A stretch of DNA of 38,411 bases from the NCBI GenBank assembly GCA_027483345.1, contig JAIXUV010000343.1, forward strand, positions 1 through 38,411, written 5' to 3'. The notes under the pieces are model-generated. The model saw nothing but the letters and a program-made list of their open reading frames with translations. It searched no databases and was not told the DNA's origin. The stretch is from Verrucomicrobiales bacterium. Its GTDB lineage: Bacteria; Verrucomicrobiota; Verrucomicrobiia; Limisphaerales; UBA9464. Of the stretch, positions 1-38,411 are shown piece after piece; the stretch's first letter is position 1; the number at the start of each line of letters is the position of its first letter. The translations under genes were made by a program, and so were the position numbers.

Positions 1-183
1 CCACCCCGTCGGCAGGACCGTGGTGTTGAAGGTCCCGTCGGCCAAGGCGGGTGATTCGAAGCCGGGATTGGTGACGCTGATCATGGCCGCATGGCCCGCG
101 GGCACCACGGCGGCAACCACGAGGTTTAGGGCGATCGCCAGCGCCGGAACGGTTCCCAAGGAACGGGTGGAGGATGGGTTCAT
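1..183 (-). CDS. N-terminal fragment of a secreted protein, runs off the left edge
   Basis: Reading the minus strand from an ATG at 183 gives 61 open codons to the window edge. The first ~38 residues look like a Sec signal peptide: a basic/polar start, a hydrophobic stretch around LGTVPALAIALNLVVAAVV, then PAGHAAM. The mature start, ISVTNPGFESPALADGTF, resembles the opening of secreted carbohydrate-binding-like proteins, often PEP-CTERM proteins, in Verrucomicrobiota and Planctomycetota (recalled family knowledge). The C-terminus is outside the window, so sorting signal and function cannot be judged. The gene is divergent from the NAGPA-domain gene that starts near 571. Confidence 0.7.
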   Translation of the reverse strand, partial: MNPSSTRSLGTVPALAIALNLVVAAVVPAGHAAMISVTNPGFESPALADGTFNTTVLPTGW

Positions 184-570
184 GGAAGGCTCGGTTGTCG
201 GGGAGAACGCGGGAATCAGCGTGTCCAGGCCTCGACCGTCACCGGCGTGTTCGGCGGGAAGCTGGCCTGGAGCGGAAGCCGGGGCGGCCAGATCGGGAAG
301 CTCGGACACGCCGACAGCCTATGCGGACCGGGTCCAGGGTGAAGCCACGGAGACAGCGGAGAGCGGGCTTCGGGCGTCGAAAGACGGGCAACGAACAACA
401 ACCCACCTCGCACCCAGGACTGTGAACCCCACTCCCGTTCCCCGATGGAAGCAGCGTTTGCTCCACCGCGTTTCCGCGGGAGGATGCGGCCAGGGAATGC
501 GGCCGGCGCGAAGGTTTGCCCGCGTGGCCCGGGGCGAGGCAGGGTCTCCGACGGCAAATCCCGCCTCAAC
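184..570. other. Intergenic region between divergent genes
   Basis: This 387-base stretch separates a minus-strand secreted-protein gene from the plus-strand NAGPA-domain gene. Open frames crossing it on both strands give Arg/Pro/Gly-rich translations without a recognisable domain and look like GC-rich noise. It should hold two divergent promoters, but I see no convincing -35/-10 pair, strong inverted repeat or RNA gene. Confidence 0.5.
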
Positions 571-1773
571 GTGGTGAACTCCCTGGCATCCCTCCGGCAT
601 TTCCGATTCCACCTGGCCTCCGCCGCGACGGCACTCCTCTCGGCGCTGGCGGTCGGCTGCGGCCAGGACGCCCCCGTCGCACCCACCTCCGGGATCCTCG
701 AGATCCAACCCGGTCTCGCCTACACCAACCAGCACCTGCCCCAGGGCCCCTGGTCGGTCCATGTCGTTCGCATCCCACGCGGCGGTCCCGGGATCGCGCT
801 GCGTGCGCTGCACGCCGACAACCGAGCCTTCGGCCTCGCCACGATCTCAGCCCAGGTCCGCGGCATCCCGGCCACCACCGGCATCGCCCTCGCCGCGGTG
901 AACGGAGACTTCTACCAGCGTGAGCGCACCTTCGCCGGAGATCCCCGCGGATTGCAGATCCTCGACGGCGAACTGCTCAGTGCGCCGAAGGGCGTCTGCC
1001 TTTGGACCAGCCCGGACGGCACGCCGCATGTCGACGAGGTGACCGCCCGGTTCACGGTGGCCTGGCCCGACGGCAACATCAGTCCGCTGGGCCTGCACGA
1101 GGAACCGGAACCCGACCGCCTGGTCCTGTTCACCTCCGCGGCCGGCCCGTCGACCCGCACTTCGGGCGGAAGGGAATGGAAGCTGATCCCGGTGGAAGGC
1201 GCCGGAGCGCTCCGGCCCATCCTGCCCGGGGTGCGCCGCAAGGCGCGGGTGGAGTCCGTTCGCGACGGCGGCGATTCCCCGATCCCCGAACCGGGACTGG
1301 TGTTGTCGGCGGGCCGCGCACTCGCCCGCCGTCTGCCAACCGTGGAGCCCGGCGCCGTGCTCACCCTCGACTTCGCCACCAGCGTCCCGATCGACGGCGC
1401 CGTCACCGGCATCGGCGGCGGACCGGTCCTCGTCCGCGGCGGCAAGGCGGTCCGCATCGAGGTGCCCGACGACGACGCCTACCAGTTCAAGTCCATGCGC
1501 GAACGGCATCCGCGCTCCGCCGTGGGCTGGAACGCGGAGCACCTCTTCCTCGTGACGTCCGACGGACGCCGCGAGGGCGCCGCGGGGATGACCTTGGAGG
1601 AACTCGGCGCCTATCTCGCGTCGCTCGGCTGTACGGACGCCATGAACCTCGACGGCGGCGGCTCGGCAACGCTCTGGGCCGGCGGTGCGATCCGGAACCA
1701 GCCGAGCGACGGCTCCGAACGACCCATCGCCAACGCCTTGGCCATCGTCCGCCAAGCCGGTCGCGCGCCGTGA
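571..1773 (+). CDS. NAGPA-domain (phosphodiester glycosidase family) exported protein, probable lipoprotein
   Basis: About 400 residues. The frame is open from an ATG at 445, but the residues before 571 are Arg/Pro/Gly-rich and unlike a protein start. Adjacent GTG codons at 571 and 574 give a normal export signal (hydrophobic LASAATALLSALAVGC), so I place the start there. The Cys is near residue 30 in an imperfect lipobox (AVGC), suggesting a lipoprotein. The body matches the phosphodiester glycosidase / NAGPA family (PF09992): AAVNGDFY near residue 110, and the hallmark MNLDGGGSATLW with Asp361. Family members cleave sugar phosphodiesters, as in the mammalian mannose-6-phosphate uncovering enzyme; the substrate here is unknown. 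Its stop overlaps the GTG start of the CotH-like gene, indicating translational coupling. A second, longer NAGPA protein lies at 5522-7453. Confidence 0.85.
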   Translation: MVNSLASLRHFRFHLASAATALLSALAVGCGQDAPVAPTSGILEIQPGLAYTNQHLPQGPWSVHVVRIPRGGPGIALRALHADNRAFGLATISAQVRGIPATTGIALAAVNGDFYQRERTFAGDPRGLQILDGELLSAPKGVCLWTSPDGTPHVDEVTARFTVAWPDGNISPLGLHEEPEPDRLVLFTSAAGPSTRTSGGREWKLIPVEGAGALRPILPGVRRKARVESVRDGGDSPIPEPGLVLSAGRALARRLPTVEPGAVLTLDFATSVPIDGAVTGIGGGPVLVRGGKAVRIEVPDDDAYQFKSMRERHPRSAVGWNAEHLFLVTSDGRREGAAGMTLEELGAYLASLGCTDAMNLDGGGSATLWAGGAIRNQPSDGSERPIANALAIVRQAGRAP

Positions 1774-3353
1774 ACGCCTTTCTCCACGGCCCCGCGGACT
1801 GGCTCCGTCGCTGGACCTGGGTCTTGGTGATGGCCGTGTTCCTTGCGTCCTCGTACGCGCGGCAACCCGACACCGCCGACCTGTTCGAACCGACTCCCAC
1901 CGTCCACCGCGTCGAGCTTCGCCTCGCCGCACAAGCCGCCCAATCCCTCCGCGAAAGGCCCCGACAGGACGTCGAGGCGCGGGTTGTCCTCGATGGGCAT
2001 GAGGCCCGGAAGATCGAACTCCGGCTCAAGGGCGCCCTCGGCAGCTTCCGTCCCTTGGACGACCGGCCGTCGCTCACCCTCGAGACCTCCGGTGCCTGGG
2101 CGTTCCCGGGTGGGATCACGAAGCTGCACCTGAACAACTCGGTGGAGGACCCGAGCCGGCTTCGCGAACGCCTCGGACGGCATCTGTTCACCCGGGCCGG
2201 GATCCCCTGCCCCCGCGTGGGCCATGCGCGGGTGATGCTGGAAGGACGCGATCTCGGGCTCTACGTGATGGTCGAAGGCTGCACCGCGGAATGGATCCGA
2301 AGCACCTTCGGAGAGGTCCCCGGATCGGTGTTCGAGCCCCAGGCCGGCAATCCGGACGTCGTCGCGTTCCGGGAGGTGGCCCGCTTTCCTGAAGGCCCGC
2401 CCGGAATGCTTCCCTCCGGCTTCCTGGAGTCGCATCGCGGTCCCATGGGAACCCGCTGGGAACGGGCCGCGCCGGTGGTGGATGCGGCGGCCCTGGTGGA
2501 CTTCCTCGCGGTGGAACTTCATGCCGGCCATGCCGACGGGTATGGGCTCGCACGGAACAACTACCGGCTCTGGGTGCCACGGGACGGACGCGGTATCCGC
2601 TGGATTCCCCACGGTCTCGACCGCTTGTTCATGGCCACCGAGATCCCCTGGCCTCCCTCCTTCGGCGGACCCATGGCGGCGGCGTTGGCGGTCTCGCCGG
2701 AAGGGCTGCGGCGACTGGAGTCCCGGATCTTTTCCGGACCCGGAGAAGGGAAGGATACCGCTGCGCTGAGAACCCTCGTCGAGGGCTGGCGGGACGCGCT
2801 CCGGTCTCAGGTGGGCGCCAAGGGCTGGAAGGAGATCCGGGCGGGAACCGAGGAGCTGTTGGAGCAGATCCGGCGACGCGACGAGGTGCTCCGGAAACAG
2901 CGGGCGGCCTCCGGGCCGAGGACGGTCGATCCCGTGGCTGGCCTCCGCCTGGAGGGCTGGATCGCCGACGCGGAGAACGACGCGGCCACGGTGCAACGGA
3001 TCGAATCGCCGGGCCACCCGGCACGACTGCGTCTGGTCGCCCGAGGTCCGGTCGTGGCCGGGTGGACCTGGACCGGGACGTTGCCGGCCGGGAACCTGCG
3101 CCTGAAAGCCCAGGGCCGCGTGGAAGCCTTCAAGCCCACGGGTTTCGGCGGGGAAGGCGGCGTCTTCCTGCAGGTGGATTCGCCGACGAACCGGGTCTGG
3201 AGCCGCCCAGGAAAGGAGGGCGACGTGGAACTGGCGCTGCCCGTGCGCATCGGCCCCGAGGCCGGGCCGGTTCGGATCCGACTCGGATTCCGGGGCGCCG
3301 GCGGTACGGTCGAGATCGAGGAGGATTCCCTTCGTGCCCGATGGGACCGCTGA
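1770..3353 (+). CDS. CotH-kinase-family exported or membrane-anchored protein
   Basis: 527 residues from a GTG that overlaps the preceding stop (GTGA). Residues ~14-28 are hydrophobic (WTWVLVMAVFLASSYA), giving a signal peptide or anchor. The middle matches the CotH kinase-like fold (PF08757). Early on there is LHLNNSVEDPSRLRERLGRH, then LGLYVMVEG, and the core NNYRLW (Asn263/Asn264) followed by RWIPHGLDRLF (His281, Asp284). These are equivalent to the family's NYYLY...WIPWDLD metal/ATP-site region. The last ~140 residues look like an all-beta accessory domain. CotH proteins are atypical protein kinases known from spore coats; bacterial homologues are often extracellular. PHGLD in place of PWDLD is a variation, so activity is uncertain. 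Coupling to the NAGPA gene suggests a shared extracytoplasmic task. Confidence 0.8.
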   Translation: MNAFLHGPADWLRRWTWVLVMAVFLASSYARQPDTADLFEPTPTVHRVELRLAAQAAQSLRERPRQDVEARVVLDGHEARKIELRLKGALGSFRPLDDRPSLTLETSGAWAFPGGITKLHLNNSVEDPSRLRERLGRHLFTRAGIPCPRVGHARVMLEGRDLGLYVMVEGCTAEWIRSTFGEVPGSVFEPQAGNPDVVAFREVARFPEGPPGMLPSGFLESHRGPMGTRWERAAPVVDAAALVDFLAVELHAGHADGYGLARNNYRLWVPRDGRGIRWIPHGLDRLFMATEIPWPPSFGGPMAAALAVSPEGLRRLESRIFSGPGEGKDTAALRTLVEGWRDALRSQVGAKGWKEIRAGTEELLEQIRRRDEVLRKQRAASGPRTVDPVAGLRLEGWIADAENDAATVQRIESPGHPARLRLVARGPVVAGWTWTGTLPAGNLRLKAQGRVEAFKPTGFGGEGGVFLQVDSPTNRVWSRPGKEGDVELALPVRIGPEAGPVRIRLGFRGAGGTVEIEEDSLRARWDR

Positions 3354-3428
3354 TCCGCAGACACGGGCTTCCGATTCGGGCCGGCGGCGGCCATGACAAC
3401 CCAGGGTCGGCTTGGACCACGTTCGGGG

Positions 3429-3457
3429 CTTACATGAGTGAACCTCCGTGCTAGGCT
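3429..3457 (+). promoter_or_regulatory. Weak promoter candidate upstream of the first prepilin-like gene
   Basis: CTTACA (3429-3434) and TAGGCT (3452-3457) are separated by 17 bases, and the ATG follows 14 bases later. Matches to the sigma-70 consensus are only 4/6 and 3/6. The 118-base gap after the CotH gene makes a promoter plausible here. Confidence 0.22.
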
Positions 3458-3471
3458 CTCCCTCCTCGTTC

Positions 3472-4134
3472 ATGAATCCCACACGGAGACAGCACGCCTT
3501 CACCCTCATCGAGTTGCTCGTGGTGATCGCCATCATTGCGATCCTCGCCGGCATGCTCCTTCCCGCGCTGGCGTCGGCCAAGTCGAAGGCCAAGAACGTC
3601 GCCTGCATCAACAACCTCAAGACGGTCGGCCTCGGCCTCCGGATGTGGGCGAACGACAACGGCGACAAGTACCCGTGGCAGCTGGGACTGACCAACGGCG
3701 GCACGTCGGGCTCGGAGGATTGGGCGGACCACTTCCGGGCCTGCTCGAACGAGTTCTCCACGCCGAAGGTGCTGGTCTGCCCGGCGGAGAAGGTACAGCG
3801 GCCCGGCACCAACTGGGTCAACCTCGACGGCCTCGCCAACGTCAGCTACTTCGCTGGACTCAAGGCCGACGAGAACAAGCCGCAGACCATGGTATCCGGG
3901 GATTCCAACGTCACCGGCGGCGGCGGCGGATTCGACCCGCAATGGAGCCTGTTCCTCGGCACCTCGATCGACGCCGCCTGGGACAAGACCCTGCACGTCC
4001 GCGCCGGCAACCTCGCCATGACCGACGGCAGCGTGCAGACCACCAAGACCCCGGCGCTGCGCTCCGCCATCTCGCAGGCGCTCGCCAGCGGACTGACCAA
4101 CGTCGTGTTCTCCAAGCCCCGCGGCGTGCTCTGA
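3472..4134 (+). CDS. Prepilin-type protein with H-X9-DG motif
   Basis: 220 residues. The start at 3472 gives a nine-residue basic leader followed by the classic type IV prepilin segment [19 protein letters not shown], with Glu14 at +5 of the mature protein; the residue before cleavage is Ala rather than Gly. The long hydrophobic helix is followed by a globular domain. His175 then nine residues then Asp185-Gly186 ([12 protein letters not shown]) fits the prepilin-processing-associated H-X9-DG motif exactly; such proteins occur as large paralogous families in Verrucomicrobiota, Planctomycetota and Lentisphaerota. Cys residues near positions 44 and 104 could pair. The job is unknown: probably a pseudopilin-like surface or secretion-linked protein. 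It precedes an unknown membrane-anchored protein by 16 bases. Confidence 0.85.
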
Positions 4135-4150
4135 ACCACCGCACGGACCC

Positions 4151-4816
4151 ATGCGCGACCACCGCGGAATCCAGGCCCTCTCCCTGGCCGTCACCGCCCT
4201 CGGCGCCGCGGCCCTCGTGGTCTTCGCGGTTTCCCGGAACGTCCCGCCGTCAGACGACACGGTCCTGGCCGAGGAGGTCGGACGCGCGGTGGCGGCGGAG
4301 ACCCTTTCCCTCGTGGGCGGACAGGGCCGCGTCGTCGTCTTCGCCCGCGACACCTCCGAGTTCCCGCAGCCGGCGGCGGACGCGGCGCTCGGCGCCTTCC
4401 GACGGTTCCTCGCCGACGCCGGACGGGAGGTCGCCGCGACACGGTTGATTGCCGAGGACCCGCTGCGTCCCCTGCGGGTTCCGGAAGGCGACGTGTTCGA
4501 CGTTCTGCGCAAGTCGAAGGCGGGCGACGTGTTGGTCTCGTTCCTCGGCCCGGCATTGCTCTCCGAGGAGCAGCGGGCGGCGCTCGGTTCCAGCCCCCAC
4601 GCCTCGGTCGTCGCCTTCTGCCCCGGGGCCATCCCGGCCGTCATGGACCTGCGGCGGCTCTCGGAGATGGGCCTGCTCCACGGCGCGGTCGTCGCCCGGA
4701 CGCGGGTCGCCGCCACCCCGACCGCACCTTCGGGCAAGTCCGCCTTCGAGGCGCAGTACCGGCGGGCCGACGGGAAGTCCCTGCGCGACGGATCCTTCAC
4801 GGAGGTGGGCCGATGA
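4151..4816 (+). CDS. Membrane-anchored protein of unknown function between two prepilin-like genes
   Basis: 221 residues. Residues ~8-27 (IQALSLAVTALGAAALVVFA) form one hydrophobic helix with a short basic N-terminus, implying a signal anchor with the rest outside the cytoplasm. The body is a mixed alpha/beta sequence (RVVVFARDTSEF, AGDVLVSFLGPAL, ASVVAFCPG) that could be a Rossmann-like or periplasmic-binding-like fold, but I recognise no family. Its ATG follows the first prepilin-like gene by 16 bases, and its stop overlaps the ATG of the second prepilin-like gene (ATGA at 4813-4816). The three genes are very likely one transcript, so it may assist those pilin-like proteins. Confidence 0.7.
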   Translation: MRDHRGIQALSLAVTALGAAALVVFAVSRNVPPSDDTVLAEEVGRAVAAETLSLVGGQGRVVVFARDTSEFPQPAADAALGAFRRFLADAGREVAATRLIAEDPLRPLRVPEGDVFDVLRKSKAGDVLVSFLGPALLSEEQRAALGSSPHASVVAFCPGAIPAVMDLRRLSEMGLLHGAVVARTRVAATPTAPSGKSAFEAQYRRADGKSLRDGSFTEVGR

Positions 4817-5499
4817 AGGCCCGATTGTCATTCCGTTTCCGTCGTGACGGCTTCACCCGCACCGACCTTCTGGCTGGCGTCGCCGTGCTCACGCTGCTGG
4901 CGGCGGTGGTTTGGATCCCGGTCACGATGGCGGGGGAGAAGGCACGCCTGGCGCGCTGCCTCGGCAACCTGCGCGAGGTGAACCGTGCCTGCGCCCAGTT
5001 CGCCGCCGAGCACGACCAGACCCTCCCGGGCCCGGTCGAGTCGCCCGGCGAGTTCCAGTGGTTCTACAAGGAGCAGGTGAAGTCCTACGCCGGGCTTCGC
5101 GGCGCCTCCACGGCACAGGATTCCCTGTTCGCCTGTCCCGACGACCGCGGCTACACCGATCCGAAGCCGTTCCACCAGTCGGAACGCTTCGACTTCGGCA
5201 GCTATCCCTTCAACGGCGTGCTGCTGCCGGGCGTGCCCAACATCGCCGGTTGGCGGCTTTCGGAGATCCGTGAACCCGCGCGGACGCTGCAGGTCATGGA
5301 GTGGACCGCGCATGGGCCGCTCTCCTGGCACCGCAGCCGCACCGGACGCCGCAACGCGCCCTTCTACAACGACGCCGAGAGCGTGGTCGGCTACGTCGAC
5401 GGCCGTGCCGCGCTGATTCCCATCCACTACGACGGCTTCAACGCCGCCTACACCCGCGACCCGCTGCCCGGCTACGCCTACCGGTACAGTGGCCGTTAG
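4813..5499 (+). CDS. Divergent prepilin-like protein
   Basis: 228 residues. The ATG is preceded by GGAGGT at 4801-4806, one of the few clear ribosome binding sites in the window, and overlaps the upstream stop. The leader of 13 residues ends in Gly, followed by FTRTDLLAGVAVLTLLAAVVW. This is a class III signal in which mature position +5 is Asp18 rather than the usual Glu. The globular part has CPDDRGY, LSEIREPARTLQVMEW and ESVVGYVDG, typical of the H-X9-DG family, but the position of the motif's His is Asn (NDAESVVGYVDG). The replacement residues may affect processing or assembly. It forms an operon with the two genes before it, and the NAGPA gene follows by 22 bases. Confidence 0.8.
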   Translation: MKARLSFRFRRDGFTRTDLLAGVAVLTLLAAVVWIPVTMAGEKARLARCLGNLREVNRACAQFAAEHDQTLPGPVESPGEFQWFYKEQVKSYAGLRGASTAQDSLFACPDDRGYTDPKPFHQSERFDFGSYPFNGVLLPGVPNIAGWRLSEIREPARTLQVMEWTAHGPLSWHRSRTGRRNAPFYNDAESVVGYVDGRAALIPIHYDGFNAAYTRDPLPGYAYRYSGR

Positions 5500-5521
5500 C
5501 CCGCCTTCGATTCCCGCCTGC

Positions 5522-7453
5522 ATGAAACCGACTTCCCAATGCGCCGGACAGTCCCGGCTCCTCCGCCTCCTCCTGCTCTCGCTGCTGTGGACGGCCCGGC
5601 TCCTCGGCGCGCCCGAGACCACCGGATGGATCCCGCTCTTCAAGGGCGTGGACTACATGATCGGCACCAACAGCACGCCGTCCGGCGACTTCACGAGCCT
5701 GATGGTCGCCCACATCCTGCGCGTCGACCTGACCGATCCCGACGTCCGCCTGCTGCCGACGCCGCCCCACACGAACTACCTCGCCAACCAACGCGAGACC
5801 GCCGGACGCACGGTCAGCCAGTTCGTGAAGGCCTACGGGGTGCAGGTCGCGGTGAACGCCAACTTCTTCTCGCCGACGGACTACTACCTGCCCGAGGGCA
5901 CCGCCATGCGGCTGGACGGGCTTTCCATCAGCGACGGATTCCCCGTCTCGCCCGCCAATCAGGGCGAGGCGGCGTCCGTGCTGTTCGACGTCAACCGCAC
6001 CGCCCGCATCGTCCACACCAACTGGCCCGCCGGCCCCACCAACGGCGTTCTCCATGCCGTCTCCGGCGACTACCCGATCCTCGTCGCCGGCCGGAACATC
6101 TCCCGCGCGTACCTCGGCGGCGGGAACATCCACGAGATCCAGCCGCGCACCGCGTTCGGCGTCTCGCGGGACGGCACGCGTCTCTTCCTCATCTGCATCG
6201 ACGGCAGGCAGGCACACAGCATCGGCGCCTACGACTACGAGACCGCCGCCTGGATGCTCCTCGCCGGCGCGCATGACGCCGTGAACATGGACGGCGGCGG
6301 ATCCGCCACGATGGTGATGCAGGACAGCCTCGGGCAACCACTCCGGTTGAACGCCTCCAGCGCCGTGGCCGACTCCGGACGGGAACGCACCGTCGGTGGC
6401 CACTTCGGCGTCTTCGCCAAGCCGGTCGTGGGCTTCATCAACGACGTGTCCGTGACGCCCTACGACGAAGGCGCGACAATCAGCTTCACCACCACGGCCC
6501 CTTCCGCCGTCCAGGTTGTCTACGGAACCTCCAATCCTCCCGGGATTACCACCGGCCCCGCGACGTCCGCCGCGACGAACCACACCGTGGTCCTGTCGGG
6601 CCTGACCCCAGGCATCGGGCACTATTTCCGCGTCGTCGCGGTTTCCGCCGTCGACGGCACCCGTCACGAGTCGACGGTGCGTTTCTTCACCACCACCCGC
6701 ACCGTCGATACCCGCGAAGTCGTCTCGATGGGCGCCGCCTGGCGCCACACCTTCGAAGCGCCGGCCGATGTCGCGTGGACGACTCCGGGTTTCGACGATT
6801 CCACGTGGGCAGGTCCCGATCCCGCGGTGTTGTGGGTGACCTCGAGCGCCGCGGGAACCAACCTGGACCCCGAGATCCTCGGCGGCCAACTCCAGCCGAA
6901 CTTCGCCACCGGGCTCCCCTATCTCGCCTACTTCTTCCGCACGCGATTCCGGGCCGATGCCGCGCCCGCCGGGGCCACGCTCGCGGTCGAGGCCTACATC
7001 GACGACGGAGCGGTGTTCTACCTCAACGGACGGGAACTGCACCGGATCCGAATGCCGGACGCCCCGACGCCGATCCTCCCCACGACGCTCGCCACCGCGC
7101 TGCCCTGCTCCGGCAACGCCACCTGCGCCGACAACTTCACCGTACCGGTCGACGGAATCTTGGTCCCAGGGGAGAACATGCTGACAGTGGAAGTGCACAA
7201 TGTCAGCACCCGTAGCTCCGACATCACCTTCGGCGCACAGGTGGTCCTGGAGACCCCGGTCGCCCGACCGCCGGTCCTCGGCATCCTCCGGGAGGGCTCT
7301 GTGCCGATCCTCGAATGGAGCGGCGCCGCATTCCGACTCCAGCAGGCCGATTCACCTGCCGGCCCCTGGACCGACGTCCCGGGTTCCGCGGTGACTTCCC
7401 CATTCCGGATCACCGACACCGCCGCGACCCGCTGGTTCCGGCTCGTGCGGTAG
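5522..7453 (+). CDS. Secreted multidomain NAGPA-family phosphodiester glycosidase-like protein
   Basis: 643 residues from the ATG at 5522; a GTG at 5489 in frame is less likely because it places 11 polar residues before the signal peptide. Domains in order: signal peptide (1-~32, RLLRLLLLSLLWTARLLGA); NAGPA domain (~50-305) with VAVNANFFSPTDYY, TAFGVSRDGTRLFLICIDG and the hallmark VNMDGGGSATMVM; a fibronectin-III-like domain (~316-415, ending TTTRTVDTREV); a beta-sandwich, carbohydrate-binding-like domain (~420-590, GAVFYLNGRELHRI, GENMLTVEVHNVS); and a short C-terminal module (FRLQQADSPAGPWTDVPG...WFRLVR) common on exported Verrucomicrobiota proteins. The likely role is extracellular cleavage or binding of phosphodiester-linked glycans; substrate unknown. 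It is the second NAGPA protein in the window, and both flank the prepilin-like cluster. Confidence 0.85.
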   Translation: MKPTSQCAGQSRLLRLLLLSLLWTARLLGAPETTGWIPLFKGVDYMIGTNSTPSGDFTSLMVAHILRVDLTDPDVRLLPTPPHTNYLANQRETAGRTVSQFVKAYGVQVAVNANFFSPTDYYLPEGTAMRLDGLSISDGFPVSPANQGEAASVLFDVNRTARIVHTNWPAGPTNGVLHAVSGDYPILVAGRNISRAYLGGGNIHEIQPRTAFGVSRDGTRLFLICIDGRQAHSIGAYDYETAAWMLLAGAHDAVNMDGGGSATMVMQDSLGQPLRLNASSAVADSGRERTVGGHFGVFAKPVVGFINDVSVTPYDEGATISFTTTAPSAVQVVYGTSNPPGITTGPATSAATNHTVVLSGLTPGIGHYFRVVAVSAVDGTRHESTVRFFTTTRTVDTREVVSMGAAWRHTFEAPADVAWTTPGFDDSTWAGPDPAVLWVTSSAAGTNLDPEILGGQLQPNFATGLPYLAYFFRTRFRADAAPAGATLAVEAYIDDGAVFYLNGRELHRIRMPDAPTPILPTTLATALPCSGNATCADNFTVPVDGILVPGENMLTVEVHNVSTRSSDITFGAQVVLETPVARPPVLGILREGSVPILEWSGAAFRLQQADSPAGPWTDVPGSAVTSPFRITDTAATRWFRLVR

Positions 7454-7462
7454 GACCCCAGC

Positions 7463-7528
7463 GCTGAGAGCGAGGAGCCGAGAGCTCAGAGCAGCAGGAG
7501 CATTGGCGTCTTTGCGTCTTCGCGTGAG
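7463..7528. repeat. Intergenic low-complexity repeat with a CTTTGCGT-type element
   Basis: The gap after the NAGPA gene contains a run of GAG/CTC words (about 7463-7494: GCTGAGAGCGAGGAGCCGAG and GAGCTCAGAGC) followed at 7505-7528 by GGCGTCTTTGCGT and CTTCGCGTGAG. Eight-base-period elements of the CTTTGCGT kind are, from memory, widely dispersed between genes in Planctomycetota, Verrucomicrobiota and some other phyla. A copy count across the genome would confirm this. Confidence 0.45.
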
Positions 7529-7541
7529 TCCCCTCAGGGCA

Positions 7542-8489
7542 TCAGTGCATCTCCACCGCGCAGTTCCCGAGCCCGCCGACGTAGTAGTGGAAGTGGACGT
7601 CGTGGTGGAGTCCGAGCAGGGACATCGGGACCGCAGTGTCCACGATGCGCTTCGAGATCATCAGCGCGGTCAGCCGTTGGCCGAACGGGTTGTCGTGGTT
7701 CCCGGCATGCCAGATGGACACCCGATCCGCCTTCCAGGTCTCGACCGGCCCCACCGTCACCGCCTGGGTCGGCACCAGTGAGATGTTCCCGCCGCCGCTG
7801 GTCCGGGCGTTCTGCGCGATGGTCAGCGGATGAAGGTCCACCACGCGCGTTGGCAGCTTCAGGTATTCCTCCGGCGTGGGCGGTGCGTTCCGGTGCTTGC
7901 CGGCCCTGCGGAACGGGTCGTTGAACGCCCAGTGCTTCACGTCGCCCTGGCCACCCTGCATCACCGCGCAGCGCACGCCGGACTCCCATGAGGCCCGGAA
8001 CGCCCGCGTGTCGGCGGCCGGGAAATGCAGGTGCGCGTCGGGCATCACCTTCTTCCGGTCGATCCGGTCGAAGCACAGTTCGCGGTCCGCCTTCTCGAAG
8101 GACAGCGGATGGGTCGCCGGCACCGACGCGCCGTCCACCACCCACTCGTCCATGCCCCAGAAATGTCCCGAGCGCACGTCCAGGCCGAGGGCGTTGACGA
8201 TGCGCGCCACCAACGGCAGCTGCTCAGTCGGACCGATCGGACCGCAGATGCCGACCGGGTTGTCCTCGGTGCTTTCCTTCCAGGCGGACACGTATTCCAA
8301 CGCCTCGGCGGTGTAGAAGTCCTCGAGCGTGTCGTGGAAATGGACCCGGAACCCCGGTCGCGAAAGCCTCCCCAACGCACGCGCCGTCAACGAGGCCGCC
8401 TCGGCGACCAAGTCGGGATGGATCGTGGTGTAGTCCCACCAGTCGGGGGCGACGCAGGACGGACGGCGTTCGGTCTTCGCGGTGCTCAT
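7542..8489 (-). CDS. Glucosamine-6-phosphate deaminase/isomerase-like protein (NagB fold)
   Basis: 315 residues from the minus-strand ATG at 8489. It resembles the NagB/6-phosphogluconolactonase/RpiA superfamily: [10 protein letters not shown] near residue 86 in the phosphate-loop region, GHFWGMDEW with Asp114 (matching the NagB catalytic Asp region), and [14 protein letters not shown] with His186. NagB itself has GxGxDGHIAFNEP there, so DVKH replaces DGH but the His and the FN-P core are kept. The protein is longer than E. coli NagB (266 residues). It probably isomerises or deaminates an amino-sugar phosphate in the cytoplasm, though a related substrate is possible. It is divergent from gspE with 159 bases between, and appears functionally separate from the secretion locus. 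Confidence 0.75.
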
Positions 8490-8601
8490 GGTTTGGATGG
8501 GGCGGACGGTGACGGAATCCTCCGCCCGACCGTCCCCGGTGGCGAGCGTTTCCATGGTGGAGGCCGACAAGGCCCGATTCCCCATGAAGCCCGGGACCGC
8601 C

Positions 8602-8617
8602 GGACACGTCGGTGTCC
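8602..8617. promoter_or_regulatory. Small inverted repeat in the divergent nagB-like / gspE gap
   Basis: GGACAC-GTCG-GTGTCC gives a perfect six-base inverted repeat with a four-base centre, 32 bases before the gspE ATG. It may be an operator half-site pair or a short RNA hairpin; a chance match in GC-rich DNA is also possible. Confidence 0.25.
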
Positions 8618-8648
8618 CCGCAACCGGCATTGTCCTCGCGGCCTCCCC

Positions 8649-10349
8649 ATGGCAACAAGGACACCGCCACCCGACCCGAAAGTGACGTTCGAACACCTGC
8701 TCCTGAAGCAACGCCTCCTTCCCGAGGACAAGATCGCCGAGGCCAAGGCCCTCCAGGCGACCGAGGGACTGCGCCTCGACCGCGCCGTGGTCCAGCTCGG
8801 CCTGCTCGAGGAACGCCAGGTCCTCCGCCTGATGTCCGAGCAGCTCCACATCCCGATGATGGACCTCTCGGAGTGGGAGATCGCCGCCGACGTCCTGCAG
8901 ATCCTCCCCACCAAGACCGTCTTCCGGAAGCGCATCGTCCCCATCTCGAGGGAGGGGAACACGATCCGCGTGGCCACCTTCGACCCGTTCGACCTCTACG
9001 CGCTCGACGACGTGCGGATGATGACCGGCCTCAACGTCGAGGCCGTGCTCGCGTCCCGCGACGACGTGGAGAAGCTGATCAAGACCCACTACGGCCTCGG
9101 CGGCGACACGCTCGACGAGCTGTCGGCGAACGACGACGACTCGGGCCCGGTCCGGGGCGAGGCCGGCGACGACCTGCTCGAGGCCGCCCAGGAGGCGTCC
9201 GTCATCCGGCTGGTCAACGAGATCATCATCGAGGCCGTCCAGGAGCGCGCGAGCGACATCCACATCGAGCCCTACGAACACCACATGTCGATCCGCTACC
9301 GGATCGACGGCGTGCTCCACGAGGCCTCGGTGCCGCCGCAGATGAACCGCTTCCAGGCGGCCATCATCTCGCGCATCAAGATCCTCGCGAACCTCAACAT
9401 CGCCGAACGCCGCATCCCCCAGGACGGCCGCATCAAGTTCAACGTCGGCGGTCGCCAGATCGACGTCCGCGTCTCGGTCATCCCCATGCTCTTCGGCGAG
9501 GGCGTGGTGATGCGTCTCCTCGACAAGGCCAACGTGCTCTTCACGTTGACCCAGCTCGGCATGGACGGCGACACCTACGGCCGCTTCCGGGGCCTGATCG
9601 AACGTCCGCACGGCATCGTCCTCGTCACCGGCCCCACCGGCTCTGGCAAAACCACCACGCTCTACGCGTCCCTCAACGAGATCGTCGGTCCCACCCTCAA
9701 GGTCCTCACCGTCGAGGACCCCGTCGAATACCACCTCCAGGGCGTCAACCAGATCCCCGTCGACCACAAGGTTGGCATGACCTTCGAGGCCGGGCTCCGC
9801 GCGATCCTGCGCCACGACCCCGACGTCGTGATGATCGGGGAAATCCGCGACGTAGAGACCGCCCGCGCGGCCATCCAGGCCTCGCTCACCGGCCATCTCG
9901 TGCTCTCCACCCTGCACACCAACGACGCCGCCTCCGCCGCCACGCGCCTCGTGGACATGGGCGTCGAGCCGTTCCTCATCGCCAGCAGCCTCGCCGGCGC
10001 CATGGCGCAGCGCCTCGTCCGCCGCATCTGCCCGAAGTGCAAGACGTCCTACGAACCCGACGTCGCCAAGCTTCCCAAGGACTTCGCCTACACGCCGGGC
10101 GACAAGCTCCACCGCGGCGAGGGCTGCGAGAACTGCCGCAAGTCGGGCTACCGCGGACGCTACGGCATCTACGAGCTGCTCACCGTGGACGAGGAGATCG
10201 CCCAGATGATCGTCGCCCGCGAATCCGCCCCGCGCCTGATCGCGGCCGGACGCCACACCGGCCTGCGGCTCCTGCGCGAGGACGGCTGGGACAAGGTCCG
10301 CAAGGGTCTGACCACCGTGGACGAGGTCCTCACCTGCACCGCCATCTGA
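8649..10349 (+). CDS. gspE: Type II secretion / type IV pilus assembly ATPase GspE (PilB family)
   Basis: 566 residues from the ATG at 8649; the frame is open further upstream, but only from here does the N1E-like domain begin ([20 protein letters not shown]). Order: N1E/MshEN-type domain (~10-160), N2E ([21 protein letters not shown] near 200), and the ATPase core. The Walker A motif is GPTGSGKTT with Lys334, the Asp box is TVEDPVEY, Walker B is VVMIGEIRD, and the His box is STLHTNDA. A Cys4 zinc site is formed by CPKC (461/464) and CENC (493/496), typical of GspE/PilB rather than the retraction ATPase PilT. It is a cytoplasmic hexameric ATPase that drives pseudopilus assembly through GspF. 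The next gene, gspF, starts 10 bases after its stop. Confidence 0.95.
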
Positions 10350-10359
10350 GCCGCCCGCC

Positions 10360-11553
10360 ATGCCGAAATACAGCTACACCGCCCTCAACGGCGCCGGACG
10401 CCAGGTGACCGGGCAACTGGAGGCCGACGGCGAAGCCGGGGTTATGCGGCTGCTCGCGGAACGCCAGCTGTTCCCCGTCTCCATCCGCTCCGAGGAGGCC
10501 TCCGGCGGCAAACGGCGCCGCGTGTCCTCCCGCGACGTGGGCCTCATGTACGGACAGCTCGCCGACCTCATCGGCTCCGGCGTCCCGATGCTGCGCGCCT
10601 TGGATTCGCTCGTGCGTTCCACGGTCAACGCCAACCTCAAGTCGATCCTCAAGGAGGTCCGGACCGCCATCTCGGACGGCCAGACGCTCACCGACGCCCT
10701 GCGCAAGTACCCCGAGGTGTTCCCGCCGCTGCACACGGCGATGGTGCAGGCCGGCGAACGCGCGTCGTTCCTGGAGGACGTGCTCCGGAGCCTCGCCGAG
10801 TTCCTCGAACGCCTCGACGAACTCAAGGCGAAGGTCATGGGGGCCATGATCTACCCGGCGCTCCTCAGCGCCCTCGGCGCGACCGTGATGGCCGGCGCCC
10901 TGATCTTCTTCGTGCCGAAGTTCGAGCCACTTCTGTCCGGCGCCCAGAAGCCCCTACCCACCGTGCTACTGTTCGGCGCCAGCACCCTTCTGCGCAGCTA
11001 CTGGTACCTGGTCGCGATCGCCATCGCCGTGGTCGTCGGCGTCCTCGCCTCCGCCCTGCGCAAGGAGTCCACCCGCCGGACCCTCGAGATCCTCCAGTTC
11101 AAGATCCCGGTGGTCGGCACCGCCCTCCGGATGCTGGCGATCACCCGATTCTGCCGGATCCTCGGCACCATGCTGGCCAACGGCGTGCCCATGCTCGGCG
11201 CCCTGAAGATCGCCAAGGACGCCACCGGCTCCCGCCTCCTCGGCGAACAGATCGCCGCCGCCGCCGAAAGCGTCCGGGAAGGCAAGGCCCTCTCGGCGCC
11301 GCTTTCCGAGGGCGGGCTCTTCCCCGACCAGGTCATGGCCATGATCACCGTCGCCGAGGAGTCCAACAAACTGCAGTCGGTCCTCCTCCAGATCGCCAAC
11401 ACCGTCGAACGCCGGACGAACCAGCAGGTGGACCAGGCCGTGCGCCTCATCGAACCCGTGATCCTTTGCCTGGTGGCCGCCGGAATCGGCTTTCTCGCCC
11501 TCGGCCTGCTTCTGCCGATCTTCACCCTCGCCGGTTCGCTCGGAAAACACTGA
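10360..11553 (+). CDS. gspF: Inner-membrane platform protein GspF
   Basis: 397 residues, the normal length for GspF/PilC. It begins [20 protein letters not shown], the standard family opening, then has two repeats of the GspF/T2SSF domain (PF00482). The first contains [18 protein letters not shown] and the second [20 protein letters not shown]. Predicted membrane helices lie near 168-192, 208-233 and 370-392. As the platform it couples GspE ATP hydrolysis to pseudopilin extraction from the membrane. It follows gspE directly, and a 118-base gap with inverted repeats separates it from gspG, so the E-F pair could be transcribed separately from the pseudopilin genes. Confidence 0.95.
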
Positions 11554-11567
11554 TTACCGGTGTTTTC
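11543..11567 (+). terminator. Hairpin overlapping the gspF stop codon
   Basis: GAAAACAC (11543-11550) and GTGTTTTC (11560-11567) form a perfect eight-base stem around a nine-base loop that contains the gspF stop codon TGA. No T-tract follows, so it is at best a weak or Rho-assisted terminator, an attenuator or an RNA-stabilising hairpin between the E-F and G-K parts of the locus. Confidence 0.4.
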
Positions 11568-11570
11568 AGG

Positions 11571-11582
11571 GGTCCGCGGACC
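11571..11582. promoter_or_regulatory. Perfect 12-base palindrome between gspF and gspG
   Basis: GGTCCGCGGACC is a perfect palindrome about 90 bases upstream of the gspG ATG, just after the gspF hairpin. It could be an operator for the downstream pseudopilin operon. GC-only palindromes arise by chance fairly easily in this composition. Confidence 0.25.
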
Positions 11583-11671
11583 GATGGAAGATTCCCTTCC
11601 GGAACTTCATCTCCATTGAATTGTCGCTAGGCGCTGATCGTCCAAACCCGCTACAGTTCCGGTCTCCCGTC

Positions 11672-12202
11672 ATGAGAATTCAGATTCGCCCCTCCGCCCC
11701 CGCCGGCCGCCGCTCGCAGGCTGGCTTCACGCTGATCGAGATCCTGCTCGTCATCGTCATCATCCTGCTGCTCGCCGGCGCCCTCGTGGTTTTCGTGCTC
11801 CCCCAGCAGGAAGGTGCCGAGAAGAACACGACGCGCCTGATGCTGAGCAACGTCTCCACCGCCTTGGACACCTACCGGCTCAACCTCGGCCACTATCCGA
11901 CCGAACAGGAAGGTGGGCTCAACGCGCTGCTGACCAAGCCGACCTTCGAGAACGAGCGCCAGGGCGAGAAGTGGCAGGGTCCCTACCTCAAGCCGGGCAC
12001 CCGGCTCGACGATCCCTGGGGCTTCGCCCTCCGCTACGAGGTCGTGGACCGCTCGCAGGCCTCGGACGGCGCGAAGTCCGCCCTGCCCTACAAGCTCTTC
12101 TCGGTCGGCCCCGACGGTCAGCCCGACACCGACGACGACATCAAGATGGCCACCGAGTCCGACACGTCCGGCGCCTCCGGCGCTTCCGCCCCGGCGAAGT
12201 GA
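11672..12202 (+). CDS. gspG: Major pseudopilin GspG
   Basis: 176 residues; the ATG at 11672 is chosen over an upstream in-frame start because it gives an 18-residue basic leader ending in Gly before FTLIEILLVIVIILLLAG, with Glu23 at mature +5. GspG hallmarks follow: LDTYRLNLGHYPTEQEGGL, WQGPYLK, DDPWGFALRY and SVGPDGQPDTDDDI, matching the family's calcium-binding GxDGxxxxDDI loop. A Ser/Ala/Gly tail of ~18 residues is extra. This is the main subunit of the periplasmic pseudopilus. It heads the G-H-I-J-K cluster. Confidence 0.95.
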   Translation: MRIQIRPSAPAGRRSQAGFTLIEILLVIVIILLLAGALVVFVLPQQEGAEKNTTRLMLSNVSTALDTYRLNLGHYPTEQEGGLNALLTKPTFENERQGEKWQGPYLKPGTRLDDPWGFALRYEVVDRSQASDGAKSALPYKLFSVGPDGQPDTDDDIKMATESDTSGASGASAPAK

Positions 12203-12233
12203 CGTGACGTCCCGGCAGCCCACCGACCGCCCC

Positions 12234-13127
12234 ATGCGCACCCGCAACGCCCTCCGCAGCCCCCGTGGCGACGGCTTCACCCTGGTGGAGCTGCTGCTCG
12301 CGGTCACGCTGCTGGCCGGGCTGATCGGGGCCGTGTCGTTCGGCTTCTCCAGCCTCCGCCGGAACGCCCAGCTCGATGAGGGCGTGGAACGGGTCGAAAC
12401 CGCCCTGCGCTTCGCCCGAGCCCACGCAGCCAGCACCGGCCACAAGGTCCAGGTGGTGCTCGCTCCGACGCCTCCCACGGCCGACGCCTCCGGCATGACC
12501 GCTTCCTCGTCGTCGGACCGCAATGCCGGCTCCCAGGTCAACTCCTCCGGCGTCGGAGCTTCGTCCACGGACTCACCCTGGCTGCCGCTCCGAATCGAGT
12601 GGGAAGCGGACCCCGTCCGCGCCCCCGGTGTCTTCGAACCGATCGCGTCGCTCTCCGGCGAGATGTCGGACGTCACCGACCTCGTCGAAGTCCGTTCCGT
12701 TGAGAAGGAGTCCGCCGACACCCGGCCGTCCGCCAACCAAGACGATCCGTCCGCCTCCTTCCCCGTTGCCGGCAATGTCGCCGCCGGCGCCAACGCCCTG
12801 GCCGACGAGTCGTCCGCGTCCGCCGGTCAGGCCGCCGGTTCCTTGGATCCGGCCTCGGATCCGATGAAGCCCTCGGCGATCACCTTCTATCCGGACGGCT
12901 CCTGCGATGGCGGCACGATCGTTCTCGCCTCCCGGGACGCAGAGGATGTCCGCGAGGTCGCCGTGCGGGTCCAGGGCGTTACCGGCACCACCCGCCGCGA
13001 GTGGCGCGATTCCGCAGCCGCAAATGGCACGCTGAACGGCGCCTCCGGCACCCAGTCCGGCCGGGCCGATGCCGTCAACCCGGCGCCGTCCCCGGCGTCC
13101 GCAACCGCGCCGCAGCGCCGGCCCTAG
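12234..13127 (+). CDS. gspH: Minor pseudopilin GspH-like, with a long low-complexity insertion
   Basis: 297 residues from the ATG at 12234; a GTG at 12204 in frame would add ten residues and is less likely. Leader of 14 residues ending in Gly, then FTLVELLLAVTLLAGLIGAV with Glu19 at +5. The early globular part (VERVETALRFARAHAASTGHKVQVVL) and the late strand-rich part (SAITFYPDGSCDGGTIVL, VAVRVQGVTGTTR) match GspH/FimT. Between them, roughly residues 85-215, lies a Ser/Ala/Thr-rich stretch absent from typical GspH (~150-190 residues), followed by another Ala/Pro-rich tail. GspH is a minor pseudopilin thought to belong at the pseudopilus tip or upper region. It starts 31 bases after gspG. Confidence 0.8.
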   Translation: MRTRNALRSPRGDGFTLVELLLAVTLLAGLIGAVSFGFSSLRRNAQLDEGVERVETALRFARAHAASTGHKVQVVLAPTPPTADASGMTASSSSDRNAGSQVNSSGVGASSTDSPWLPLRIEWEADPVRAPGVFEPIASLSGEMSDVTDLVEVRSVEKESADTRPSANQDDPSASFPVAGNVAAGANALADESSASAGQAAGSLDPASDPMKPSAITFYPDGSCDGGTIVLASRDAEDVREVAVRVQGVTGTTRREWRDSAAANGTLNGASGTQSGRADAVNPAPSPASATAPQRRP

Positions 13128-13160
13128 GCCCGGCCCGGCCCGAACCGGAGCGCCGCGCAC

Positions 13161-13613
13161 ATGCGCCTCCGCAACCTGCAGGCCCCCCGCGAAGGCGGCG
13201 CCGTCCTGCTGGAGGTCATCCTCGCCCTCATCCTCTTCGTCGCCGCCGCCGCCGTCGTCGGCTCCGCCCTCTCCTCCGCCGCCGACTCCATCGAACGCCT
13301 CCGGCTCGGTGTCCATGCCGACAACCTCGCCGCGTCCGTCGTCGCCGAACTGGAGATGGGCAACCGCTCCGCCGCGGTTCCCGGACCGGCGCCCTTCGAG
13401 GCGCCCTTCACCAACTGGACCTGGCAGATCGTTCCGCCGGCCGGCGACCTCCCCGGGGCCCCCTTCGAGATCATCGTCCGCCACGAGTCCGGCAGTCCCG
13501 TCCGTCGGCTCGCCCAGGTGATCCAACTGCCCGGCGGCTCCTTCTCCTCGACCAATTCGCCCGCGGAACCGGCCGACTCCACGATCCCCGACCCGATGGA
13601 GGGCACGCCGTGA
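13161..13613 (+). CDS. gspI: Minor pseudopilin GspI-like
   Basis: 150 residues. Leader MRLRNLQAPREGG, then AVLLEVILALILFVAAAAVVG with Glu18 at +5. The common GFTLLEV is changed to GAVLLEV, so mature residue 1 is Ala rather than Phe/Met. The rest (NLAASVVAELEMG, FTNWTWQIVPPAGD) agrees with GspI, a small tip pseudopilin that binds GspJ and GspK. The position between H and J supports the call. The stop overlaps the GTG start of gspJ. Confidence 0.75.
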   Translation: MRLRNLQAPREGGAVLLEVILALILFVAAAAVVGSALSSAADSIERLRLGVHADNLAASVVAELEMGNRSAAVPGPAPFEAPFTNWTWQIVPPAGDLPGAPFEIIVRHESGSPVRRLAQVIQLPGGSFSSTNSPAEPADSTIPDPMEGTP

Positions 13614-14410
13614 AACCCACCGGATCCCCACGGCGGTTCCGTCGCCCGGAAGCCGCCTTCACCCTGCTCGAGGTCGTCCTCGCCATCGTCATCGCCGTCG
13701 GACTGCTCACCGCAGTCCTCCTCTTCTACCGCCAGGCGGCCACCCTCCGCAGCGACATCCTCGGCCGCACCGAGGAGCTTTCCGCCGTCCGTCTGGTCAT
13801 GGACCGCATGGCCTCCGAACTCCGCACCCTGCCCGCGTCCGCCGGCGAGGGCGCCCGCCTGCTCCAAGGCGATTCCCATTCGCTCAGGATCGTCCGCGTC
13901 GCGGTGCCCTCGCGGACCTCCTGGCGGGGCGGCTCGCTCGGAAGGGTCGCCGCCGCCGAAACCGACCTGCTCGAGGTCGTCTACAGCCTCTCACCCGACA
14001 CCAACGCCCCGGGCATCCTGCGCGAGGAACACGCCCACACCCGCAAGGCCGCGGTCTCCACCCTCCTCGTCGCCGACCCGGAGGGCTCCTCCACCAACCT
14101 CCCCGCCGTCGGCCCGTCCGCGCCACCGCTCACCGAGACCATCCGCCACCTCCGGTTCCGCTACTTCGACGGCTCCAGCTGGTCCGACACCTGGGAACGG
14201 AAGTCCCCGCCGCTCGGCGTCGAGATCACCCTCGGGCTCGAGCCGGCGCCGGAGCAGGACTTCGTCGCCGGGAACGCCGACGAGCAGATGCCGCCGGAGG
14301 AGTATCCCTTCGAGGTCTACCGACGCATCGTCGCCATCCCCACCGCGCAGGGAAGTTCCGCCGGGGCCGAAACGGAAGGCGGGCTCTTCCCGGAGGCCAC
14401 CTCCCCATGA
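13610..14410 (+). CDS. gspJ: Minor pseudopilin GspJ-like
   Basis: 266 residues from a GTG overlapping the gspI stop (GTGA at 13610-13613). Class III signal: leader VKPTGSPRRFRRPEAA, then FTLLEVVLAIVIAVGLLTAV, Glu21 at +5; Ala, not Gly, precedes the cleavage site. The globular part includes RLVMDRMASELRTLP, LLEVVYSLSPDT and IRHLRFRYFDGSSWSDTWE, the last being a GspJ/PilW-type signature. GspJ joins I and K at the pseudopilus tip. Its stop overlaps the ATG of gspK (ATGA), so I, J and K are translationally coupled. Confidence 0.85.
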   Translation: MKPTGSPRRFRRPEAAFTLLEVVLAIVIAVGLLTAVLLFYRQAATLRSDILGRTEELSAVRLVMDRMASELRTLPASAGEGARLLQGDSHSLRIVRVAVPSRTSWRGGSLGRVAAAETDLLEVVYSLSPDTNAPGILREEHAHTRKAAVSTLLVADPEGSSTNLPAVGPSAPPLTETIRHLRFRYFDGSSWSDTWERKSPPLGVEITLGLEPAPEQDFVAGNADEQMPPEEYPFEVYRRIVAIPTAQGSSAGAETEGGLFPEATSP

Positions 14411-15939
14411 ACCGGATCAGCCGAAAGCCGGGCCCGCGGGCGTTCGTGCTCCTGGGCGTGCTCGTCGTGGTGATGCTCCTCTCGATGATCGCCCTCAGCC
14501 TGCTGTTCCGAATGCGCTCGGAGGAGACCGCCGGTTCCACCGGTTCCGGTTCCGAACAGGCCTGGGCGGCCGCCATGAGCGGCGTGCGGGAGGCGATGCG
14601 CATCGCCGCGGGAATCCGGCCCGGCGAACTCGATTGGCTCGACGCCCCGGAACGTTTCCGCGACCGGACCCTCTACGACGACGGCGCCGAGGAATGGCGT
14701 TGGACGGTCTATTCCGGGGACGCCGAGGGCGGCCTCCGCTTCGGCCTCACCGACGAGGCCGGCAAGGTGAACCTCAACTTCGCGCCGACCTCGCTGGTGA
14801 CACGGCTCCCCGCGATGAAGCCGCTGCTCTCCGACGCGTTGCTCGACTTCCTCGACAGCGACGACCTCCCACGTCCCGAAGGCGCGGAACAGGAGTATTA
14901 CGACGCCCTTCCCCGTCCCTACCGGATCCACAACGGCCCGCTCGCCACGCCCGAACAGCTGCTGCTCGTCCGCGGCTTCACCCCGTCCGTGGTGCTCGGC
15001 GAGGACGCCAACCAGAACTTCGTCCTCGATCCCAACGAGGACGACGGCGAGGAGAAGGATCCTCCCGACGACCAGGACGGACGCCTCAACCCGGGCCTGG
15101 CGCCGTTCATCACCGTCTTCTCCCACGAATCCAACCGCGACACCGCGGGTGGCCCGCGGATGCGCCTCAACACGACCAAGGCGGAGAACCTCGACACCAA
15201 CGGACTGGCCCCGGCGTTCGCGTCCTTCCTCGTCGAGTTGGCCGCCTCGGAAACCACCGTCGCCCATCCGGCCGAACTGCTCGATGCCACGCTGCGGCTC
15301 CGGGACAAGGAAGGCCGCGAAAGGGAAGTCCCCACCGGGGTCGGACGCGACACTCTGGCCGCCGTGCTGGACCGCTTCACCGCCGACGACGTGGAGGACC
15401 TCAAGGGTCTGGTGAACGTGAACACCGCGGGCGCCCAGGTCCTCCAGGCCGTTCCCGGAATCGACGGGGCGCTGGCTGAGATGATCGTCTCGACCCGCCG
15501 CAACCTCGCCGCCGACCGCCTGGCTTCGCTGGCTTGGCTGCACACGGAGAACCTCGTGGACGCCGCGAAGTTCCGGGAGATCGCCCCGTACCTGACCGTG
15601 CGTGGACGGCAGTTCTCGTTCCGCGTGGTCGGATTCGGGTCGAAGTCGGGTCGATACCGCGTCGTGGAGGCCGTCATCGACACCGACGCACCGTCCCCAA
15701 GGCTGCTTTATCTCCGGGAACTGACCCGCCTCGGCCCCCCGTTTCCGCTCGTTGCCGACCCGTCGGGCGAGGACCCCGGAACGAACTCCCCGCCGGCTTC
15801 CCGGACGACCACTCCCGGACCGCGTCCACGCCGACGCACGAAGGGTTTCCGTCGATTCCGAGGAAGCCTTGGAATAATCCCGCGACAACCGTCGTCGGGG
15901 GTTGGCGACACACACGCGGGCATGGCAGTCTTTGCCTGA
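14407..15939 (+). CDS. gspK: Minor pseudopilin GspK-like, with EF-hand-like loop
   Basis: 510 residues, larger than most GspK (~320). The N-terminal helix AFVLLGVLVVVMLLSMIALSL lacks Glu at +5 (Gly17), as is usual for GspK. GspK features: LTDEAGKVNLNF near 118, and helix-hairpin-helix-like VNVNTAGAQVLQAVPGI near 335-352. An insertion carries a perfect 12-residue EF-hand loop, DANQNFVLDPNE (Asp200, Asn202, Asn204, Asp208, Glu211), in an acidic segment, so calcium binding is likely. The last ~60 residues are basic and disordered-looking. GspK caps the pseudopilus tip and controls its length. The PilM/N-like gene follows 15 bases later. Confidence 0.85.
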   Translation: MNRISRKPGPRAFVLLGVLVVVMLLSMIALSLLFRMRSEETAGSTGSGSEQAWAAAMSGVREAMRIAAGIRPGELDWLDAPERFRDRTLYDDGAEEWRWTVYSGDAEGGLRFGLTDEAGKVNLNFAPTSLVTRLPAMKPLLSDALLDFLDSDDLPRPEGAEQEYYDALPRPYRIHNGPLATPEQLLLVRGFTPSVVLGEDANQNFVLDPNEDDGEEKDPPDDQDGRLNPGLAPFITVFSHESNRDTAGGPRMRLNTTKAENLDTNGLAPAFASFLVELAASETTVAHPAELLDATLRLRDKEGREREVPTGVGRDTLAAVLDRFTADDVEDLKGLVNVNTAGAQVLQAVPGIDGALAEMIVSTRRNLAADRLASLAWLHTENLVDAAKFREIAPYLTVRGRQFSFRVVGFGSKSGRYRVVEAVIDTDAPSPRLLYLRELTRLGPPFPLVADPSGEDPGTNSPPASRTTTPGPRPRRRTKGFRRFRGSLGIIPRQPSSGVGDTHAGMAVFA

Positions 15940-15954
15940 TTCCTGCACAGCAAC

Positions 15955-17610
15955 ATGGGCTTGAAGCTTCCCATCCAGATCGACCGTATTCGTGAACGCC
16001 TTCCGGGCCGCCGGAAGGCCGGCTCCGCGCCGCGCGGCTTGGCCGCGGTCACCGCGTTGGAGGTCGACGGGAACCGCCTGCGGATCGCCGAGGCGTCCCG
16101 CTCCGGCGGGGGCGGCCGCATCGACGGGATGCGCGTGGTCCCGCTCGAACTGCCCGCGGACGCGGACCGCTCCGACGCGGCGCTGCTTGGCGCGGCCGTC
16201 GGCAAGGCGCTGGCGAAGGCCAAGGTCCGCGGCGGCCCCGTGGTCATGGGCATCCCCAGGGCCAGCGTGATCCTCCGCACCGTGGTGGTGCCCGACACCG
16301 GCGCCGAGGGCACCATCGCCTCCCTCGTCCAGTTCCAGGTCGCCCGCGACCTACCCTTCCGCATCGACGAGGCGGTCGTGGACTTCCAAGTCCTCCGGCG
16401 TCTTCCCGCGAAGCCGGCCGCGGAAGCCGGTGGCGCCGCCCCGAACTCGGCCGATTCGGTGGACCGCGTCGAGGTGCTCGCGGCGGTGGCACGACGCGAT
16501 TCCATCACGTTCCACACCCAGCTCGCCGAGGCCGCCGGCATCCAGCTCGCCGCGTTGGGCTGGATCTCCCAGGCCAACGCCACCTGTCTCCGCATCGCCG
16601 CCCCTGCGGCACCCGGATCCACCCGCGCCGCCGTCGTGCTCCGTCCCGACGAGGTCGGCATCGAGGTGGTCGAGGACGGCGCCCTGGTCTTCAGCCGCGG
16701 CGTCCCCCTGGCGGCAGGCTCCGTCGACGACGAGGCCGCCTGGATCCGGACCGTGACCATCGAGGTGGTCCGCACGCTCCACGCCTTCGCGGGCAGTTCC
16801 GGACGTCCCGCGCCCTCGGCCGCCTTCGTCCTCGGTGGAACCGGCCGCGAGGCCGCCGTCGCCGCCCAACTCCGGGAACGGGTCGACTTCCCGGTGGACT
16901 GCCCCGACCTCGGCACGCGCCTCGGCCTCGGACCCGCCGACTCCGAGGCCGCCGCCGCGGGCTTCTCCGTGGCCGGACTCGCCTCCGGCGCCACCGACCC
17001 GGCCGGACTCGCCTTCGACTTCCTCAGCCCGAAGAAGCCGACGCCGCCGGTCGACACCCGCCGCCTCAAGATGCTCGCCGGCGCAGTCGCCGCTATCGCC
17101 GCGATCGGGCTCGTCCTCGGCATCCGCTCCACCCTCGTCAACCGCCGCCTCGCCGTCCTCACCCAGCTGCAGTCCGAGATCGTCGCCGCCGAAAAGAACC
17201 GGCCGACCTTCCGCCAGAAGCTCCAGCAGGCCGCCACCCTCAAGGCCTGGTCCGCCGAGAACCGCGAGTGGCTCGACCACTACGCCCACCTCAGCGCCAT
17301 CCTGCCGCCCAGCGAGGAAGTCTACCTCACCTCCGTCGCCTTCGGTCCCAACAACGCCATCCGCCTCGCCGCACAGGCCCGCAGCGGCGAGATCCTCGCC
17401 AAGCTCGACCGACAGCTCCGCGCGGCCGGCTACGACGTGAAGCCCCTCGCCATCACCCCGGGCGCCGACCGCAACGGCTACGGCTTCCGTACCACCGTCG
17501 AGCTCACCGTCCCCGCCAAGCTCCGGTTCGACCTCACGAAGCTTTCCCCGCCGCCCCGTCCCGCGGACGACGGCTCGCTCGACGCGCCGCGGAAGGGAGG
17601 TGCCCGGTGA
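15955..17610 (+). CDS. GspL-like assembly protein, fused PilM (actin-like) and PilN
   Basis: 551 residues. Residues ~28-350 resemble the actin-like ATPase fold of PilM/GspL: VTALEVDGNRLRIAEA, VVMGIPRASVILRTVVVP, LVQFQVARDLPF, and SAAFVLGGTGREAAVA in the phosphate-2 position. A single hydrophobic helix follows (~372-392, MLAGAVAAIAAIGLVLGIRS), then a coiled-coil-prone stretch (AVLTQLQSEIVAAEKNRPTF) and a ferredoxin-like periplasmic domain (VYLTSVAFGPNNAIRLAAQA), as in PilN. T4P systems keep PilM and PilN separate, while T2SS GspL fuses equivalent parts, so it is functionally GspL. It recruits GspE to the membrane. Its stop overlaps the start of the PilO-like gene. Confidence 0.8.
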   Translation: MGLKLPIQIDRIRERLPGRRKAGSAPRGLAAVTALEVDGNRLRIAEASRSGGGGRIDGMRVVPLELPADADRSDAALLGAAVGKALAKAKVRGGPVVMGIPRASVILRTVVVPDTGAEGTIASLVQFQVARDLPFRIDEAVVDFQVLRRLPAKPAAEAGGAAPNSADSVDRVEVLAAVARRDSITFHTQLAEAAGIQLAALGWISQANATCLRIAAPAAPGSTRAAVVLRPDEVGIEVVEDGALVFSRGVPLAAGSVDDEAAWIRTVTIEVVRTLHAFAGSSGRPAPSAAFVLGGTGREAAVAAQLRERVDFPVDCPDLGTRLGLGPADSEAAAAGFSVAGLASGATDPAGLAFDFLSPKKPTPPVDTRRLKMLAGAVAAIAAIGLVLGIRSTLVNRRLAVLTQLQSEIVAAEKNRPTFRQKLQQAATLKAWSAENREWLDHYAHLSAILPPSEEVYLTSVAFGPNNAIRLAAQARSGEILAKLDRQLRAAGYDVKPLAITPGADRNGYGFRTTVELTVPAKLRFDLTKLSPPPRPADDGSLDAPRKGGAR

Positions 17611-18608
17611 ACGAAAGAGAGAAGCGCCTCGCCCTCGCCGTCGGAGGCATCGTCGGCGCCATCGTCCTCATCCTGCTCGGCCGCGTCGTGTTCCTCCGCC
17701 CGATCCAGGACGTCGACCGCCGCATCGTCGCCGCACGCCTCAAGCTCGACGGCCTCGCCAAGGAACGGCGCGACTTCTTCGCCGCCGATGAGGCCGTGAA
17801 GGCCGTCGCCGCGCGGACCTTCTCGGACGACATCGACCAGGCCAGCGCGCGGTTCGGCGAGATGCTCACCCGCACCATCATCAACAGCGGCCTGCGCGAG
17901 TCGGACTTCAGCCGCCTCCCCACCGGTTCCCGGAAGCTCCGTGGCGCCCTTGAAACCGGTTGGGCCGTGCGCGGGGAAGGCCCGCTCGCCCAGGTCATCA
18001 GCCTCGTCTTCCTCCTCGACCGCGCCGCGCCGGTCCACCGCCTCGACGGCCTCACGCTCAGCGTCGGCGACAGCCCCGGCCGGGTCCGGGTCAGCTTCCG
18101 CTACCTCACCCTCGTCCCCTCCCCGTCGCCCGACGTCGAGCGGACCGAGTTGGAGTCGAAGTTCACCGCCGAAAGCCCGGAACGCCGCGCGTACGATCCG
18201 CTGGTCGCCCGCGACGTCCTCCGTCCCTACCTCCGGCGTCCGCCGCCCGCGCCGCCCGCCGGCCAACCGGCTCCTCCCGTCGCACCCGCACCGCCCGGTT
18301 CGCCGGGTCCCGAGACCTTCCGAGTCGTCTCCCTCTCCGAATGGGCCGGCGAACCTGAGATCCACGTCCGCGACCTCACCGCCCAGAAGACCGTCCGCTA
18401 CAAGGTCGGCGACACCATCGCCGGCGGCGTCATCGTCCAGGTGGACTACCGCCCCATGCCCACGCCCGGCCGCGAAGGGCTGCTCTCCTCGAGCCGCGTC
18501 GTCCTCCGCATCGGCGCCGAATACTGGGCCATCGAACGCGGCGGCACCTTCGCCGACCGCCACAAGCTCAAGCCCGAGGAACTGCCGCCCGGCCTCGCCA
18601 AGTCCTGA
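17607..18608 (+). CDS. PilO/GspM-like protein with a possible PilP/GspC-like C-terminal domain
   Basis: 333 residues from a GTG overlapping the upstream stop and preceded by GGGAGG at 17595-17600, which fixes the start. Residues ~8-28 are one membrane helix (LAVGGIVGAIVLILLGRVVF), followed by a helical segment with DVDRRIVAARLKLDGLAKE, then a ferredoxin-like PilO/GspM domain (LAQVISLVFLLDRAAPVHRL to VSFRYLTLV). A Pro/Ala-rich linker (~212-232) leads to a ~95-residue beta-rich domain (FRVVSLSEWAGEPEIHVRD, YKVGDTIAGGVIVQVDY, RIGAEYWAIERG). Its GD-containing pattern resembles the homology region of PilP/GspC, the part that contacts the secretin N0 domain. No separate gspC is present, so one protein may do both jobs; the C-terminal assignment is an inference. 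Confidence 0.7.
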   Translation: MNEREKRLALAVGGIVGAIVLILLGRVVFLRPIQDVDRRIVAARLKLDGLAKERRDFFAADEAVKAVAARTFSDDIDQASARFGEMLTRTIINSGLRESDFSRLPTGSRKLRGALETGWAVRGEGPLAQVISLVFLLDRAAPVHRLDGLTLSVGDSPGRVRVSFRYLTLVPSPSPDVERTELESKFTAESPERRAYDPLVARDVLRPYLRRPPPAPPAGQPAPPVAPAPPGSPGPETFRVVSLSEWAGEPEIHVRDLTAQKTVRYKVGDTIAGGVIVQVDYRPMPTPGREGLLSSSRVVLRIGAEYWAIERGGTFADRHKLKPEELPPGLAKS

Positions 18609-18652
18609 TCCCGGCCTACGTCCCCCACCACGCCCCCTTTCCCGCACCTCAC

Positions 18653-21600
18653 ATGAGTCCCACACGAATCCACGGTCTCGCCCTGGCGCTGCTCCTCGCC
18701 GCCGGCCCCGCCGCCCGCGCCCAGGAGGTCGTCGTCCAGGCGACCGCCCCCGCCGCGGCGACCGCTCCGACCAACGGCCCTGCCGCCGCGACGGCCAGCC
18801 GCAACATCCGCTTCCAGTTCGACGGCATCCCCTACGCCGACGTCATCGAACGGTTCGCCCAGATGTCCGGCAAACCCGTCGTCGGCGAGGTCGCCATCCC
18901 GGGCTCCATCACCTTCAACGACCCCAGCGCGTACAGCTACCCCGAGGCCTTCGACACGCTGAACGTCATCCTCTCGATGAAGGGCCAGATGCTCGTCGAG
19001 GAAGGCAACTTCCTCCGCGTGGTCCCGTTCCGCGAACTCCCGCAGACCCCTCTCCGCATCCTCCGCGGCGGCGACAAGGCCGATGGCGTCCGCCCCGGCG
19101 AGGTCGTCACGGTCGTGCTCGAGCTCAAGAACCTGGACGCCGCTGAGATCTCCCCCGCCGTCACCAACCTCCTCTCCTCCGCCGGCTCCGTCGCCCCGCT
19201 CTCCCGTGGACGCGGCCTCATCCTCACCGACCGTCTCAGCAACATCCAACGGATCCGCGCCCTCATCGGCTCCGTGGACAACGAGACCGCCGCGGAACGG
19301 CAGATGAAGACCTACACCCTCCTCCACGCCTCGGGCGCGGTGGTGGCGGACCTCATCAACCGGACCTTCGGCATCTCCACCGCGCCGAAGCGCACCCAGT
19401 TCAACCCGCAGACCAAGCAGCTCGACGTCCTCCCGGCGGACCCCAGCGACTACGTCACCGCCGTCTACGACGACGCCTCCAGGACGCTCGTCCTCTTCGG
19501 CCCCCGCGAACGCCTCGGCCTCGCCGACGAACTCATCTCGCGCTTCGAGGACGGCAACGCCGGCGCCGGCGACGTCCGCATCTACACGCCGCAGGTGATC
19601 AAGGCCGAGGAGTTGGCGGCCATGATCCGCCAGGCCATCCCCGGGGTCGCCATGCCCAACGAGTCCGGCTCCGCCGCCGCCACCAAGGCCCGCGTCATCG
19701 CCGAGAAGGACTCCAACCGACTCATCGTCGCCGCACCCCTCGCCGGCCAGGCCGACCAGATCGAGGCCCTCATCAACCGCCTCGACAAACCCGTCCACGG
19801 CTCCGGCGGGACCACCTTCCAGAACGCCAACAAGGTCCAGGCGGTCCAGATCACACGCGTCTTCCGCACCCGCACCGCCGAGGCCGCCAACGTCGCCAAG
19901 ATCCTCACCGAGGCGCTCTCCCGCACCCTGCCCGGCGGACAGAAGGTCCCCACCGCCTCCGTCGCCGTCGAACCCGGCTCCCAGAGCATCGTCGTCACCG
20001 GCTCCCCCGGCGACGTCCAGACCGCCACCGACATCCTCTCCCAGCTCGAGACCGGCTCCACCTCGCCGCGTCCCCAGCAGACCCGCTTCCTCGAGCTCGG
20101 CAGCGTCTCCGAGGCCAAGCGCCTCGTGCCCCTCGTCGAGCAGATCTACCGCAGCCAGGTCGCCGACGGCGCCTCGGGCGGCACCGCCCACGCCAAGATC
20201 CTCGCCGAACCCGACACCTCGCGGATCATCGTCACCGCCTCCGAGGAACACCTCACCCGCATCGAGGAGATCATCCGGAACCTGCGCGCGGACAAGTCGA
20301 AGCCCCAGGAACGATCCCTGCACATCGTCTCACTGAAGAACGCCCGCCTCGAATCCGCCTTCACCAGCATCAACAGCCTCATCACCGAACGCATGGGCGA
20401 CCGCCGGTTCCAGGACCAGCCCAAGCCCTCGGTCGTCCCCGACAACGCCAACAACCGCCTCCTCGTCACCGCCACCGACGAGCAGCGCAAGGAGATCGAG
20501 GCCATCGTCGCCGTCGTCGACGTGGCCCCCGAGAAGGCCCGCCGCGAGATGGCGGTGATCCCCGTCCACGCCAAGTCCCCCTCCGAGCTCATCGCCCTCG
20601 CCGGACAGCTCATGGCCCAGCTCGGCGAACAGCCGGGCAACCCCCAGCTCGAGCCCAAGCTCATCCCCGACGCCTCGGGCAAGCAGATCATCGTCCTCGC
20701 CGCCGAGGCCGACATCCAACGGGTCCGCACGCTCGTCCAGCAACTCGACACCGCCACCACCACCGCCGTCAGTCGCCAGTTCCGCGGCGTCGAACTCCAC
20801 TCCCGCACCGCCGCCGAGCTCACCCCGCTCGTCCAGCAGCTCTACCTCGAACAGATCCGCGGGAACACCGAGCCCGCCGGCGGTCCCGCCACGCTGCTCG
20901 CCGACCCGAAGAACAACCGCATCATGGTCAGCGGCGCCGAACGCGAGATCGCCCGCGTCGAGGGCATCATCCGTCAGCTCGATCCCGCAGGACAGAAGGG
21001 CGCCCGCGAGGAGACCCGCGTCATCCGCCTCAAGGCCGCCGTCGCCGCCGACATCTCCGGCCTCGTCGAGAAGAGCCTCAGCACCCAGCCCGGCGCCGTG
21101 AAGGTCCTCGTCGACACCCGCTCCAACAGCCTCGTCATCACCGGCGAATCCTCCGCCGTCGAGGCCGCCGCGAAGATCATCCGCGAACTCGACCTGCCGT
21201 CCGACGTCCAGCCGCGCGAGATGAAGGTGATGGAACTCAAGCAGGCCGAGGCCAACGCGCTCTCCACGCTCGCCGCCTCCATCGCCACCGACCTGCTCAA
21301 GAGCCAGCGCGGCACCGAATACGTCCCGCAGACCCGGATCTTACCCGACCCCGCCGCCAACCGCGTCGTCCTCTCCGGCCCGCGCGAGGAGCTCGCCGTC
21401 TACACCCAGGTCGTCGAACGCCTCGACCAGGCCCCCGAGGCCGCCGGCGGCGCCCGCGTCTTCCGCCTCGTCAACGCCGACGCCGCCCAGGTCGTCGGCG
21501 TTGTCTCCAACGCGATGGTCAAGTTCGACGCCCGCAACCAGCCCATCCGCCGAGCCACCGTCTCCCTCGACCGCGAATCCAACAGCATCGTCGTCTCCGG

Positions 21601-24600
21601 CTCCCGCCAGGATCTCAAGGACGCCGAGGGTATCATCCAACGCCTCGACAACGAGGGCATCGACCCGGCGGCCGGCGGCAGCGGCTCCGGCACTGTCGCC
21701 GCCGCAGGATCCTCCAAGAACCGCCAGCTCAGGATGGTCGACGTCAACGGCGATCCCGACACCCTCTCCCAGCTGGCCACCCGCGTCTTCGCCGCCCAGA
21801 ACGCCGGACGGACCATCACCAACCTCGTCTCGATCACCCCGGAGCCCAACGGCCGCCGCCTCATCGTCCTCGCCCCGGAGTCCGTCCTGCCGCAGGTCCA
21901 GACCGTCATCTCCGCCCTCGACTCCAAGCCCGAACAGGCCCAGCGCGAACTCCACACCATCGAGCCGCGCGGCTCCCGCGGCACTGAGATCCTGCCCGTG
22001 GTCAACCGCATCTACGGCGAACAGACCCAGGGCCGCACCACCAAGCCCGCCTCCCTCTACACCGACCCCTCCGGCGACCGCATCATGGTCTTCGGCACCC
22101 GCGACCAGGCCGCCGCCGTCCGCCAGATCGTCGAGACGCTCGCCTCCGACACCCCGGAGGCCCGCACCAACCGCATCTTCGACCTCGGCAAGCCCACCGA
22201 GGCCCAGCGCCTCGTCCCCGTCATCCAGCAGCTCTACCGCGACCAGTCCGCCGGCGACACCGGTGACGGACCCGCCGACGCCCAGATCCTTTCCGACGGC
22301 CGCTCGGGCCGCGTCATCGCCACGGGACGACCCTCCCACCTCGACCGCATCGCCTCCATCGTCGCCAGCCTCCAGGCGTCCGGTTCCACCGCCAACGCCC
22401 GAGAAACCCGCACCTTCGACGTCGGCTCCGCCGCCGATGTCCAACGCCTCCAGCCGCTCATCCAGCAGCTCTACACCGACCAGTGGAAGGAACGCGCCGA
22501 CAGCGACCCCGCCGACGCCCAGATCCTCCCCGACCCCCGCGCCGGCCGCATCATCGTCACCGGCCGCCCCGACCACCTGCAGAAGATCGAGTCCATCCTC
22601 CAGCAGCTCGGCGCCGGCCCCGCCAAGCCGCAGGCCGACGGACGCGAGGTGCGCATCCTCGACCTCGCCACCGCCAGCGCCAACGACCTCGCCGCCACCG
22701 TCCGCTCCCTCTACCTCGACCAGGCCAAAACCCGCTTCGGCGCCACCCCGCCCGACACCTCCATCACCCCGGACACCGGCGGCAACCGCCTCATCGTCGT
22801 CGGCGAGACCAACGAGGTCGCCCAGGTCGAGGACCTCGTCCGCAAGCTCGATAAGGTCTCCGCCCAGAGCGCCACCGCCCGCGTCTTCAAGATCCGCTCC
22901 GCCGAACCCGAGAAGGTCGCCGAGGTCCTCTCCTCCGCCCTCGTCCGCTACGACGCCTTCGGCCGTCCGCAGAAGCGCACCACCGTCTCCGTCGACGCCA
23001 AGAGCCGCACTCTCATCGTCACCGGCGACCCCAAGGAGCTTCAGTCCGTCTCCACCATCATCGAACAGCTCGACACCTCCCTCGGCTCCCGACCGGACCG
23101 TCGGATGAAGGTCGTCGGACTCCGCCAGGGCCGCGCCGCCGAGATCTCCTCCCGCGTCCGCCAGCTCTACAACGACCAGGCCCGCAACCAACCGGAACTC
23201 GCCCTCTCCGACCTGCTCATCCTCGACGACACCACCAGCAACCAGCTCATCCTCGCCGGCAGCGACGCCCAGATCACCCTCGTCGAAGGCATCCTCGAAC
23301 AGCTCCAGAAGACCGCCGCCACCCGGGGCGAACGCGAGACCCGCCCGCTCGCCGTCGGACAGCCCGACGAGATCGCCCGCGTGGTCCCGCTGGTCCAGCA
23401 GCTCTACACCGAACGCTGGAAGACCAAGGACCCCGCCGACCCCGCCGACGCCCAGATCATCGCCGACCCCGCCAACGGCCGCCTGCTGGTGACCGGCCTG
23501 CCCGCCCACATCGCCGAGATCGAGTCGATCCTCGCCCTCGTCCGCAATCCGGCCGCCGACTCCGCCGCCCGCGACACCCGCGTGATCAACCTCGGCACCG
23601 CGCAGGCCGCGGACGTCGCCGCCACCGTCCGATCCCTCTACCAGGAGCAGATCCGCTCCGAATCCCTGCCCCCCGCCGAACAGGCCGTCATCCGCCCCGA
23701 CGCCGCCGGCAACCGCCTCGTCGTCACCGGCCGCACCAACGACCTCGACCGCATCGCCGCGCTCGTCCGCACGCTGGACTCCGCCAACGAACGCTCCGGC
23801 GGCTCCCGCGTCTTCCGCCTCACCAACGCCGAACCCCAGCAGATCGCCGCCGCGCTCTCCAACTCCCTCGCACGCCTCGATCCCTTCGGACGTCTCGTCC
23901 CCCGCGTGACCATCGGCGTCGATGCCCAGTCCCGCACCGTCGTCGTTTCCGGCGAGCCGAAGGACCTCCAGTCCGCCGAGCAGATCGTCCAGCAGCTCGA
24001 CGCCACCGGCACCCGCGAGGCCCGCGACCTCCACCTCCTTCCCATCCGCACCGGCACCGCCTCCGAGGCCCTTACCCGCCTCCGCACCCTCGCCAACGAC
24101 CGCCTCCGCGGCGCCGGCGGCGGCCAGGAGCCGGTGTTCATCGCGGACGACTCCAACGGCCGCATCCTCGTCACCGCCACGGATTCCCAGTGGAAGGCCG
24201 TCGAGGAGATCGCCGGGAAGCTGTTCGACGGCGACGGCTCCGCCGGACGCCAGGTCCGCCCGCTCGCCCTGTCGCACATCAACGCCGCGACCATCACGCC
24301 CCTGATCGCCCAGCTGTTCGCCCGCGAGATGGCCGCCACCGACCCCGCCCAACGCCTCATCCTCACCCCGACCCCCGACGACCGCGCGCTTCTCGTCGAC
24401 GCCAGCCCCGCCGTCTTCGAGAGGATCGGCGCCGTGGTGAAGACGGTCGACGTCGCCGAAACCGGCGGCTCGTCCGTGCTCCAGACCGTCCTGCTCAAGA
24501 AGACTGTCGCCGACACCGTCGCCGAGTCCGTGAACCGCGCACTCGCCGCCAAGGGCACCGACAGCCGCCTGCGCCGCGTCACCATCACCCCGGTCACCGG

Positions 24601-27600
24601 CGCCAACGCGCTCCTCCTCAACGGCCCCGGCGAGTCGGTCCAGGAGATCCTCAAGCTGGTGAAGGAACTCGACGCCGAAAGCGCCACCGGCGAGGTCGAG
24701 GTCCGCATCTACAAGCTCTCCAGCGCCGACGCCAAGGAGGTCCAACCCGTCCTCTCCCAGCTGCTCGCCAACGTGAGCGGACGCCTCGAGCGCCGCGGCC
24801 TCGGCGGCGGCCGCTTCCAGCCCACCATCGCCATCGACCCCCGCTCGAACAGCCTCCTCATCACCGCCTCGGCGATCCACTTCAAGCTCGTCGAGCAGCT
24901 GCTCCCCACCCTCGACAAGGCCCCGGACCGCTCCGACCGCGACGTCCAGTTCGTGTGGCTCAAGAACGGCCGCGCCACCGACATCGCCGGCAAGGTCGAG
25001 GCGGTCTACGGGGAACGCCCCCGCAACGAACGCCCCGTCGTCGAGACCGACACCGAGGCCAACACCCTCACCGTCATCGCCCGGCGCGCCGACATGCCCC
25101 AGATCCAGGACCTCATCCAGCGCCTCGACGCCTCGGCGCAGGACAACACGATCCAGGTCCGCATGGTGACCGTCGACGACGTCCCGGTGGACCAGATGGT
25201 CGGCATGCTCACCAACATCTACCCGCAGATGCATGGCGGTGCGATGAAGCTGGTCGACCGCATCCCCGCCGGGGCCGCCGGTCGCACCAACGCCCCGGGA
25301 AGCGCCCCCGAGGTCGTCGTCGCCCTCGACCGCGCCGCCAACGCCCTCATCCTCGCCGGACCTTCCGCCGAGCTCGACCGCATCAACCGTATGGTGTTCG
25401 ACCTCTCGTGGAACGCGATGACCGGCGAATCGGAACTCCGCATCGTCCCCCTCCGTGAAGCCGACCCGGTCGTGCTCGCCCGCACCCTCAACAACCTGTT
25501 CCGTCCCGAATCCGCCCGCGGCGAGGGTCCCCAGCCCCAGCCGAATCCCCAGCAGCAGGCGGCACAGGCCACCCGGACTCCCCGGCTCACCGTCGTCCCC
25601 GAGCCCCGCACCCGCAGCCTCGTCGTGCGCGCCTCGGTCAAGGACTTCGCGGTCGTCGAGGGCCTCGTGAAGCAGCTCGACAGCGCCGGCCCGACCTCGG
25701 CGCTCACCTCGCGCCTCGTCGCCCTCACCAACACCCCGGCCGCCAAGATCACCCCGCTGGTCCAGCAGATGGTCCAGCAGCTCAACGTGCAGCACCCCGG
25801 TGATCCCCTCAGCGTCATCCCCTACGAACGCACCCGCAGCCTGCTCGTGATCGCCCGCGAACCCATGATCGCGCAGGTGGAGCAGATGATCCGCTCGCTC
25901 GACGGCCCGGCCGCCGACGCCGAAGCCGAGGTCCGGGTCTTCACCCTCAAGAACTCGAGCGCCACCCAGATCACCGCCGTCCTCCAGGGACTGCTGCGGC
26001 CCGGCAACGCCGGCGAGACCACGCCCGAGGCCCGCGAACTCCAGGAACAGGTCCGCCGGCTGAGGATCCGCGGCGACAAGGGCGCGGCCGCCGACCTCGA
26101 CCTCGACAAGCCCATCAAGATCACCCCCGACCCCGCCGGCGGAAACCGCCTGCTCGTCACCTCGACCTCCCGCAACCTCGACGCCCTCGCCACGGTGGTC
26201 GAGCTGCTCGACCGCGCCGGCAGCGCCGAGGCCGCAGACGTGAACTTCGTCGTGCTGCTCCACGCCGACGCCAACACCGCCGCGCAGACGCTCAACACGA
26301 TCTTCGCCCAGGGCATCCGCCTCGGCCTCCGCTCCGGCGGCGTCGGCCAGCCCGAGTCCGGCACCGGCAAGGGACTCGTCTCCCCCCTCGCCGTCACCGC
26401 GGACACCCGGATGAACGCCCTCATCCTCTCCGGACGCCGCGACTCCATCGAACTCGCCCAACGCCTGCTCCGCGACATGGACAAGCCCTGGGACAACGCC
26501 GTCACCGAGGTGAAGCTCTTCCGCCTCAAGCACGCCACGCCCAGCAGGGTCCTGCCGATGCTCCAGGCGGTCTTCGCCGAAGGCCCCGCGGTCCCCGGCG
26601 CCGAGGGCCTCACCGCCTTCGTCACCCGCCTCCAGACCCGGCGCGACGGCGGCAAGCCGGTCTCCACCGAACAGGCCAAGGTCCGCCAGGCCCTCACCCT
26701 CCAGGCCGACGACACCACGGGCACCCTCATCGCCGCCGCCCGCTCCGACGCCCTGCCCCTGATCGAGGAGGTGCTCAACCAGCTCGACATCCCCGACGCC
26801 TCCGGACTCAGCACCGTCCGCATCTACCCCCTGAAGCACGCCGACGCCGCGACGCTCCAGAAGATCGTCACCGACCTCCATTCCGGGCCCCGCAGCGCCA
26901 ACACCCGGCCCGCCGACCGCCCCACGCTGACCCTCGACGACCGCTCGAACTCGCTCATCGTCGCCGGCAACGAGAAGGCCTTCGCCATCGTCGACAGCCT
27001 GCTCGCCCAGCTCGACCGCGAGATGCCCCTAGAGATGCGCGACGTGCGGATCCTCCCGCTGGCCCACGCCGAGGCCACCCAGCTCGCCGCCACCCTCCAA
27101 CGGCTCATGGACCAGCGGGTCGCCCGCCAGGGCAGCCTCGGCCGCGGACAGGCCGAGTCCCTCCGCGTGCTCATCCTTCCGGAGCCGCGCTCCAACAGCC
27201 TCCTCGTCGGCGGCGGCAAGGACGCCTTCGAACTCGTCGAGTCCCTCGCCCAACGCCTCGACCAGGCGGAGCCCGGCCTCTCCGGCGGCGTCCGCATCGT
27301 CCCCCTCGAGTACGCCGATTCGCGGATCCTCTCCGCCTCGCTCAACCAGCTCTTCACCCAACGCTACCAGGCCGCCACCTCGCCCGAACTCCAGCGCCAG
27401 AAGCCCGTCATCCTCCCCGACGCCCGCGTCAACGCCCTGCTCGTCTCCGCCGGCAAGGCCGACAACGAGGTCATCGACGACCTGCTCAAGAAGCTCGACC
27501 GCAAGCTCGACAACCCCTCGCTCATGCTCACGGTCATCCCGCTGAAGCACAACGACGCCGCCAAGGTCGCCGCCACGCTCGAAGGCGTCTTCACCGCGCG

Positions 27601-30469
27601 CCAACAGGCCCGCACCCTCCCCGGGCAGACCCCATCCCCCACCGACCGCGTCGAGATCCAGACCGACTCGCTCAACAACTCGCTGATCGTCTCCTCCAAC
27701 CGGGAGAACCTCGACCTCGTCAACGAGCTGCTCGCCCGGATCGACGTCGAGCCCACGGTCGCCGAGGGCGTGCTCGAGACCTTCGTGCTCAAGCACGCCG
27801 ACGCCCAACGCGTGGCCACCATGCTGAAGTCGCTCGTCCAACAGGGCATGTACCGGCCCGGCCGCTCCGCCGTCCAGGTCCCCGGCCAGGCCAACCGCGA
27901 CGCCATGGCCATCGCCGTCGACACCCGCAGCAACACCCTCATGGTCTCCGCGAGCCCCGACAACCTCGGGCTCATCAAGGAGATCCTCGCCCGCGTCGAC
28001 ACCGTGGACTTCATGTCCGCCACCGACCTCAAGATCTACAAGCTCGACCACGCCCGCGCCTCCAACCTCGCCGGCGTCCTCAACCAGTACTTCCAGGCCC
28101 GGCGCACGGCCGACGCCGCCTCCCTGAACGCGCCCGAACGCAGCATGCCGGTCGCCGTCATCCCCGACACCCGCCTCAACGCCATCCTCGCCACAGGCTC
28201 CAAGGAGGCCATCGACACCCTCGACCGCATCGTCCCGCAGCTCGACGCCGAGGACCGCCTCGCCCAGCTCAACTTCCGCGTGTTCCCGCTCAAGCAGGCG
28301 ACCGCTATCCGCATGCAGGACACCCTGCAGAAGCTGTTCGCCAACCGCCCGCCCCGCGCCCGCGGCGAACCCACCGACCCCATCACCGTCGTCGCCGACG
28401 CCTGGGTCAACGCCATCATCGTCGGCGCCGTGGTCGAGGACATGTCCATGGTCGACTCGCTCATCACCCGGCTCGACACCACCCAGGCCGAGCTCGGCCT
28501 CACCGTCGAGGTGATCGCCCTCGCCAAGGCGGACGCCCGGCGCGTCGCCCAGACCGTCCAGGGACTCTTCCGCGAAGGCACCCAGGGCGGCCCCATCCCC
28601 ATCGTCGTCAGCGCCGACGAACGGGTGAACGCGCTCGTCGTCTCCGCCGGCGCCACCGACCTCAAGCGCATCCGCGACGTCGTCTCCAAGCTGGACACCG
28701 ACCAGACCGCCCGCGTCAGCGAGATCCGTGTTCTCCCGCTCAAGTACGCCCGCGCCGAGACCATGGCCCAGGTACTCAACACCTCCCTCAACACCAAGCC
28801 CACCCCGCTCTCCGAACTCAGCCCCAACGCGCAGTCCGTGCTCCAGTTCGTCACCCGCACCGAGGACGGACGCGAGCTCGTCACCGCCGCCCTCAAGGAG
28901 GCGATTCTCATCACGCCGGATTCCCGCATGAACGCCCTCGTGGTGTCGGGACCGGTCGACTACATGGGCCTGCTCGAGCAGATCGTCTCCCGCCTCGACA
29001 ACAGCTCGCCGCGCGAGGCCCGCATCAAGGTGTTCTCCCTCCGCAACGCCGACGCCCAGCAGACCGCCCAGCTGCTCCTCTCCATGTTCCGCATGCAGGC
29101 CGGCGGCGCCTCCGGCCCGAACCAGCGCACCATCCAGTACACGCTGATGCGTCCCGCACAGGACGGCACCGTCTCCGCCGGCGCCTCCGCCGTCATCGGA
29201 TCCGAGGAGCAGTCCGCCCTCACCGTCAGCGTCGATCCCCGCACCAACACGCTGCTCGTCGGCGGCACCGAACACTACGTCGGCCTCGTCGAGCAGATCA
29301 TCGAGACGCTCGACTCCTCCGAGGCCCTCGAACGCCGCACCGAGGTCTACCGACTCAAGAACGCCCAGGCGCCCGACGTCGGCTCCGCCATCCGCAACTT
29401 CCTCGACCAGGAGCGCCAGCGCGTCACCCAGGTCCTCGGCACCGATGCCGTCGGCACCGCCCAGCGCCTGCTCGAACGCGAGGTCGCCATCGTCCCCGAG
29501 CAGGTCAGCAACACCCTCCTCCTCTCCGCCAGCCCGAGGTACTTCGACCAGATCCACGAGATCATCGAGGAACTCGACCAGCCCCAGTCCCAGGTGCTGA
29601 TCCAGGTCATGCTCGCCGAGGTCACCCTCGACTCGACCCGCGACCTCGGCTTCGAGTGGAGCTTCGCCAAGAACGTCGGCGGCGGATGGAACGTCGGCAC
29701 CGGCACCGACTTCGCCCTCCCCACCGCCCTCAACAACTTCGGCGGCTACTCCGCCCTGGTCACCGGCAACAACGTCACCTTCCTCCTCCGCGCCCTCGAG
29801 AACGAAGGCCGCGTCGAGGTCCTCAGCCGCCCGCAGATCCTCACCTCCGACAACAAGGCGGCCTCGATCAACATCGGCCAGCGCGTCCCGCTCATCACCG
29901 GATCCCAGCTCACCCCGCAGGGCGGCACGGTCAACACCTTCGACTACCGCGACGTCGGCGTGAACCTCACCGTCACCCCGCGCATCACCGGCGACGGCTT
30001 CGTCAAGATCGACGTCGGCGCCACCAACAGCTCCCTCTCCAGCTCCTCGGTCGAGATCAACGAGCGCGCCACCGTCCCCATCATCAACGAACGCCGCGCC
30101 TCCACCACCGTCACCGTCCAGAGCGGCCAGACCGTCGTCATCGGCGGCCTCATCGGCACCGTCGACGACGTCCGCAACAAGAAGACCCCCTTCCTCGGCG
30201 ACATCCCCGGCATCGGCTTCTTCTTCCGCAGCACCTCCAAGAAGTCCGAACGTCGCGAACTGCTCATCATGCTCACCCCGCAGGTGCTCACCTCCAACCA
30301 CGACCAGCCCGCGCGCATCGTCGACATCGGACGCCACTCCCGCGAACAGCTCGACCCCTCCATCCTGCGTGAGACCAAGCAGAACGACCCCATGAAGAAC
30401 CGGCTTCTCGACCCCCTCTATCCGGACGGCCGCAAGTCCGGACGGACCAACGCGCCGGCGAAGCTCTGA
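18653..30469 (+). CDS. gspD: Giant type II secretion secretin (GspD-like) with about 43 N1-type repeats
   Basis: 3938 residues in one open frame; ordinary GspD is ~650-750. Order: signal peptide (1-~23, LALALLLAAGPAARAQ); linker; N0-like domain (~50-130, IRFQFDGIPYADVIERFAQM, then FLRVVPFRE); about 43 tandem N1-type (Secretin_N, PF03958-like) units from ~150 to ~3643; one secretin channel domain (~3645-3890, QVLIQVMLAEVTLDSTRDLG, VEVLSRPQILTSDNKAA, VGVNLTVTPRI, VVIGGLIGTVDD, KTPFLGDIPGIGFFF, ELLIMLTPQVL); and a ~55-residue basic tail. Each unit has a strand-helix half (IRVLPLKHADA type) and a second half ending like ILPDARVNALLVSA then a helix and LD. The frame is intact with uniform GC-rich codon use and the repeats are well diverged, arguing against assembly collapse or decay. 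It forms the outer-membrane channel, with the repeats as a very long periplasmic vestibule (inference). The next lipoprotein start overlaps its stop. Confidence 0.95.
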   Translation: MSPTRIHGLALALLLAAGPAARAQEVVVQATAPAAATAPTNGPAAATASRNIRFQFDGIPYADVIERFAQMSGKPVVGEVAIPGSITFNDPSAYSYPEAFDTLNVILSMKGQMLVEEGNFLRVVPFRELPQTPLRILRGGDKADGVRPGEVVTVVLELKNLDAAEISPAVTNLLSSAGSVAPLSRGRGLILTDRLSNIQRIRALIGSVDNETAAERQMKTYTLLHASGAVVADLINRTFGISTAPKRTQFNPQTKQLDVLPADPSDYVTAVYDDASRTLVLFGPRERLGLADELISRFEDGNAGAGDVRIYTPQVIKAEELAAMIRQAIPGVAMPNESGSAAATKARVIAEKDSNRLIVAAPLAGQADQIEALINRLDKPVHGSGGTTFQNANKVQAVQITRVFRTRTAEAANVAKILTEALSRTLPGGQKVPTASVAVEPGSQSIVVTGSPGDVQTATDILSQLETGSTSPRPQQTRFLELGSVSEAKRLVPLVEQIYRSQVADGASGGTAHAKILAEPDTSRIIVTASEEHLTRIEEIIRNLRADKSKPQERSLHIVSLKNARLESAFTSINSLITERMGDRRFQDQPKPSVVPDNANNRLLVTATDEQRKEIEAIVAVVDVAPEKARREMAVIPVHAKSPSELIALAGQLMAQLGEQPGNPQLEPKLIPDASGKQIIVLAAEADIQRVRTLVQQLDTATTTAVSRQFRGVELHSRTAAELTPLVQQLYLEQIRGNTEPAGGPATLLADPKNNRIMVSGAEREIARVEGIIRQLDPAGQKGAREETRVIRLKAAVAADISGLVEKSLSTQPGAVKVLVDTRSNSLVITGESSAVEAAAKIIRELDLPSDVQPREMKVMELKQAEANALSTLAASIATDLLKSQRGTEYVPQTRILPDPAANRVVLSGPREELAVYTQVVERLDQAPEAAGGARVFRLVNADAAQVVGVVSNAMVKFDARNQPIRRATVSLDRESNSIVVSGSRQDLKDAEGIIQRLDNEGIDPAAGGSGSGTVAAAGSSKNRQLRMVDVNGDPDTLSQLATRVFAAQNAGRTITNLVSITPEPNGRRLIVLAPESVLPQVQTVISALDSKPEQAQRELHTIEPRGSRGTEILPVVNRIYGEQTQGRTTKPASLYTDPSGDRIMVFGTRDQAAAVRQIVETLASDTPEARTNRIFDLGKPTEAQRLVPVIQQLYRDQSAGDTGDGPADAQILSDGRSGRVIATGRPSHLDRIASIVASLQASGSTANARETRTFDVGSAADVQRLQPLIQQLYTDQWKERADSDPADAQILPDPRAGRIIVTGRPDHLQKIESILQQLGAGPAKPQADGREVRILDLATASANDLAATVRSLYLDQAKTRFGATPPDTSITPDTGGNRLIVVGETNEVAQVEDLVRKLDKVSAQSATARVFKIRSAEPEKVAEVLSSALVRYDAFGRPQKRTTVSVDAKSRTLIVTGDPKELQSVSTIIEQLDTSLGSRPDRRMKVVGLRQGRAAEISSRVRQLYNDQARNQPELALSDLLILDDTTSNQLILAGSDAQITLVEGILEQLQKTAATRGERETRPLAVGQPDEIARVVPLVQQLYTERWKTKDPADPADAQIIADPANGRLLVTGLPAHIAEIESILALVRNPAADSAARDTRVINLGTAQAADVAATVRSLYQEQIRSESLPPAEQAVIRPDAAGNRLVVTGRTNDLDRIAALVRTLDSANERSGGSRVFRLTNAEPQQIAAALSNSLARLDPFGRLVPRVTIGVDAQSRTVVVSGEPKDLQSAEQIVQQLDATGTREARDLHLLPIRTGTASEALTRLRTLANDRLRGAGGGQEPVFIADDSNGRILVTATDSQWKAVEEIAGKLFDGDGSAGRQVRPLALSHINAATITPLIAQLFAREMAATDPAQRLILTPTPDDRALLVDASPAVFERIGAVVKTVDVAETGGSSVLQTVLLKKTVADTVAESVNRALAAKGTDSRLRRVTITPVTGANALLLNGPGESVQEILKLVKELDAESATGEVEVRIYKLSSADAKEVQPVLSQLLANVSGRLERRGLGGGRFQPTIAIDPRSNSLLITASAIHFKLVEQLLPTLDKAPDRSDRDVQFVWLKNGRATDIAGKVEAVYGERPRNERPVVETDTEANTLTVIARRADMPQIQDLIQRLDASAQDNTIQVRMVTVDDVPVDQMVGMLTNIYPQMHGGAMKLVDRIPAGAAGRTNAPGSAPEVVVALDRAANALILAGPSAELDRINRMVFDLSWNAMTGESELRIVPLREADPVVLARTLNNLFRPESARGEGPQPQPNPQQQAAQATRTPRLTVVPEPRTRSLVVRASVKDFAVVEGLVKQLDSAGPTSALTSRLVALTNTPAAKITPLVQQMVQQLNVQHPGDPLSVIPYERTRSLLVIAREPMIAQVEQMIRSLDGPAADAEAEVRVFTLKNSSATQITAVLQGLLRPGNAGETTPEARELQEQVRRLRIRGDKGAAADLDLDKPIKITPDPAGGNRLLVTSTSRNLDALATVVELLDRAGSAEAADVNFVVLLHADANTAAQTLNTIFAQGIRLGLRSGGVGQPESGTGKGLVSPLAVTADTRMNALILSGRRDSIELAQRLLRDMDKPWDNAVTEVKLFRLKHATPSRVLPMLQAVFAEGPAVPGAEGLTAFVTRLQTRRDGGKPVSTEQAKVRQALTLQADDTTGTLIAAARSDALPLIEEVLNQLDIPDASGLSTVRIYPLKHADAATLQKIVTDLHSGPRSANTRPADRPTLTLDDRSNSLIVAGNEKAFAIVDSLLAQLDREMPLEMRDVRILPLAHAEATQLAATLQRLMDQRVARQGSLGRGQAESLRVLILPEPRSNSLLVGGGKDAFELVESLAQRLDQAEPGLSGGVRIVPLEYADSRILSASLNQLFTQRYQAATSPELQRQKPVILPDARVNALLVSAGKADNEVIDDLLKKLDRKLDNPSLMLTVIPLKHNDAAKVAATLEGVFTARQQARTLPGQTPSPTDRVEIQTDSLNNSLIVSSNRENLDLVNELLARIDVEPTVAEGVLETFVLKHADAQRVATMLKSLVQQGMYRPGRSAVQVPGQANRDAMAIAVDTRSNTLMVSASPDNLGLIKEILARVDTVDFMSATDLKIYKLDHARASNLAGVLNQYFQARRTADAASLNAPERSMPVAVIPDTRLNAILATGSKEAIDTLDRIVPQLDAEDRLAQLNFRVFPLKQATAIRMQDTLQKLFANRPPRARGEPTDPITVVADAWVNAIIVGAVVEDMSMVDSLITRLDTTQAELGLTVEVIALAKADARRVAQTVQGLFREGTQGGPIPIVVSADERVNALVVSAGATDLKRIRDVVSKLDTDQTARVSEIRVLPLKYARAETMAQVLNTSLNTKPTPLSELSPNAQSVLQFVTRTEDGRELVTAALKEAILITPDSRMNALVVSGPVDYMGLLEQIVSRLDNSSPREARIKVFSLRNADAQQTAQLLLSMFRMQAGGASGPNQRTIQYTLMRPAQDGTVSAGASAVIGSEEQSALTVSVDPRTNTLLVGGTEHYVGLVEQIIETLDSSEALERRTEVYRLKNAQAPDVGSAIRNFLDQERQRVTQVLGTDAVGTAQRLLEREVAIVPEQVSNTLLLSASPRYFDQIHEIIEELDQPQSQVLIQVMLAEVTLDSTRDLGFEWSFAKNVGGGWNVGTGTDFALPTALNNFGGYSALVTGNNVTFLLRALENEGRVEVLSRPQILTSDNKAASINIGQRVPLITGSQLTPQGGTVNTFDYRDVGVNLTVTPRITGDGFVKIDVGATNSSLSSSSVEINERATVPIINERRASTTVTVQSGQTVVIGGLIGTVDDVRNKKTPFLGDIPGIGFFFRSTSKKSERRELLIMLTPQVLTSNHDQPARIVDIGRHSREQLDPSILRETKQNDPMKNRLLDPLYPDGRKSGRTNAPAKL
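19100..29580 (+). repeat. Protein-level tandem array of ~43 secretin N1-type units inside gspD
   Basis: By eye I counted 43 units (plus or minus two), averaging ~81 residues, from EVVTVVLELKNLDAAEI to IHEIIEELD. Two consensus classes are visible. Units in the N-terminal half often read ETRxxxLG...LVPLVQQLY..Q followed by ADAQILPDPxxGRIIVTG. Units in the C-terminal half read VRIxPLKHADA...LF followed by DxRxNALLVSA. Several C-terminal units have loops of 30-50 residues between halves, for example near 26590-26700 and 28795-28900. Copies are diverged at DNA level, so this is an old protein repeat and not a recent DNA duplication. Confidence 0.9.
22400..24235 (+). repeat. Four-unit super-repeat duplicated in tandem within gspD
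   Basis: Block A (22400-23332) and block B (23333-24235) have four units each in matching order. First units: FDVGSAADVQRLQPLIQQLY and LAVGQPDEIARVVPLVQQLY. Second: LDLATASANDLAATVRSLY and INLGTAQAADVAATVRSLY. Third: ARVFKIRSAEPEKVAEVLSS with YDAFGRPQKR, and SRVFRLTNAEPQQIAAALSN with LDPFGRLVPR. Fourth: RQGRAAEISSRVRQLYND and RTGTASEALTRLRTLAND. The spacing is ~311 residues. This points to growth of the array by block duplication. Confidence 0.75.
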
Positions 30470-31023
30470 TGCGCCTTCACCCGCCTCCATCGTCTCCCCG
30501 TCGCCCCGGCTCGGGCCGGGCCTTCCGGCTCATCGGGCTCATCGGCCTGGCCGGACTCGTCGCCGGCCCGGTCGGCTGCGCGTCCAAGGGCGGCTCGACC
30601 GGCACGTCCCGGAACGCCTCCGGGATCACCGAGCTCAACCTCCTCACCCTGCCGGTCGCCCTCAACCTCGACTCCGCTCCCGGCGCCGACGGCATCGCGG
30701 TGAAGATCTACGCCAGCGCCAATGCCTCGCCGAAGCCCGTTGCCATCCGTTCCGGCGAGATCGAGATCCTCCTGTTCGACGGACTGCTTGCCAAGGACAC
30801 CACCCGCATGCCCGAGCCGTCGCGCAGCTGGAAGCTGACCGCCAAGGAACTCCGCCCGTGGGAGGTCACCGCCATGGTCGGCACCGGCTACCAGCTCACC
30901 CTCCGCTGGGATTCCTTCAAGCCGGCCCAGGACCGCGTCACCGTCGTCGCCCGCATGCCCCTCGGCGAAGGACGCTTCCTCTACAGCAGCCCGGGCGTGA
31001 TCTCCTGCTCGTCGGAACGCTGA
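30469..31023 (+). CDS. Small lipoprotein coupled to the giant secretin; candidate pilotin or accessory factor
   Basis: 184 residues. The ATG overlaps the secretin stop (TGATG), so it is translationally coupled. A long basic N-region is followed by a hydrophobic core (LIGLIGLAGLVAGPVGC) with Cys near residue 37; Pro at -3 makes the lipobox imperfect, but GC followed by ASKGGSTG is typical of a lipoprotein. The mature part has an all-beta look: ITELNLLTLPVALNLDS, GIAVKIYASANASPKPVAI, EIEILLFDG, GTGYQLTLRWDSF. I do not recognise a family. Pilotins are small lipoproteins that target secretins to the outer membrane. The location suggests such a role, but there is no sequence match to known pilotins. 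It closes the secretion locus. Confidence 0.7.
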   Translation: MRLHPPPSSPRRPGSGRAFRLIGLIGLAGLVAGPVGCASKGGSTGTSRNASGITELNLLTLPVALNLDSAPGADGIAVKIYASANASPKPVAIRSGEIEILLFDGLLAKDTTRMPEPSRSWKLTAKELRPWEVTAMVGTGYQLTLRWDSFKPAQDRVTVVARMPLGEGRFLYSSPGVISCSSER

Positions 31024-31034
31024 TTCCCAGCCCC

Positions 31035-31075
31035 ATGGCCACGGGGCCGACGCCCGATGTGGTCCCGGTGGCCAT
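31035..31075 (+). terminator. Imperfect hairpin after the secretion operon
   Basis: ATGGCCACGGGG (31035-31046) pairs with CCCGGTGGCCAT (31064-31075) with one mismatch, 11 bases after the lipoprotein stop. There is no T-tract, so it may be a Rho-dependent or processing hairpin marking the end of the operon. Confidence 0.35.
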
Positions 31076-31183
31076 CGGTGGCGGACGGTCGGCGACACCA
31101 CCCCTCGGTTCGGGACGCACCGGCATCGGAGGTCGTGGCTCGGGTCCCTGCAGGTTCGCGGCTGATTTCCGCGGGACTGGGGT

Positions 31184-31189
31184 TAGGAT
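31184..31189 (+). promoter_or_regulatory. -10-like TAGGAT before the M13 peptidase gene
   Basis: TAGGAT matches TATAAT at 4/6 positions and lies nine bases before the ATG. No good -35 is visible 16-18 bases upstream (CTGATT at best). If real, the transcript leader would be very short. Confidence 0.2.
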
Positions 31190-31198
31190 GCCGCCGGC

Positions 31199-33316
31199 AT
31201 GAAGCGACTACCGACCTTGATCACGGCCGCCCTCCTGGCAGGCTGCGGCGCCGGAACCCATCGGGACATCCTGACCAGTTCCCACTCCAGCGCCGTGCCG
31301 GGTTCACCGGCGGCTTCCTACACCCACCCCGCCACGGCGAGCCCGGAGCCGTTCAAGGTACCGCCCGTCCCGCGGTTCTCCGTCTCCTACATGGACACCA
31401 CGGTGAAGCCGTCCGACGACTTCTACGCCTACGCCGCCGGCAGCTGGCGGAAGAACAACCCGGTGCCGTCGGACAAGTCCCGCTGGAGCGGCTTCGAGGA
31501 GCTCGACCAACGCAACTGGTTCCTCATCCGCACCATCCTTGAGGACGCCGCGGCCGGTCGCATCGCCGGCCCCAAGGCGCGGCAGGTCGGCGACCTCTAC
31601 GCCGCGGCCATGGACACCAACCGCATCGAGAAGCTCGCCTTCGCCCCGCTGGCGGAAGACTTCGGGAAGATCGCCGCCGTGCGCGACGCCGCGTCGCTTA
31701 TCGGTCTCGTCGGCGAACTGCACGTCCGCTCCACCGCCGCCCTCTTCGGGAGCGGGGTCGAGGCCGATGCGAAAAACAGCTCGGTCTATGCCTTCTACGT
31801 CTCGCAGGGCGGACTCGGCCTGCCGGACCGCGACTACTACCTCGCCGACGGCTTCGCCCAGCAGCGTGAGGCCTACCGGGCCCACATCGTCCGCATGCTC
31901 ACCCTGGCCGGCGACGCCCCGGAGGCCGCGGCTTCCGCGGCCGGGAAGATCCTCGAGCTCGAGACCGCCCTCGCCAAGGCCAGCAAGCCCCGCGTGGAGC
32001 TGCGCGACCCGCTGGCGAACTACAACAAGCTCGACCGCGCCGGACTCGCCAGGCTCGCGCCGGGGATCGACTGGAACCGCTACTTCACCACGATCGGGAC
32101 GCCCGGTGTGACCGAGGTCATCGTCGGCCAGACCAACTTCCTGGCGGGCCTCGGCGGGTTGCTCTCCGAACGGCCCATCGCCGACTGGAAGTCCTACGTC
32201 CGTTGGCACGTGATCCGCGACGCCGCCCCCTGGCTCCACGCGGCCGCGGCGCAGGAATCGTTCACCTTCTATGGGACTACCCTGCGCGGCCAACCGGCGC
32301 AGGAACCCCGCTGGCAGCGCGCCGCCAAGTTGGTGGACGCGAACCTCGGCGAGGCCCTTGGCGCCGTGTTCGTCGAACGCCACTTCACGCCGGCCGCCCG
32401 CGCCCGCATGGCCGCACTCGTGACCGATCTCCGGGCCGTCTTCGCCGACCGCGTCCAGAAGCTGGACTGGATGAGCGACGCCACCAAGGTCAAGGCCCGC
32501 CAGAAGTTCGAGCGCTTCACCGAGAAGATCGGCCATCCCGCCGCCTTCCGCGACTACTCCGCGGTGGTCGTCCGTCGCGACAACCTCGTCGCCTCCCTCG
32601 GCAGCGCCTCCGCCTTCGAACACCGGCGCCGCACCGCACGCCTCGGCGGCCCCGTCGACCGCTCCGAATGGGAGATGACTCCACAGACGGTGAACGCCTA
32701 CTTCAACCCGCTGCAGAACGAGATCGTCTTCCCCGCCGGCATCCTCCAGCCGCCGTTCTTCGACGCCGAGATCGACGACGCCGTGAACTACGGGGCCATC
32801 GGCGTGGTGATCGGACACGAGATCACCCACGGCTACGACGACGAGGGCCGCAAGTTCGACGCCTCCGGCAACATCAACGACTGGTGGACGGACGCGGACG
32901 CGAAGGAGTTCGAGAGCCGCGCCCAGAAGCTGGTGGACCAGTACGGCTCCTACGAGCCGCTGCCCGGCAAGAAGGTCAACGGCCGCCTGACCCTCGGCGA
33001 GAACATCGCCGACCTCGGCGGCATCACCATCGCCTTCGACGCGCTCCAGCGCTCCCTCGCGCGGGATCCCTCCAAGCGACGGGTCATCGACGGCTTCACC
33101 CCGGAGCAGCGCTTCTTCCTCTCGCTCGCCCAGCTGTGGCGTGCCAACTACCGCGAGGCCGAACTCCAGCGCCGCCTGGTCATCGACCCGCACTCGCCGG
33201 CCATGTACCGCGGCTTCGGACCGCACGTGAACCATTCCGCGTTCTACCAGGCCTTCGGCATCACCGAGGGCTCCCCCATGTGGCTCGCCCCCGAGAAGCG
33301 CGCCGTGATCTGGTGA
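31199..33316 (+). CDS. M13-family (neprilysin-like) zinc metallopeptidase lipoprotein
   Basis: 705 residues, normal for the family. Signal MKRLPTLITAALLAGC has a good lipobox (LAGC, Cys16), so it is probably membrane-anchored outside the cytoplasm. The N-terminal Peptidase_M13_N domain opens with MDTTVKPSDDFYAYAAGSW. The catalytic domain has NAYFNPLQNEIVFPAGIL, then the zinc motif GHEITHGYDDEG (His540, Glu541, His544), then GENIADLGG giving the third zinc ligand Glu601 and Asp605. All catalytic residues seem present. Late sequence (FFLSLAQLWR, YREAEL, VIDPHSPAMYRGFGPHVN) is also canonical, although M13 proteins commonly end in a Cys-containing or W-box tail and here the last residues are EKRAVIW. 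It cleaves oligopeptides. A clear terminator follows. Confidence 0.95.
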   Translation: MKRLPTLITAALLAGCGAGTHRDILTSSHSSAVPGSPAASYTHPATASPEPFKVPPVPRFSVSYMDTTVKPSDDFYAYAAGSWRKNNPVPSDKSRWSGFEELDQRNWFLIRTILEDAAAGRIAGPKARQVGDLYAAAMDTNRIEKLAFAPLAEDFGKIAAVRDAASLIGLVGELHVRSTAALFGSGVEADAKNSSVYAFYVSQGGLGLPDRDYYLADGFAQQREAYRAHIVRMLTLAGDAPEAAASAAGKILELETALAKASKPRVELRDPLANYNKLDRAGLARLAPGIDWNRYFTTIGTPGVTEVIVGQTNFLAGLGGLLSERPIADWKSYVRWHVIRDAAPWLHAAAAQESFTFYGTTLRGQPAQEPRWQRAAKLVDANLGEALGAVFVERHFTPAARARMAALVTDLRAVFADRVQKLDWMSDATKVKARQKFERFTEKIGHPAAFRDYSAVVVRRDNLVASLGSASAFEHRRRTARLGGPVDRSEWEMTPQTVNAYFNPLQNEIVFPAGILQPPFFDAEIDDAVNYGAIGVVIGHEITHGYDDEGRKFDASGNINDWWTDADAKEFESRAQKLVDQYGSYEPLPGKKVNGRLTLGENIADLGGITIAFDALQRSLARDPSKRRVIDGFTPEQRFFLSLAQLWRANYREAELQRRLVIDPHSPAMYRGFGPHVNHSAFYQAFGITEGSPMWLAPEKRAVIW

Positions 33317-33331
33317 CCCGCGGATGAGCGC

Positions 33332-33373
33332 AAGGCCGGCCAACGCTTCCCGCGATGGCCGGCCTTTGGTTTT
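33332..33373 (+). terminator. Strong intrinsic terminator after the M13 peptidase
   Basis: AAGGCCGGCCA (33332-33342) and TGGCCGGCCTT (33356-33366) form a perfect 11-base stem with a 13-base loop, followed by TGGTTTT. It lies 15 bases after the peptidase stop, between convergent genes. The reverse strand has the same stem but no T-tract, so it mainly serves the plus-strand gene. Confidence 0.75.
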
Positions 33374-33398
33374 CCGGATTGCCGGGTAGTTCTCCCGA

Positions 33399-34286
33399 TC
33401 AGCGCTTCTTCCCGAACTTCTTCGCCGCCGGCGCCTTCAGCTTCTTGAACTCGCGGGTCAGGTTCGTCAGCGACGCCTCCACGCCCATCCGCTCCAGCGA
33501 ACTGGCCCCGACGAAGCCCACGGCGTCGGTGTTCTGGATCACCCGGTCCGCATCGGCCGGCGTGTTGATCGGACCGCCGTGGCACAGGAAGAAGATGTCC
33601 TTCCGCACCTGGCTGGCCGCGTCGATGATCTCCTGGGTCCGCTTCAGAGTGAAATCCCAGCTCACCAGGGCCTTCTTCACCCCGATGCTCCCGCCGATGG
33701 TCGTGCCGACGTGGGCGATGATCGCGTCCGCTCCCGCCTTGGCCATCTCGACCGCCTCCTCGGGCGAGCCGACATAGACCACCGAGAACAGGTCCATCCG
33801 ACGCGCCAGCGCGACCATCTCGTACTCCTTGGTCACGCTCATCCCGGTCTCCTCCAGCACGCCGCGGAAGTGGCCGTCCACGATGGTGTGGGTCGGGAAG
33901 TTGTTCACTCCCGAGAAGCCCATCTCCTTCACCTTCCCCAGCCAGTGCCACATCCGGCGACGCGGATCGGTCGCATGGACACCGCAGATGACCGGGACCT
34001 CCTCGACCACCGGCAGCACCTCGTACTCGCCGATCTCCATGGCGATCGCGTTCGCGTCGCCGTAGGCCATCATCCCCGCCGTCGAACCATGGCCCATCAT
34101 GCGGAAGCGGCCGGAGTTGTAGATGATGATCAGGTCCGCCCCGCCCTTCTCGATGAACTTCGCGCTGATGCCCGTGCCCGCGCCGGCGGCGATGATCGCA
34201 TCGCCCTTCTTGATGGTGTCCATGAGGCGTTCACGGACTTCCTTGCGGGTGTAGGGGTTTCCTTTGCCGGTCCAGGGATTGGGCAT
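33399..34286 (-). CDS. TIM-barrel PEP-hydrolase-like protein
   Basis: 295 residues from the minus-strand ATG at 34286 (MPNPWTGKGNPYTRKEV). It belongs to the predicted TIM-barrel 'phosphoenolpyruvate hydrolase-like' family (PF09370, also described as a TIM-barrel signal-transduction family). Motifs include GDAIIAAGAGTGISAKFIEKG, GGADLIIIYNSGRFRM, YEVLPVVEEVPVICGVHATDP, GVNNFPTHTIVDGHFR and ADAIIAHVGTTIGG. The C-terminus is Lys-rich. The family is related to phosphoenolpyruvate mutase-type barrels, but its reaction is poorly established, so I give no substrate. It lies alone on the minus strand, convergent with the M13 gene and divergent from the RidA-like gene. Confidence 0.8.
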   Translation of the reverse strand: MPNPWTGKGNPYTRKEVRERLMDTIKKGDAIIAAGAGTGISAKFIEKGGADLIIIYNSGRFRMMGHGSTAGMMAYGDANAIAMEIGEYEVLPVVEEVPVICGVHATDPRRRMWHWLGKVKEMGFSGVNNFPTHTIVDGHFRGVLEETGMSVTKEYEMVALARRMDLFSVVYVGSPEEAVEMAKAGADAIIAHVGTTIGGSIGVKKALVSWDFTLKRTQEIIDAASQVRKDIFFLCHGGPINTPADADRVIQNTDAVGFVGASSLERMGVEASLTNLTREFKKLKAPAAKKFGKKR

Positions 34287-34327
34287 GATGCGTGTGCTTT
34301 GGTGGATTGTCGTCGGAGGACGAGCCC

Positions 34328-34355
34328 ATAGTGAACCGATTCCACCCCTCGACAA
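34328..34355 (-). promoter_or_regulatory. Promoter candidate for the TIM-barrel gene
   Basis: On the minus strand, TTGTCG (34355-34350) and CACTAT (34333-34328) are 16 bases apart, about 42 bases before the ATG at 34286. Consensus matches are 4/6 and 3/6. The position is sensible and the -10 region is locally AT-richer than its surroundings. Confidence 0.3.
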
Positions 34356-34538
34356 GCCATGCCGCCAAGGCACGACGGCGTATCCGAAAGCAACGTGACC
34401 GGTGTCGACGGAGCGGACGGCATGCCCGGAAACGATCGGTCCGGACGGCTCCCTTCGACCGAAGACGGACAACCCACAGGAACTCGACGAGGGAGCCGTC
34501 TGGCCAACCCATGCGGATGTGTCCATGGTCTGCGTGAC

Positions 34539-35003
34539 ATGAGCGCGATCGAATCCAAACTCGCCGAACTCGGGATCACCCTTCCCAACCCGCCACCGCC
34601 CGGTGGCAACTACCTTCCCTTCCGGATCGAAGGGAACTTCCTGTACCTCCCGGGAGCCATCGCCAGCCGGGACGGCAAGATCCAGTTCGCCGGAAAGGTC
34701 GGCGCCGAGTTGAACATCGAGCAGGGTTACGAAGCCGCGAGGCTCTGCGCCCTCAACCTGCTTGCCTGCGCCAAGCTGGCCCTCGGCGACCTCGACCGCA
34801 TCGACCACGTCGTGTCCGTCAACGGATACGTGAACTGCGTCGACGGATTCCCCGACAGTCCCAAGGTGATCAACGGCGCCAGCGACCTGCTGGTGGCGTT
34901 GCTCGGCGATGCGGGCCGCCACGTGCGCGCCGCCGTCGGTGTCGCCGGTCTCCCGGTGAACTCGGCCGTCGAGGTCCAGATGCTCCTCGCCCTCAGGTCC
35001 TGA
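34539..35003 (+). CDS. RidA/YjgF-family protein
   Basis: 154 residues from the ATG at 34539; the frame is open further upstream but that part has no conserved sequence. It fits the RidA/YjgF/UK114 family, in the ~150-residue subgroup beginning SAIESKLAELGITLP. Conserved parts are NFLYLPGAIASRDGKIQFAGKVG, DLDRIDHVVSVNGYVNC and RAAVGVAGLPVNSAVEVQML. Arg130 corresponds to the RidA arginine that binds the imine substrate's carboxylate, and Glu145 to the VE(V/I) active-site acid region. RidA proteins hydrolyse reactive enamine/imine intermediates, but this subgroup may do something else. A GH43 gene follows by 22 bases on the same strand. Confidence 0.85.
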   Translation: MSAIESKLAELGITLPNPPPPGGNYLPFRIEGNFLYLPGAIASRDGKIQFAGKVGAELNIEQGYEAARLCALNLLACAKLALGDLDRIDHVVSVNGYVNCVDGFPDSPKVINGASDLLVALLGDAGRHVRAAVGVAGLPVNSAVEVQMLLALRS

Positions 35004-35025
35004 TCCGACCCCGACCAACGAAGCC

Positions 35026-36087
35026 ATGGCCAGCCGGTTCCTTTCTCCGTTCCTGCTGGTCCTCGCCGGGTCGCTCGCAGCCCCGTTTCCGGCACTGGCG
35101 GATTCCCCGTCCACCAGCGCCAAGACGGTCCCCAATCCGCTGATCGCGCCCGGTGCGGATCCGTGGATCCGCCATCACCGCGGCGAGTACTGGTTCACCG
35201 CCACCGCCGGCAATCGCATCGAAATCCGACACGCCCCCACGCTCGCCGGCCTGGCTTCCGCCCAACCGGTCACCGTCTGGCGTGCGCCCGCCACAGGCCC
35301 CTTCTCCAGCGACATCTGGGCTCCCGAGTTCCACTTCCTCGACGGGCGTTGGTACCTCTACTTCACCGCCACGGACGAACGCCGAACCGACGCCAACCGG
35401 AGGGTGTACGTCCTGGAGTCGGAGTCCGACGACCTGCTCGGAAAGTTCGTCGAGAAGGGGCGCCTCGCGGTTCCCGGAGACGACGCCTACGCGATCGACG
35501 CCACCGTCCACCGTCGGTCCGACGGCCGTCTCCACTGCCTCTGGTCCGGCCGGAAGGAGAGCGAACGCGGTCCCCAGAACATCTACATCGCCGCGATGGA
35601 GAACCCCTGGACCCTGAAGGGGCCGCGCGTCCGGCTGTCGACTCCGGATCAGCAGTGGGAACGCCATGGCTGGGAGGTCAACGAGGGTCCCGAAGCGCTC
35701 GAGCGGAACGGCCGGATGTTCGTGGTCTACTCGGGAAGCGGCTTCACCACGCCGCAGTATTCCCTCGGATTGCTGACCCTCGAACCCGGTGCCGATCCCC
35801 TCGACGCAGCCCGCTGGACGAAGTCGAAGGAGCCGGTCTTCCGGGCGCTCGAACGGGAGGAGGGCGGCGTGTTCGGGCCCGGACACAACGGCTTCTTCAA
35901 GTCGCCGGACGGCACCGAGGACTGGATCGTCTACCACGCCTGGGATCGGAAGGAGACGCGGGGCCTGCAACGCAGCGCGCGGGCACAGCGGTTCACCTGG
36001 TCTCCGGAAGGAACGCCGGTATTCGGCCGACCGGCGCCGCCAGGAATTCCGATCGTGGCGCCTTCCGGGGAACCCAAGGGACCCTGA
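35026..36087 (+). CDS. Secreted glycoside hydrolase family 43-like enzyme
   Basis: 353 residues. The Sec signal (FLSPFLLVLAGSLAAPFPALA) ends near residue 25, so it is exported. The five-bladed beta-propeller of GH43 is indicated by PNPLIAPGADPWIRHHRGEYW with Asp45 (catalytic base), IWAPEFHFLDGRWYLYFTA, YAIDATVHRRSDGRLH with Asp158 (pKa modulator) and VNEGPEALERNG with Glu220 (general acid). All three catalytic acids are therefore in place. A late GGVFGPGHNGFFKSPDG and DWIVYHAWD are also typical, the latter with the His near the active site. GH43 enzymes remove arabinose or xylose from plant polysaccharides; the closest type looks like alpha-L-arabinofuranosidase, specificity unproven. Confidence 0.9.
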   Translation: MASRFLSPFLLVLAGSLAAPFPALADSPSTSAKTVPNPLIAPGADPWIRHHRGEYWFTATAGNRIEIRHAPTLAGLASAQPVTVWRAPATGPFSSDIWAPEFHFLDGRWYLYFTATDERRTDANRRVYVLESESDDLLGKFVEKGRLAVPGDDAYAIDATVHRRSDGRLHCLWSGRKESERGPQNIYIAAMENPWTLKGPRVRLSTPDQQWERHGWEVNEGPEALERNGRMFVVYSGSGFTTPQYSLGLLTLEPGADPLDAARWTKSKEPVFRALEREEGGVFGPGHNGFFKSPDGTEDWIVYHAWDRKETRGLQRSARAQRFTWSPEGTPVFGRPAPPGIPIVAPSGEPKGP

Positions 36088-36164
36088 GCCGGATCCCCGC
36101 CGGAAGTCCCCTCACGTCAACCTCCCGTCGAAGGCGGAAGCGGGCGTCGGAGCCCGAGATGGGG

Positions 36165-36560
36165 CTAACCGTTCCGGAGCGAGGCCCCGAAGATGCAGCC
36201 GGCGAGATGCTTCTGGATGCCGACCACGTCGGTGCCCTTCTTGAACTCCTTCGAGATCGGTTCCCCACCGCCCGAAACCCAGATCTTCAACTCGGCATCC
36301 GCATCGAAGGATCCCGCCGTCTCGACGCTGAACTGCGTGATGCTCCGGTAGAGGACGCTGTGGTAGGACACCTTCGAACCGGTAAGGCCCTGGACGTCGA
36401 TGAGGATGAGCCGTTGCTCGGTGAAGATGAAGAGGTCGCGGAAGATCTTGAACCCGCGATTGACGGTCTCGCCGGGGATCAGGACCGGTGCGAGGTCGGA
36501 CTGGACCTGTTGGATGTCGATCTCGGAGGCGTTGCCGAGGAGGCTGCTGAGGAGTCCCAT
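36165..36560 (-). CDS. Bacterial PH-domain protein (bPH_1 type)
   Basis: 131 residues from the minus-strand ATG at 36560 (MGLLSSLLGNASEIDIQQ); an in-frame upstream start adds an unconserved stretch. It is a close match along its whole length to the single-domain bacterial pleckstrin-homology family (PF08000): VNRGFKIFRDLFIFTEQRLI, GLTGSKVSYHSVLYRSIT, FSVETAGSFDADAELKIW and EFKKGTDVVGIQKHL. No signal or membrane helix, so cytoplasmic. Known members form oligomeric rings; their role is not established. It is divergent from msrA and convergent with the GH43 gene. Confidence 0.9.
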   Translation of the reverse strand: MGLLSSLLGNASEIDIQQVQSDLAPVLIPGETVNRGFKIFRDLFIFTEQRLILIDVQGLTGSKVSYHSVLYRSITQFSVETAGSFDADAELKIWVSGGGEPISKEFKKGTDVVGIQKHLAGCIFGASLRNG

Positions 36561-36708
36561 GTTAGGTGGTGCTTTGGGGTCGGGTTGGTTGAATTCGGAG
36601 CGATCGGAGAACCAAGCGCCGACGGTCCTGGCGTGTGAAATCCCGTTCCCGGTTTCCAAGCGACGATGTCCGGTTGCGCAAGTCGGTCTCCCACACCATT
36701 TTCAGACC

Positions 36709-37416
36709 ATGCGTCGTTGGCTTCCATTGCTGTTCACCTGGGTCGTCGTCGCCCTCAGTCCGCTCCAAGCAGGGCCCGAAGGCCCGGCGACGCAACCGCC
36801 TGCGGGCACCGCTCCCACGACCGTCCTTCCCACCGCACGCACCTTCACCGCGCTGGTTTCCAAGCCTCCCATGAATTCCCCCACCAACGCCGTGGCCGCC
36901 GGCAACGCCGGTTCCACCAACGCCCCCTCGCTCGAAACGGTCTACCTCGCCGGAGGCTGCTTCTGGGGAATGGAGGAGATCCTCCGGAACATTCCCGGCG
37001 TGAAGGAGACGCAGGCCGGCTACACGGGCGGCTGGCTTCCGAAACCGAAGTACGACGACACCCACGACAGCAAGTCCGGCCACGCCGAGTCGGTGAAGGT
37101 GGTGTTCGATCCGGCCGTGCTGCCGTTGGAGGAACTCCTGGAGAAGTGGTTCTTCCGGATGCACGACCCGACCACCCTCAACCGTCAGGGCAACGACGTG
37201 GGCAGCCAGTACCGTTCCGCCATCTTCACCTTCAACGAGGCCCAGAAGAAGACCGCCACCACCGTCAAGGCGCGGGTCAACGCCTCGGGCAAGTGGAGGC
37301 GTCCGGTCGTGACCGAGATCGCCGACGCCTCGACCTGGTACCCCGCCGAGGGCTACCACCAGAAGTATCTGCTCAAGAATCCGGGCGGCTACTCCTGCCA
37401 CTACCTCCGGGACTGA
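36709..37416 (+). CDS. msrA: Peptide methionine sulfoxide reductase MsrA, exported form
   Basis: 235 residues from the ATG at 36709. A signal peptide (RRWLPLLFTWVVVALSPLQA) and a ~50-residue Pro/Ala/Thr-rich linker precede the catalytic domain, so the enzyme probably works outside the cytoplasm. The MsrA core starts ETVYLAGGCFWGMEE with the nucleophile Cys84; GVKETQAGYTGG, GHAESVKVVFDP, PTTLNRQGNDVGSQYRSAIF and YHQKYL follow. Cys230 in YSCHYLRD is a resolving-cysteine candidate. It reduces methionine-S-sulfoxide in oxidised proteins. No MsrB domain is fused or adjacent. A possible promoter is TTGCGC (36674) with CATTTT (36697), a poor consensus match. Confidence 0.92.
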   Translation: MRRWLPLLFTWVVVALSPLQAGPEGPATQPPAGTAPTTVLPTARTFTALVSKPPMNSPTNAVAAGNAGSTNAPSLETVYLAGGCFWGMEEILRNIPGVKETQAGYTGGWLPKPKYDDTHDSKSGHAESVKVVFDPAVLPLEELLEKWFFRMHDPTTLNRQGNDVGSQYRSAIFTFNEAQKKTATTVKARVNASGKWRRPVVTEIADASTWYPAEGYHQKYLLKNPGGYSCHYLRD

Positions 37417-37514
37417 AGCCATCCCGGCCTGTTGACGGGCCGCGGAATCACCCAGGCGGCCATGCGGGATGCTGCAGGAGCCGAGTTCCGGCCGCTGCCA
37501 CTCGCACGGAAATT

Positions 37515-37546
37515 GGGAGTTTCAGGTCACTCCCGTCTTCCTTCTT
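37515..37546 (+). terminator. Weak terminator candidate downstream of msrA
   Basis: GGGAGT (37515-37520) and ACTCCC (37529-37534) form a six-base stem with an eight-base loop, followed by pyrimidine-rich GTCTTCCTTCTT. It is ~100 bases after the msrA stop, which lowers confidence. Confidence 0.3.
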
Positions 37547-37626
37547 CGCGTCCCAAGCCGCTCCGCGAACGTGTTTTTGGGGATCCGGCGGGTGAAGCCC
37601 ACACCGGATTTGGACCTCACTCGGAA

Positions 37627-37648
37627 GGGGAGGCCGAGGCGCCTCCCC
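37627..37648. terminator. GC-rich hairpin after the minus-strand membrane-protein gene
   Basis: GGGGAGGC and GCCTCCCC form a perfect eight-base stem with a six-base loop, 13 bases beyond the stop of the minus-strand gene ending at 37662. There is no T-tract on either strand, so termination would be inefficient or factor-assisted. Confidence 0.35.
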
Positions 37649-37661
37649 GGACGCCCGCACT

Positions 37662-38045
37662 TCACGCGCGATGCGGAAGTGCCGGCGGCGTGTTGCGGTT
37701 CAACAGGGCGCGGCGACGGAATCCAGTGAAGATGGCGATGTTCAGGAAGTGCATGCCGCCCAGGATCAGGAGGATCACGCCCTCCTTCGTGCTCAGGGTT
37801 TCCAGGGCGGTCTGCAGGTTCGCCGCATCGACCCCGAACCGCAGCGCCAGCGCCACGAAGCCGATGTTCACCAGGTAGAAGCCCACCACCAACAGCTGGT
37901 TCACCGCATCGGCCAAGGCCTCGTTCCCGTGGAAGCAGTCCACCAGGAAGATCCGCCCGTTCCGATGCAGCGTCCGGGCCACCCAGACGGTCAAGGTCAC
38001 GCTCAGGGCCAGATAGGTCAGATGGGTCGCAACGGTCAGGTTCAT
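37662..38045 (-). CDS. Small conserved integral membrane protein of unknown function
   Basis: 127 residues from the minus-strand ATG at 38045, with GAAAGGAAACGT directly upstream as a good ribosome binding site. Three membrane helices are evident: LTYLALSVTLTVWVAR (~9-25), LLVVGFYLVNIGFVALAL (~51-68) and GVILLILGGMHFLNIAIF (~89-106). The conserved-looking loop RNGRIFLVDCFHGNEALADA lies between the first two. I have the impression of a widespread family (the same loop with LVD.F.GNE.LA), but I know no function. The last ~20 residues are basic and probably cytoplasmic. A palindromic operator candidate stands just upstream, so transcription may be switched by a repressor not in this window. Confidence 0.8.
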   Translation of the reverse strand: MNLTVATHLTYLALSVTLTVWVARTLHRNGRIFLVDCFHGNEALADAVNQLLVVGFYLVNIGFVALALRFGVDAANLQTALETLSTKEGVILLILGGMHFLNIAIFTGFRRRALLNRNTPPALPHRA

Positions 38046-38061
38046 ACGTTTCCTTTCTTTG

Positions 38062-38089
38062 TGTCGGTTATTTCTGTCGGTACAGAAAT
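38062..38089. promoter_or_regulatory. Operator-like palindrome upstream of the small membrane-protein gene
   Basis: ATTTCTGT (38070-38077) and ACAGAAAT (38082-38089) form a perfect eight-base inverted repeat with centre CGGT. TGTCGGT also occurs as a direct repeat at 38062-38068 and 38075-38081. The block is AT-rich against a GC-rich background and lies 25 bases from the minus-strand ATG, where a repressor would block transcription or early elongation. Confidence 0.5.
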
Positions 38090-38179
38090 TAGTGTATTCG
38101 AAGACTCCTTGGCAAGCGAAACCTGGATTTCAGGCCTGCGGGCTTGATCCCGTCGTGCTCCGCCGGATCGGATGCGCCC

Positions 38180-38411
38180 ATGCTTCCCGGATCCATGCTG
38201 TCGCCGATCCCGCGCCGTCGCTTCGCCATGGCGCTGGCAACCGCGGCCATGGCCGGCGCCGCGGGTTGCCGGCATCGGATGGCCGGATCCAAACCCCGGA
38301 TGTTCTTCACCTCCGACGGCCGCACTGGGCTGGTCCATGCGGACGGTTCCGGCCTCCGTTGGCTCGATTTCGACGTCCCCGGACAGGCGACCTGGCAACC
38401 GGGTCCCTTCC
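38180..38411 (+). CDS. N-terminal fragment of a Tat/lipoprotein-type exported protein, runs off the right edge
   Basis: 77 open codons from the ATG at 38180 (or the ATG at 38195) to the window edge. PRRRFAMALATAAMAGAAGC looks like a twin-arginine-type signal (RRRFAM) ending in a lipobox-like AAGC. The next part, MFFTSDGRTGLVHADGSGLR, resembles the first strand pair of a TolB/PD40-type beta-propeller, in which a short displayed value is taken from a stored record. That fold is an impression from about 40 residues. The gene is divergent from the small membrane-protein gene. Confidence 0.6.
   Translation, partial: MLPGSMLSPIPRRRFAMALATAAMAGAAGCRHRMAGSKPRMFFTSDGRTGLVHADGSGLRWLDFDVPGQATWQPGPF

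Follow-up and report, generated by a model that had tools for sequence, protein, structure and literature searches.

Secretins are machines known from textbooks, with an architecture that hardly varies, and in the ring of an ordinary GspD each N domain forms one storey. PulD has a total length of 20 nm, and GspC connects its GspD N0 domain to the platform (PMC6882859). The isolated N domain of XcpQ assembles as a hexamer of dimers (PMC5646246). The extreme among the secretins of the papers cited here is PilQ of Thermus, which is called exceptionally long and has six N rings (PMC5745081). Its length is about 35 nm, and the periplasm that holds it measures about 70 nm; the six rings span most of this wide space (PMC4463427, PMC5745081).

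Among the matches listed for the open-access PMC literature, with preprints outside its scope, we found no description of a secretin like the one reported here. Term searches found no mention of secretins or secretion in a genomic survey of Phycisphaerae (PMC11266412), and none of "secretin", secretion or GspD in a paper on a giant protein of the PVC group (PMC12057145). A survey of PVC outer membranes gives Kuenenia secretins without sizes, as far as its available text goes (PMC3422733).

We analyzed a stretch of 38,411 nucleotides, here called the window, from a Verrucomicrobiales bacterium (contig JAIXUV010000343.1 of assembly GCA_027483345.1). A preliminary description, made from the letters alone, had pointed to one very long secretin gene in it. 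Judged by its sequence, the product is clearly a GspD, yet it has 14 times the usual number of N1-type modules, and in the literature covered this combination is new.

The giant secretin and its operon

The gene lies at positions 18653..30469 of the plus strand, on which the operon genes and the lipoprotein gene described below also lie. It starts with ATG and encodes 3,938 aa in a single uninterrupted frame, the intact 11.8-kb frame that the preliminary description had reported. Its codon-position GC (0.69/0.46/0.95) is that of typical coding DNA in the window. In 200 first-order (dinucleotide) model sequences, of the length of the giant frame and read in three frames each, the longest open stretch had a median of 764 and a maximum of 1,690 codons. 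Therefore, a frame of 3,938 codons is beyond chance even at the GC content of the window. Residues 1 to 23 (18653..18721) fit the signal peptide proposed earlier, here of the Sec type, with a hydrophobic core and an AxA-type site read from the sequence and its hydropathy.

The signal peptide is followed by a predicted N0 domain (residues 62 to 123; 18836..19021). The Pfam match is weak (PF21305, E 5e-4, 20.3 bits, under the cut-off of 27), and a match at E<=0.01 is found in 29 of the 36 members of the N-terminal alignment. The top Foldseek matches are PulD and XcpQ, and residues 62 to 212, approximately, match crystal structures of GspD N0-N1 (5ngi with E 2e-10, 4e9j, 5mp2 and 3ezj). What had been described as an N0-like start is thus supported as a GspD-type N0. 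Next comes an array of N1-type (Secretin_N) units of beta-alpha-beta-beta-alpha topology, at residues 154 to 3643 (19112..29581). Pfam PF03958 marks 43 stretches in the protein. A profile grown from the giant itself likewise gives 43 units, an extra match with E 1 in the signal-peptide region being left out of the count. The earlier estimate of about 43 N1-type domains was therefore accurate. A broader profile finds 43 units in the window protein and exactly 3 in each of six out of six ordinary GspDs, so the increase, announced as more than ten-fold, is 14-fold. We read the KH-domain Pfam matches in the protein as fold-level cross-hits to the KH-like N1 units. The C terminus carries the one normal secretin domain described earlier (PF00263, found once at residues 3714 to 3879; 29792..30289; 170.8 bits, cut-off 27.5), and residues 3525 to 3881 match cryo-EM chains of GspD (5wq7, E 2e-46; 6hcg, E 5e-46).

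The NCBIfam scores of the whole protein pass the GspD, PilQ and YscC cut-offs together, because the repeats add up. The two ends were therefore rescored alone, each piece by itself scoring below the whole-protein GspD cut-off of 351. The N-terminal 379 residues align with positions 2 to 332 of the 600-position GspD profile at 106.5 bits (PilQ, 32.9), and the C-terminal 580 residues align with positions 196 to 595 at 330 bits (PilQ, 210; YscC, 175). GspD is thus the best-scoring secretin class by profile, and PilQ, the type IV pilus secretin, was rejected on its lower score at both ends. This collinearity shows that about 40 additional N1-type units separate an ordinary GspD start of the N0-N1-N2-N3 kind from an ordinary GspD end, which consists of a last N domain and the secretin domain. 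Since it has 43 units instead of about three, we class it as a GspD variant rather than an ordinary member. We modelled two pieces, N0 to unit 4 and units 33 to 38, as single chains with AlphaFold, which gave pLDDT values of 74.7 and 70.6 and pTM values of 0.37 and 0.43.

Upstream of the giant lie genes for the GspE ATPase (8025..10349; TIGR02533), GspF (10360..11553), the major pseudopilin GspG (11621..12202; TIGR01710), a GspH-like pseudopilin (12204..13127), a GspI-like minor pseudopilin (13161..13613; TIGR01707 with E 2e-4), a GspJ frame (13001..14410; weak match, true start probably further downstream), the minor pseudopilin GspK (14407..15939), a GspL/PilM-like protein (15955..17610) and a GspM-like inner-membrane protein (17607..18608). 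E and G pass NCBIfam cut-offs, and E, F, G, H, K and L (as PilM_2) pass those of Pfam; I and J stay below. The GspM-like protein gave no convincing profile match and is assigned by position and anatomy; it has a proline-rich linker and an extra C-terminal domain. The preliminary description had called the T2SS operon complete-looking. This stands for E, F, G, H, I-like, J, K, L/PilM-like and M-like components, but GspC was not found. A whole-genome search of this draft genome with the GspC profile PF11356 gave no match; of 14 named control genomes searched in this way, two, those of E. coli and Caulobacter, had one. The GspM-like protein, whose extra C-terminal domain is conserved, could stand in for the missing GspC. 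A GspC-like (HR) identity of this domain, suspected from its sequence, is not claimed, because a PDB profile search and Pfam gave nothing for it. Two phosphodiester glycosidase (NAGPA) genes (445-1773 and 5489-7453) lie upstream of the operon, with small genes between them, one of which is pilin-like (3448-4134).

Directly after the giant, with a start that overlaps the secretin stop, a small lipoprotein is encoded (30469..31023) that we regard as a candidate pilotin. Its lipobox was read from the sequence; it has no Pfam, NCBIfam or known-pilotin match, and its best PDB match (E 0.11) is not convincing. A matching lipoprotein follows the giant in 17/17 giant loci of the same taxonomic order (a comparison that left out L015), and L and M matches lie upstream in 13 of the 17. 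Two loci, L012 and L019, cover little more than 1 kb upstream of the giant. L014, from the same genus as these two, has no L or M match in 6.7 kb upstream, and L008 has none in 5.3 kb, with GspE downstream instead. In Phycisphaerae, L109, L110 and L113 have weak K or L matches upstream of the giant. The lipoprotein profile matches 94 of 134 sources. The 40 misses are seven loci of this genome with other secretins (L002-L007 and L106), the six ordinary GspD loci, each with 146 to 504 bases of downstream DNA, six intermediates, and 21 giant loci, most of these giant loci being from Phycisphaerae. The Verrucomicrobiota giant loci without a match are L042, L069 and L075.

The genome has seven secretin matches, the giant included, and ordinary-length secretins accompany giants in 23/23 genomes checked. 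Its second T2SS has a split secretin (L106, contig G000:C137, 665-3258, minus strand), in which N0 and two Secretin_N domains form one protein of 444 aa and the secretin part forms another of 410 aa, both beginning with a signal-peptide-like stretch. Secretin frames of about 400 to 460 aa are found repeatedly among the order's genomes, in many of them. The prepilin N-methylation motif (PF07963) has 82 matches over many contigs of this genome, and these form a large set of pilin-like proteins that are possible clients.

Relatives in two phyla and the conservation of the units

Secretins are present in 59/59 genomes (the window's own and 58 relatives), among which frames of about 3,600 to 4,300 aa recur across the genus and family. 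The stop-to-stop frames of 18 giant relatives measure 3,635 to 4,311 aa (L015 is cut at its 5' end), and these proteins together with the window giant have 38 to 47 units each. At E<=1e-80, the giant type occurs in 76 of 243 genomes of the order, each at least 80% complete, and the other 167 had no match there. Frames of at least 2,400 aa hold 59 of the 78 matches and frames of at least 3,500 aa hold 47, with a maximum of 5,155 aa; 19 rows are under 2,400 aa, and several of those viewed are cut by contig ends. Single-frame Verrucomicrobiota secretins over 2,000 residues, which the preliminary description had proposed to look for, are thus numerous, and its concern that close relatives might be of ordinary length proved unfounded. 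In L053 and L064 the array is interrupted by a frame change or stop.

The order includes genomes labelled Limisphaerales and Verrucomicrobia subdivision 3 (L052, L063). Among 288 genomes sampled from the phylum, the sole match was the window's own genome; the listed part of this sample lies outside the order. The named hits among the best 80 matches are Verrucomicrobiota of various labels and Phycisphaerae or other Planctomycetota. Seven public MAG records (L026, L029, L034, L035, L040, L046 and L050) are labelled Akkermansia muciniphila, Klebsiella pneumoniae or Proteobacteria; these labels look wrong, and the gene belongs to the Verrucomicrobiota order.

A two-phylum profile matches 121 of 198 genomes at E<=1e-60 in the class of G539 (labelled Phycisphaerales). 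The 144 rows comprise 54 of at least 2,300 aa, 19 of 1,500 to 1,850 aa, 4 of 1,090 to 1,499 aa, 61 of 600 to 1,089 aa and 6 shorter ones. The longest Phycisphaerae protein has 6,169 aa, and up to 63 units occur. In a sample of Planctomycetota, 64 of 244 genomes match, with 68 rows: 7 over 4,000 aa, 9 of 1,100 to 1,450 aa and 52 shorter. Several giants lie on large contigs, among them the 3.9-Mb record CP070772, whose title calls it a chromosome (4,808 aa), and others of 3.8 Mb (4,856 aa), 3.9 Mb (4,557 aa) and 3.4 Mb (4,494 aa).

Unit counts by one profile in 50 loci gave 3 in six ordinary GspDs, 12 to 15 in seven proteins and 20 to 63 in 37. These 50 are the 57 loci with an uncut 5' end minus L110 and L111, which are duplicates, and five interrupted or split arrays (L053, L064, L087, L091 and L097). 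The last three, from related Phycisphaerae, encode the giant as two frames, the first with 13 to 15 units and the second, which has a signal-peptide-like start, with 23 to 24 units and the secretin domain. These two-frame loci suggest that a giant array need not be one chain. At two loci with intermediates of about 1,700 aa and 12 to 15 units (L115 and L119), another N1-repeat frame lies just upstream.

A tree built from the C-terminal region places the Verrucomicrobiota giants among those of Phycisphaerae, and four rows with 37 to 46 units group with rows of 12 to 15 units. The tree is a quick one, without bootstraps; 33 of its 106 inner branches are open, and long branches meet, both between L119 and L120 and within the 3-unit rows. 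We rely on it for the placement of the Verrucomicrobiota giants and draw no count of origins from it. Both transfer from a Phycisphaerae-like donor and loss elsewhere in Verrucomicrobiota would fit.

We then compared the arrays unit by unit. Reciprocal best hits pair 43/43 units with each of three same-genus relatives (L010, L022 and L013), although L010 is almost identical to the window protein and adds little independent evidence. In four other genera, 39/43 units pair with each of L023, L009, L025 and L017; the numbers are 38 for L014, 38 for L012, and 32 for L008, which is from another family. The pairs are mostly collinear, and some cross among the paralogous units 14 to 22, more so in L008. 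Each unit thus has an identity of its own. Most length differences between the genera compared are explained by presence, absence or doubling of a four-unit block with paralogous neighbours, units 19 to 22 (23342..24223). The paralogous units have diverged from one another, while orthologous units keep a median identity of 55 to 58% between genera of the family, close to the 57 to 63% of the C-terminal secretin region.

The linkers between units have a median of 8 residues with a 5-95% range of 7 to 11 (516 links in 11 giants), compared with a median of 7 for the 12 links of 6 ordinary GspD proteins. Unit boundaries were drawn out to the ends of the profile, and this makes the lengths somewhat more even. 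Such near-constant linkers, about as long as in ordinary GspD, argue that the units pack in the same way and against a beads-on-a-string arrangement. Against six same-genus relatives, dN/dS was 0.025 to 0.354 in all computable regions, with dS saturated or undefined in several comparisons, above all with L013. Constraint on units 1 to 3 and 33 to 43 is similar to that on the secretin domain, and the middle units 13 to 32 evolve faster, with values up to 0.354. The array is under purifying selection. For a six-unit segment (33 to 38), 92 of 107 sources, a number that includes duplicates, give an alignment that covers at least 90% of the segment, with 25 to 47% identity in Phycisphaerae and other Planctomycetota; this part of the array is therefore older than the split of the two lineages or than a transfer between them. 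Thus, the giant arrangement is conserved and selected in one Verrucomicrobiota order and has relatives in Phycisphaerae.

A possible ring stack and competing explanations

It is near certain that the gene encodes a real giant GspD-type secretin, neither a misassembly nor a freak. We suggest, with a probability of about 0.5, that it is a GspD whose N1 ring module has been amplified to give stacked rings that form a long periplasmic tube of roughly 100 nm or more. By analogy with ordinary GspD, the giant protomers would assemble into a ring, and every N1-type unit would be one storey in a stack of about 44 rings on the periplasmic side of the pore. The six N rings of Thermus PilQ, which cross most of a wide periplasm, are a precedent. 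A few nm per ring would yield a tube of roughly 100 nm or more; 43 storeys at an estimated 2.5 to 4 nm come to over 100 nm. At the inner membrane, the N0 domain would contact the L/M-like assembly platform. At the other end, the C-terminal barrel would lie in the outer membrane, and the lipoprotein encoded downstream, as a candidate pilotin, would assist it. A long closed conduit would then lead the pseudopilus or a substrate across a periplasm that is very wide or invaginated at that place, and the number of modules would set the channel length. Because the cell also has ordinary secretins, its envelope cannot be uniformly 100 nm wide, and the tube would be confined to wide or infolded envelope sites. 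It is plausible from the domain count that 43 N domains imply a different machine geometry, as had been proposed, and the channel may be several times longer than usual.

Several observations speak against such a stack. The AlphaFold models are of single chains with middling confidence and do not give the relative placement of domains. A search of the genome found no GspC, which in PulD joins N0 to the platform. The fast evolution of units 13 to 32, the unit pairs that are not all strictly ordered and a gene order that is not universal (L008, L014) weigh in the same direction. Simple stacking is also not the sole option, since the isolated XcpQ N domain forms a hexamer of dimers.

In the main rival to a ring stack, the array would be folded or shaped like a basket and would serve to hold or sort. 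The protein would again be a real giant GspD, with extra units that fold back, coil or spread as arms instead of stacking straight; they may form a periplasmic basket that holds or sorts substrates or anchors the pore to the cell wall and the platform. We consider this possible, though on the unlikely side. A straight stack would exceed the 20- to 70-nm spans reported for described systems (PMC4463427, PMC6882859), and N domains can assemble as dimers (PMC5646246). The ordinary-length secretins of the same cell, the possible clients among the 82 motif matches, and middle units that vary faster than both array ends also fit a basket. However, the linker length is about as invariant as between ordinary GspD N domains, and the units keep their identity and, mostly, their order across genera.

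Non-adaptive growth of the array, in which recombination multiplied units that were tolerated because the pore was undisturbed, appears improbable. It would agree with unit numbers of 12 to 63 in relatives and with length differences that come mainly from one block with paralogous neighbours. It was already weakened by the selection test, with low dN/dS in every computable region, and it sits poorly with paralogous units that have diverged while their orthologues stay alike and with giants that persist across many genera and two phyla. We give slightly less credit still to cutting of the array after export, which would leave a normal-sized secretin and N1 modules as separate periplasmic proteins. 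The three two-frame Phycisphaerae loci and the split secretin of the second T2SS point that way, but the intact members seen keep the whole array in one frame. An assembly artefact (a collapsed or expanded repeat, or a chimera) can be practically dismissed: the window contig comes from a draft genome of 402 contigs, probably a metagenome bin, and a few related MAG loci (L053, L064) have interrupted frames, but similar lengths and unit orders recur in other assemblies, giants lie on Phycisphaerae contigs of 1.7 to 3.9 Mb, and the units are too diverged at the protein level to be assembly duplicates. The misassembly that the preliminary description had considered is therefore not needed to explain the gene.

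To return to the ring stack, its wider form posits a class of envelope machine whose ring modules, by their number (3, 12 to 15, or 20 to 63), encode how long the protein-conducting tube is. The tube would reach 100 nm or more and would allow some Verrucomicrobiota and Phycisphaerae to secrete across a periplasm that is expanded or invaginated. We advance this wider form tentatively. If true, the tube would be longer than any secretin channel that we found described. The series from 3 through 12 to 15 to 63 modules makes it testable whether the number of N rings sets channel length and matches envelope width. A 100-nm tube between the inner and outer membranes would be a molecular ruler for that space. 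It would bear on the dispute about the compartment-like cell plan of the PVC group, because it would measure the expanded space. A later view reads the paryphoplasm, a ribosome-free outer compartment, as an expanded periplasm. It was reported in strain Ellin514 of subdivision 3, where it was described as lying inside the cytoplasmic membrane (PMC2647929).

Comparison with known secretins

The giant resembles GspD, PulD and XcpQ in its signal peptide, N0, N1-type domains, secretin domain and T2SS operon, in the profile collinearity at both ends, and in having its best PDB matches among them by sequence and fold. It differs from them in having 43 N1-type units rather than three, 3,938 aa rather than about 700, and no GspC found. 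The ordinary Phycisphaerae GspDs (L122-L126 and L133) are found with the giants' C-terminal profile and adjoin the giants in the tree, whereas they have 3 units in frames of 674 to 779 aa. PilQ of Thermus thermophilus has extra N rings that span a wide periplasm, a feature that the giant would share. PilQ has six N rings (N0-N5) in 757 aa and serves a type IV pilus and DNA-uptake system, whereas the giant has about 44 N domains and sits in a T2SS operon.
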